Origin: Fomes fomentarius
Taxonomy: Eukaryota > Basidiomycota > Agaricomycetes > Polyporales > Polyporaceae
Assembly (NCBI GenBank): GCA_022606135.1
Contig: JABYQN010000013.1
Location: 682,001 to 746,000 of the forward strand
Direction: 5' to 3'
Length of the DNA stretch: 64,000 bases
Of this stretch, positions 1-64,000 are shown in pieces. The notes under the pieces were generated by a model. It was not told where the DNA came from, did no database searches, and saw only the letters and a program-made list of their open reading frames with translations. The translations under genes and the position numbers were made by a program. Numbering within the stretch: the first letter of the stretch is position 1; every line of letters begins with the position of its first letter.

Positions 1-57
1 CTCTCCGAGTCCGTCCTCCCGCCATCTCTAACATCGCGTTTCTCTGGGCTGGGGCAG

Positions 58-829
58 TCTGCACATTCCCGGTGGAGTATTGCGAGTTTGGCTCAAGCTT
101 CACAAAATGCAAAGAATGGCTGCAGGAAGCACACTCAGATCTGTATGACAAGTTCTACTCCGAAGGTGCGTCTCGCCCGGTATCGAGGCACCTAGTGCTG
201 GGTCGAATGGATCTGGATCGCCGAGGGTTACTATCCTTGTCGCAGAGGCGCTGCAGGCGAAGATCGGAACGCTGAGCTTGGAGGCGCAACAGAAGCTGGA
301 GAAGGACACGGCGAAGAAGGAGGCAAAGGCGTCGGCGAAGGCTGATGCGGCTCTGAAGAAGAAGATGGTGCGTTCCTCTCTTCATGCAGTCTTTGTTCGC
401 GGATTCTGAATGACGTACTGCAGGCATCACAAGTGCGCTACTACAACGCTACGAGGTTCTGTTTCAATGCTGACATGCAGGGCCTCAGGTTACTATCAAA
501 CGGATAGAGCGTAACAAGCGAAAACACGTCACTGCGATCCATGGGCTGGAAGCGTTTGGTGCGTGTCATACCCTCCCTCATCATAGTCGCACGCATATCT
601 CAGCCATGCGCGCTCAGACGTGGACCTGAAGAAGGCGGCCAAGTTCTTCGCGCAAAAGTTCGCGACGGGCGCCTCGGTGACGAAGAACCCACAAGGGCTG
701 GACGAGATCGTCGTACAGGGCGACGTCAGCGGCGAAATCGTCGAGATGATAGAAGAGGGCGTCGGGCTGCTGAAGAGCGTGCCCAAAGACAATATCGTTG
801 AGGTAGAGGAGAAGGTCAAGAAGGGGTGA
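58..829 (+). CDS. TMA22: Density-regulated protein DENR / Tma22, C-terminal part (5' partial)
   Basis: Translation factor that pairs with MCT-1/Tma20 and acts on the 40S subunit in tRNA/mRNA release, recycling and reinitiation (family knowledge). Exons by splice-consistent reading: 58-165, 246-367, 424-432, 489-558, 618-829; all junction phases agree. Bases 1-57 look like the end of an upstream intron (acceptor ggggcag), so the first exon lies outside the window. The visible protein starts in the Cys-containing N-terminal motif (VCTFPVEYCEF), passes a Lys/Ala-rich linker and ends in a SUI1 fold with QVTIKRIERNKRK, KFATGASV and DEIVVQGD. The stop at 827-829 follows a short basic tail, normal for the family. 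One exon is only 9 nt (GCA TCA CAA). The gene is identified with high confidence; the first visible intron end is inferred. Confidence 0.93.
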
Positions 830-1634
830 ACAGCACCGAGGGGCGTTGCTTCATGTGGGGAGAGCAAGGGAAGATGTAACATCACTAGTGGTATGTCCTT
901 ATTTTGTCTGAAGTCCCGTTTTCTAGAACTAAAGATCGGCAACGGCAACTGCGCAGTATCATAGCAAGGACACTATATCGCCGCACTTTGTGTCTCTATT
1001 GACCGTCCCCGCACACGCCTGCGTGAAGATATCTGTGCGTCGACCTCGAGCGATTGCAGGCCCATGCAACGGCGGTCGTAGCGAGGTAATGTGTCTTCTG
1101 TGGCTATGTAACCCGTGCATGGACCATGTCTAGGGTGCAGTGCCACAAGAATGGCCGATGCACCGATCTCTGCAATCTAGATTTTTGTCTTGTCTCAGAC
1201 TGAGACCAGGACTTCGATCGTCAACGAATGCACACTCGATCAAGATCCACGACGTCGAAATAACCATTAACGAGTACATTACAACATGCGGCATTACCCG
1301 AGGGAACGAACGTATAGTGATACATGACAGGAAGTACGGCGGCCGGGGCGAGAACGAGGACAACATCGTTCACTAAACTCCGCGCCCGTACGCAAGAGCG
1401 TCAGGCGGCTGCAGCCGTACAGCGCACAGTGACTAGCAAAGGAAAGGGTAGGATACAGGATAGTGTGAGTCCAGGAGGATAGGGTGATGCGATACATGGG
1501 TGATGATAAATAGCGATAACAAATAACGGCGTCCTCTGAGACGTGCGACCTCGCGGCATCACGCTAAGGATGGATGGGGAAGGAAGGGGAGCGTGTCACT
1601 GACATCGAGTCCTGGAAGCGAGCAGCGGAGGTCT
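830..1634. other. Intergenic, no supported gene
   Basis: Convergent spacer between the DENR gene (+) and the 195-aa gene (-). Short open frames exist on both strands, but none shows a recognisable domain or a splice-consistent extension. I see nothing else in it. Confidence 0.6.
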
Positions 1635-2334
1635 TCAAACCCGACGGACGATGTCCACCTGGGCTTGAAAGACGGCATCATTGCCATCCTTGTTCGTGAT
1701 GGATACAAGGACCAGGTCCTCGAGGCGAACGGAGGAGGTGATCCTCCAGGTTGGGTCCACCAGGGAGTAATGCGCATGGCGCGCCTTCTGTAGTATCGCT
1801 CGTGAGCGCTTGCTCCCATCGCGCTCACGTGACGACTACACTCACGTCTATGAAACGATCGTAGGCGGTACAAATCTGTGCCGCGACTTCGCCCTTCGTC
1901 AAGGGCCGCCCATCCTTCGCAACCGCCAGGCGAATCTGCACATCGGTGTGCTGGTATCCTGGCCACTAGAGTACCGTGTGAGTAAGGGGAGTCGCGAGCT
2001 AGACGAACGGCGCACATACCAGGATACGGAACTCGGCAGTATGTGTGAGTGCGTTGAAGAAGGCCTGCTGATCATGGCCGGGCAGGTTGTTATAATTGTG
2101 ACGCTTGAGATCACCGAATTGAAACCCGAATTCGATCACTACGTCCCGCCGCCAGTTGCAGCTCCATCCAGGGCTGGGATTCATGGGCGCAGTTGGCACG
2201 CGCTGCCGAGAGTAGCGGTTGGGATCTTGGTTCTCCTTGCCATAAGCACCTCGAGGCGGGGAGGATACGCAGGTCGCGTTCGAGAGGGAAGAGTAAGACG
2301 TCAACTGGGAAGAGCGGAGGGTCGGGTGATTCAT
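1635..2334 (-). CDS. Conserved hypothetical protein, 195 aa
   Basis: Three exons read cleanly on the minus strand: 2334-2020, 1965-1846 and 1787-1635, joined by GT-AG introns of 54 and 58 nt, every junction phase 0, stop at 1637-1635. The start at 2334 opens the longest frame and follows a pyrimidine-rich leader. The protein has a polar N-terminus, then a compact region with DVVIEFGFQFGDLKRHNYNN, a short exon with WPGYQHTDVQIRLAV and DGRPLTKGEVAAQI, and a final exon with LVDPTWRITSSVRLEDLVLV. No signal peptide or membrane segment is evident. I do not recognise the family; the alternating hydrophobic pattern suggests a folded cytosolic alpha/beta protein. Consistent splicing and codon use make a real gene very likely, but its function is unknown. 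Confidence 0.75.
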
Positions 2335-3686
2335 GATTATGAAGTAGTAATGGGTAGGGGGGAATTAGAAACAGAAACGTCGAGGAGTAGAGTATAGTTG
2401 TTCTGCGCTGTGTGGGGCTGGCTTCTGAGGATGCTAGAGAGGACGAACGAGCGAGAAGTGCACAGTTTTATATCGCACTACTCTGCAGCTGTTCCTCCGT
2501 CCAGCAGAGGCCAAAGGGCCGCGGTAGCACTTCATCGCGCTTGGACGTGTCAAAGCGAGTCGTAGCGCAGACAATCGCACCGACCACTGCGAGGTGAAAC
2601 AGCCCACAGAGTAACCAGGGGAAGGAGACGAAAGCGACTGGTGCGGCATGTGGAAAGGGACGCGAGAACAGCCCACGGAAAGCAAGAGAGCAAAAGCGAG
2701 CCCATTGTGATCGGCGGGAACCGACGCGCGCTTTGGTGCACCGACGTCACCCGCTTCTCCTTCACAAGCGGACGCGTCAAAGCGTGCGGGCGTGCCTGAC
2801 GCGTGCGCGGTGACGGGAAGGGCAAGAACGACGGCTATTCGCCCGGACTTGGGCGGAGAAACGCACCTTTGACCGCAGCGTGTTGTAAACCAAGACCACA
2901 ATGCCCCACTATCAAAGCTCCCACTCGACGCTTTAGCTGCACTGCCAGCGGGGAGGGGGGCCGGCCTTTGTTCTGCATAAAGCAAACCATGTGCCCGGGG
3001 ACGTCCAAGAATCCGGAAGACATTTTGGAAGCCGGCGAAGCTGAAGCTGTGTCGTGTGCATAACAGCTGTAGAGAGTCCTAGTCAAAGCTAGTCCCTGCG
3101 GACCTGCGGCAAGGGGGAAAAGCGTCAGAGGGAACCGTTGCCTCGAGGTCGTGGACGGAGAGCAAGCAGCACTCGATAGGCGCCCATATGAGTATCCGAT
3201 TGAATGGTCACATGACGTGGCGCCCACGGTGCCGGGTGCTTGCGTGCGTACTTCGAGTTAGGACCTTGTATGTGGCTAGAGGGTTACGACTTCACGCAAA
3301 TTGTCTGGAGATCAAATGTCTCATGAGGACGTCTTGATGGACGGCACTCTAGTGGTTATGTATAAAGTAGAAGAGACTAGTGACTACACATGGCTAGGCA
3401 CGTAGAGAGTAGAAAGATGGGAGGACAGGAAGAGATCTAGAGGGAAGGAGAGGGAACCGTCCTACTCGGAGCCAGGAACACGGTGACAATGATCTACCTA
3501 TGATATAAAAGGAAGATATGATGCGACAGTGCAGAATCTCTAGTATGTGTGCTGTGTGCGGTCTAAGGACTCTACTTGACGAATTGTAGTAGATCGTGGA
3601 CAAGAGCGACGTGATTAGTGGTGCGAGGAATGAACGAAGAGCGCAATGAGCTAGAAGCGACGGCGAGCCGAGAATCACGGATGCAA
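2335..3686. other. Intergenic, no supported gene
   Basis: The stretch lies between the 195-aa gene and the 3' end of the MFS gene. Open frames reach 183 aa (minus, 2985-2434), but they are Ser/Arg/Pro-rich, have no domain signature and cannot be extended by splicing. A few hundred bases next to 2334 presumably hold the promoter of the 195-aa gene. Nothing else is seen. Confidence 0.55.
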
Positions 3687-5799
3687 TTACGCGGCCGCAC
3701 GTTTTGAGCGGGCACGGATGGCACGACCGTAACGATAGAAGAGGAAGGGGATAGGGATCTAGAGTGCACGGCGTCAGCACAGGTATCGATGCAAATGCAC
3801 GAGAGATGAACTCACCATAGCAAGAGAAATGAACGCCCATGTCGACGCAGCCCAGCCGTTGCCCAGGTTGTGGTACATGGCCGTGATGAACAGGGGCATG
3901 GCAGCGCCAGAGCCAGACCGGATGACCGTCTTTGCTGCAAGCGCAGACGCGACGTAGCCAGGGAAGGCGTCGATGAGGTACGCATTGGCCGAGAAGTAGA
4001 TGATCACCACTATGACCGCACACGTAAGTATAGGAATCGCAGACGCGAAAGACTGGAATCGACTTACTTCCAAAGCCGAAAGGAATGCCAGAAGACACAG
4101 GCCCGACCCAGTTTCCGCCTCCAGGCATGACTGCGGGCGGACTCGTCCATCCGAAGATGAAGAGTGACACGGGGACGAACCAACAGCCGATCATCATACC
4201 TGGCAGCCGGTCTTCTGGGTCGGCATGCCCGCCCTTCTCAGCCGCGCGACGGAGGTAGTCGCGTTCGATGCGGGGCGTGACGAAGAGAGCGAGAGCGACA
4301 CCGATTAGGACGGAGCAGAAGGTGAGACCGACCATACCGTCGTTCCAACGGTAGTACTCGCCAAAGACGACGGGGAAGCTGAAGAAGAAGGCGTACAGCA
4401 GGCCGTAGATGAGCGCGATGTACAGGCTCATAAGAAGCAGGATCGGTTCAGTCACGATCATCTCTATAGATGCATTAGCTAGACATACAAGCCTTGATGA
4501 GAGAGGTCTACTCACGGAAAGGTCGGAGGAGCGTTTCAGTGATGATCTGACTGAGTGAAGCCCTGAACAACTCCTGCTCGGTCGTGATGGTGATATCACC
4601 AGTCTCCTCACGGAGGCGTCGTGCACGCTTGCCGAGCAGGGTGGGTGGGAACGTCTCCGGTATGGTCATCGTGAACAAGGTGACAACACCGGCGAAGATC
4701 ATATTGACCCAGATAATCCACCGCCAGCCGATATTCTCGCCGATGAAACCACCAACAATCGGACCGAGTACAGGGCCGCCGTAAGGAGCTGCGGCGAAGA
4801 TTGCGATGGCAAGACCTCGCTCGTTGTTGTCCCAAACATCGGAGATCGTGCCGCCAGCGAGAGTGAGTGGAGCGGAGGCGAAGAACCCGCAGAAGAATCG
4901 ACAGATGAGCAGCGTCTGGATGTTCTGGGCGAGGGCACAAGGGATGTTGAAGATGACGTAGATCACACTGGGAAAGATCCATATTGGTCGACGCCCGTAT
5001 AGCTCGCTCTGGCGCAACCGGATGTTAGTACGGTACTAGGAAGTCATGTAGGGCTGAAAACTCACAAGAGGTGACCAACAGAGGGGCCCGATTCCGAAGC
5101 CGACAACCATGAGCGACACACTCAAAGCCGTTACGACCTCGCCGACGTGAAATTCGGCCTCGATGTCTCGAAAGTCGCCAGTAACTACAGCACTGGCAAA
5201 TGCCACCTGGACGACTGCGATAGCACAGACAGAGGTAATGTCTAGGACACACACGGGTGGGTCAGCGACAAACGACAACTGAAAAGCGAGGAAGACGTAC
5301 ACCACCGATAGAGGGTGGACCAATTTCGAGGATCCTCTGGATCGCCCTCCTTCCATGTCACCAGCTTCATCTGCTTCAACTCCCGCGCCTTTTCCGGATC
5401 AGCGAGCGCCTGAGGTAATCGGTAGATATGGGAGGGCACGGGGCGCAGCGCAAGGTCTGCGGGCATGTACCCGGTGTCGGATACCGCACGGTACTCGTTT
5501 GTGAACCCACCGCGGTTGACATCGGTGGTGCCGAACGGGAAGGAAAGATCAGCGCGGGTGTCATCATGCGACTCGTGCGTCCGTGTCCGGGTGAGAGTGA
5601 GGTTTAGGTCGCGATCGCGACCTACGCCGTCGGGGAAGGTGATGTGTGGCGGGTGATGAGGTTGCTGTTGGTCATGGTCGTGGTCATGGTCGTGCTTGTG
5701 CTTGTGACGGGGATTAGGATGGGACGCAGCATGGGCCTCGTCTGGGATGGCGATGGTTGAAGTCTCGCTCTGTGGCATGGAGGAAGGTGAAGTGGCCAT
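3687..5799 (-). CDS. MFS transporter, DHA1 drug:H+ antiporter type, about 609 aa
   Basis: Plasma-membrane or vacuolar exporter of the DHA1/polyamine-multidrug class (family inference). Exons: 5799-5301, 5241-5066, 5008-4516, 4463-4068, 4009-3816, 3758-3687; all introns are 52-59 nt and phases match. The start at 5799 (GTTATGGCC) is preferred over an in-frame ATG at 5865. The cytosolic N-tail holds a His/Asp/Lys run (HKHKHDHDHDHD) near residues 37-50, then the usual WKEGDPEDPRNW motif before helix 1. Helices follow, with the motif A equivalent SELYGRRPIW, the antiporter motif C GPVLGPIVGGFIG and WRWIIW. The second half keeps the long intracellular loop and FGMVIIYFSANAYLIDAF. The tail is basic (RAIRARSKRAAA). 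A TATATA lies near 5885-5891. The substrate cannot be read from sequence. Confidence 0.9.
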
Positions 5800-8241
5800 A
5801 ACGATTCGCGGTCGTGAAAAGAGAAATAGGGAAGGGTGGCGTAAGGTATGGAGACGTTCCAGCAAATGGGGCGCACACCATCCCTATATATGATGCTGAA
5901 TGTTGACATCCGACGGAGGTGAACGGGCGATCGACGAAAACATGTCCTTGGCTCTTCCGGAAAACCAGCCACGGTCATCCGTAAGCGCTGACATAAGTCG
6001 AGGCTGGAGCAGATCGACTCGCCGGCTCCTCACGACGGATGCGCGATAGGGCTGTTTTGCGAACCAAAACAGATTGTAGGTCCCCTACCGACGTCGGTGG
6101 GATCTCCGAAGCTAGACGTGTTCAATTCCGTCTAGTTCCGTCGGAGCCCTCGGACGAGGCACCGTGATTGTACTGGCCCATTCTAGCACTTGTATGCATA
6201 CTCCTTGTGGCGCCGCAAGGCAGAAATAATTGTTCATGGAAGCATATTCAGCTTTATGCTGGGGTGATGAAATCAGACAACTCACGAGCAACGAGGCTAT
6301 TAAATAACTTGAGCAGCGAGAATCATCGGGTGGCAGTGCGGAGCGGAAGGTGCAGTAGCCGCCCGTTTTGGAGCGGGCAATCGCGGAACTTCCTGGGCGT
6401 CTGTGGGGTCGGGTGCCGCTTTTGGCAGAGCCGCACTAATTCTGCCCGCCTCGCGCTCTCGCGCCATTCGCGCAAGCTCAGTATCGCTGTTTGCTCTAGG
6501 TTCGCACTTACTGTTAGACGCGTATAGTTAGTGTCTATATTCTCCCGCCTTCAATGCCCCGCCTCACGAGGCAGAGAGAGGTTGCCATAGGATCTCCGTT
6601 ACTTCCCGAAATGCTGGTTTGACCCAACTGAGCAATATTGGAGACACAAAGGTTCCTTGTCGTTGCGCTGTCTCGCTTGTCGATGTCATCGATTCCGAGA
6701 ATGGCCTATCTCGTTTTTCCATTGCCAATTATTCGGAAGCAAAACGCAAGGTAATCTTTCATCTCGGAATACTATTCCGTGAAGCTGTGTCCCATCTCCC
6801 TCCCGTTCTTCTCAGTCCTGGGTTTCATGGACTTGGTTGCCTGACCCATAACTCCCCAGAAGCATATCCAACTTCCCCAACAAATGTTGAACGTGCAATT
6901 AGGACCTCAGATAGAACTCGAGGTGGGGTCCAGAGCTCATCTCATCTCGTTCGCTGTTTGACGACATCTCTCTCTCGAAGATGTTAGATGACAATGCCAA
7001 CCAGCGTCCTACCGTGACTTCGAGACCTCCGACCCTAGCCTCGAGCTCTACTCCAGCCCTCCAGCTCAAACGAGCAGTGTCTGCGCGCAATGTACGCCTT
7101 ATGCCATCCTTTCAGTCTCTTCCCCCAAAACCTTCGGGGTTTTGCCAGAAATTCACTTCACGATCTCAGCTTGGTCACAGCGTCAGTCTTCGCGTGAGCA
7201 GAAGATAAGTTGACCATGTGCTTCTCTTCAGTCTGTCATCAGCGGGTGTGGAGAGGAGATACGGCCTTCTTTTCCAACTGACCCCAGGTGCGGTCAACAC
7301 TGCCACTATTCGGCAGCGCGGTATCACTGGCTGGACTGCGAGCGAAACCCGGAGATGCCGCACGAGGATGATTAATACGGCAGGTCAACTTCCCCTATTA
7401 CTGTTTGTTCGGGACATGTAGCTGAGGAATGATTCAGCTCCTTCGTACCGTAGCAATGTCCACGCTTTCCGCCCAACGCCGGGGGTGGAAGTAACGAGGA
7501 CAAGAAGGATGGCAATGTCACCGCTTCACCGCGGTGGTCCGTGTTGCTTGGTGCAGCTCCGAGTCATCGATTGTTGGGCCTGTCACTGTCAGTATGAGAA
7601 CAATCCGGCTCGTCTCATCTCCGCGTGCCTTATATCTAGATATTTTCAAACAGCATATCATCCCGTGGATATGTGATCTCCGGGAATGCTGTTCCGTAAT
7701 TGTCGTGCGCCGTACCCGACCGTCCACGCCGTAGTATTACTCCCTGCACTTTGCCTCAACGTCGACGAGAAGATGTGATATCTTTATGTTTGCTCGATTT
7801 GCAGACGTCCGCATCGTGCAACATGCTGCGATACTTCTAGCGGCGGTGTTGTATATCCAGATGACATGTCGAGAGGTTTGGACTCCGATTTCGCCCTCTC
7901 ATGGAGCATAGATAATTACCAGGAGGTACAAGACCCTCTCGATAGTGTTGTCGGTATATTCGCCAGGAACGCACACTGCCCAGTGTGTAGACTTTTGGGA
8001 AGTGCGACCATCCGCTATGTTCAAAGTACTCCCGGATTTCTCCACTCTGTATTTAGTGAGACACCGCATCAGGGAGGCTTCTGTTCGCTCCGGCTCAGAT
8101 TGTTGTCACGGAGAGATTATGACTCCGACATCGTCTCGACGACCAAGATGAGGCAGTTGTATCAGCTTTTACAGCATCGATAGCTATATATATTCGACGA
8201 TTCCTGGTCCCACAGGATGATCTCCCCAACTCACATTCACC
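5800..8241. other. Long intergenic stretch, no supported gene
   Basis: Divergent spacer between the MFS gene (-) and the DUF6533 gene (+). The proximal part holds the MFS promoter, including TATATA at about 5885-5891. Frames up to 122 aa (6619-6987, 7866-8183 and others) show no domain. A TATATATA at about 8184-8191 sits some 55 nt upstream of the ATG at 8242 and is a plausible core promoter. A small hairpin-capable motif (AAAACC-TTCGG-GGTTTT) lies near 7131-7147. Confidence 0.5.
6054..6135. promoter_or_regulatory. Cluster of three inverted repeats upstream of the MFS gene
   Basis: Three dyads in about 80 bases: GTTTTG...CAAAAC (6054-6059 / 6065-6070), the perfect 12-bp palindrome ACCGACGTCGGT (6087-6098, containing a GACGTC core) and CTAGACG...CGTCTAG (6112-6118 / 6129-6135). 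They lie about 255-335 bp upstream of the MFS start. Dyads of this size are typical binding sites for dimeric bZIP or Zn2Cys6 regulators, but no site is identified with a known factor. Confidence 0.4.
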
Positions 8242-9642
8242 ATGTCCGACAATCTGAGCTATAGCGCTTCTGAAATTATCGCAACCGAGAATACTCTGTC
8301 AGTGGGGACTTCGCATCAACGTCTACACACAACTAAATCCAGATCATCCATTTGTTCTTAGTCAAGTTGGGGACCAGATCGCAGCAGCTATGACAGGTAG
8401 CTGCCTTGTCTATTGCTGTTGGAGTGTGATTGTATGCTGACTTATCTGTCTTCTAGCACTCATTGCATATGAGTATATCATCACATTTGACCTGGAGGTC
8501 GAGCTCTTCTGGAGGCAGAAAACTTCAATGTCCACCATACTCTTCCTTGTCAATCGGTATTGGGAAATCAATTACATTGCATTGCTCTGGACCAGCTCAT
8601 CCGTGTTCAAGGTTGTTCCTTTTTCGCTACACATGAATGTAGTTGACTTATTCAGACAGTAACATAAGAGGTAGGGATAGTTGTATGAGTCCAGGGCCAA
8701 GCAGCTATTCTCAAACCTGCTGTGCAGTTGTGTGGTATGGTTCTACTTGTGTCAAACCACTCAAAATGCTGGGTACTTTCCTTGGGCTGGTTAGTAGTAC
8801 TTTGACTTTTATCATATCTGTTCAGTTTGTACTGACAGGAAAATGACCAGTCTTTTCTGCCCTGAGGGCATTTGCACTCAGCTCTAGATCCTGGTCTTTA
8901 GCTATTGCAGTGTTCCTTCTTTCCATAGCACCTATGGTTATCAACTATGTGGTGAGCATCACTTCAATAGCCCTGGTATGGTAGGTGTGATGTTTTCTGT
9001 AGGCCAACATAGGTTACCTCACTCCTACATATGATCCAACATATGGCTGCAAAACTATACCTCATCTCTCTGCTACCACTGTCACTCAGTAAGTTATATA
9101 AAGACTTCTTTCCAAGCACTATATAGCTGACACAAGAATCCCTTCAGCTGTACATGTTCCTCAGCAGTCACTCAAAACTTAGGGACTGATTTTGTTATCT
9201 AGTGGTTACTATTTCCAGAGTCTGTCTGATTTCATCAGACATACTAGTCATTGGCATCACATGGGTTGCAACATATAGGAACAAAAGAGATATCAAGGCT
9301 CTTGGCCAAAGGACCTCCTTGTCAAGTATTCTCTTCAGAGATGGTCAGCAGCTATTATTGCATTCTGGTATCACCTCAGTCCTTATCTCGAGATTCCTCG
9401 TTGATCTGCAGGAAACCAACCAAAACATGGTGCATCAACACTCTCAAGTCTCATCAATGAGCAGTCTCAATTTTGACAGGATCATAGGATCATTGGGTGC
9501 ATCGCTTCCGGCACTGGGAGAGGGCTCCCAAGTGGACGACCTCGACCCTACTGATCATGCTGTAGTCGAAGACAACGTGAACAGAGTCGAGGACAGTCAC
9601 GTCAATGGATCCACAGTCGCTCTGTCGAGCGTTGACGCTTGA
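8242..9642 (+). CDS. DUF6533-domain multi-pass membrane protein
   Basis: Exons with matching phases: 8242-8297, 8362-8396, 8457-8611, 8681-8789, 8851-8951, 9003-9088, then a last exon beginning near 9222 and ending at the stop 9640-9642. The junction between 9089 and about 9221 is uncertain. The N-terminal DUF6533 signature is clear: ALIAYEYIITFDLEVELFWR followed by a Leu-rich helix and NRYW. Later helices include CVVWFYLCQTTQNAGYFPWA, FSALRAFALSSRSWSLAIAVF and VCLISSDILVIGITW, ending in the family motif SLSSILFRDG and VLISRFLVDLQ. These are seven-helix Agaricomycete proteins of unknown function, often in large families. Between FRDG and the last motif the usual two terminal helices appear shortened, so the gene may be truncated or have an unresolved intron. 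The C-tail is acidic and polar. Confidence 0.78.
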
Positions 9643-10222
9643 TTCATTCATGATCATAGTTGTTGATAGAGGTGGCAGGCTGTTCCGAGTCGCGAGTTGG
9701 ATAGAACCGGGTCAGTGTGAATGCTCTGTGTAGTACTCCTAGATAGTGCCAAGAATACACAGGTGTGTCTCACGGCCGCAAAATCCACGTGTCATGTCTT
9801 GTATGTCTGACCAGAATCCTCATCCTTAGCGATATTCAGATGCGCGTTCTCCGTGAGGTTCTGGAGAATGTCGCGCACTGGACTCTTGACCTAGTATGAT
9901 AGAGGTCCGCGATAGGTATACACGCTCGGCACTCTGCATGAAAGGGAGGGGAATTGGGATGCAGGAGAAATCATGTTAGTGACGGTAGATTCACTATTCA
10001 GGGAGACGATCTAAAGTTGTGTCCTCACATCATGCCTCCGAAATCAGCACGTGCTACGAGCGGAAGGATGTCATTCTTCATCGGATACCAGCCTCTACAT
10101 ATACATGGGTCTTCTGCTTTTCTACCAGAACCAGTCGCGATCAAAGACAAAGAGATATCACAACGCCTTCTCCACTTGTACGCCTAACCTACACACCAAA
10201 GGGTACAACAGAAACAGCTAGC
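9643..10222. other. Convergent intergenic spacer
   Basis: 3' ends of the DUF6533 gene (+) and the lectin gene (-) meet here. Short frames around 9954-10187 have no recognisable features. Nothing else is seen. Confidence 0.55.
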
Positions 10223-11411
10223 TCAAGCAGAGCCAGACGTCTTCACCGGAGCGACGGTGTAACGGAGATCCCAGCAAGAGACACCGTGCCAGATACCCTT
10301 CGTCTGCACCTTGACACCAGAACTCTTCGAGCTCCAATACAAGGTGTATGGGACGTCAAGGGTGCCTTGATTGACAACGGCACCCGCGCGGATCGTCTCG
10401 TTCGGGCCAGCCTTGACGGGGAAGGTCGCAGTGAACTGAGTAGTGTACGAGGTAGTTTTGCCCCAGGTCCACTCGTTCGTGCTGGAGGCCTGGATACTGA
10501 ACGTGGAATCAGCGACGAAAGGGATGCCGACTGGATGTGCACCCTATATGAGCAATTTGCATGAGCAGCTATGCATAAAATGGCTCACCGCTGAATTCAG
10601 TTCCAACCGTGACCGTGAAGCCGGTGTTGTACTGGAAGCTGCTCTCATTCGTGACACTCTTGTCGAGGCTGAAGCTCATCTCCTGTTCGTGGTCCGTCTT
10701 ATTCGTGAGTACCTGCTCTGCGAGCACAATAGGAGTCGACGAGATGATCTTTCCATCGTCGAGGTCGAAATTGACCCTGTCGACCTTCATCTCTTCCCAA
10801 ATGAAACGGAAGTACTGGTCTGAGGACGGTTGATTGGTGATGTGGTTGAGAAAGTAGGGCTCTTGGTTGGTGCGGGAGAAGAGCGCCATTCCCTCCCTGG
10901 GCGTGATGAATCTGACGTAGCTGGCGTACTGGCCATTGCCCGCTTCAAGCTTGAACCAGCTACATGACCGTTAAGCATCAATATGTCAAGCAAACGGCAC
11001 GAATGAGGAGACAGCAGGCATACTTGTCAGGATGCGCGCCATCACCTGCGATGTGCCAGACACGCGGGTCGTCTTGACGGCGGGAGTAGAGCACCTTTCC
11101 GGTCTTGCGGCCTTTGATCGCAACGAGGCCACTGTTGTTCCCAGAGCCGTGCAGAAACGAGAACCACTGATCGTCGAAACCTCCATTGGCAGTGTGGAAA
11201 TGGCCAACCTGTGGCTCCTGGTCGTGACGGGAGAAAATCGCGCATTGGCTCGCGTATCCGACGATGCGGAAGAGGAGCCCCTCCGGAGGTACGAAGAGCT
11301 CTGCGGCACGCGGGATGATGGGAAGGTGGGATGAGTGGCAATCTAAACGGGAAGGTCACCAAGATACGCACCATCACCGGTTTTGTCCGAAATGGGAACG
11401 GCGGTGGACAT
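10223..11411 (-). CDS. LSL-type lectin with beta-trefoil and aerolysin-like pore-forming domain
   Basis: Resembles hemolytic lectins of polypores: an N-terminal beta-trefoil sugar-binding module and a C-terminal aerolysin-fold module that oligomerises into a membrane pore, usually considered fungal defence. Exons: 11411-11372, 11300-11024, 10959-10589, and a last exon of about 10545-10223. The trefoil part shows repeated FSR/SRR and QWFSF-like units. The C-terminal part shows the alternating Ser/Thr-rich strands of aerolysin proteins. There is no signal peptide, as usual for these lectins. Odd point: the last intron (about 10545-10588) has good GT and AG ends, but its phase does not fit the downstream frame by one base. 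The gene may therefore be interrupted there, or the end of that intron may be misread. A TATA-like ATATATA (about 11491) and a TGACGTCA element lie upstream. Confidence 0.82.
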
Positions 11412-11490
11412 CGTGGTTGGAAAACGAGAGCTGTTGAGTGCGGATGGAGAGCTGGCTTGCTGAAGAATAGGAGAAGGAGAGAAGGTCGTC

Positions 11491-11617
11491 ATATATACCC
11501 CAATGACTCCGGCGCTCTACCGCTCTAGACGGGTTCGCTTTCGCTGAAGTAGAACCAACAGCGGTGCTTGAAAATACTTTCCGACAATCACGTCTAGAGA
11601 CACGGGAACTGACGTCA
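11491..11617 (-). promoter_or_regulatory. Promoter elements of the lectin gene: TATA-like and CRE
   Basis: An ATATATA stretch at 11491-11497 is about 80 bases before the lectin ATG (11411), the same spacing as at other genes in this window. A perfect TGACGTCA (11610-11617) lies about 200 bases upstream and matches the binding site of ATF/CREB-type bZIP factors, which serve stress responses in fungi (known for the class; role here inferred). Confidence 0.45.
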
Positions 11618-13337
11618 ATACGCAGATGGTGAGTGTTGGATCTGGTATGAACATTTACGTCAAATGGCAGTCAATCGCAGCGAAGTATGCGCACTTACTA
11701 TGAATCGCACCTGTCGCTTCCGACAGTTATCTCTAACGGCGTTGAGCTATCCAAGTTAAACGCAGCCGCTGGCGGGTGAGACAAGATGCAGAGTAGAAAC
11801 GAGTAAACACTGCGCTGAACGCCCATACTTGGGATCATTACAAAAGTTGGAAGCAGGAGAAATACTGTGGTAGGACAGTCTCCTGACCTGATGGTCCTTC
11901 TGTGATATCGTACTGACGCGAGCAAACGTCAATATTGGAAGACTGAAACAGCAAGTCGTACCTGAAGCTTCGAGACCGCCGGCGGAGCTATCCGCCCTCT
12001 GCAGTGGTCGAATACGGTACCACACGTCCTGGTTTCAGTTGACTCTGTTCCGATGAACTGTATGATAGCACCGTCGTCAACCATCTTCACGGGTCACATT
12101 GTTGGATCCGTCACGTACCCTGCTTGCGTCACAACACCTTGAGACCCCTGATATTGACCCTAGTACATTACGTCGCTGCATTGCCGACATGAGATTGTCA
12201 CCCATACCTTGCACATGAATGCTCAACATCGCGACTCTCGATCATAACGATGCCAGTACTAGAACGAGGAGCTGACCGGCGGTGTCTTCCGGGTTTAGCT
12301 ATCCTACAGTTCCAGCGCGTCCCACGATGCAGGAACAGGGGCCCACTCTCACGTCTTCCGAGCCTTCTTCACTAGCCGTCCCGGGAAAAAGAAGGGCAGT
12401 GCAAGATGTGGAAGTTGGCGTAACATTCTAAGTACTGTTGATGCAGTCGTTGCGTATATATCCTTCGACTTCGCGTCGGCTATTGCGACGGGTCGTTTAA
12501 CTGATCCGGTTTGTGTATGCTGTAGACAGGTTTCTGAGCAGTCCATGTGACGGAAAATTCGTCGATAGAGTATATTACAGACATGATACCTGGGCAGTGT
12601 GAAGTGACCGTTCCCCGCCTTCAAGTTCAATTTCGTGATTTATGCGCGCGAGCGCTTGATCGCCGGCAATTCCCGACGTATTTTATCGGCCGGAGTCGTA
12701 GCACGTTTTTGTCCGCATCCATTTGCTCTCATATCACCACGATACCGTACACTGTACAGGACCACCGGAATACACTCCTATCTTGCGCGACTCTGACGAC
12801 GCTTTCGATTGCTCCAACACTTGTTACATTGAAACCCCATACTTGCAGCAGCTTCAAATTCTATACTTTAGCAATGGCGCGAATGAGAGAACCCCGATAT
12901 AACAGGAGGATTCCACCGCTGATAATGGAGTAGGACGCCGAAACCCCTCCAACTGCCCGCGATGTCCATCAAGTACCGGTCAAGCAATGAATTCTAAGAT
13001 TTGTAAGATTGGGAAGTTCGGAGACTTCGGCCTGCACAGCCCAACTTGGACTTGTCTCATCTCGTTCTATTAGCTTGAAGTAGTCCGGTTATTCTAGCTT
13101 AAAGTCGATGGGGTCGTCCTAATAGCTCGAGAGACGGCTAAGTCGAGTCACTGCTGGTGACTGAGAATTCGATGGCATTTGCAAGGAGCTCAAAATTTAC
13201 CGCTTCGCGAGATAACATATGCCCCCGGAAGTCTTTTTTCATCTACGAATGGCACAAAATTCATGGAATACAAGATATAGGGCCAGGGCCTACGTAGAAT
13301 GGCATCCTTTCAGCACATGACCAAGACCGAATGGTCA
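11618..13337. other. Intergenic, no supported gene
   Basis: About 1.7 kb between the lectin promoter and the 3' end of the DAHP synthase gene. Frames such as 12547-12933 (+, 128 aa) show no domain and no splice-consistent extension. No repeats or hairpins stand out. Confidence 0.5.
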
Positions 13338-15966
13338 TCAGGCGTCCAACTTCCGCCCTCCGAGCTCGGAGTACAAGACATTCCCGTAAGATGTCTTTGT
13401 CCCACCCCGCTCGTTCTTGTAGTAATCGGAGATGAGGAAGGCGACATCTGTCGAGTGGGATGCATATCGGTCAAATCACCGCCTTTAGATGAACCGGAAG
13501 ATGCCTCACCTAGCGACTGCTCAAAGTTTAACCTGGGATCGCAGAACGACTGGAGGGGATAGACTTCTCAGCCACCTGCTCACGCATGGAACGTTATGAC
13601 TGGACGCACCTGGTACCTGAGAGGCAGTTGATCCTCGCTCAGTCTCATGCTCCCACCCAAACACTCGGTTACACTGAACCCGTCGTCGTTGAGCTCGCCC
13701 GTGAACTCCAGACTGACGCCACCCAGGCGCGAGGCGTACTCGGTATGGATGCGAAGACATGACGTGAGCTCGCTGATGATTGTCCCGAAGTTGCGTGTCT
13801 TGAGGCCGCTCGCGGACGATAGAGTGCTGTGTGCCGAATGTGAAGCTATAAGCTGCAAGATGTGATGAGCCGAGAGAGAGCACGCACTTTCCATGCATCG
13901 GATCACAGATCCAGATGACTGGGTGACCGGACTCATTCACTGCACGGATATGGCTGGGAAGATATTCCTCCACCTTAGTCGTAGTCGCGTCAGCAAATGA
14001 AGAGTGGGACATTGCGATCATGCGCGTACCTTCCCTGCCCCGTAACGCGTGATCAGGGTCACCTTCCCGTCCTCCCGATCGGGGTTGACGACTAGATGTG
14101 GGATAAGCTAATACCCTTCACAGCACTGAGCAAGACAAGACTTACTATCGAGTAACCTAACCAGCTCGTCCGCCTTCATGCTCGGGCCAACCTTAACACC
14201 AATTGGGTTGCGTATACCGCGGAAGTATTCCACATGTGCGCCATCGAGCTGCCTCGTGCGGTCACCAATCCACAAAAAGTGAGCCGAAGTATTGTAATGG
14301 ACCTTCTGCGGCGGCGTCTTCGTGCCATCAGCAGAATAGGACGCGAGGGAGGAGGGGATGGCGAACGCGCGCGTCATCGCTTCCTCGAACTCGAGCATCA
14401 GGCCCTCATGACTATGCAACAGGAACGGCACCGGGAACCTATCGTTAGTACTGCTCTGCTCGCATCGCATCGGATAGAAGGAGGCGCACCTCGTGTAGAA
14501 GTCGACCTCGCCAAGCGGGCCTCGGCCGCCTCCTTGCTCGTAACTGACACTATCCTTCCCAAATCCAATTGTACGCGTAAACTCGAGGGCATCCGAAAGT
14601 CCTTCTGTGATGCGATCGAATTCCTCGCTGGTGTTAAGGTGTCAGCATACGTACACCATTGAATGTAAATGTTCAGTACAGTTACGCACCGGAGCGCTGG
14701 TGAACGAACGTGGGTAAGGGACCAGTCCTTGGGATGATGCAACGATGCGAAGCCAGATGTCAACAGACTTCTGACATGATTGAGGGTGGTCGTAGAGTGG
14801 AAATAGGCACTGGAGATTACGATCAAATATCCGTTAACATACGAGGAGCGCACTCAAATTTCACCTCAGCATCCGCTTTGGATCGGGAGTACGGTCATCA
14901 GGATCAAGTCTAGGAGATGCGGTCAGATAGAAGACCAGAGATGAAATGGTGTGATATTGCTTATTACCCATTGACATTGTCTCCTCTGTACAATGCATGA
15001 GCATCGTCGGTTAGAAGACGAATACCTATGCACTCACCGGAAGCTGAGAACAACTCGATCGCCGACTTTCTCTGTGGGACTGCTTCTCGGTTTGGCGTAT
15101 TGCCCGGCGATGCGCCCTATTCGAACCTAGTCACAGGTAAATATTAGTCGAGGAACAAGAACGATCCGGCTCCCAGCTTTACTTACCACAGGCATGCGTG
15201 CGCCCCAAATCAGGATCAAGGAGAACGAAAGGATGAGGCCGATCTTGTTAGAGATGTTTTCCTGCCGGATGTGTCAGTGACGAAAGAGTGCGATGGAAGC
15301 GCAATAGATCGTACGTGGGTGCATGCATCGAAGCTCTCTGCACAATCCCCAGCATGAAGGAGGAATGCCCTGTTTTTCTGCACTTGGGTAAGCTGGTGCC
15401 GTAGACGTTCAATCTTATGACCCATGGTCAGCCCTCCTGTGATGATTGGCTAAGGGCAAAGCTGACCTCCGAAGGCGACACGAGAGGAGGGAGCGTCCGT
15501 ATTTTTGAGAGAACCCTGGGAAGAGTATGAGCTACCGAACTGGGCGTACATGACGCCATACTCGCTTGTCTAGCTGCTCGCGATCAGGGTACACGACATC
15601 CTGTACAAGTGCGTGAGCATATGGACCAAAAGCGCCTAATCATAGTTCCGTCCCGGAAGGAGACCATCGCGACCACCACATGTGCGTGAGGTTGCTGTCC
15701 CACCCTCTGTCGTCCTGAGGGTTTGAGGACTCGATCAGCGATCCACTGGATGCGCCGCTGAGGCAGGAGAATGGATTATTACTCCGCTCTCTGATTCTCA
15801 TGTCGCCTCAACAGCACAGCAGAGTGCCATTGGCTCAGGAAGGAACACATAGCGATCATTCTTGGCCTGAGGAGTGCGGCAGGCAAAGACTGTGCATACG
15901 CAAATGACTCACCTGTGCAGCGGGCTTGCTCCTCCAAGAGCCGGGTGTCCAGCCGTTCTCGGCCAT
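13338..15966 (-). CDS. Class II DAHP synthase (3-deoxy-7-phosphoheptulonate synthase), about 494 aa
   Basis: Condenses phosphoenolpyruvate and erythrose 4-phosphate to DAHP, the first step of the shikimate pathway. Sixteen exons: 15966-15913, 15600-15566, 15515-15467, 15413-15315, 15261-15187, 15126-15038, 14985-14968, 14909-14865, 14809-14690, 14627-14490, 14411-14146, 14091-14030, 13973-13888, 13808-13610, 13549-13510, 13447-13338; all phases match. Class II signatures are intact: [13 protein letters not shown] at the start, the metal-ligand Cys in HAGDCAESF (about residue 70), [45 protein letters not shown] with the ligand His, SLEFTGE with the ligand Glu, and CDPRLN with the ligand Asp. 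The tail [10 protein letters not shown] is also normal. The second intron uses a GC donor (gcgagt), the first is unusually long (312 nt), and exon 7 is only 18 nt. The class is plant/actinobacterial-like and distinct from the yeast class I enzymes. Confidence 0.93.
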
Positions 15967-16875
15967 TATAATGAGCTGTATCGTAGCGAAGAAGTCAGCT
16001 GCAGATAATCTCTCGTGCAGAGGGGGAAAGCTCACCGAGTGGATGAGGGTTCAGTGTGAGTTACAACTTCTCCCGATCATTACGATCTAAATACTCCCTC
16101 CGACCCAGGATCTAATCTTATCTAGGCAGATGCAAGCGCTTGTGTAACGATCCACGCGTTCTGCTCGAGCGCCTAGGCACCTCTCGACTCGACGTCGAAC
16201 TTCATGATCACCTTCTCTCCGGTCTCAGACCTTACAATCCGCCACCACCTGCTTCCTACCCTCGGTGAATTCTAACACCATGGCTAAAGCACATCAAGTC
16301 AGCCCCCTTTGAGTCTGAACTGATGGTGGTTCTACGGGACGGTCATCTGTCCTCAAAATCATTCTCCATGCACCATCGCTCTTCAGAGTCTACTCGAATC
16401 CGTCGAGTGGCACAGCCAATGGAAGAGATACCTGACTGCAGTGTTCGCTATCCATGCTCTACCAACCAACGCCCATTATATTAGAAGGACACGATGTAGG
16501 TCCGGTGAGCGACACAGTGGGGGATCATTGTCTGTCCCACTGAATTGTCGAATGCTGGAGCTCCGGCAAACGGAGGAGACGACCTTCGAGCTCCTCCGCG
16601 AGGTATTCTTGGATCCTCCAGTGCTTCCCTCTACACCGTTTCTGTCTCTTGTACGCTGCCCAAAGCCCTCTTTGAACCCATTGGGAGATGTCACGAATGT
16701 CGCGACCAGTCAGATGACAGACTTATGACCTCAGATCATATTCAGACTTACGACTCTGCCCTAGCTTCGTCGCTTCTCTGGCCATTTCTACGCTTCAGCA
16801 GATCCCTCGCCGGCCCGTTCTACACGATATAATGGCACAGTGCGCAATGTCCACAAACTCAGAACACTGACAACC
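15967..16875. other. Divergent promoter region between DAHP synthase and CE15 genes
   Basis: About 0.9 kb separates the two divergent starts. A TATA-like ATATAA lies at about 16827-16832, some 45 nt before the CE15 ATG. Frames at 16441-16832 carry no domain. No strong dyad was seen. A shared bidirectional promoter is possible but not shown. Confidence 0.5.
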
Positions 16876-18469
16876 ATGCTCGTCCTGCTGACCTCGCTCC
16901 TACTCGCATTGGGAGGGCTCGTCCATGTCCACGGCGTGCCGCCATCCAGGTGCGCGCCATCTATCGAGCACCTCCCGCAGCCCTCCGACCTTCCCATCAT
17001 CGACACCCTCCCAGACCCATTCACTTTCCGTCTCTCAAACCGCCACGTCCACTCGCGCGCAGACTGGGAATGCCGGCGTGAAGAGCTCATGGTCCTAGTC
17101 CAGCAGTACCTCTACGGCTTCTACCCCGACCGCTCCCTCGAGCGCGTCCGCGCGCACCGTGAGGGCAACAATTTGACCATAAATGTTGCGGTAGGAGAGA
17201 AACGGACGAGCTTCCCTGCGAACATCACCTTTCCGCCCGTGCATGCCGTCCAGGGCGGCGTTGGCGCACGCGTGCCTGTCGTCATTGCCACGGGCCCGCT
17301 CGCGCCCGTGAACGCGACGCCGTTCTTGGAGTCTGGTGTTGCGGTGGCCGAGTTTGACGTAAACGTTGTGGCGAACGACTCCTACACGCGCATTGGGGCG
17401 TTCTGGGACTTGTATGGTGACCGTGACATTGGTGAGGTCACCTTGTTGCTGCTATATTGGCGGAGGAATTTTCTCAGCTAAAACACGGTGCAGGTGTCAT
17501 GACGGCCTGGGCTTGGGCGGAGCATCGTATACTCGACGCGATCGAGCAGGTCGTGCCTGAGGTCGACACTTCGCGCGTCGGCGTAGTTGGGTGCTCACGC
17601 TATGGCAAGACCGCGCTCGCTGCTGCAATCTTCGACGAAAGAGCAAGTGTGATGGCACTGTCCGTACCACTGTCCACTTAATTGTATGTTTTCAGATCAC
17701 GCTCGCGCTTCCGCTGTCTAGTGGAGCGGAGGGTATCGGGCCTTGGCGGTACTACTATGAGAGCCGTGAGTACATAGCCGACAACGCTCTAAGTGAGGAA
17801 GTTTCACTGAAGGTGTGGTCGTAGAGGGCGCCGCGGAGAAGATCGAGAACATCACGACGAACTACGGGTACTGGAGCGACAGGGCCTTGTGGAAATTCGA
17901 CAACGTCACGGGCAATTCCACCAGAGTTCCATTCGACGCGCATGAGCTCGTCGCGCTAGTTGCTCCGGTATGTGCCATTCCTTTCGGGGTTCTAGCATCT
18001 AGCCTCAGGTACTCGAAATTATAACAATTCGCTTCGTAGCGCGCAATTCTCTGGGACGAGGGCCGGGAGGACTGGTGGGTGAGTGCCGCAAATGCCTACA
18101 AGATGTCCCAGCGACGCTGACAAGGTGTCAGACAAACCCGGAGGGTTCCCTCGGAGTGGTCTTCCCTGCAGCGAAAGCCATCTTCGACTGGCTCGGGGTG
18201 GGCGACAATGTTGGGATCCACGTGCGTCACCCACCCGACGATCTCCACTGTGGGCTGTCGGCGTAGTAAGTGATTCTTCTCAACTCTTCGCTCGCGGATG
18301 GGTAACTCAAGGTTGTGTGTACCTCGCGTCATGATGTAGCCCTGCTGTCCAGCCGTTCGTGCGAAAGGTCTTCTTCGGTACGCCGACGTCAGTCAACTTC
18401 AGCGACATCTCGCCATTCCCGGTCCATCATGAGGCTTTCCCGTGGGCGAGCACCCTGCCAAGAGGGTGA
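16876..18469 (+). CDS. CE15 4-O-methyl-glucuronoyl methylesterase, secreted, with an in-frame TGA
   Basis: Cleaves ester bonds between lignin alcohols and glucuronoxylan; extracellular, typical of wood-decay fungi. Exons: 16876-17431, 17494-17642, 17696-17765, 17825-17967, 18040-18124, 18172-18265, 18340-18469. The start at 16876 opens a classic signal peptide (MLVLLTSLLLALGG). The nucleophile motif is GCSRYGK (Ser about 220; most family members have Asn where this has Tyr). LPLSSGAEGIGPWRYYYES and LVALVAPRAILWDEGREDWW follow, then the His-bearing DDLHCGLSAYP near the end. Potential N-glycosylation sites (NLT, NIT, NDS) are present. Intron 2 uses a GC donor (gcaagt). In exon 5 the frame meets TGA at 18118-18120, two codons before the donor; phases on both sides still agree, so either a nonsense mutation or a base error removes the last part with the catalytic His. 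Confidence 0.85.
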
Positions 18470-18569
18470 AGATTCACATCATGATCGTTGTGTGTCGTGT
18501 CATAGTCACATGAATAACAAGTAGGTGTAGGATATGGTACGCTATACTGCAATGATATCCCCTGTGACC

Positions 18570-19734
18570 CTAAGCCGGTGTGGCCACTATGTCGTAGCTG
18601 ACAGACCACGACGCCCATTGGCGTTCATTCCTAACCCATATATGGCCCAACATATCCCTCACCGAACTCGTCACGTCCTTCCACGCTCTACCACATTCCA
18701 CCTCCGACAAGTGCTCCAGCGTCGTGACGCAGAATCTATCCCCGCCCATGGCCCCTGGGTCAGACGCGCTTTGTAAGGCTGCTCGCAGGAGATGTCGAAC
18801 TCAGTTGAACTGGACCAGCAGATCTGCGACAGGAGCGCGTGTGCGAGGTTTGACCAGAGAGGCTCGGTGAGCCCGTCCTGGCGGACGATTTCGCCTTTCG
18901 GGAGGTTGCACAGCACGGGTGTGCCCTCTGGGTACGTCGCCCCTCTGCCGTCTCCATATAGTTTGGAGAACATCTCGTGGTCCCTCTTGCCCGCCTCGGG
19001 AAGCTCGCCGTTATCGTCGTGCTCGCGCTGCAGCGCATAGCAGAGCCGGCTCGCGCAGTTGACGGACTGCTGGCGCCAGCCCATCCCGAACACGCGCGTG
19101 TAGAACTCGCCCGAGAAGTTGGTCAGGTTCCGCTCGTACTCCGGTTCGACCTCCTTCAGGCTAGCGATCTCGGTCTCCGTGATTTCCTTGTGCTCAGCGT
19201 CCGTGAGGAGGTTTGGGGGAAGGTCGGAGAGGGAATGGGTGTCATCTCCGAGGCTGATGAGACGAGAGCCGGCCCAGGGGGCGTAATGCGCTCGCGTGTG
19301 CTGGAGGATGTGGCGCTTGCCGATGATGAGGAGAGACTTGCAGGTGATGGAGAGGTGGATGACTTCATGTAACTCGCTGAGGTGCTCGAAGATGAGGTCG
19401 ATTGTTTCGACGGGGAGCTTTGAGATTGCGCCGGGTGGAGGACGGATGGGACCTTTGAGCCATTCGTCAACTTCTCTGTCGGTGACTTGTCAGTACTGAT
19501 ACAGTAGACCAGGGGAGTGTTATGCAGTGTGGAAGGCATACTTTGGGAGACACGGGAGGGTGAGGTGTCGAAGGAGTCTATGGTGATGCTGGAAGAACCA
19601 TGTGGACATGTACCCGCTAGTGAAGTTGCTGATTTCTCTTCTATCGACATTGATTCTAAGATGGTAAGATGGGCGTTACTCATGATGATAAGCGCATGAG
19701 GGGAGGAGACTCACATTTGCCACCATTGGCTCAT
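18570..19734 (-). pseudogene. F-box-like protein of the MGQ family, one-base frameshift near the 3' end
   Basis: Exons: 19734-19715 (20 nt, MSQWWQ-), 19655-19542 (114 nt), then 19475-18570. Exon sizes of the first two match those of the tandem F-box genes at 42-63 kb exactly. Exon 3 reads EVDEWLKGP, an F-box ISKLPVETIDLIFEHL with ITCKSLLIIGKRHIL, then HYAPWAGSRLISLG, LPPNLLTDAE, VLCNLPKGE, HALLSQICWS and QGPWAG. At that point the frame breaks: a run of four C on the plus strand (18740-18743) should be five to continue as DRFCVTTLEHLSEV, AWKDVTSSV and HIW, which is present in the next frame and ends at 18570. Either a sequencing undercall or a real deletion explains this. Expected role: substrate-binding adaptor of an SCF ubiquitin ligase (family inference). 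It lies tail-to-tail with the CE15 gene, about 100 nt away. Confidence 0.8.
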
Positions 19735-21343
19735 GTTGTAATACTTGAAGAGGTTGAAGGACCACTAGGGGTATGCGCTGGCAGGGAAAAGTACTTATGT
19801 ATGATCGCGCCTTCATGCGGCTGTACAGTTGATGATACGCGGGATTTGTGTTGTACATTACGGCACCGGGCCACCCCTGTATTGAAAGGCGGACAGGTCC
19901 CACCATGATCGCGCTCGGCAACACCACAGGAGGTCAAGGTTCGCCGATGCGCGATGTCAAGTGCGATGAACACACACAAATACACTTATCTACATCATCG
20001 GGCGACATCATCTATCTGAGAACATCTCATCTTACTTTGCTGTATTCGCGATGGGTACCAACCTCATTGTACCGGCGTCGTTGTTCCCTCCGGAATCATC
20101 GGGGTGGCTGATGTTTCAACTGCCAAGACAAACGCCGTGTTACGTCTAAAGCTTGCATGTTGAAGCTGAGGTGACGTACCAAACAACATGATTCAGCGCT
20201 ATTCAGTCGGCTGCGGTATAAAATCCTTTGCATGTGTTAGCAGTACTAGGTGATGCGCATCGTGCGGCATGGCCGCGCGAGTACTCGCCGCATTTGGTAA
20301 CTGAAGCGCGCGCTGACGAGCGCTATTGCATCCACTTCGTACCACCACGACACCCCGCCAACGACGCGCCCCGCCGACATCCTTCGCACTCGCCGTTGAG
20401 CCGACGCTACCCACAGACACTCTGCATATCTCGATTCCGCAGGATCTGTCTCGAACAAGCACCTGGGATCTCGCCGACACGAGCCAAGCCAGCCCGCACC
20501 GACGCGACATACCTTCACGTCTGAGACGACGGTCGCCGAGCCTGCCTCGCGGATACAGCCATTCCGACCTACTCGCAGACGAGCCTCACTCCGAGCACTC
20601 ATCGGACGTCCCCTGCAGCCATCTGTCACCGCTCGCTCTTACATCCCTCCTTCCCCGTTGGACACACTCGTACTTACCCTTACTTACAGTACCACACCTC
20701 CCGATAGTTCCGTCATACGATATTTACTGTAACATTTTGCTCTGTTGCGAGAGCTGCGCGCGCCATGGCTTGCTTACAGTCGCTTATGATCCGTATCAGT
20801 TTACCCGTACCCCTCGCATTCCAGCACATTTCCAGTCTTTTCCATCCCTGTTCTTGGCCACGGACTCCTGTAAATACATAAGACGTAGTAGCTAGCCCTC
20901 GAATACAAGACAGTTTTTCCTCCAGTATTCGACACTCGTGCTTCGACTTTCGACTCTCGTTCATTGATCAGCGCTTATCGACTCTCGATCTCCCGACGCT
21001 CGACTCTCACCTTACGGACCTTCGGCCTCAGCCCTCGACACAGTCAGCTACCCTCGACATTCATTACATTCTACGTCCGGGCCTATTCCAGGCATTCCGA
21101 CGTTATCCTACATGGCCACTCCCTCCACCACTCACCACTCCCTCACTCCTCTCTCTCATCCCACTCCATCCGGCTCCCCTTGTGTACACACGAACGGACT
21201 CTCGCACCTTCGACAGTCTGCACACACGCATTTTAGGTCTATCATAGGGTGTTGTAGTGACTACCAGTGCATCCGTGGAGGTCCGTTGGCATCCGTGGGC
21301 GTCTACATTGCCTGATCGAGCATGACTGTCTAGTATGTGTAAC
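19735..21343. other. Intergenic, pyrimidine-rich, no supported gene
   Basis: A 189-aa open frame (20326-20895) is Ser/Pro/Arg/Thr-rich, has no domain and overlaps equally long frames on the other strand, so I do not call it. Around 20935-21020 the sequence is built of loose repeats of CGACTCTCG/TCGACTTTCG on a CT-rich background. No gene is supported. Confidence 0.5.
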
Positions 21344-21520
21344 GGGCTTGGGCGCCCGAGCCCGGCGAGAAATGAGTACGAGAGCTGGATCCGGATTTCT
21401 GAGACGAGATAAGGGGTACGGAGGACCAGGCGGGACGGGGCTCGGTACCAACGCCATTACACGCGTTGGTTCCTCTAGCCTGAGGGAAAAGAGACATCTC
21501 GTAGCATGTCACTAAGTGAC
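21344..21520. repeat. Cluster of three palindromes upstream of the mitochondrial-type gene
   Basis: A 20-base near-perfect palindrome GGGCTTGGGCGCCCGAGCCC at 21344-21363 (18 of 20 positions symmetric; the two exceptions pair as G-U in RNA); an 8-bp inverted repeat ACCAACGC / GCGTTGGT at 21447-21454 and 21463-21470; and GTCACTAAGTGAC at 21508-21520. They lie 290-470 bp upstream of the ATG at 21814. Their role is unknown; factor-binding sites or part of an unannotated transcript are possible. Confidence 0.4.
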
Positions 21521-21688
21521 TCAGTCCGAATCGGGATGGTCACGGTCACTGTGCTGTTACAGTATCGTATTTCCTGCCAGGTCTTCTGTTACTTACTATT
21601 ATAACTATCTAGAGTCTCCCATCGCCACCATAGCTCAAGGAAGGATGCCGTTCTCCAGTGAGGATACTGGGGACACTGCCAGTGGAGA

Positions 21689-21767
21689 TGACGTCACGAA
21701 AGTGCCCCAGTGACGTCCTTCGCTCATAGACGAGTTCTCGTCCAGTGGGTCGCCCGACGCTATATAA
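21689..21767 (+). promoter_or_regulatory. CRE pair and TATA box of the 378-aa gene
   Basis: TGACGTCA at 21689-21696 and TGACGTCC at 21711-21718, 22 bp apart, then TATATAA at 21761-21767, about 50 nt before the ATG at 21814. The order CRE, CRE, TATA, ATG is what an ATF/CREB-type stress promoter looks like in fungi. The elements are seen directly; stress control is inference. Confidence 0.55.
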
Positions 21768-21813
21768 ACCCTGGCAACGTGTTCCTACCCCCAGTGATTT
21801 CTTGCTACTCACT

Positions 21814-23073
21814 ATGTTGTCGAACGTTCTCCGACGTGCATCTCGCGCTCTCCCAGCCACCCGCCTCCTCCACGTGTCCGCTGTCGCGCCTCAGCCTTCC
21901 GGGCGCGACCCTCGTCTCTCTCAAGGCACATCCAGCCAGCCGAAAAACTACCATTCTGGAGACCCTCATGATCAATCTGCGCGGCGAGGCCAGGAAGTAG
22001 GACATGGCCAACCTTCCACAGGGTACGACGCTGCTTCACGTGTTCAGGACCAGAAGACCGACCGCAGTGGATTAACCGGTAACCAGGAGGGCGTAGGCTT
22101 TGCGGATCAGGTGGGCTCCGCGTCTGCCACGGGAAACAAGAGCGACCCGCGCCCATCGACCGGTGAAGGGAAGGGTGGGCAGGAGGAGAGCACCCCGCCC
22201 GGCTTCGTTGCCAGTATCAAGAGCAAGCTGGGCTTTGGCACGAGCAGCGATGAGGTGAAGCAGAACAGAGGCGGAGGAGTCGGGGTGACAGGTACCGGTG
22301 CCCTCCCGTTCGAGAAGAAGCCGGAGGAGGGTCGTCGTCCGTATCACACGTCTGTGGTTCGCGCTGCAGACAAGACTCGTGGGCAGGCACCCGAGGCGAG
22401 CAGGCAGCCCAAGGACCAGACGTATGGGGATCAGAACGCGCATATCAAACACAAGGGCTCGATGCAATCCCCCGACCCCGGCAAAGGCAATGCAGCGGAT
22501 GACCCCAAGCTCCCATCGCATCAGGTGTGTATATATGCGCCTAATACTTACGAGTAACGACACCTTCCTCACACATCGCTCTGGTCATAGCTGGAGAAGA
22601 AGTCTGTATCTCGCCAGGACCACCAGAAGCGTGCCTTTTCCTCTTCCGCACGAGCTCTCGAAACGAAACATACGGCCCAATCCTACTTCAAGGACATCGA
22701 CAATTCCCCGGCTCGATCTCAGAAGACGTACCAGGTCGACGGCTCTGGTACTGGTCCGGACATTCAACGACCGGATGAGCCCCTCACGGGACCATACTCC
22801 CAGGCAGGAGCGAACACCAAGGAGTACGAGACGGTACGCTTCTACGTCTATCCTGTCATGTACAGCCCTCATGAATTGAGCACTACGCAGGTCGCGAAAG
22901 ATGACAAGTATGACGTTCCTCCATCGTCAGGTCCCGAGAAGGACCAGAAGCTGCGTTACGGCAACATTCCAGAAAATGCCTCGGGCCAGACCAATCGCAC
23001 TGAGGTGAGCAAATCTGGAGAGGGCCCGGAGGGTTCAAGCAAAGGCGGGCGTAAACCGGAGGGTCGTACATGA
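21814..23073 (+). CDS. Mitochondrial-targeted hydrophilic protein, about 378 aa, unknown function
   Basis: Exons: 21814-22524, 22591-22833, 22891-23073; both introns phase 0. The start at 21814 gives an amphipathic Arg-rich presequence (MLSNVLRRASRALPATRLLH) without acids, a strong matrix-targeting signal. The rest is very hydrophilic, Gly/Lys/Asp/Gln/Ser-rich and probably disordered, with LEA-like composition (repeated DPR, GDPHDQSARRGQE, QTYGDQNAHIKHKG). Two further presequence-like stretches occur inside: RRPYHTSVVRA at about residues 170-182 and QKRAFSSSARALETK at about 248-262. A short helix VASIKSKLGFG lies at about 133. No catalytic domain is recognised. Together with a promoter carrying CRE elements, a stress-protective matrix protein is a reasonable guess, not a demonstrated function. 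Confidence 0.82.
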
Positions 23074-23201
23074 GCGAACGTATACTCATCAACTGAAAGA
23101 TATGCGGTGAGCAGTTCGGACGTTGATGTACTTGTATTTGTAACGCGTACTCTGGGGGAGTTTACAATGACGGTCTAGAAAGACTGGGGTTATGTATCGT
23201 A

Positions 23202-23390
23202 TCAACATCCCTGAGCGTAGCTAGCCTTGAAGTCCTGCATACATGACCGGGATACACCTTCGATCACCTGCGACCACTCAACCTCATGCATCCGCTTCCA
23301 AAGATAAACCACAAGCTCATCACCCTCGTCAGTTACATCCTTCCACTTCTTCGCGATCTTCGTATGGAGCATCGTATATAGCGTAGGCAC
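23202..23390 (-). pseudogene. Remnant of an MGQ-family F-box-like gene (C-terminal end only)
   Basis: Minus-strand reading contains KIAKKWKDVTDEGDELVVYLWKRM, read here in two parts as KIAKKWKDVTDEG and DELVVYLWKRM, which aligns with the conserved end of the family (VAKEWKDVTAEVD-LL-HLW). No CNLSK, ICWS or GPWAG core precedes it on the same strand within 1 kb, so only the 3' tail survives. It shows that the family once had a copy here, on the same strand as the 18.6 and 28.2 kb members. Confidence 0.6.
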
Positions 23391-24214
23391 GCAACACCTG
23401 TGGCCCGCCTACAAGTCTGTCACCCATCTTTCAGTCCTGCGCGCGACGGGCTACAAAGGTCTCAGTAAGACGTCCCACGTGTTGTACATCTTCTACATGT
23501 ACCCGGTAGGTGAGCTTGTGTTGTGACACCTAAGCTCGAACTTGAAGCTTGGAGGCGAAGTACATTAGAAGACGTATCATAGGCACCCGAAACACGCAGC
23601 AGATGTTTAGCCCCTTGGGTGGCTGCTGGCGCGGCGGAGACCATCTTTTTGTACACGTCCCTGAGTTTATGTGCCTCGTGAAATGTCAAGAAGCGATCTG
23701 TACTTCCGTCAGTGCGCGGTCTAGAACTTGGACAGACATCGGTCGACGACTTGATGTCTGGGTCGAGTCATGGCCCCGCAAAGCAATAGAATCATCCGTG
23801 CGACAGTGATATTCATTCGCGGTATCACTGCGTACCATAACAAAGATTCCGATGACCTCTACCATGTCGTGAACGGTGGTGTCCCGGAGACGACGAGGGT
23901 ACTGGAGCTGCAGTTCGATCATAGTGAGTAGCTTCGTGTACTTCGTCATTTTGCAACTCTAGTGGCAGCCTGCAGCTACCCTCAATTTCCTAACTTTGAG
24001 TTGTGACTGAGTGCCACTCAGCGAAGCTCATATACATTCCAACTTGTGTGCTGTATGCTGAAGGTACATACCGCCTCTCCCGGAAGTTAAGTGATATAAG
24101 TAGCTTCGTATGGACACTTAGCGCCCTATCGCACTAGCACTCGGATGAGGTTCCTCCGAGTCGAAGCCCTACCAACAGGTCTTTGCAAGGCCAATCTAAT
24201 TAATGCTGCTTGCT
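23391..24214. other. Intergenic, no supported gene
   Basis: Possibly further eroded F-box sequence, but nothing aligns convincingly with the family core. Frames at 23462-23949 lack domains. Confidence 0.45.
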
Positions 24215-25740
24215 CAGTAGCTCATGGCCTCCAGCTCCTCCAGAGCCGAGTTGCCTCCAGGATCCCCAAACTCCAAATTCTGGGATCTGGCGGTAGACAG
24301 GTCCACGTTGACACGGCTGAGTAAGCTATAATGAGGTTCTACGGCGAACCTTCTGAGATTCAAGAGGACGTGTGAACCCTAGAATGTCCATGTATGAGCA
24401 TCACAGTGGCTGCCTTTGTCGGTAGGTGTGTGGGTGGTATGTAGACGTACCGTGAACGACATAACCGCATGTATCCAACTGCCAGCATCAGTTGTCAAAG
24501 GAATGTCTTCCTTAGTAACTCCAAGTCACGAAGGCAGATATCTTACTCACGGTAGCAACGTCATAGAGAGCGTGTTTTTGTTCTTCTTGTATATGATGGC
24601 GTTCAACAAAAACGCACCTGAATACTGTTTGAGTATGGCGTAGAAGGATGAGAGCGGCTGCTCATACCAAAGATGACAGCATATGCCCAGGCTCCGTCTC
24701 TTGCTAGGATCACTACGACCGATTGTCGATGCAGACCGACTGACGATAGCCAGAACAACACCTTGATGAGTGTCAACGTGAACAGCGTTGTTTCAAATGC
24801 CAGTGCCATGTACCTAATTATATTCAACAGGACATCGGTCATGGTTGGATTCAGAGATCCAGATCGCTCACCAGACTACTGGCACTGTATCAGGGATGGA
24901 GGTAACAATGCACTGCGGCATGAATTCCACGTGAGATATGGAGATAGCAAGGACTGTAGCTGATGCCGTGATGTACGTGATGAACAGTGTGATCAGTGCC
25001 ACAACCAGTACACGGTGGTGATTGAACATTGCGTAGACTGTAAAATACATACATACAAGATGTACGGATGAGAACGTCAGGGATCGAGCATATGAAACGC
25101 TGCACAACTCACCCCGAACAGTTAAAATGACGTCGGTAGCGAATATCAGAGATTCTACCACAATACCATCAAAGATGACGGATGCTCTGCACTTCCCATC
25201 GTACTGGAGGTCCATCCAACTTACGTAGAAACCCAGCCATAGCCGAAACCTGGTAGGGAGCAGACGGCATGACAATTAACGGAGTAAGATATACACATGC
25301 ATGCATTATGACTGTGAACGACTCACCCGATGGCAAGGTATGGCATGTGGCGAATAAACAAGTACAGCCATTTCGACCAGCTATTGCGGCTCCTTGTCGT
25401 CGCGTAAGCCGTCAACTGTGTATTACACTTAGAAGTGGAACAGGCAAGGTAGCATACCGCCAAACATAATCTATCTGCCCAGCCAAAACCGCTCCTGATT
25501 AGCGCTTCGGTTGCGTAGGAAGGAGGAACATCGTTCACCTCAGCGTCGAGATTGAGCAGCATGTCCCAGACGAGGAACGCGAACGCAGAGCACGCGCCGA
25601 CTTCAATCGTCACTGTCGGGAATTATTATTATTAATCACCCCACAGGCTCCGGAAGAGACATTGTACACAACACCAATGACGCACATAGGCCATACTGGT
25701 CCTCTCCGAGTGATGCTGCGATCACAGGCTGGGGAGACAT
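24215..25740 (-). CDS. DUF6533-related seven-helix membrane protein
   Basis: Minus-strand gene with at least seven exons. Exon 1 25740-25686; exon 2 starts at 25612. Exon 2 contains the family hallmark FLVWDMLLNLDAE. A following exon has SWSKWLYLFIRHMPYLAIG. Then come WMDLQYDGKC, SLIFATDVILTVRVYAMF with NHHRVLVVALITLFITYITA, a helix LAFETTLFTLTLIKVLFW, and the signature VVVILARDGAWAYAVIF. The tail exon (about 24360-24215) is polar and acidic and ends AMSY-stop at 24217-24215. Internal exon limits between 25560 and 24360 are only partly fixed. The layout (hydrophobic helices, RDG motif, short polar tail) is that of Agaricomycete DUF6533-type proteins, whose function is unknown. A distant relative lies at 8242-9642; the two are not close duplicates. 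Confidence 0.72.
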
Positions 25741-26859
25741 TGCTGGGAGAGAATGGCCCGATACTGAGACCGTGTTGCAACAGCTCCGGAGATGGGGTGG
25801 TGGGGTTTCGAATCCCCAGTGTACATAAGCTGCTTATAACACAACCGGTGTTACCGTAGCGCTCCTAGTAGAAGTCTATCAATGCGATGACTGATCTAAT
25901 TTTAGTACAGACGAAGACTCAGCTAACGGGGCTTCGTTGCATCTACCCGATTCATCGTAGCGCCGCTGCAATGGTGGCCTGCCAGATAAAATAGAAGAAA
26001 ATGATTGCCTACCATCAGTTTCTGTTACGGTCAGCAACGGAGACCGGAGACAACACAATGAACAGTACGTATGCATGCGATTAGAGGGCAAGAGAACCTG
26101 TTAAATTCCTATCAAGTCGGTTATCAGCACTCTGTGATCACGGATATACACGCCGGAGAGCAGCTCGAAGAACATCGCAGTGCGCACACGGAGGAACACG
26201 GAACTATGCTGCCTCGCAAGAAACAAAATGAACTTGCCAACCAGACCATCATGCATGGGCGTCCGCGTAAGATCTCACGGAGGTTCGAGGGGATCGGCCA
26301 TGAGATAGCCTGGGGGGTGGCACCAGCTTGTCGCCGATGAGCCAACCGCCCTGGTTCAACCGTGGTTCGCAGCCGGGATCGACAGCGCCGTCACAAAACG
26401 TACCGCCATGCGAGATGAAGTGGAGGAAAGCGGAGGTAGCAACGACCTCCTCTTTCCCCTGCCCGGTATACCCGGCGATGCAGAGGCTTTCTCCGAGGGG
26501 GAATGCGCAGGGTCCCGTGAAAAACGTAAGTACATCAGGAAAAACGCCCTCTCATGATGAGATCTCCGAAATTAGTACTACTGCTGAACTATTGCATATA
26601 ATCGCTTACCTGGCCTGATATATGTTGATATCCGTCGCTAATTGCGCTAATAAACGGAGATGGCGCTTCAGAGAGCAAGAGAAAAAGTGGCAAAGTCCAT
26701 TGCTTGACGTTGTTTACACAAGAGCGCTCCCTTACCCTGGCACCGCTAGTCTCCTTCAGTCTTCCTCTCTGTCGACTGAGCCTGGCATTGCTTTGCAAGG
26801 TCTCGCTCTTTGATTCCCCCTCATAGTACTCACATTGTTGCACTGGAGCAGACTGCTCT
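25741..26859. other. Intergenic, possible decayed coding sequence
   Basis: The minus strand at about 26530-26270 has an uninterrupted frame with Gly/Cys-rich sequence (TGPCAFPLGESLCIAGYTG, GWLIGDKLVPPP), and about 26260-26100 has a hydrophobic stretch (GKFILFLARQ, FFELLSGVY) faintly like the seven-helix family. The plus strand is also open through much of it. I cannot join either into a gene and do not recognise a family. Confidence 0.3.
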
Positions 26860-27130
26860 CATGGCGGGCCGCGGTGGGGACTTCGATGCTGCTTAGACTA
26901 GCGATGACGAAGTTGAAACACGACTTCATCGTGAGGTCGTGTCCACAGGCGACATTATCCGTTCCCTCCATCCTTTGTTCCTGATGCAAACACCGTCCTT
27001 CCGGCCAACTTTGGCTCGGACTCCTCCGATTTCGACACTGGCAGCCTTTTCAACGCCGAAGCACATGAACAGAGGATTGCCAAGCAGTCAGAGTCCGAGG
27101 ATGTCGATGAGGTGTTGACCATGCTCTAGG
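26860..27130 (+). pseudogene. Decayed open frame of an acidic protein, unknown
   Basis: From an ATG at 26861 the reading is MAGRGGDFDAA, a stop, then TSDDEVETRLHREVVSTGD and IIRSLHPLF. After a one-base shift it continues DANTVLPANFGSDSSDFD, SLFNAEAHEQRIAKQ and DVDEVLTML to a stop at about 27129. The joined composition is coherent and acidic, so this looks like a former coding region with one nonsense codon and one frameshift. The family is not recognised. Confidence 0.35.
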
Positions 27131-28169
27131 CTGGTGTCTTAGGTGCTCATCTAATATCTCTATGTTGATCTAACATACACCCACCCCAGAGACGTCAAGG
27201 TGTGTTTCTACCTCCGTCGTGGTAACATCGTCACCCGCACTACGCAGAAGAGGCAGTACCACTAGATGACGCATAAGCTAGGCTACCAGCAGGCAAGGTA
27301 TGCATCGCCGATACTGTCTCATGACGCTCTTCACAGCTGTCACTGCCGACTTGCACGCACCTGTAGTGGCGCCGTTCCTAAATCCTGCTACCGGTGATCC
27401 TCCAGTAGCAGCAGCTAAGGCAATTGCACACCTCAATGGGCGACGTCGGCGACTAAGGATATCAAGTCCACTCCGAGCTTGAGGCTCTCTGGTCCCTGTG
27501 TACATAGCTTGACCGCTAGTATTATCAGCTTCTGCACATACGCTGCTCGTCACATCATTGCATAATCTCCGATCTATCCCGCATCTCATCATCTAGCTAC
27601 GTCTGGTAGTGGATGGCAGTAGCATCCCCATCGTTCATGTACTAAGGATGTTTTCTGACCGAATCATACAATTCCAGTTGTCCTGTACGATATCGTTGTG
27701 GTATGGTGTCGTCGTGGTATGGTATTGTCGTGGTACAACTTAGGCAAATGGATAAGGACAAACTCGTACTACGCCCAACTACTACGCTGCGTTTGTATCG
27801 TACTCGAGCAAGCGCTCGCTCGCTCGAAACACAGATTCCAACATTTTGACAATGCAGCGTATCTCCCGTCCTTTCTGCGTTCTTCGTCTGCGGATATGGT
27901 TTCATACCCTTCACCGTACATTTCGTTAGAGACATGTCCTTCCCCCAACTTCAGCTCGCGGGCGACAGGATTATCCGCGGTGAGGATTGGAGGATGGAAC
28001 AGAGGTAACGTCAGGTAGTATACAGATTAGCGTGTGGTGTGGTACTCGGTGCCTGGTATGGTTTTGAGCGTACGCTAAGCAAGTAGGGAGAAGTTTGATA
28101 AAAGCTAGCAGTCACCTGCTTCGATATCGACTCGCACCCACCGCAGCCATTACCACCTGCCACGCACAC
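27131..28169. other. Intergenic with a short TCGTGGTATGG repeat
   Basis: About 27690-27737 contains three loose copies of a T(C/T)GTGGTATGGT unit. No gene is supported; short frames on both strands lack domains. The right end is the 3' flank of the F-box-like gene. Confidence 0.45.
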
Positions 28170-29351
28170 TCAATCATCCACCTGTCGGCAGTTGCCTTCC
28201 CAGATATGAACCAGCAACTCGTCGGCCTCTGCCGTCACATCCACCCACTTCTTCGCGACCCTAGGGTTCGGCATCGTCTCGAGCGTCGCGATGCAGAACC
28301 GGTCTCCCGCCCACGGGCCCTTCACCAAACGCTCCTTGCACTCCTTGCCACAGACCATCGAGATGCTGTCATCCGTCGACCAGCAGATCCGCGACAACAG
28401 TGCATGCACGAGGCCGAGCTGCGCCTCCCAGTTGGCCTTGACGTCCACCCACCACTTCATCTCGCTCAGCCGGTCCTCCCGGACGTACTCCGCCTTCGAG
28501 AGGTTGCAGAGCACGGGCACGCCGCCTTCGCGGAACCGAGGCGGGGCGGAGTTGAATGCGTGCAAGGTTTCGAGCATCTCGAGCTCGAGCAGGCGGCGAG
28601 GGCAGCCCTTGCACGCCTTGCGCAGCTCCAGTAGCGCCGTCCCGTGATCGTGTTGTGCCCCATACCACTTGTTCTCATGGGTGATCGTGTGTCTGTCCTC
28701 GTATATCTCGACTGCGTACAACGACAAGGTCATCTTCCCAGGCTCGATGTAGTCGAGCTGAGGGATCTCGGCCGTGGCGATTTGCTGGAGCTCAGCGTCG
28801 GTGAGAAGGCCCTCCGGAAGTGCGGCGTCGCTTTCCGTGTATTGTCCCAAGTAGATGAGTCGCCCGCCGGCCCACGGTGCGTAGATCGCTTCTAGCTTGC
28901 GTAGGAGATGCGGCTTGGCGACTTCGAGCACGGACTTGCACGTGGTCGCGAACCATAGCGCGGCAATGTAGTTCGTCCTGATCACGTCGCGGAAGACCAT
29001 GTCGAGAAGTTCAGGGGAGAGCTTCCCCAGAGGGCCCGGCTGGAGCGCGCGGGGACCTCTCTCCAACCAGGTGTTCACTTCTCTGCCGAGAGCGATGTTA
29101 GACAGCAAGTTCATCGTGTTCGCTATCTCGGCATGGTCTGAGGGAGCAAGAACACATACGTACCGTGGAAGTGCTCTCAGTGTGAGGGCGTCACGAAGGC
29201 TCCAGAAATCGTCAAAGAAGCACTCGCCCAATTTACAACCCGCAACGGGACTCTGCTCTTTCCGGTCGATGTTGAGCCTGTGGTATGTACGTGAGACAAG
29301 GTACAGAGGAGGGCGAAGTTGACCAACTCACAAATCCCAATTCTGACCCAT
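28170..29351 (-). CDS. F-box-like protein, MGQ family, 348 aa, intact
   Basis: Exons: 29351-29332 (20 nt, MGQNWDL-), 29277-29164 (114 nt, LNIDRKEQSP and KLGECFFDDFWSLRDAL), 29082-28170 (913 nt). Phases agree, and the first two exon sizes equal those of all other family members here. F-box: PLGKLSPELLDMVFRDV with FATTCKSVLEVAKPHLL, about residues 60-105. Next are IYAPWAGGRLIYLGQY, LPEGLLTDAEL, then the C-terminal core VLCNLSKAEYVREDRL, HALLSRICWS, VKGPWAGDRFCIATLETM, KKWVDVTAEADELLVHIW. Likely an SCF adaptor with a lineage-specific recognition domain (inference from the F-box). It is the most complete non-array member and a useful outgroup for the tandem copies. Confidence 0.88.
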
Positions 29352-30057
29352 TCTGGTGTGGTCGTGGTTAGAGCTTGAAGGCTAAGCAATAGAGATCTAG
29401 ACGATAGTAGTCGCGTTCCCGAGGTGTCGAGATGATGAATTAGAAGGTCAAGAAGCAAGACTTAGGAGGTTGCCAGATACGCAAGAGACGGTGTTGAGCT
29501 CAGATGTGCAAGAGTGTGATAGTAGTCGGAGAGAACGTTCACAGCCGAATTAAGCGCGCACACAACACGGTTCATATAGCCGAGGCCACAACAAAACGGC
29601 AACGGCCAAAGCTACCCACAACAAGCGTGGAAGAGAATGATCTCCTGTTTCTGCACTGAATAGTTCGGCTGGGTAAGTTGGATAAGTGATTTATACTTGA
29701 CCCTCCCTGAATTGTTTGGCAACATGGAGACCAATTCTGGCCCGTGTTCATGACCAGGGGAACATTCTCGTTCATGATCGCAGTATGAACAGGATTCATT
29801 CAAGGCACAGATATCAGCAGAGAAACCGAACGCCAAAGGAGTCGCAAAAAGTTTAGGTCAGTTCTATTGTCCGTCGAGATACTCCGCATTTAGATCCTCA
29901 GAGACGAGAGGCGACGAGCAGCAAGCCCATGGAGGAAGTCGCGGCAGAGCGACGGCAGCTCTTCGTCATAGCTATATGTAGCACACACGCGCACAACCCA
30001 TCAGCAACGCTCTCGTCCTCTCCAACCGAAAATCAAACCGCAAGGAAACGTCACTCA
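29352..30057. other. Intergenic, no supported gene
   Basis: Upstream flank of the F-box-like gene and 3' flank of the next minus-strand gene. Short frames only. Nothing notable. Confidence 0.55.
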
Positions 30058-31409
30058 CTACGTCCACTCCTCCAGCTCCATCCGCGCCTTCTCCTCCTCA
30101 ATGCGCATGCGCGCGCTCAGCGCCTTCGCAAGGTAGGCCAGAAGCAGGTCGTCCGTCACCAGGTAGCGGTAGCGCAGCACCTTGCCCGCCGCGACCTCAA
30201 AGTGCATGACCGCCCCGCGCGCGGGGTGGTAGCGCACCTCCCAGTTGCAGACCGCGACGGGGTCGTGCGTGAGCGGGGGCGTGGACGCGTTCGCGGCCGG
30301 GGGCGGGGACACGCCCGTCTGCGAGAGCGGGAGAACCCAGGACGAGCCGTCGTCGATCCAGCGCCAGCCCATGCGGAAGGAGGGCTTCGTCGAGACGCGC
30401 CTGGGCGATGATTGGGACGGGGCGGGAGTGGGCGTGGGCGGGGGCGAGGGAGAGGGAGAGGGAGAGGGGCGGAGAGGTCGAGTGCAGTAGCCCCATCACG
30501 GGACATGAAAGTGGGGTATAGCGGCGAGGCGGGGTCCGGGATGACTTCGGCGAGCGGGAGGGTGTAGAGGACTTCCCAGCCACGCTGGTGGTACTTGAGC
30601 AGGCCGTCCATGCGATGTTTGCCTTTGCCGCGGCAGGAGGAGGAGAGGAGGGTGCGGTGCTCTTCGAGCGTTGCTTGTGGGAAGAGACAGTATGCTTTTT
30701 CGTAGCTGATGACATTCATCACGCACGCTGGGAAAGAATGGCGTTAGTATTAGTTGCAACGCGGAGGGGTATGAGAATTATCACTAGAGTGGAAGCCGAG
30801 GATGACCTCCATCGGCGTGTTCTTCGCGACGATCACTTGCACCTTGAGTTCCTGAGGAGGCTGCACGTCACCCTCTTCGGCCGCCGCAGCGGTCCTGGAC
30901 CTCGGAAGCGGCTTGACGAAAGTCAAAATCGCCATAACGCCCGGCATCGAGTAGATCCCATTCGGCCTCCTCGCGGCACACTCCACGACTTCGACGTCAA
31001 ACCTCGGGTTCTGGAACTCCGTCGGCTTAAATTTGTACCCTTCCTCCATCAGCCACATTCCCACCTCCCTCCGGTGGCGCATATGCACATACAGATCCAG
31101 ATCGCTCTCCGTCCATACCTGCCTGTCGAAGAACTGCAGCGCGACAGAGCCCGAGATGAGCGTTCCGGTGCGCGCTTGGAGGGAACGGAAGGCGCGGGCG
31201 CGGGCGTGCAGGTGGGAGTGGGTAAGGAGGGAGGAGGGGAAGAAGCGCGAGAGGAGGCGGTCGATGTTGTACGCGGTGCTTTTGTAGGAGGAGACAGCGT
31301 GGTACGCGGCTCGACAGGTGCGAGAGAGACGCAGGAGGGTGGCGGGCGAGAGGCCGGAGAGGATGGGCTCGGTGATAAGTTCGATGTCGAGGATGCGTTC
31401 GGAGAAGAG
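30058..31409 (-). CDS. F-box plus nucleotidyltransferase-like protein, frame break at a G run, 5' end unresolved
   Basis: Exon 31409-30785 begins after a clear acceptor (tcgtag) and reads LFSERILDIELITEPILSG with an F-box-like ATLLRLSRTCRAAYHAV. It continues RTGTLISGSVALQFFDRQVW and SDLDLYVHMRHR, the GS...D-D pattern of an NTase fold seen in many Agaricomycete proteins. Exon 30727 onward has TCVMNVISYEKAYCLFP, GKHRMDGLLKYHQRGWEVL and PTFMSRDG. There the frame is lost at a run of four C on the plus strand (30491-30494, GGGG in the coding sense). One more G would lead into a Pro/Ser linker and RMGWRWIDDGSSWVLPL, VCNWEVRYHP, and the coiled end ARMRIEEEKARMELEEW before the stop at 30058. The first exon, with the ATG, lies upstream of 31409 and was not located. 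Confidence 0.7.
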
Positions 31410-31439
31410 CTACGAAATGAGGGATTAGCTAGTGAATAG

Positions 31440-33417
31440 ACCATTGATGTTGCGCGTACGGACAGACAGTCGTGCCTGAAAGGGGATCGCTGAATGATAC
31501 CAGTGAATACGACGGCAGGGATATTGTGAACACAGAGAGGGATCGTTACTTGGAGACAATGGGGAATTTCATCTTTTTTCTTTCAAGCAAATCCTCACAG
31601 ACGTGACAAAGAACACTCAAGTAAGATCCCTCTCGTTGCCCATCATTCTGGCAACAGTCTGTGCCGATCGGTATACACATAGTACGGCTGAATGCTGTCG
31701 GCGGACATACGGCCTAAAGGTCCACCTCAGATGACTCTGTAGTGCTACCAGCAAAAACCTCTGGTAACACCCCAGAGGTTATCCATTACGCAACGCAAGG
31801 TCTCGAAGGGAGAAGGCACTGAGCACCCACTCGAGATTGGATGGGCATGGTCACAGTCTTCTCGTACGCGTTGTGTACTCTTGTCGTGTCTTGTGGATGG
31901 AGGCCGATACGCGTTTGCTTGGCTGACCAACTGGTGGTAAGTCGACGTTGAGAAATGAACCTGGCAGTGTACGCGGAAGTTGTCACTGTGTCGGAATGGA
32001 AGGTGTCAACGCGTAAGTCACGCCTGCGCAACGCGTCGCGTAACAGCCGTAACAGGGCCAGGCGCCTTGCGCGCAGACTCCTCCTCGTAACTCTATGAGG
32101 TTTCGACGCTGGCCAATGGCCGTTGGCCCGTCTCTACCGTCTCCGAGTCCTTGCTCGCTCATCGTGACACTGCCGGTCAGGTAAGTGTCACTGTAATACT
32201 CTTCCACGGACAAAGTTTTATCCCTGTTGTACTACCCACGCCACCAACCGGAATGAAAACTGGCAGCTTCGCCCCAGCTACCGACTTAGTCGCTCGGAGT
32301 GGGGTCCTAACTTGTGCACGAGTTTGCTGGAGTAGGGTATGTCCCGAGTACGTACCCGCAATGCTCTCCAACTACGTTGCTCGTTTCTCACATGTCAGTG
32401 AAGGTACTGCGATCGCACAATTTTGAGCCTAGACTCTCGCTTCAAGTTTTGGAGGTGGGAGAGCACAACTCGGAGCTCATCGAGAGCTGCGCATCCGAAC
32501 AGACTTGATGCAGCTCAAAGCAGCTACCAGGTATGTGTCTATCGCTCGCGGAACAGTCGGTTATTGTTGGACGCAATGTATCGAGGTGCACTTGAATCCT
32601 TCCTGCATGCTATGTGACGGTGGCACCACAGGCAGGCAACATGACGAGCCACAGGTGAACCTGAGCAGGGTCGTCCTGAACGTAAGTTTGAATTACCCCG
32701 AACACAATTCTGAAGATATCGAGAGCGCATTGGCAATCTGACGCACTCCGCGCACCGCCAGATTTTACACCAGGGTATAGTACTTAGGCGTGCCATGTGA
32801 GCGATATTGACCTATCGCGTGATTATTGACTGCCTACCATATAGTCTGGTTTCCGTCTTTCCACTCAGTCCTTTGACCGTCATAAACTCGCTGATACAAG
32901 AGTGTCACGCTCGCAGGCCTACACCTCCGCCACTGTACCGTTACTGCGTTTGCTACTCATGCACAGACAGCTATCGAACATATAGAGCATTCACAATCAA
33001 AGTAGACGAGATACATAGGTGCTTATGCAGGTACTATGTCTAGTGTGACAAGGTACGTTCTCTACGTTCTCCTGCTATCGTACATCATGTACATCGCTCG
33101 GACACCGAGTACGCCACACGCATCCTGCGGCAATTCGGAAGCGCGTGCCGTGAAGAGAAGACAGAAGTAAAGAGAAGGCAGAAGGGGGTGTGATGTCCTC
33201 CGCGCGAAGGGGGCCCATCGCGGTTGCGGACGGGGGGCTGCGCGTTATGGCAGCTACTCCCCATGTGAGTTCGCATACCCTCGTCACATCCTGAATTATG
33301 ATCGACATTGCCTGCAGCCATGTCATGTCCTCTACGCCGCCTATAAAGGGGAGACCTGGCAGCTCCAGAACTCTCAGCTTACTATCCCGCATCCCTCACT
33401 ACCACGCCTATACCTCC
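31440..33417. promoter_or_regulatory. Upstream region of PX-chitinase A with TATA box
   Basis: No gene is supported in these 2 kb. TATAAA at 33342-33347 lies 76 nt before the ATG (33418). The equivalent TATAAA lies 83 nt before the ATG of copy B, so core promoter geometry is conserved although most of the spacer has diverged. Confidence 0.6.
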
Positions 33418-35658
33418 ATGGCCATCTCTGCCGCCTCAGTCGTTGGACACATCACCGCCTCCGTCCCGAGGCCCCATATCCTCTACACTCTCCATCTCGA
33501 GGCGACGGACGGGTCGACTCTTACCCTCTCGAAGCGCTATTCAGAGGTATTCATCCATCACATGCTGTGGGTATATGCGCGCCATCTCATCACAACCTCG
33601 CAGTTCGTCGCTCTCCATGATGCTCTCAACGATCCCGGCACTCTTCCACCCAAGCGCATCCTCGCAACGACCTTCGTACCCTCCGCTTGGGCGGACGACA
33701 CCCTCATTGCTGAGCGCAAGGCTGGCCTTTCCGCATATCTCACCGGACTTCTCGAGTCGCCCCAGTTCCGCAACCACCAGTCCTTGACCGACTTCCTCGC
33801 GCCTTCCTTGTCCACTTTGTCCTCTCGCGAGTTCAACCCTGAAGACGCTATACCCTCCACTCTTTCGCGCAACACCGCGTTGAATCTGGCCGCGGATCTC
33901 CATGGCGATGTTTTCGCCAAAGCAACGCCTATCGCGGCTGCCTACTACCCGGACTGGGCTGCTGACAGTAATCCGCCGAACAAACTCGATTTCTCCAAGT
34001 TTGACATTCTCTATTTTGGTACGTCCACCCGTTACGAACCTAATGGTGCCGTGCAACGCAATCGCACAGCCCTGTAAACGCTATCATGAGCGCATGTATG
34101 CCAGAGTCTAACACGTCTCACTGTGTCCAGCGTTTGCAACTCCGAATTCATCGTCGGGGGTCTCCTTCGACTCCGGCTCGACCTCTACGCTCAAGACGCT
34201 CGTCTCGAGCGCACACAAGAGTGGCAAGGGCACTAAGGTCGTGCTGTCCATTGGTGCGTTTCATCTCCATCTCTCATATTTCTCATACTCAATTGTCGAC
34301 ATGTTTCGAACATTGCAGGCGGATGGAGCGGTTGCAAGTGGTTTTCTCAGACTATGAGCAGCGCAGCGAACCGCACGACGTTTGTCAATGCGTGCGTCAG
34401 TGCAGTCAACACGTACAGCCTTGACGGTACGTGCTTCCAAATCAATATCAACGTGATTGTCTGACGTTCCGCAGGTATTGATATCGACTGGGTACGCTTG
34501 TGTGACCCATACTACGTACGTCATTGTACACTAATACGGACACCTATGCTGTTTTGACAGGAATACCCCAACGAGTCTGGCGCCGGGAACCCGCACTCTA
34601 CGAAAGACGCTGCTAATTTGCTTTCGTTCTTCAAGTCATTGCGCACCGCGCTTGGTTCATCCAAGATCATCTCTGCCGCCGTCACGCAGCTCCCTTGGAC
34701 CGGCCCTAACGGTAACCCACTTACCGATGTCTCCGCCTACGCCGAGGTCATGACCTATGTCAACATCATGTCAGTCCGACTCTTTCTCATGCTCTCGTTG
34801 TTGTTCACTCGACTACCTCTCACTACAGGAATTATGATGTGTGGGACGCATCCTCCGGCCCAGGACCAAATGCACCGCTCGGGAACCTCTGTGGAAACTC
34901 CTCCCAACCGCAATTATCCGCCCAAGCCGCTCTCTCGCAGTGGACCAAGGCCGGGTTCCCGAAGAACAAACTCGTGCTCGGCCTCCCGCTCTATGGGTAT
35001 GTCTCGAAGAGCACGAAGACAACGATCCACCGGAACGCCATCCCGCCCGCTGGGTTCGACGTCCAGGATTACAAGGAACAGGTGCTGCAACTCCCGAACC
35101 GCGGCCTGTCCTGCCCGCTCCCACAGATAGAGGAAGGTCAGGACGGAGAGACTAAGGAGGAGGAGAAGCCGAACCCGCTGCGGGGCGCCCATGCGCGAAG
35201 CAAGGTCAAGCTAGAGGAGGTCAAGGCTTCGGCGGCAGGAGACCTCAGTAGCTTCTTCGGCCAGCAGATCGCGTTCAACCAGCTCCTCTCGATGGGTGCG
35301 CTCAAGAAGAACTCGGACGGGACGTACACTGGGGCGAACGGGTACACGATGGGTGAGCTTCTTCGTATCGATCAGTCATTCATCGATTGACAATGACTAT
35401 AGCTTGGGACGACTGCAGTGATACACCGTTCCTATTTAACAAGTCGCGCCAGACGGTCGTCACGTACGATGACACGCGGTCTCTGGGCGATAAGGCGTTG
35501 TTTGCTAAGCAGAACGGCATGGGTGGCTGTTTCACGTGGTCGCTCGACGAGGTAGATATCGATTGGTCCAATTTCCTTGAGACTAGGATGCTCAAAGATG
35601 TGTCTAGGACGATGGTGTCGCGCTCCAGAACGTCATCCGCAAGAACCTAGGCAAGTAG
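33418..35658 (+). CDS. PX domain-GH18 chitinase fusion, copy A, 574 aa
   Basis: Nine exons with matching phases: 33418-33546, 33604-34018, 34131-34253, 34319-34426, 34475-34491, 34561-34769, 34829-35352, 35403-35551, 35608-35658. Residues 1-about 130 form a PX domain: GHITASVPRPHILYTLHLEA, the PI3P-contact motif KRYSEFVALHDAL, the loop LPPKR, and ERKAGLSAYLTGLL before LTDFLAPS. From about residue 160 a full GH18 barrel follows: IAAAYYPDW, KVVLSIGGW, the catalytic motif DGIDIDWE (258-265, Glu265 the acid), NIMNYDVWD, LVLGLPLYGYV, WDDCSDTPFLF, MGGCFTWSLD and DDGVALQNVIRKNLGK. There is no signal peptide and no chitin-binding module. Known biochemistry: GH18 hydrolyses chitin, PX binds phosphoinositides on endosome, vacuole or vesicle membranes. 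The combination suggests a membrane-docked intracellular chitinase (inference). Confidence 0.92.
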
Positions 35659-36160
35659 GCTTCTGGCCCGGTATGTTTCAATATCTGCGACGTACACAGT
35701 ACCGCGTCCTATCACGACGTTCTATGACTTGACACGCATGACCTTCCGCACCCGCATCCCTCTCGAGCAACATTGTCTTACTAGTAATACCGGTACACCG
35801 CTTTGTACAGCGTAATCACTGTCTTGTACTATCAAATACACGATTGTATCAAGTTAAGTTCAACCTAGCTTTTGCACCAGATAGTGCAGTGGTCGGCAAG
35901 TGTGATGGTAACACTGGCAGTTCAGGTAAGGTACCTCGGCATATGGGCCCCTACTCTTTACGCGCTTATGTTCGTATTCAGATTGTGACGGCTCTGCTCC
36001 CGACCACTACCTCATACTTCGTCCTACGCATCCAGCTCACCTGTTCACTTTTCTGCTCTGCGTTCCTTTCGGACGACTAATTCTGCTGGCAGCACCAACT
36101 CGACCCACTACCCCACCTTCCGACTCCCAAGCCTACTAACCAGCAACATGTGATGTTACT
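35659..36160. other. 3' flank of PX-chitinase A, no supported gene
   Basis: Noncoding, alignable in patches with the 3' flank of copy B (about 40955-41500). Nothing else is seen. Confidence 0.55.
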
Positions 36161-36447
36161 TACCAGCCTGTACAATGACTGGCAGGAGGAGAGTTCCGAT
36201 GTAAGCGGGAAGCTAGGCATTTTTTTCTTCGACTCCTTCCGACTCTTTCGCTAGGCTCCTTGAAGCCCTCAGGCTTCCTACTTTCTCGAGGTATGCAAGT
36301 TTACTCTCTTCTACTTCTATATCGAAGTTGGCTGACGGTGACTGCTCGCCTCTCAAAAGTCCGAGTGCAGCCGGGCGACTGCGCTGTCCAGCGTGGGCAG
36401 CTACTGTCATGCGCTTTGGGCCAAGCGCGGCTGAATATCATGATGTC
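36161..36447 (+). pseudogene. Remnant of an MGQ-family F-box-like gene
   Basis: About 36161-36290 aligns with exon 2 and the following donor of the array gene at 42619 (CAGCCTGTACA, GGGAAGCTAGGC, TTCTTCGACTCCTT, CTTGAAGCCCTCAGGCTTCC). Then GCGACTGCGCTGTCCAG and CTGTCATGCGCTTTGGGCCAA match exon 3 with the F-box part deleted between them. It stops there. This shows that the ancestral order was PX-chitinase followed by F-box gene before the 5-kb duplication. Confidence 0.65.
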
Positions 36448-38730
36448 AGGCGAGTGAATTGAGAAGCAAGTGCCAACTCGGGAAAAGCAGGGGCGGCTCT
36501 GTAATTTGGTGTTGTTTGAGGATGTGGATGACAGGAGGGTCTGGGTGGCAGCTGGTAGCGACGTCGATCATATTGCTGCGCATACGGACAGTCGTGCCCG
36601 CAAGGCGAGCGCTGGATAGTGCTGGTGAACACGACGGCCAGACGTGACAAAGGACACTCAAGTAACAGCCCTATAGCCCCCCTCAACCAGGCTGGCGATG
36701 TAGTACCTTTGGGCTGCCGTACTTCCGACAGCGTTCAGCCATACTAAGTATGTATGCGTCTATCGCGCTGTCGTCCCGATCGGCACAGGACTCTGTGATG
36801 CCACCAGCAAAGACCTCTGGTAACACCCCACAGCCATGCATCACGAAACGCAAGGTCTCGAAGGGAGATGAAGCATCTGAGAACACACTCGAAATTGGAC
36901 GGGCATGGGCCTGGGGTAGTCTTCGAGTTCAATACGGCGCGTTCTACGTCTTGCGGCCCGCAAAGACCGATACGCGTCTGCTTGGTTGATCAACTGCTGG
37001 TTAGAGCAGAACGAAGAAGAAAGTCGACGTTGAGAAGCGTTGAGAAACGAACCTGGCTGTGTACGCGGAAGTTCAAGCTCAAGGGTGGGGACTTGGAATG
37101 GAAGGTGTCAACTTGACGCGTAAGTCACGCCTGTGCAACGCGTCCGCGTAACAGCGCTTAACAGCAAGGCGTCTACTGATATAAGTAGGCACGGAAGATT
37201 TCCCCCCTTTCCACGCCGACCATCTCGATGTGCATCCTCCTAATATTCCGTGTCTTGCTTGCTCCTGTCAGTCATGTCAGTTGTGACCGCCACGATGCGT
37301 TCCCATGAACAAGGTACATTCCTGTTGAACCGAAGTTTCACACCATTCAACTGCAATGAAAACTGGCAGTTCACCTCATCATACCAACTTGGTCGCTCGG
37401 AGCGGGGTCCTGGGGATGCCGCTAAAGTGACGTATGACTACCGTCTGTCACGAGTACGTACCGCGCCATGCTACGTTGCCCAGTTTCTCTCATGTCAGTT
37501 AAGGTGCCGCTACCGCGCATTTTGCAGCATGCTTCCGTCTACACTCTACCTCGTGGTGCTTTCGGAGGCGAGTGTGCACAACACGGAGCTCATCTAGAGT
37601 TGCGCATCCGAGCGAGCTTGATGCAGTTCTGTCAAAGCAGCTACCAGGTATGTGTCTATCGCTCGCGGATTCGACGCGGAACGTTCGGTTATGCCCGTTA
37701 TCGTTGGAAGCCATCCATCGAGGTGCACTTGAATCCGTGTATATTAATAGTGATCTAGGCTTGAGTTCATCCGACATCGGCAGTCTGCGGGGAATCTTGA
37801 CTTATTGCATCCGTCCGCTGCACTGGCAAGCGCAATGCATATTATTCAGGTGACGTCGCTACATTCAACCTCACGGTCGACGTCTGCATACGTAGCATGA
37901 CGTTGAATAAACTTGGTGCAGAGTGTAGCACATGGGCCGCGAAGGAGCAGGCACATTAAGGGGGAGGTCTCCATTTCCGGGGTGGGTGGCTTCTATCTGT
38001 GATCGCCTCTCGTACGCGTCCTCCGCTGGTCTTGTGCTGATTACACAGCATGGTCACCATCACTAGAAGCCTCTGTCATAAAAGGTGCGTTTCTCCTTCT
38101 AGTCTTGGTGTGAATGTGAGATAGACTTCTCCCGCTACCACACCGGTCATGCGGATAACGCGATACCGAGCGCAACATCCAAACCCCGGGGTTGCCCAGG
38201 TCATATGCGCAGCTCCGCGTAAGATGAACGTTAGCTCGGCTCGGAGGCGGTAGTGTGACCATGACAATCGCACCCACGGCTGCTTGCAAGATCCCCAGTG
38301 CAGACCATATCGGACGCTGTCTCTCGTTGGACCTGTCCAACTGTGCTGTTATCGTATGCAGGTATGTTTGGCACAAGGTACGCTCTCTGCGTTCCTCACT
38401 ATCGTACGCTCGGAGACCGACTACGCCACACACTTCCTGGAAACACGTGCCGTAAAACGAAGACAGAAGGGGGGAGTGATATCATCGAGTGCCTCTGCGC
38501 GAAGGGAGCTCGCTCGCGGTCGTGAGCTGGGGCTGCGCGTTATGGCACCTGCCTCCCATGTGCGTCCGCCATCCCCTCGTCACATCTTAAACTCTGATCG
38601 ACATTCCCTTTCGCAGCCATGTCTGTCTTCCCCTAGACATACCCCCGTATAAAGAGGTGGGGCCTAACAGCTCCTCAGTTCCCAGCCCGCCATCCCCCGC
38701 ATTCCTCATTACCACCACACCTATACCCCC
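36448..38730. promoter_or_regulatory. Spacer and upstream region of PX-chitinase B with TATA box
   Basis: About 36570 onward aligns with 31440 onward of copy A. No gene is supported; frames such as 38041-38433 (-) and 38284-38652 (+) overlap and have no domain. TATAAA at 38648-38653 lies 83 nt before the ATG at 38731. Confidence 0.6.
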
Positions 38731-41600
38731 ATGGCTATCTCTGCTGTCTCTGTCGTTGGCCACACCACCGCCTCCATCCCGAGGCCCCATATTCTTTACA
38801 CTCTCCGTCTTAAGGCGACGGATGGCACAACTTTCACCGTCTCAAAGCGCTATTCAGAGGTATCCATCCCGCGCTCTGACTAGTATATGCGCGCAATCTC
38901 ATCATCATCTCGTAGTTCGTCGCTCTCCATGATACCCTCAACGACCCCGGCACTCTTCCACCTAAGCGCATCCTCGCAACGGCCTTCGTACCCTCTGCTT
39001 GGCTGGACGACACCCTGATCGCCGAGCGCAAGGCTGGCCTTTCCGCCTATCTCACTGGACTGCTCGAGTCGCCCCAGTTCCGCAACCACCAGTTCTTGAT
39101 CGATTTCCTCACGCCTTCCTTATCCACGTTGTCCTCTCGCGAGTTCAATCCTGAAGACGCTATACCCTCCACCCTTTCGCGCAAGACCGCGTTGAATCTA
39201 GCCCATGGCGATGTTTCCATCGAAGCAACGCCTATCGCTGCTGCCTACTATCCGGACTGGTCTTCTGACAGTAACCCGCCAAACAAACTCGATTTCTCCA
39301 AGTTTGACATTCTCTATTTTGGTATGTCCGCCCATTCCCCACACCGAACCTAATGGCGCATTCGCGCTATGCCTGTGCAACGTCATCGCAGAGCCCTGGA
39401 AACATCTGACACGTCTCATGTCCAGCGTTCGCAACTCCGAACTCATCTTCGGGGATCTCCTTCGACTCCGGCTCGACCTCTACGCTCAAGACGCTCGTCT
39501 CGAGCGCGCACAACAGCGGCAAGGGCACTAAGGTCGTGCTGTCCATTGGTGCGTTTCATCTCCACCTCGCAAACATGTCGTATCTTCATATTGACATGTT
39601 TCGAATCTTACAGGCGGATGGGGAGGTAGCACGTGGTTCTCGCAGGCTATGAGCAGCGCAGCGAACCGCACGACGTTTGTCAATGCGTGCGTCAGCGCAG
39701 TCAACACGTACAGCCTTGACGGTATGTGCTTCCAAATCATGATCTACGTGATTGTCTGACGTGTGTGGATATGCAGGTATTGATATCGACTGGGTGCGCT
39801 GGTGTAGCCCATGCTACGTGCATCATTGAACGCTGATGGGTATGCTGTTTTGACAGGAATACCCCAACGAGTCTGGCGCCGGGAACCCGCACTCTACGAA
39901 AGACGCTGCTAATTTGCTTTCGTTCTTCCAGTCATTGCGCACCGCGCTTGGCTCGTCGAAGATTATCTCTGCCGCCGTCACGCAGCTCCCTTGGACCGGT
40001 TCGAACGGTAGCCCGCTCACCGATGTCTCCGCCTACGCCTCGGTCATGACCTATGCTAACATCATGTCAGTCCGGCTCTTTCTCATGCTCGGTTATTATT
40101 CACTCACCTCGCGTCTAATTTAAGGAACTATGATGTGTGGGGCGCATCCTCCAGCCCAGGACCAAATGCACCGCTCGGGAACCTCTGCGGAAACTCCTCC
40201 CTCCCGCAGTACTCCGCCCAAGCCGCTCTCTCGCAGTGGACCAAGGCCGGGTTCCCGAAGAACAAGCTCGTACTCGGCCTCCCGCTCTACGGGTACGTCT
40301 CGAAGAGCACGAAGACGACGCTGCACCAGATAGCCATGCCGCCCGCCGGGTTCGACGTCCAAGCGTACAAGGAACAGGTGCTGCAACTTCCGAACCGCGG
40401 CCTGTCCTGCCCGCTCCCACAGATAGAGGAAGCCCAGGACGGAGAGACTAAGGAGGAGGAGAAACCGAACCCGCTGCGGGGCGCCCATGCGCGAAGCAAG
40501 GTTAAGCTAGGGGAGGTCAAGGCTGAGGCTGCGGGTGACCTCAGTAGCTTCTTCAACCAGCAGATTGCGTTCAACCAGCTCCTCTCGATGGGCGCTCTCA
40601 AGAAGAACTCTGACGGGACGTACACTGGGGCGAACGGGTACACGATGGGTGAGCTTCTTCGTATCGATCAGTCAATCATCGACTGACAGTGAGTATAGCT
40701 TGGGACGACTGCAGCGACACGCCGTTCCTGTTCAACCAGTCGCGCCAGACGGTCGTCACGTACGATGATACGTGGTCTCTGGGCGATAAGGCGCTGTTTG
40801 CGAAGCAGAACGGGATGGGTGGCTGTTTCACGTGGTCGCTCGATCAGGTGGATATCAATTTCTCCATCTTCTTTGAGAATAGGGTGCTAAAAGATATGTC
40901 TAGGACGACGGTGTCGCGCTTCAGAACGTCATCCGCAAGAACCTGGGCAAGTAGGCTTCTGGCTCGGTATGTCAATATCCGCGACGTATACGGGATCAAC
41001 ATCACTTCATATCACGATCACGACGTTCTATGACTTGTCACGACCTTACATACGCATTCTGCACTCACCCCATCCGCACACGCATCCCTCCCGACCAACT
41101 AGGTGGCCCATTTACCGATACACGGCTTTGTACAGTTTGATCACTGTCTTGGATCCAAACACATGTTATTGTTCAACCTAGCTTTTGCACCAGACAGTGC
41201 ACCCAGTCTGATGGTATTGTCCGTCGGAACAGGCAAGTTACCTCGGTTCTAAGTTTGCGCGCTTATGTATGTTCAGATCCTGACTCTGCCCGACCTCCTA
41301 ACTGCATCCTGTGCACCAGCTATTCACTTTCTGCTCTGTGATCCTTCCTGATAACTATCTCTGCTACTGGGAGCCCTAATCGACCCCTAACCCGCCTTCG
41401 AGCCTAACCAGCAACAGGTTCAACTCTAACCACGAGATTCGCTTCTGAACCTCAACCGCTTGAGATTGCATCAAACCTAGGATTTGTGAGTGATTCATCA
41501 GATGAGCGAGGAAGCAGGGAAGAAGCTAGGCGAATTCTCATTCGACATCTTCACCTAGCTTAATCAAGCTCTTCGATTCACGATCCTTCCAAGATATGTA
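36570..41600. repeat. Segmental duplication, copy B (about 5 kb)
   Basis: Partner of 31440-36450: same block order, including the promoter, the nine-exon PX-GH18 gene, its 3' flank and an F-box debris. Its last part (from 40933) is also the start of the first 8.9-kb tandem unit, so the tandem amplification came after this duplication. Confidence 0.75.
38731..40954 (+). CDS. PX domain-GH18 chitinase fusion, copy B, 571 aa
   Basis: Nine exons at the same positions as copy A: 38731-38859, 38916-39321, 39426-39548, 39614-39721, 39777-39793, 39857-40065, 40125-40648, 40699-40847, 40904-40954. All exon lengths equal those of A except exon 2, which is 9 nt shorter (NLAHGD versus NLAADLHGD), so the frame is kept. 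PX landmarks (KRYSEFVALHDTL, LPPKR, ERKAGLSAYLTGLL) and the GH18 landmarks (DGIDIDWE with Glu262, GGWGGSTWFSQ, FTWSLDQ, DDGVALQNVIRKNLGK) are intact. The changes from A are mostly silent or conservative, which points to selection on both domains. The last 22 bases (40933-40954) are also the first bases of the tandem unit. Confidence 0.92.
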
Positions 41601-42334
41601 TTTGCGGATGATGACCATCGAGTTGAGCCGTTCGTCTGGAATGCAACCCGGGCGTGCGACAAAGCATACGGAACGCTGGCGAGGGATTGGCTGAAATGCT
41701 TGGACTACGCGGATATGGGGAAGACGATGCGCCTGGAGCGAGCTCGACAAGCCGCCGGAGCGGGTTCTCGAGCTCGAGATGATCGACACGCTCTGAGTCA
41801 TCTACACCCCGCTGCGGTAGGCGGACTGGACTTCCGAGTCGAAGGAATCCCGGTGCTGTTGCAACCTGTCGAAGGGGGAGTATGTCAGGCACGGCTGACG
41901 GAGATGGCGTGGTGCAGCGGGGCTTGGGCTTAGGCCTTGGCAGGCCTCAGAGGGAGTCCGACTGTGGGCGTAACGGGATGCGAAGAAATGATGGAGGGTG
42001 CGAGGTGCTGCAGGCATCAGGGTATCGTGCGACAAAAGTACGAGCGTGCGGAATACGACAGGCAGGACTGATGAGCGCGCTGTTGGCGCCGCGGGTGTGT
42101 TGGTCGCCGAATGCTGCCAGTGTCAGTGAGAGCATCGAGATGCCAGAGTGTGGGGACGAGTCACGGTGGAGGGAAGGGGAGAAGTTGGTCAAGGGCCCGT
42201 GGATGGGGGATAGGTCTTGCGTTGTGCCAACGTTGGAGACGATGTGTCGGAGGAGGTGGATGAGATGCTCGTTCACCTTGCTCAGGTTAATGGGCAAGGT
42301 TGAGTTGCATTCGAGCATGGACTCTGTGCATTAA
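41502..42334 (+). pseudogene. Decayed MGQ-family F-box-like gene, unit 1
   Basis: Starts with a relic of exon 2 (KKLGEFSFDIFT, then a stop, ILPRYVFADD), lacks the F-box, and keeps scattered core pieces: a region like RVEGIPVLLQPVEGG for VLCNLSK-E, RLTEMAW, GLMSALLAPRVCWSP, and KLVKGPWMGDRSCVVPTLETM in frame in this copy. In this copy the run at 42205-42209 has five G, which keeps GPWMGDR in frame; copies 2 and 3 have four and lose it. Too broken to encode an F-box protein. Confidence 0.7.
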
Positions 42335-42618
42335 TCTAAGCCACGACAGTTTGTGTTTATTTGTCCCAGCGCGATCCTCGCTTCGCTCGCAACGAGCTGG
42401 AAGGGCGCTAAGGGCGACACAACTTGCTCCTGACCAGTGACCACTAGGTCTGTGCGGTTTGCCTACTCCCCCTGCTCATCGTGTTGGTCTTTCTGCTATC
42501 GCAGAAGCTTGGGCGCAGTCATTTGGAAGCTATATTGTCCTCCGCCAACGCGGCCACGTGATTGTCAAACACTGGCTTCAACCTACCGTGTCCGAGAACC
42601 GCGTACCTCTCTGCCAGG

Positions 42619-43755
42619 ATGGGTCAAGACTGGGAGCTGTGAGTAACACATCTATGACATGGATTCTGCTCTGGGTGGCTGAGGTGACGGTACTCATCAG
42701 CCTGTGCATCGACCGGAAAGAGAAGAGTCCCGAGGTAGGCGGAAAGCTGGGCGAATTTTTCTTCGACTCCTTCTCTAGCCTACTTGAAGCCCTCAGGCTT
42801 CCTATTCTCCCGAGGTATGTGAATATACTCCTATAATCGAAGTTGTCTTACGGTGATCGCTCGCCTATCAATCAGCGAAGTCGAAACCTGGTTGAAGCGA
42901 GGCGACTGTGCGCTCCAGCCCGGGTCACTCGGAAAACTCTCTCCGGAGGTCCTGGACATCATCTTTTGGAACGTCTCAAGTGTGCAGGATGCCGTCCGGT
43001 TTGCGATCACCTGCAAACTTCTTCTCGACGTGGGACAACCGCACCTTCTGCGTTTACTGCAAGGCTGTCATGCGCCTTGGGCCAACGCGCGGCTGATATG
43101 TCTGGGACGGGACACCGATAGGAACGCGGATCTTCCACCGGACCTTCTCACCAAGGACGAGCTGCATCAGGTCGTCACCTGCGTGCACCCTCACGTCCTC
43201 GATTGTCTCGAGCCTGGTCAGGAGCCGCACTTCGCATTAGTTGCATGCGAGACGTATAAGAACAAGTATGGGACCACGAGTTATCACGCGCGCACGGAGT
43301 ACTACGACGAACTCAGCAGACTGCACGAGGAGGCTGCCGCCAATCCCAAGCTCGCTCTCGAAGTCAAGATGTACAAGGAGCTCTGCATCTTCTCTGTCAC
43401 CGGGCCAGCTTACCCGCCGGGCGCACTCGTGCTCTGCAACCTATCCAAGGCGGAGTACGTTAGGGAGGATCGCCTGAGCAAGATGGTGCGGAAGATACAC
43501 GGATGGGTAGAGGAGTTTGGCCTCATGCACGCGCTGTTGTCGCGGATCTGTTGGTCGGTGGACCCCAGCATCTCCATGTGCTGCGACAAGAAGTACAAGG
43601 AGCGGCTCACCAAGGGCCCCTGGGCAGGAGACCGGTTCTGTGTCGTTACGCTGGAAACAATGCCGCGTCCGAACGTTGCGAAGGAGTGGAAGGACGTGAC
43701 GGCAGAGGTCGACAAGCTCTTGGCTCACCTTTGGAAAGTCAATACGGAGAAATGA
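42619..43755 (+). CDS. F-box-like protein, MGQ family, 337 aa (unit 1, gene 1)
   Basis: Exons 42619-42638 (MGQDWEL-), 42701-42814 (LCIDRKEKSPEVGGKLGEFFFDSF, read as LCIDRKEKSPEVGG and KLGEFFFDSF), 42876-43755. F-box SLGKLSPEVLDIIFWNV with FAITCKLLLDVGQPHLL at about residues 62-105. Then CHAPWANARLICLGRD, LPPDLLTKDEL, VACETYKNKYG, and the C-terminal core VLCNLSKAEYVREDRLSKM, LMHALLSRICWS, LTKGPWAGDRFCVVTLETM, EWKDVTAEVDKLLAHLWK. Complete and splice-consistent. Probably a substrate adaptor of an SCF ligase. There is no TATA box; the leader is CT-rich. An identical gene sits in units 2 and 3. Confidence 0.9.
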
Positions 43756-44227
43756 GCAGTCGCCATTCCGCAGACGAAGCCTCTGATTTGAGCGTGGCTT
43801 TGTGTTTAGAAGGCTGTAGACTATGGTGGCCCGGGTAGAGTACTGCGTCGATATAAGCTGCCGACGGGCGATTCGGACCCGTAGTCTTATAATCTGCGTG
43901 TTCATTGTTTGATGTTGTTCATGTAGCGTTTGTCAATTGTGTGACTTTCGTGGCCTATTGTGCGACTAATTAGGCAATATCAACCAAGTCACATAAGATG
44001 TGGACAATGAGCGCCAGTGTACAAAACGCAACTTACCCCGCAACCATCACTTCACCTCCTACCTCACCTCACGGTCGTACACTCGCTCCCCTGATCTCTC
44101 TACCCCTGATCTCTCTACTTTGAATCCGTACACTATCCTCAATCCCAGAACTCGACAACGTGATCGATCGTTGACTTGCGAGTCTAACCACGACAAACCA
44201 CCAGTCACTACATCGTTCCAAGTAATC
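43756..44227. other. Spacer and promoter between F-box genes 1 and 2 (unit 1)
   Basis: Noncoding. The part before the ATG at 44228 is CT-rich with a direct repeat CCTGATCTCTCTAC (about 44090-44118). The same sequence recurs in units 2 and 3. Confidence 0.6.
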
Positions 44228-45380
44228 ATGGGCCAGTCTTGGGATCTGTAAGTATTGCATGCTGGTATATTGTGTATGTTGCTGATGTGATTGCTTGTCG
44301 CGGTGTGTATCGAAGCCTCAATATCGACGACAAAGAGAAAAGCCCTGAAATTTGTGGGAAGCTATTCGAATGCTTTTTCGAGACCCATCCATCGCTTCTC
44401 TACTCCCTCCGCCTACCTGTCCTCCCTCGGTACGTATATCACTTGTGTGCTTTACCAAACGGGACGTCAACCCGCTAACACTGCCGCCTCCTGACTGCAG
44501 ACAAGTCGATACTTGGCTGAGGACCGGTAAACATGCGCGCCAGCCGGGACCTCTCGGGAAACTCTCGCCCGAGCTACTCGACATGATCTTTGACAACATC
44601 TTCTTTTTTTGGGACATCATCCAATTCTCCATAACCTGCAAGCTCACCCTCGAGGTTGGCAAGCGGCACCTCCTCTCAGCACTACGGCGATACCATGCGC
44701 CCTGGGCTGGCCAGCGACTCATCTGCCTGGGAGGCGATCCACTGGACTCTGACCTCCCTAAGGGTCTCCTAACGCCCTTTGAGCAGCGCGAGATCCTCAC
44801 CTCAGATATCCCTATTGCCCGCGAGTTGAGGCTCGCTGGGGAGGAGATGTATCTCGCGATATATGCTTGCGAGACATACCTTTCCAGGTACGGGACGCTC
44901 GGCCGTGCTGACCGCCTCCAGCGGGACTACTGGGAAGGCATGCGGAAAAAGCGCGAGGAAGTCAAGGATCACCCTCAGTCGAACCGGGATCTCGACATGT
45001 TCCACGCGTTGTACATCTACAGCAAGCCGACCTACCCCAAAGGTTCTCTCGTGTGCTGCAATCTCTCCAAGGCCGAGTACATCCGGCAGGACCGACTTCG
45101 CAAGATGGAATGGGAAGAGAACTGGCAGCGCAACCGCTACAAACGGTCGCTAGGCCTCGCGCACGCCTTGATCGTACGTATCTGTTGGTCAGGGGATTCC
45201 CCGCTGTACGGTGCAAAAGGAATCAATGAGCAGCTCGCCAAGGGACCCTGGGCAGGCGACCGCTTCTCTATCACGACCTTGGAGACGATGCCGCAGCCGA
45301 AAGATGCAAAGGAGTGGAAGGATGTGACGGCAGAGGTCGATGAACTCTTGTTTCGTATCTGGGAGTACTTCTTCCAGTAA
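44228..45380 (+). CDS. F-box-like protein, MGQ family, 337 aa (unit 1, gene 2)
   Basis: Exons 44228-44247 (MGQSWDL-), 44316-44429 (LNIDDKEKSPEICGKLFECFF, read as LNIDDKEKSPEICG and KLFECFF), 44501-45380; sizes 20, 114 and 880 nt equal those of gene 1, so the two arose by duplication and then diverged. F-box PLGKLSPELLDMIFDNI with FSITCKLTLEVGKRHLL. Core: YHAPWAGQRLICLGGD, LPKGLLTPFE, LVCCNLSKAEYIRQDRLRKM, AHALIVRICWS, LAKGPWAGDRFSITTLETM, EWKDVTAEVDELLFRIWEYFF. The middle variable part (Arg/Glu/Lys-rich) differs strongly from gene 1, as expected if it contacts the target. Intact. Confidence 0.9.
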
Positions 45381-46181
45381 TGAGTACACCCGGAGTATCT
45401 GAGGACCCGCGTACGTTCAATAGTCATGACTTTCAGCTAGATGTTGGCTCTGAAGTGTTCGATCAAAGCACGCTGCTCAATTCTAGTCTCCTTTTGTATG
45501 ATCTCAGATGGATGTGGGGAAGAATATTCGGGTGATGACTCGAATTGTAGTGTTTCGACGTTCAGGACCTTGGGCAGTACACTTGATTACGCTGGCACTG
45601 GCAAGGGACTGTATGACACCGAGGGCTTGCGTACTAGCCCAGTATGTAACTTTGATGTATAGTGCAAGTAGACTGTAGCTGTAGAGCATTGGTGGTCAGT
45701 AAGTATTGGGGATCATCCATCATCAGATGAAGTGTTGCGTTTGGCAGACCGGGCAAATGTCACGGCACATAACACTGCCAGGGCGTGCGACTTCCTTTTT
45801 TCCTCTGAAAGAATTCTCTACGATATCATATTCTAGTCCCGCGTTTCTCTCTTTATTCAGAGCCTCCCTGTCCTCAGCCGGGGGGGTAGGCTGAAGGTCG
45901 CCGCGCCGCTCTGAGATTGGTCACAGCAAGTCACAGACATCACATCTGTTACGATTACATCAGTTCACGCGGGCCCCCCTATTATTCTCAGACTCCCGTC
46001 TTCTAACGGGACCACTTATCCTCAACGCCCGAGACTGGACCACGGTTTTCTCAGCAAGCCATCGTGATCCGAGTCGGCCACATATAACCAGAACACGCGC
46101 CGCTTCTCTGCAGACCTGCTCCGAACAAGGCACTGTTGCAACCGCGCAGTCGTCTCCAGTATTATCATACGAGTAATAATC
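45381..46181. other. Spacer between F-box genes 2 and 3 (unit 1)
   Basis: Noncoding; contains the seven-G run (45880-45886) that is six in unit 2. No gene is supported. Confidence 0.6.
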
Positions 46182-47363
46182 ATGGGTCAATTCTGGGTCC
46201 TGTTTGTATTCAAACCGCTTCCTCCGTCGGTTGCGATATGTGTTAACAATCCTTGACAGTGTGAACCTAGATCGCAAAGAAATTGAACCTGGCCCCAGCA
46301 TAGTAACATCGCAAGCTGGGGGAATGTTTCTGGGAAAGAGAAGGTAGTCTGAAGTCACTGCTCACCATCCCCTATCTGCCCCAGTGCGTCTTTTTGTGTT
46401 TCTCCTTGGGGCTACGTTTTCTTACGAGCGATTTGGTAAAATAGTCAAGTCGACAAGTGGCTAGCAGCAAGTCGCACGGTCGTTCAGCCTGGCCCCTTCG
46501 GACGGCTACCCGTCGAACTCTCGGAATCCATCATAGAAGCTGAGGTGACCGACTTCGACGATCTCGTCGTTTTTGCAATATCGTGCAAGCGGTTGCTGAG
46601 TATATGCAAACCCTATCTCCTGCGCTTTATCAGAGAACGACACGCCTCTTGGGTTGCATGTCGTTTGATTTGCATTGGCGACCACGCATCGAAATCAAGG
46701 TTGCCAGCGGATCTTCTGGCAAAAGAAGAACGGGCAATCATGAAGATGGATCGGGTACTAGCAGACGACGACGTCCCGGTCGATTACGAGGAAGAAGACG
46801 AGGGACACGATATTCTCTACATGTATGCCCGGAGGTATTGCGACCGTGCCAAGAGAGTCACACCCAGCTACCAGCGCGGCCGCTACCTCTCTCCCTCCGA
46901 ATACTGCTCTCTCGCCGCGTACAAGTCCAGAAAATCAGGTGGCGCAGACGACTCCGAGCTCGACGCACGCTATGCTAATCTGGAGAGGTACAGAACACTA
47001 GTTGACGAGGTGTCATACGCTGTTGGCACCGAGGTTGTGTGCAACCTGTCCAAGAGGGAGTACATCTCCACTGAGCGCCTTTACCCTTCAATGCACCTCC
47101 GGGTCGAACACGCCCTGCTCTCGCAGATATGCTGGTCGGAAGACCAGGATGTCTCGATAATCTGCTCTAAACAGGTCGCCCATCAACTCGTCCACGGACC
47201 TTGGGCTGGCGACAAGTTCTGCGTCACCACGCTGGAGAGCATGCCATCGGCAGAAGGGAGAGAGTGGAAGCACGTGTCGGCACGCGCGAACAAGCTGTTG
47301 TACCATCTGTGGAAGTACGCCAGGTTGCGGCAAAAGCTGCCGGTCTCTGGTGACCCGGAATAG
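46182..47363 (+). pseudogene. F-box-like gene 3, MGQ family, exon 2 out of frame (unit 1)
   Basis: Exon 1 46182-46201 (MGQFWVL-; donor gtttgt is weak), exon 2 46260-46383, exon 3 46445-47363. Exon 2 is 124 nt instead of 114. It begins VNLDRKEIEPG but the conserved RKLGECFWERE lies one frame off, with TAG and TAA in front, so the full protein cannot be made. Exon 3 is open for 305 codons: QVDKWLAASRTVVQPGPFGRL with PVELSESIIEAEV (F-box), ISCKRLLSICKPYLL, ASWVACRLICIGDH, LPADLLAKEE, VVCNLSKREYISTERL, EHALLSQICWS, LVHGPWAGDKFCVTTLESM, EWKHVSARANKLLYHLW. A protein starting at an internal ATG (46545) would lack the F-box. Damaged gene or N-truncated variant. Confidence 0.75.
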
Positions 47364-47449
47364 ACCTCAGAGCATGAAAACTAGGCAATGCTACAAGGAG
47401 ATCAGTGAATGCATCCTAATCTGATGAAGTGCGTATTGACGCGACCAAT

Positions 47450-47954
47450 ACAGGGTTGCCCCCGACTCTACTGACACAAGAAGAACGGGAGCACCTGAAA
47501 GGAGTAGAGGAAGACCCGGTAAGCGGTAGCAGCGGCGTATACGAGATGCGCCTGCATCTGTATGCGAGCAAATACTGCGGTGACCCTTCTGACTAGTACT
47601 TGAACGGGCGGTACTCCGTCGAGCGGAGAGTACACCGGGGCAGCGGACGCACCGGTTTCGCTCGAGTCGATCTCAAGAAATTCGCGGGGATCGCCTGGAC
47701 GCTGCGATGATGCGAGACCGCACTATCTGCCTCTCAACACGCCCCGCTCTCCCAGATCTGCTGATCGGATGAAGGGGAGCATCTCGATGCGGTGCCATAC
47801 GGACGCTGCCCGGCAAGTGCTCTGGGCCGGAGACAGCTTCAAGTTCTGCATCACGACGCCCGATAGGATGCCTCCTCCGGTACGGGGACGGGAGTGGAAG
47901 GATGTGTTGGCGCGCGTCGATAAGCTCCTGTATACCCTCTGGAAGCACAGGTGA
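47450..47954 (+). pseudogene. F-box-like gene remnant, 3' part (unit 1)
   Basis: Reads LPPTLLTQEEREHLKGVEED, MRLHLYASKYCGD, a stop, then out-of-frame pieces, then SISMRCHTDAARQVLWAGDSF, CITTPDRMPPPV, REWKDVLARVDKLLYTLWKHR up to the stop at 47954. Closest to gene 3, but multiply broken and without F-box or exons 1-2. Confidence 0.7.
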
Positions 47955-49819
47955 ATGGCGGAGGTGACGACTAGGGGGGGCTCAGGGCGAGCGCGTTCGA
48001 AGAGGTGAGCTGGGCTATGCCTACGGCGCAGTGGTCATTCCGGTCCGTGTTCTGATACTAGTACTACTACTCAGTGGTAGGCATTCGGTAGAACGGCCGG
48101 CGCGGACGGCGACACCGTATAAGGTTTCCGGTTTCGGACTTCCTACATCGTGACTTGTACGTGCTCCACTGAGGTGCTAGGCATCAGGCTGTATGCGATG
48201 TCCGATCCACCGAGTGCCCGACGGGCTCCGAATGCACTGCGCGAGCGGCGTCGGGGGGCCAAGAGCCGAGACAGCCTAGCGGTCGAGTCAACACAATGAA
48301 TCTGATACTAACCTCGTTCTCCGCGCTCAGGTCACGGTGCTGTGCGGGCCGCCCTCCCCGCCTGGCCTGAGGCTGACCACGTATTGTGGAGTGAAGTCAC
48401 GCCCAAGCGTTGCGATGCCACGTTTTGCGTTTCGCGAACGCGCCGCTAACACCGGTCGGCGGCGGCGGCGGCGGGCGCTGTGCTTCCAGACTCGGACGGC
48501 ACTAGGGGTTGTTGCGACTTGAGATGACAGTGGCCAAGGTCCACTGCGGTGGGTGATGTTCGCGTTCTTCGCATGCATGTGGCCTGTGACGCACAGTCCA
48601 CTCGAACAGACGTGCATCGCTCAGGCCGTGCCACGTTCAACATCATCTCATTATGACTGCGTCACCGTGGCGATGCTCAATTCTATGATATGTATATGCT
48701 GCAGCGTCTATCGTCGAAGTATATGATGCAATGCAGGCCCCACATGGCGTGCGATCCAAGATGTCAAGACACCTACTAAAATGCATGATATGTCTGGGAC
48801 AGCTCACCTGTCACGGGTCCTTTGCTCAATTCCGTGACACGTAGACTGCCCTTGATATCTGGGTGCCAGGGTACGAGAGACCGCTGGTTGGTTGAACTTG
48901 GGAGATGCTTCATAGTGGTTTGATACCGTGACGATGGCACGGTCCACAGTACTTGCCAGTGCCTATACTCTCGGGATCGAGTCGGATCTCATCCATGATT
49001 GTGAAGAATCAGAAGGACATTGGCAATGGATACCCACCGAGCATCGCGAACGACGAGAGCTGGGCAGTGGAGGTTGCACTAGTAGATGATGCATGCAGTG
49101 CAAGCAAGGAGACAAACAACTGAGGCGCTGTGGAAGACGCGATGGATGGGATCACCAATGGACACCCCCTCCCTGATTCAGATAAAGCTTGATTGCTCAA
49201 GAAGCACTACTGGGAGTCGCAGTCGAGATGATGTATGCGTTCGGCCTGCAAGGTCAGGTCAGCAGGCAATGCCAGTTGAATCCAGCGGAAGCTTTTACCA
49301 GTGTTGATGAACTCGCATGGTGCCAAACTCAAGGAAGGGGATACAAGACAAGGATGACCATTGATAATACCTGCACGGCTAGTACGAAGCGGCGCAGGAA
49401 AACTAGTACGGTACGCAGTGCATATATGAACAAGATCCGGCCGACGAGTGAGTACTCTGGCGTACGTGTGATAGCTACAGTGGGTGTATGGGGATGGGAT
49501 GAGTCAGACTGACTTAAGAGACTAGGACTACAGTAGTTTGACTAAGCGTAATGCTGTCCGAGAGGAACGCGAGGCAATGATAGATGATCTATGGAATGAA
49601 AAGCGGGCATGGAGGTCGATACGAGATAACGGGGTACGGGATGGGGTGAGAGATGGGATGATGAGATTGGTATAATGAGATGGTGAGATGGACTGCGAAC
49701 GGGGGAACGGGAGTGCGATATGGGAGAAAACGGACAACAGCGGAGGGCTGCAGACGACGAGAGCGAAGCACGAGCCATACTTATGGATAAATAACGTGTC
49801 CAAGTGTCCGAATAAACTG
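47955..49819. other. Noncoding right end of unit 1
   Basis: About 1.9 kb without a supported gene. It holds a GGC triplet run (about 48458-48475), the seven-G run at 47974-47980 and a purine-rich stretch of GATGGGRTGAG-like words at about 49625-49690. Ends at the junction with unit 2. Confidence 0.6.
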
Positions 49820-50388
49820 CCGCAAGAACCTGGGCAAGTAGGCTTCTGGCTCGGTATGTCAATATCCGCGACGTATACGGGATCAACATCACTTCATATC
49901 ACGATCACGACGTTCTATGACTTGTCACGACCTTACATACGCATTCTGCACTCACCCCATCCGCACACGCATCCCTCCCGACCAACTAGGTGGCCCATTT
50001 ACCGATACACGGCTTTGTACAGTTTGATCACTGTCTTGGATCCAAACACATGTTATTGTTCAACCTAGCTTTTGCACCAGACAGTGCACCCAGTCTGATG
50101 GTATTGTCCGTCGGAACAGGCAAGTTACCTCGGTTCTAAGTTTGCGCGCTTATGTATGTTCAGATCCTGACTCTGCCCGACCTCCTAACTGCATCCTGTG
50201 CACCAGCTATTCACTTTCTGCTCTGTGATCCTTCCTGATAACTATCTCTGCTACTGGGAGCCCTAATCGACCCCTAACCCGCCTTCGAGCCTAACCAGCA
50301 ACAGGTTCAACTCTAACCACGAGATTCGCTTCTGAACCTCAACCGCTTGAGATTGCATCAAACCTAGGATTTGTGAGTGATTCATCAG

Positions 50389-51219
50389 ATGAGCGAGGAA
50401 GCAGGGAAGAAGCTAGGCGAATTCTCATTCGACATCTTCACCTAGCTTAATCAAGCTCTTCGATTCACGATCCTTCCAAGATATGTATTTGCGGATGATG
50501 ACCATCGAGTTGAGCCGTTCGTCTGGAATGCAACCCGGGCGTGCGACAAAGCATACGGAACGCTGGCGAGGGATTGGCTGAAATGCTTGGACTACGCGGA
50601 TATGGGGAAGACGATGCGCCTGGAGCGAGCTCGACAAGCCGCCGGAGCGGGTTCTCGAGCTCGAGATGATCGACACGCTCTGAGTCATCTACACCCCGCT
50701 GCGGTAGGCGGACTGGACTTCCGAGTCGAAGGAATCCCGGTGCTGTTGCAACCTGTCGAAGGGGGAGTATGTCAGGCACGGCTGACGGAGATGGCGTGGT
50801 GCAGCGGGCTTGGGCTTAGGCCTTGGCAGGCCTCAGAGGGAGTCCGACTGTGGGCGTAACGGGATGCGAAGAAATGATGGAGGGTGCGAGGTGCTGCAGG
50901 CATCAGGGTATCGTGCGACAAAAGTACGAGCGTGCGGAATACGACAGGCAGGACTGATGAGCGCGCTGTTGGCGCCGCGGGTGTGTTGGTCGCCGAATGC
51001 TGCCAGTGTCAGTGAGAGCATCGAGATGCCAGAGTGTGGGGACGAGTCACGGTGGAGGGAAGGGGAGAAGTTGGTCAAGGGCCCGTGGATGGGGATAGGT
51101 CTTGCGTTGTGCCAACGTTGGAGACGATGTGTCGGAGGAGGTGGATGAGATGCTCGTTCACCTTGCTCAGGTTAATGGGCAAGGTTGAGTTGCATTCGAG
51201 CATGGACTCTGTGCATTAA
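50389..51219 (+). pseudogene. Decayed MGQ-family F-box-like gene, unit 2
   Basis: Copy of 41502-42334 with one G fewer in two runs, so the GPWMG motif runs into a different frame. Otherwise identical by eye. Confidence 0.7.
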
Positions 51220-51503
51220 TCTAAGCCACGACAGTTTGTGTTTATTTGTCCCAGCGCGATCCTCGCTTCGCTCGCAACGAGCTGGAAGGGCGCTAAGGGC
51301 GACACAACTTGCTCCTGACCAGTGACCACTAGGTCTGTGCGGTTTGCCTACTCCCCCTGCTCATCGTGTTGGTCTTTCTGCTATCGCAGAAGCTTGGGCG
51401 CAGTCATTTGGAAGCTATATTGTCCTCCGCCAACGCGGCCACGTGATTGTCAAACACTGGCTTCAACCTACCGTGTCCGAGAACCGCGTACCTCTCTGCC
51501 AGG

Positions 51504-52640
51504 ATGGGTCAAGACTGGGAGCTGTGAGTAACACATCTATGACATGGATTCTGCTCTGGGTGGCTGAGGTGACGGTACTCATCAGCCTGTGCATCGACCG
51601 GAAAGAGAAGAGTCCCGAGGTAGGCGGAAAGCTGGGCGAATTTTTCTTCGACTCCTTCTCTAGCCTACTTGAAGCCCTCAGGCTTCCTATTCTCCCGAGG
51701 TATGTGAATATACTCCTATAATCGAAGTTGTCTTACGGTGATCGCTCGCCTATCAATCAGCGAAGTCGAAACCTGGTTGAAGCGAGGCGACTGTGCGCTC
51801 CAGCCCGGGTCACTCGGAAAACTCTCTCCGGAGGTCCTGGACATCATCTTTTGGAACGTCTCAAGTGTGCAGGATGCCGTCCGGTTTGCGATCACCTGCA
51901 AACTTCTTCTCGACGTGGGACAACCGCACCTTCTGCGTTTACTGCAAGGCTGTCATGCGCCTTGGGCCAACGCGCGGCTGATATGTCTGGGACGGGACAC
52001 CGATAGGAACGCGGATCTTCCACCGGACCTTCTCACCAAGGACGAGCTGCATCAGGTCGTCACCTGCGTGCACCCTCACGTCCTCGATTGTCTCGAGCCT
52101 GGTCAGGAGCCGCACTTCGCATTAGTTGCATGCGAGACGTATAAGAACAAGTATGGGACCACGAGTTATCACGCGCGCACGGAGTACTACGACGAACTCA
52201 GCAGACTGCACGAGGAGGCTGCCGCCAATCCCAAGCTCGCTCTCGAAGTCAAGATGTACAAGGAGCTCTGCATCTTCTCTGTCACCGGGCCAGCTTACCC
52301 GCCGGGCGCACTCGTGCTCTGCAACCTATCCAAGGCGGAGTACGTTAGGGAGGATCGCCTGAGCAAGATGGTGCGGAAGATACACGGATGGGTAGAGGAG
52401 TTTGGCCTCATGCACGCGCTGTTGTCGCGGATCTGTTGGTCGGTGGACCCCAGCATCTCCATGTGCTGCGACAAGAAGTACAAGGAGCGGCTCACCAAGG
52501 GCCCCTGGGCAGGAGACCGGTTCTGTGTCGTTACGCTGGAAACAATGCCGCGTCCGAACGTTGCGAAGGAGTGGAAGGACGTGACGGCAGAGGTCGACAA
52601 GCTCTTGGCTCACCTTTGGAAAGTCAATACGGAGAAATGA
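51504..52640 (+). CDS. F-box-like protein, 337 aa (unit 2, gene 1)
   Basis: Exons 51504-51523, 51586-51699, 51761-52640. The protein is identical to that of 42619-43755; see that entry for domains. Flanks are identical too, so if the array is real, expression should scale with copy number. Confidence 0.9.
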
Positions 52641-53112
52641 GCAGTCGCCATTCCGCAGACGAAGCCTCTGATTTGAGCGTGGCTTTGTGTTTAGAAGGCT
52701 GTAGACTATGGTGGCCCGGGTAGAGTACTGCGTCGATATAAGCTGCCGACGGGCGATTCGGACCCGTAGTCTTATAATCTGCGTGTTCATTGTTTGATGT
52801 TGTTCATGTAGCGTTTGTCAATTGTGTGACTTTCGTGGCCTATTGTGCGACTAATTAGGCAATATCAACCAAGTCACATAAGATGTGGACAATGAGCGCC
52901 AGTGTACAAAACGCAACTTACCCCGCAACCATCACTTCACCTCCTACCTCACCTCACGGTCGTACACTCGCTCCCCTGATCTCTCTACCCCTGATCTCTC
53001 TACTTTGAATCCGTACACTATCCTCAATCCCAGAACTCGACAACGTGATCGATCGTTGACTTGCGAGTCTAACCACGACAAACCACCAGTCACTACATCG
53101 TTCCAAGTAATC

Positions 53113-54265
53113 ATGGGCCAGTCTTGGGATCTGTAAGTATTGCATGCTGGTATATTGTGTATGTTGCTGATGTGATTGCTTGTCGCGGTGTGTATCGAAG
53201 CCTCAATATCGACGACAAAGAGAAAAGCCCTGAAATTTGTGGGAAGCTATTCGAATGCTTTTTCGAGACCCATCCATCGCTTCTCTACTCCCTCCGCCTA
53301 CCTGTCCTCCCTCGGTACGTATATCACTTGTGTGCTTTACCAAACGGGACGTCAACCCGCTAACACTGCCGCCTCCTGACTGCAGACAAGTCGATACTTG
53401 GCTGAGGACCGGTAAACATGCGCGCCAGCCGGGACCTCTCGGGAAACTCTCGCCCGAGCTACTCGACATGATCTTTGACAACATCTTCTTTTTTTGGGAC
53501 ATCATCCAATTCTCCATAACCTGCAAGCTCACCCTCGAGGTTGGCAAGCGGCACCTCCTCTCAGCACTACGGCGATACCATGCGCCCTGGGCTGGCCAGC
53601 GACTCATCTGCCTGGGAGGCGATCCACTGGACTCTGACCTCCCTAAGGGTCTCCTAACGCCCTTTGAGCAGCGCGAGATCCTCACCTCAGATATCCCTAT
53701 TGCCCGCGAGTTGAGGCTCGCTGGGGAGGAGATGTATCTCGCGATATATGCTTGCGAGACATACCTTTCCAGGTACGGGACGCTCGGCCGTGCTGACCGC
53801 CTCCAGCGGGACTACTGGGAAGGCATGCGGAAAAAGCGCGAGGAAGTCAAGGATCACCCTCAGTCGAACCGGGATCTCGACATGTTCCACGCGTTGTACA
53901 TCTACAGCAAGCCGACCTACCCCAAAGGTTCTCTCGTGTGCTGCAATCTCTCCAAGGCCGAGTACATCCGGCAGGACCGACTTCGCAAGATGGAATGGGA
54001 AGAGAACTGGCAGCGCAACCGCTACAAACGGTCGCTAGGCCTCGCGCACGCCTTGATCGTACGTATCTGTTGGTCAGGGGATTCCCCGCTGTACGGTGCA
54101 AAAGGAATCAATGAGCAGCTCGCCAAGGGACCCTGGGCAGGCGACCGCTTCTCTATCACGACCTTGGAGACGATGCCGCAGCCGAAAGATGCAAAGGAGT
54201 GGAAGGATGTGACGGCAGAGGTCGATGAACTCTTGTTTCGTATCTGGGAGTACTTCTTCCAGTAA
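53113..54265 (+). CDS. F-box-like protein, 337 aa (unit 2, gene 2)
   Basis: Exons 53113-53132, 53201-53314, 53386-54265. The protein is identical to that of 44228-45380. Confidence 0.9.
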
Positions 54266-55065
54266 TGAGTACACCCGGAGTATCTGAGGACCCGCGTACG
54301 TTCAATAGTCATGACTTTCAGCTAGATGTTGGCTCTGAAGTGTTCGATCAAAGCACGCTGCTCAATTCTAGTCTCCTTTTGTATGATCTCAGATGGATGT
54401 GGGGAAGAATATTCGGGTGATGACTCGAATTGTAGTGTTTCGACGTTCAGGACCTTGGGCAGTACACTTGATTACGCTGGCACTGGCAAGGGACTGTATG
54501 ACACCGAGGGCTTGCGTACTAGCCCAGTATGTAACTTTGATGTATAGTGCAAGTAGACTGTAGCTGTAGAGCATTGGTGGTCAGTAAGTATTGGGGATCA
54601 TCCATCATCAGATGAAGTGTTGCGTTTGGCAGACCGGGCAAATGTCACGGCACATAACACTGCCAGGGCGTGCGACTTCCTTTTTTCCTCTGAAAGAATT
54701 CTCTACGATATCATATTCTAGTCCCGCGTTTCTCTCTTTATTCAGAGCCTCCCTGTCCTCAGCCGGGGGGTAGGCTGAAGGTCGCCGCGCCGCTCTGAGA
54801 TTGGTCACAGCAAGTCACAGACATCACATCTGTTACGATTACATCAGTTCACGCGGGCCCCCCTATTATTCTCAGACTCCCGTCTTCTAACGGGACCACT
54901 TATCCTCAACGCCCGAGACTGGACCACGGTTTTCTCAGCAAGCCATCGTGATCCGAGTCGGCCACATATAACCAGAACACGCGCCGCTTCTCTGCAGACC
55001 TGCTCCGAACAAGGCACTGTTGCAACCGCGCAGTCGTCTCCAGTATTATCATACGAGTAATAATC

Positions 55066-56247
55066 ATGGGTCAATTCTGGGTCCTGTTTGTATTCAAACC
55101 GCTTCCTCCGTCGGTTGCGATATGTGTTAACAATCCTTGACAGTGTGAACCTAGATCGCAAAGAAATTGAACCTGGCCCCAGCATAGTAACATCGCAAGC
55201 TGGGGGAATGTTTCTGGGAAAGAGAAGGTAGTCTGAAGTCACTGCTCACCATCCCCTATCTGCCCCAGTGCGTCTTTTTGTGTTTCTCCTTGGGGCTACG
55301 TTTTCTTACGAGCGATTTGGTAAAATAGTCAAGTCGACAAGTGGCTAGCAGCAAGTCGCACGGTCGTTCAGCCTGGCCCCTTCGGACGGCTACCCGTCGA
55401 ACTCTCGGAATCCATCATAGAAGCTGAGGTGACCGACTTCGACGATCTCGTCGTTTTTGCAATATCGTGCAAGCGGTTGCTGAGTATATGCAAACCCTAT
55501 CTCCTGCGCTTTATCAGAGAACGACACGCCTCTTGGGTTGCATGTCGTTTGATTTGCATTGGCGACCACGCATCGAAATCAAGGTTGCCAGCGGATCTTC
55601 TGGCAAAAGAAGAACGGGCAATCATGAAGATGGATCGGGTACTAGCAGACGACGACGTCCCGGTCGATTACGAGGAAGAAGACGAGGGACACGATATTCT
55701 CTACATGTATGCCCGGAGGTATTGCGACCGTGCCAAGAGAGTCACACCCAGCTACCAGCGCGGCCGCTACCTCTCTCCCTCCGAATACTGCTCTCTCGCC
55801 GCGTACAAGTCCAGAAAATCAGGTGGCGCAGACGACTCCGAGCTCGACGCACGCTATGCTAATCTGGAGAGGTACAGAACACTAGTTGACGAGGTGTCAT
55901 ACGCTGTTGGCACCGAGGTTGTGTGCAACCTGTCCAAGAGGGAGTACATCTCCACTGAGCGCCTTTACCCTTCAATGCACCTCCGGGTCGAACACGCCCT
56001 GCTCTCGCAGATATGCTGGTCGGAAGACCAGGATGTCTCGATAATCTGCTCTAAACAGGTCGCCCATCAACTCGTCCACGGACCTTGGGCTGGCGACAAG
56101 TTCTGCGTCACCACGCTGGAGAGCATGCCATCGGCAGAAGGGAGAGAGTGGAAGCACGTGTCGGCACGCGCGAACAAGCTGTTGTACCATCTGTGGAAGT
56201 ACGCCAGGTTGCGGCAAAAGCTGCCGGTCTCTGGTGACCCGGAATAG
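55066..56247 (+). pseudogene. F-box-like gene 3, exon 2 out of frame (unit 2)
   Basis: Exons 55066-55085, 55144-55267, 55329-56247. Same 10-nt excess in exon 2 as in unit 1, so the lesion predates the amplification. Confidence 0.75.
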
Positions 56248-56333
56248 ACCTCAGAGCATGAAAACTAGGCAATGCTACAAGGAGATCAGTGAATGCATCC
56301 TAATCTGATGAAGTGCGTATTGACGCGACCAAT

Positions 56334-56838
56334 ACAGGGTTGCCCCCGACTCTACTGACACAAGAAGAACGGGAGCACCTGAAAGGAGTAGAGGAAGACC
56401 CGGTAAGCGGTAGCAGCGGCGTATACGAGATGCGCCTGCATCTGTATGCGAGCAAATACTGCGGTGACCCTTCTGACTAGTACTTGAACGGGCGGTACTC
56501 CGTCGAGCGGAGAGTACACCGGGGCAGCGGACGCACCGGTTTCGCTCGAGTCGATCTCAAGAAATTCGCGGGGATCGCCTGGACGCTGCGATGATGCGAG
56601 ACCGCACTATCTGCCTCTCAACACGCCCCGCTCTCCCAGATCTGCTGATCGGATGAAGGGGAGCATCTCGATGCGGTGCCATACGGACGCTGCCCGGCAA
56701 GTGCTCTGGGCCGGAGACAGCTTCAAGTTCTGCATCACGACGCCCGATAGGATGCCTCCTCCGGTACGGGGACGGGAGTGGAAGGATGTGTTGGCGCGCG
56801 TCGATAAGCTCCTGTATACCCTCTGGAAGCACAGGTGA
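56334..56838 (+). pseudogene. F-box-like gene remnant, 3' part (unit 2)
   Basis: Copy of 47450-47954 with the same breaks. Confidence 0.7.
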
Positions 56839-58702
56839 ATGGCGGAGGTGACGACTAGGGGGGCTCAGGGCGAGCGCGTTCGAAGAGGTGAGCTGGGCTA
56901 TGCCTACGGCGCAGTGGTCATTCCGGTCCGTGTTCTGATACTAGTACTACTACTCAGTGGTAGGCATTCGGTAGAACGGCCGGCGCGGACGGCGACACCG
57001 TATAAGGTTTCCGGTTTCGGACTTCCTACATCGTGACTTGTACGTGCTCCACTGAGGTGCTAGGCATCAGGCTGTATGCGATGTCCGATCCACCGAGTGC
57101 CCGACGGGCTCCGAATGCACTGCGCGAGCGGCGTCGGGGGGCCAAGAGCCGAGACAGCCTAGCGGTCGAGTCAACACAATGAATCTGATACTAACCTCGT
57201 TCTCCGCGCTCAGGTCACGGTGCTGTGCGGGCCGCCCTCCCCGCCTGGCCTGAGGCTGACCACGTATTGTGGAGTGAAGTCACGCCCAAGCGTTGCGATG
57301 CCACGTTTTGCGTTTCGCGAACGCGCCGCTAACACCGGTCGGCGGCGGCGGCGGCGGGCGCTGTGCTTCCAGACTCGGACGGCACTAGGGGTTGTTGCGA
57401 CTTGAGATGACAGTGGCCAAGGTCCACTGCGGTGGGTGATGTTCGCGTTCTTCGCATGCATGTGGCCTGTGACGCACAGTCCACTCGAACAGACGTGCAT
57501 CGCTCAGGCCGTGCCACGTTCAACATCATCTCATTATGACTGCGTCACCGTGGCGATGCTCAATTCTATGATATGTATATGCTGCAGCGTCTATCGTCGA
57601 AGTATATGATGCAATGCAGGCCCCACATGGCGTGCGATCCAAGATGTCAAGACACCTACTAAAATGCATGATATGTCTGGGACAGCTCACCTGTCACGGG
57701 TCCTTTGCTCAATTCCGTGACACGTAGACTGCCCTTGATATCTGGGTGCCAGGGTACGAGAGACCGCTGGTTGGTTGAACTTGGGAGATGCTTCATAGTG
57801 GTTTGATACCGTGACGATGGCACGGTCCACAGTACTTGCCAGTGCCTATACTCTCGGGATCGAGTCGGATCTCATCCATGATTGTGAAGAATCAGAAGGA
57901 CATTGGCAATGGATACCCACCGAGCATCGCGAACGACGAGAGCTGGGCAGTGGAGGTTGCACTAGTAGATGATGCATGCAGTGCAAGCAAGGAGACAAAC
58001 AACTGAGGCGCTGTGGAAGACGCGATGGATGGGATCACCAATGGACACCCCCTCCCTGATTCAGATAAAGCTTGATTGCTCAAGAAGCACTACTGGGAGT
58101 CGCAGTCGAGATGATGTATGCGTTCGGCCTGCAAGGTCAGGTCAGCAGGCAATGCCAGTTGAATCCAGCGGAAGCTTTTACCAGTGTTGATGAACTCGCA
58201 TGGTGCCAAACTCAAGGAAGGGGATACAAGACAAGGATGACCATTGATAATACCTGCACGGCTAGTACGAAGCGGCGCAGGAAAACTAGTACGGTACGCA
58301 GTGCATATATGAACAAGATCCGGCCGACGAGTGAGTACTCTGGCGTACGTGTGATAGCTACAGTGGGTGTATGGGGATGGGATGAGTCAGACTGACTTAA
58401 GAGACTAGGACTACAGTAGTTTGACTAAGCGTAATGCTGTCCGAGAGGAACGCGAGGCAATGATAGATGATCTATGGAATGAAAAGCGGGCATGGAGGTC
58501 GATACGAGATAACGGGGTACGGGATGGGGTGAGAGATGGGATGATGAGATTGGTATAATGAGATGGTGAGATGGACTGCGAACGGGGGAACGGGAGTGCG
58601 ATATGGGAGAAAACGGACAACAGCGGAGGGCTGCAGACGACGAGAGCGAAGCACGAGCCATACTTATGGATAAATAACGTGTCCAAGTGTCCGAATAAAC
58701 TG
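56839..58702. other. Noncoding right end of unit 2
   Basis: Copy of 47955-49819, one G shorter in the run at about 56858. No gene is supported. Confidence 0.6.
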
Positions 58703-59271
58703 CCGCAAGAACCTGGGCAAGTAGGCTTCTGGCTCGGTATGTCAATATCCGCGACGTATACGGGATCAACATCACTTCATATCACGATCACGACGTTCTA
58801 TGACTTGTCACGACCTTACATACGCATTCTGCACTCACCCCATCCGCACACGCATCCCTCCCGACCAACTAGGTGGCCCATTTACCGATACACGGCTTTG
58901 TACAGTTTGATCACTGTCTTGGATCCAAACACATGTTATTGTTCAACCTAGCTTTTGCACCAGACAGTGCACCCAGTCTGATGGTATTGTCCGTCGGAAC
59001 AGGCAAGTTACCTCGGTTCTAAGTTTGCGCGCTTATGTATGTTCAGATCCTGACTCTGCCCGACCTCCTAACTGCATCCTGTGCACCAGCTATTCACTTT
59101 CTGCTCTGTGATCCTTCCTGATAACTATCTCTGCTACTGGGAGCCCTAATCGACCCCTAACCCGCCTTCGAGCCTAACCAGCAACAGGTTCAACTCTAAC
59201 CACGAGATTCGCTTCTGAACCTCAACCGCTTGAGATTGCATCAAACCTAGGATTTGTGAGTGATTCATCAG

Positions 59272-60103
59272 ATGAGCGAGGAAGCAGGGAAGAAGCTAGG
59301 CGAATTCTCATTCGACATCTTCACCTAGCTTAATCAAGCTCTTCGATTCACGATCCTTCCAAGATATGTATTTGCGGATGATGACCATCGAGTTGAGCCG
59401 TTCGTCTGGAATGCAACCCGGGCGTGCGACAAAGCATACGGAACGCTGGCGAGGGATTGGCTGAAATGCTTGGACTACGCGGATATGGGGAAGACGATGC
59501 GCCTGGAGCGAGCTCGACAAGCCGCCGGAGCGGGTTCTCGAGCTCGAGATGATCGACACGCTCTGAGTCATCTACACCCCGCTGCGGTAGGCGGACTGGA
59601 CTTCCGAGTCGAAGGAATCCCGGTGCTGTTGCAACCTGTCGAAGGGGGAGTATGTCAGGCACGGCTGACGGAGATGGCGTGGTGCAGCGGGGCTTGGGCT
59701 TAGGCCTTGGCAGGCCTCAGAGGGAGTCCGACTGTGGGCGTAACGGGATGCGAAGAAATGATGGAGGGTGCGAGGTGCTGCAGGCATCAGGGTATCGTGC
59801 GACAAAAGTACGAGCGTGCGGAATACGACAGGCAGGACTGATGAGCGCGCTGTTGGCGCCGCGGGTGTGTTGGTCGCCGAATGCTGCCAGTGTCAGTGAG
59901 AGCATCGAGATGCCAGAGTGTGGGGACGAGTCACGGTGGAGGGAAGGGGAGAAGTTGGTCAAGGGCCCGTGGATGGGGATAGGTCTTGCGTTGTGCCAAC
60001 GTTGGAGACGATGTGTCGGAGGAGGTGGATGAGATGCTCGTTCACCTTGCTCAGGTTAATGGGCAAGGTTGAGTTGCATTCGAGCATGGACTCTGTGCAT
60101 TAA
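59272..60103 (+). pseudogene. Decayed MGQ-family F-box-like gene, unit 3
   Basis: Copy of 41502-42334. The first G run has four G as in unit 1, the second has four as in unit 2, so unit 3 is not a simple copy of either. Confidence 0.7.
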
Positions 60104-60387
60104 TCTAAGCCACGACAGTTTGTGTTTATTTGTCCCAGCGCGATCCTCGCTTCGCTCGCAACGAGCTGGAAGGGCGCTAAGGGCGACACAACTTGCTCCT
60201 GACCAGTGACCACTAGGTCTGTGCGGTTTGCCTACTCCCCCTGCTCATCGTGTTGGTCTTTCTGCTATCGCAGAAGCTTGGGCGCAGTCATTTGGAAGCT
60301 ATATTGTCCTCCGCCAACGCGGCCACGTGATTGTCAAACACTGGCTTCAACCTACCGTGTCCGAGAACCGCGTACCTCTCTGCCAGG

Positions 60388-61524
60388 ATGGGTCAAGACT
60401 GGGAGCTGTGAGTAACACATCTATGACATGGATTCTGCTCTGGGTGGCTGAGGTGACGGTACTCATCAGCCTGTGCATCGACCGGAAAGAGAAGAGTCCC
60501 GAGGTAGGCGGAAAGCTGGGCGAATTTTTCTTCGACTCCTTCTCTAGCCTACTTGAAGCCCTCAGGCTTCCTATTCTCCCGAGGTATGTGAATATACTCC
60601 TATAATCGAAGTTGTCTTACGGTGATCGCTCGCCTATCAATCAGCGAAGTCGAAACCTGGTTGAAGCGAGGCGACTGTGCGCTCCAGCCCGGGTCACTCG
60701 GAAAACTCTCTCCGGAGGTCCTGGACATCATCTTTTGGAACGTCTCAAGTGTGCAGGATGCCGTCCGGTTTGCGATCACCTGCAAACTTCTTCTCGACGT
60801 GGGACAACCGCACCTTCTGCGTTTACTGCAAGGCTGTCATGCGCCTTGGGCCAACGCGCGGCTGATATGTCTGGGACGGGACACCGATAGGAACGCGGAT
60901 CTTCCACCGGACCTTCTCACCAAGGACGAGCTGCATCAGGTCGTCACCTGCGTGCACCCTCACGTCCTCGATTGTCTCGAGCCTGGTCAGGAGCCGCACT
61001 TCGCATTAGTTGCATGCGAGACGTATAAGAACAAGTATGGGACCACGAGTTATCACGCGCGCACGGAGTACTACGACGAACTCAGCAGACTGCACGAGGA
61101 GGCTGCCGCCAATCCCAAGCTCGCTCTCGAAGTCAAGATGTACAAGGAGCTCTGCATCTTCTCTGTCACCGGGCCAGCTTACCCGCCGGGCGCACTCGTG
61201 CTCTGCAACCTATCCAAGGCGGAGTACGTTAGGGAGGATCGCCTGAGCAAGATGGTGCGGAAGATACACGGATGGGTAGAGGAGTTTGGCCTCATGCACG
61301 CGCTGTTGTCGCGGATCTGTTGGTCGGTGGACCCCAGCATCTCCATGTGCTGCGACAAGAAGTACAAGGAGCGGCTCACCAAGGGCCCCTGGGCAGGAGA
61401 CCGGTTCTGTGTCGTTACGCTGGAAACAATGCCGCGTCCGAACGTTGCGAAGGAGTGGAAGGACGTGACGGCAGAGGTCGACAAGCTCTTGGCTCACCTT
61501 TGGAAAGTCAATACGGAGAAATGA
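60388..61524 (+). CDS. F-box-like protein, 337 aa (unit 3, gene 1)
   Basis: Exons 60388-60407, 60470-60583, 60645-61524. The protein is identical to that of units 1 and 2. Confidence 0.9.
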
Positions 61525-61996
61525 GCAGTCGCCATTCCGCAGACGAAGCCTCTGATTTGAGCGTGGCTTTGTGTTTAGAAGGCTGTAGACTATGGTGGCC
61601 CGGGTAGAGTACTGCGTCGATATAAGCTGCCGACGGGCGATTCGGACCCGTAGTCTTATAATCTGCGTGTTCATTGTTTGATGTTGTTCATGTAGCGTTT
61701 GTCAATTGTGTGACTTTCGTGGCCTATTGTGCGACTAATTAGGCAATATCAACCAAGTCACATAAGATGTGGACAATGAGCGCCAGTGTACAAAACGCAA
61801 CTTACCCCGCAACCATCACTTCACCTCCTACCTCACCTCACGGTCGTACACTCGCTCCCCTGATCTCTCTACCCCTGATCTCTCTACTTTGAATCCGTAC
61901 ACTATCCTCAATCCCAGAACTCGACAACGTGATCGATCGTTGACTTGCGAGTCTAACCACGACAAACCACCAGTCACTACATCGTTCCAAGTAATC

Positions 61997-63149
61997 ATGG
62001 GCCAGTCTTGGGATCTGTAAGTATTGCATGCTGGTATATTGTGTATGTTGCTGATGTGATTGCTTGTCGCGGTGTGTATCGAAGCCTCAATATCGACGAC
62101 AAAGAGAAAAGCCCTGAAATTTGTGGGAAGCTATTCGAATGCTTTTTCGAGACCCATCCATCGCTTCTCTACTCCCTCCGCCTACCTGTCCTCCCTCGGT
62201 ACGTATATCACTTGTGTGCTTTACCAAACGGGACGTCAACCCGCTAACACTGCCGCCTCCTGACTGCAGACAAGTCGATACTTGGCTGAGGACCGGTAAA
62301 CATGCGCGCCAGCCGGGACCTCTCGGGAAACTCTCGCCCGAGCTACTCGACATGATCTTTGACAACATCTTCTTTTTTTGGGACATCATCCAATTCTCCA
62401 TAACCTGCAAGCTCACCCTCGAGGTTGGCAAACGGCACCTCCTCTCAGCACTACGGCGATACCATGCGCCCTGGGCTGGCCAGCGACTCATCTGCCTGGG
62501 AGGCGATCCACTGGACTCTGACCTCCCTAAGGGTCTCCTAACGCCCTCTGAGCAGCGCGAGATCCTCACTTCAGATATCCCTATTGCCCGCGAGTTGAGG
62601 CTCGCTGGGGAGGAGATGCATCTCGCGATATATGCTTGCGAGACATACCTTTCCAGGTACGGGACGCTCGGCCGTGCTGACCGCCTCCAGCGGGACTACT
62701 GGGAAGGCATGCGGAAAAAGCGCGAGGAAGTCAAGGATCACCCTCAGTCGAACCGGGATCTCGACATGTTCCACGCGTTGTACATCTACAGCAAGCCGAC
62801 CTACCCCAAAGGTTCTCTCGTGTGCTGCAATCTCTCCAAGGCCGAGTACATCCGGCAGGACCGACTTCGCAAGATGGAATGGGAAGAGAACTGGCAGGGC
62901 AACCGCTGCAAACAGTCGCTAGGCCTCGCGCACGCCTTGATCGTACGTATCTGTTGGTCAGGGGATTCCCCGCTGTACGGTGCAAAAGGAATCAATGAGC
63001 AGCTCGCCAAGGGACCCTGGGCAGGCGACCGCTTCTCTATCACGACCTTGGAGACGATGCCGCAGCCGAAAGATGCAAAGGAGTGGAAGGATGTGACAGC
63101 AGAGGTCGATGAACTCTTGTTTCGTATCTGGGAGTACTTCTTCCAGTAA
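61997..63149 (+). CDS. F-box-like protein, 337 aa, variant (unit 3, gene 2)
   Basis: Exons 61997-62016, 62085-62198, 62270-63149. Differs from the unit 1 and 2 copies at eight bases, all at or after 62432: three silent and five replacing (LTPFEQ to LTPSEQ, EMYLA to EMHLA, and R to G, Y to C, R to Q in the segment NWQRNRYKRS to NWQGNRCKQS). F-box and GPWAGDRF core are unchanged. Intact. Confidence 0.9.
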
Positions 63150-63925
63150 TGAGTACACCCGGAGTATCTGAGGACCCGCGTACGTTCAATAGTCATGACT
63201 TTCAGCTAGATGTTGGCTCTGAAGTGTTCGATCAAAGCACGCTGCTCAATTCTAGTCTCCTTTTGTATGATCTCAGATGGATGTGGGGAAGAATATTCGG
63301 GTGATGACTCGAATTGTAGTGTTTCGACGTTCAGGACCATGGGCAGTACACTTGATTACGCTGGCACTGGCAAGGGACTGTATGACACCGAGGGCTTGCG
63401 TACTAGCCCAGTATGTAACTTTAATGTATAGTGCAAGTAGACTGTAGAGCACTGGTGGTCAGTAAGTATTGGGGAGTGTTGCGTTTGGCAGAGGCAAATG
63501 TCACGGCACATAACACTGCCAGGGCGTGCAGCTTCCTTTTTTCCTCTGAAAGGATTCTCTACAATATCATATTCTAGTCCCGCGTTTCTCTCTTTATTCA
63601 GAGCCTCCCTGTCCTCAGCCGGGGGGTCTGAAGGTCCTCGCTGCGCCGCTCTGAGATTGGTCACAGCGAGTCACAGACATCACATCTGTTACGATTACAT
63701 CAACTCACGCGGGCCTGCCCCCTATTATTCTCAGACTCCCGTCTCTCTAACGGGACCACTTATCCTCAACGTTAGAGACTGGACCACGGTTTTCTCAGCA
63801 CACCATCGTGATCCGAGCCGGCCACATATAACCAGAACACGCGCCGCTTCTCTGCAGACCTGCTCCGAACAAGGCACTGTTGCAACCGCGCAGTTGTCTA
63901 CAGTATCATCATACGAGTAATAATC

Positions 63926-64000
63926 ATGGGTCAATTCTGGGTCCTGTTTGTATTCAAACCGCTTCCTCCGTCGGTTGCGATATGTGTTAACAATCCTTGA
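63926..64000 (+). pseudogene. Start of F-box-like gene 3 (unit 3), cut by the window end
   Basis: Exon 1 at 63926-63945 (MGQFWVL-) and the beginning of intron 1 are present. Whether exon 2 carries the same 10-nt excess cannot be seen. Confidence 0.7.

Follow-up and report, generated by a model that had tools for sequence, protein, structure and literature searches.

Why does a fungal chitinase begin with a PX phosphoinositide-binding domain where a signal peptide would be expected? The question is raised by two genes, chiA and chiB, in the Fomes fomentarius DNA analyzed here (the window, 64,000 nucleotides of a 976149-base contig; 40.9 Mb of genome were searched). An earlier note on this DNA had described both as a PX domain fused to a GH18 chitinase domain.

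Architecture of the tandem pair

The two genes are arranged in tandem on the + strand, and every intron in the final models is of the GT..AG type (Table 1). The chiA protein is identical letter for letter to P0001, a database entry annotated "glycoside hydrolase family 18 protein [Fomes fomentarius]"; chiB has no entry of its own among the listed matches from this protein database, which is clustered at 90% identity. Much of the earlier description was borne out: both genes are present, the motifs KRYSEF, LPPKR, ERKAGLSAYL, and DGIDIDWE occur in both proteins, the splice points 33546/33604 and 34018/34131 are exact, and position 40954 is the end of the chiB model. The PX and GH18 parts do form one continuous frame, but they are joined inside exon 2 (chiA residues 44–181; introns 1 and 2 fall at positions 43.0 and 181.3 of the protein) and not across a splice site. 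The two copies are alike in eight of nine exon lengths; exon 2 differs (415 vs. 406 bases), as does the distance of the TATAAA from the ATG (76 vs. 83 bases).

Table 1. Features of the PX-GH18 tandem pair, numbered by position in the window.
Feature	Position	Strand	Basis or remark
chiA, PX-GH18 gene, 574 aa, nine exons	33418..35658	+	Final gene model; protein is P0001
chiA exons	33418-33546, 33604-34018, 34131-34253, 34319-34426, 34475-34491, 34561-34769, 34829-35352, 35403-35551, 35608-35658	+	
chiB, PX-GH18 gene, 571 aa, nine exons	38731..40954	+	Final gene model; 91.8% identity with chiA
chiB exons	38731-38859, 38916-39321, 39426-39548, 39614-39721, 39777-39793, 39857-40065, 40125-40648, 40699-40847, 40904-40954	+	
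chiA PX domain, residues 1-110 (exon 1 and early exon 2)	33418..33804	+	Pfam PF00787; model and PDB fold matches
chiA linker, residues 111-152	33805..33930	+	EDAxPSTLSR-type motif at 123-132, conserved (family alignment)
chiA GH18 domain, residues 153-574 (exons 2-9)	33931..35658	+	Pfam PF00704; model and RmChi1 match
TATAAA	33342..33347	+	76 bases upstream of chiA ATG
TATAAA	38648..38653	+	83 bases upstream of chiB ATG

Pfam detects PX (PF00787) in chiA at 4.3e-10 and in chiB at 1.7e-10 (40.4 and 41.7 bits, against a curated cut-off of 21.6), and GH18 (PF00704) at 4.8e-56 and 9.1e-58, both exceeding the curated cut-offs. These scores were obtained from 590- and 616-amino acid versions of the models in which the last intron was read through, and which differ only at the C-terminal end (36 residues in the 590-amino acid version). 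The PX domain was modeled alone for fold searches, because searches with the full model gave lists of GH18 structures only. Its predicted structure is a PX fold, a three-stranded sheet with helices, as the earlier note had supposed, and is backed by PDB fold matches. In HMMER alignments, R40, Y41, K60, and R81 of chiA align with the PX domains of SGK3 and SNX24; we take their roles in a lipid pocket to be those known from p40phox. A basic/aromatic signature of a predicted 3-phosphoinositide pocket (R-Y, PPK, R) is present. The PPxxK membrane loop (residues 62–73) has low model confidence.

The GH18 part combines its profile match with a predicted TIM barrel, in which an insertion at about residues 405–475 of chiA is of low confidence. 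The DGIDIDWE motif spans chiA residues 258–265 and conforms, as does its chiB equivalent, to the GH18 DxxDxDxE pattern. The best fold match is a structure from an active chitinase family, RmChi1 of Rhizomucor miehei (5xwf, 5yuq, 7fbt). Its crystal chains cover only residues ~76–445, so that a PX domain is either unseen or absent there, and it has YGR at the site of the YGY found here.

Exon 2 holds the latter half of PX together with the linker and the beginning of GH18, so splicing could separate these only by skipping it. PX and GH18 occur together in all 69 homologues listed for residues 1–150. Eight PX-GH18 proteins of 543–630 amino acids (P0023, P0032, P0057, P0059, P0075, P0104, P0109, and P0146) are encoded on contigs of just 1849–2196 bases, and at none of the eight exon junctions do they carry a net surplus of residues; full-length frames on contigs this short resemble spliced transcripts, and a cDNA origin is probable. 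A ninth short-contig protein, P0121 (1493 bases), is an N-terminal fragment that lacks PX. Database gene models are themselves predictions, but with the join within a single exon in both copies and this conservation across homologues, we rejected the vanishingly improbable reading that gene prediction has artefactually fused two separate genes.

Conservation and selection

The listed homologues of residues 1–150 that carry an organism name (6 of the 69 do not) all belong to what we take to be Agaricomycetes, with a range that takes in Polyporales and Agaricales and extends to Auriculariales. Ganoderma and Phanerochaete species contribute P0007, P0017, and P0080 to the PX-GH18 homologues listed here. 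An Exidia PX query likewise gave listed matches confined to Agaricomycetes, 15 of 15 carrying PX and GH18. With the GH18 part as query, Pfam found both domains in 108 of the best 120 of 1098 matches; among the remaining 12, PX was recognized by eye in P0079 and P0142, P0114 and P0115 have a cut PX, and eight have none.

The predicted pocket is nearly invariant in the family alignment, whose 139 PX-bearing members include chiA and chiB. R40 occurs in 138 (all that have a letter there, with one gap), position 41 is Y in 132 and F in six (one gap), position 60 is K in 133, R in five, and N in one, and R81 occurs in 138 (S in the other). W72 is present in all 139. The catalytic D261, D263, and E265 are each found in 138 of 139, Y336 in 137, and D337 and W554 in 136 each.

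Between chiA and chiB, dS is 0.23 and dN/dS is 0.19 overall, 0.20 for PX (bootstrap 0.09–0.39), and 0.23 for GH18 residues 153–404. Purifying selection on both parts upholds the earlier claim that the fusion is under selection; conservation across Agaricomycetes is better evidence of it than divergence between the copies. The spacers had been said to show old divergence, which is overstated. The upstream spacers have indeed drifted to 67% identity over 975 bases, but the pair is not deeply old, given its dS and its placement in the GH18 tree (FastTree), where chiA and chiB pair with a support of 1.0 once the Daedaleopsis/Epithele lineage has branched off. The copies could, however, owe a falsely recent appearance to gene conversion. 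When the 47 amino acid differences were polarized by seven outgroup proteins, 25 fell on chiA and five on chiB, with 17 not assignable to either copy, which marks chiB as the conservative copy. chiA and chiB form a tandem pair, specific to their lineage, of a PX-GH18 kind known from Agaricomycetes.

Origin and loss of the PX domain

A profile search of the genome gave at least 14 PX matches and at least 29 GH18 exon matches at ~15 loci, and among the loci found the two domains occur together only at chiA and chiB. PX is absent from all eight other GH18 genes that were read, a set that leaves out four loci on contig C4 and one on C10. By eye, seven of these have signal-peptide-like starts (one on C1, four on C9, one on C5 near 1068000, and one on C6) and the eighth, on C5 near 2233000, a signal-anchor-like start, in keeping with the earlier proposal that PX stands in place of a signal peptide.

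The best other PX by the family profile belongs to a 365-amino acid protein on contig C2 (53.6 bits; next, 30.4), in a comparison of single-exon open reading frames that gives intron-split PX domains too low a score and favors the unsplit PX of this protein. The C-terminus of this protein has a SNARE-like stretch (PDB matches to SNAP29, 1.7e-5, and syntaxin 8, 3.6e-5), its PX structure is matched best by SNX24 (9.3e-10) and lower by Vam7 (7.3e-6), and Pfam detects PX only. We call it Vam7/Yup1-like by architecture. It has conserved RRYSEF, PPK, and ERR..GL motifs; unlike the PX-GH18 proteins, it carries a C-terminal SNARE motif, by PDB match, and no enzyme.

In a FastTree phylogeny of 153 GH18 domains, with four GH18 genes of the same genome as outgroup and rooted on three of these, the PX family forms a single clade, to which the C6 gene is sister (support 0.89, the outgroup coming from this genome only). 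The eight PX-less tips fall in a 17-tip clade (support 0.92) alongside nine PX forms. Being nested with PX forms, the PX-less proteins represent derived losses, and we rejected them as the ancestral state. One of the eight tips is the cut fragment P0121, and some starts of the others may be misannotated; P0083 is the one among these seven that clearly begins in a signal-peptide-like way, a feature it has gained. Three PX-less proteins are on contigs equal in size to that of the same species' PX form (P0084/P0088, P0050/P0089, and P0021/P0090), which suggests linked duplicates.

A putative lipid-anchored enzyme

The earlier note knew of no described system of this kind, a claim of novelty that fails: two sentences in the available part of PMC8097845 mention PX-domain chitinases of Ganoderma boninense and Phanerochaete chrysosporium, by their wording of the same architecture as chiA and chiB. 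Those mentions, in that part, come without pocket analysis, origin, or mechanism, and Fomes has a tandem pair. Neither "px domain" nor "phox" occurs in the available main text of PMC8042737 and PMC2614207. A GH18 chitinase of Hebeloma cylindrosporum without a predicted signal peptide is remarked on in PMC12167484, whose available text does not contain the phrase "PX domain"; two PX-GH18 proteins of this species (P0025 and P0140) are among our listed matches, and we infer that the remarked chitinase is of their type. The PX-GH18 architecture is real, widespread in mushroom-forming fungi, and already briefly in print.

We give an even chance to the proposal that these proteins are leaderless GH18 enzymes with a built-in phosphoinositide anchor, docked through PX. 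In early Agaricomycetes, a Vam7/Yup1-type endosome/vacuole SNARE-like PX would have been joined to a class A GH18, replacing the signal peptide. The protein would be made in the cytosol, and its predicted pocket (R40, Y41, K60, and R81) would dock it on PI3P-type membranes, whether endosomal, vacuolar, autophagic, or septal. Chitin could then be reached through delivery to the vacuole or autophagic compartments together with autolysis, or through unconventional export to septa or autolysing hyphae. The analogy is with Ustilago maydis, where phosphoinositide (PIP) binding serves the leaderless chitinase Cts1 at the septal zone; according to the available text of PMC12167484 and PMC7358432, PIP binding is tied there to both localization and export. 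Cts1 differs in binding PIP without a named domain, in its reliance on Jps1 in trans, and in its preference for PI(4,5)P2. Jps1 and Cts1 each bind PI(4,5)P2, with the Yup1 PX domain as the PI3P control (PMC12167484, available text). The PX type found here would predict PI3P, and the analogy may be loose. A bolder version, which we regard as tentative, is that the PX-GH18 chain does alone what Cts1 and PIP-binding Jps1 do together, its SNARE-derived PX steering a leaderless chitinase to septal or vacuolar phosphoinositide membranes for non-classical delivery. The low-confidence PPxxK loop and an N-terminal hydropathy near that of weaker signal peptides also weigh against the anchor proposal.

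The strongest contrary fact is that the P. chrysosporium relative is cited as chitinolytically inactive (PMC8097845, in the part available, citing Karlsson, Stenlid and Lindahl 2016). PX might dock as proposed with a GH18 part that is no chitin hydrolase in the cell, acting on another GlcNAc substrate (as an endo-beta-N-acetylglucosaminidase, ENGase, or chito-oligosaccharide enzyme) or as a glycan-binding scaffold. Having YGY instead of RmChi1's YGR might alter specificity (in an alignment of 70 sequences, 90% or more keep Y391), and the cytosol is not known to contain chitin. Weak matches to ENGase models also point this way but are far under the cut-offs, and the near-invariant catalytic residues and the fold match to an active chitinase family argue for hydrolysis of chitin. 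Given the cited inactivity and YGY, we keep some weight on a non-chitinolytic role, though we consider it unlikely.

Some PX domains bind proteins or have no lipid affinity, and in the PX-GH18 family the invariant W72 and P69 beside the membrane loop are family-specific. That PX has given up lipid binding and become a protein-interaction or stabilizing module, in a chitinase that stays cytosolic or leaves the cell by an unconventional route, is nevertheless improbable, since Y or F at position 41 (138 of 138 with a letter), K or R at position 60 (138 of 139), R40, and R81 are so well kept. More improbable still is that the N-terminus acts as a signal peptide and sends the enzyme through the ER, with PX as a relic. 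By a crude nine-residue hydropathy maximum, chiA (2.07) and chiB (2.33) approach four secreted-type relatives (2.39–2.57), and values of at least 2.0 occur in 24 of 137 PX-family proteins; but the family median is 1.47, the models place the hydrophobic stretch in the PX fold as its strand 1, and the PX pocket is kept throughout the family.

How leaderless basidiomycete chitinases find a membrane and exit the cell has so far been studied with Ustilago Cts1 and Jps1. In laboratory mushrooms, a canonical PX on a chitinase opens the question to point mutations in a lipid pocket of a familiar type. Docking through PX, if true, would account for the retention of PX in this GH18 clade at the place where its relatives have signal peptides; if the enzyme is inactive, proteins annotated as chitinases throughout Agaricomycetes need a different function. 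Should one chain combine the roles of Cts1 and Jps1, a cell-wall enzyme would have been addressed by a lipid code, and not by a signal peptide, since the early Agaricomycetes.

Conserved motifs and intron 1 of chiA and chiB

The linker that joins the PX domain to the GH18 barrel contains an EDALPSTLSR-type motif, conserved above the remainder of the linker in the alignment of 139 PX-bearing family members (E123 in 119/139, P127 in 133/139, and R132 in 121/139; chiA numbering). A second short motif, L-x-G-A-H-x-R, is retained inside an otherwise poorly conserved insertion in the barrel, with G453 found in 112, H455 in 114, and R457 in 110 of the same 139 sequences. As intron 1 of chiA is 57 bases long and has no stop codon, its retention would keep the reading frame and add 19 residues ahead of PX helix 1; intron 1 of chiB is 56 bases in length.

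Features in and around the PX-GH18 genes
Feature	Position	Strand	Remarks
Long open frame	28170–29327	-	F-box-like by eye (LSPELLDMVF)
chiA intron 1	33547–33603	+	57 bases, stop-free
Linker motif, EDALPSTLSR-type	residues 123–132 of chiA, within 33604–34018	+	alignment of 139
GH18-barrel insertion	residues ~405–475 of chiA, within 34829–35352	+	low-confidence, poorly conserved
Long open frame	42823–43755	+	F-box-like by eye (LSPEVLDIIF); inside 8.88-kb repeat

Duplications around the gene pair

The chiA/chiB pair and its upstream spacer lie in an older tandem duplication (31733–36120 and 36789–41399), whose copies are 81.5% identical over the gene part and 67% over the spacer. A near-identical tandem repeat of ~8.88 kb, beginning 22 bases ahead of the end of chiB, spans 40933–64000 (99.5% between 40933–55140 and 49820–64000). 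When a piece of it was compared with the whole genome, the long matches numbered three and none lay outside this region. The repeat is either a recent duplication or an assembly artefact. A Pfam search of both F-box-like frames returned zero matches up to E 0.1.

Second copies in other Agaricomycetes

Among the listed homologues, several Agaricomycetes have two PX-GH18 proteins per species (P0024/P0102, P0033/P0110, P0025/P0140, P0098/P0143, P0122/P0128, P0095/P0101, and P0100/P0112). Since the contigs of both members are equal in size, these paired genes are probably linked. Many of the second copies fall into one 19-tip group in the GH18-domain tree.
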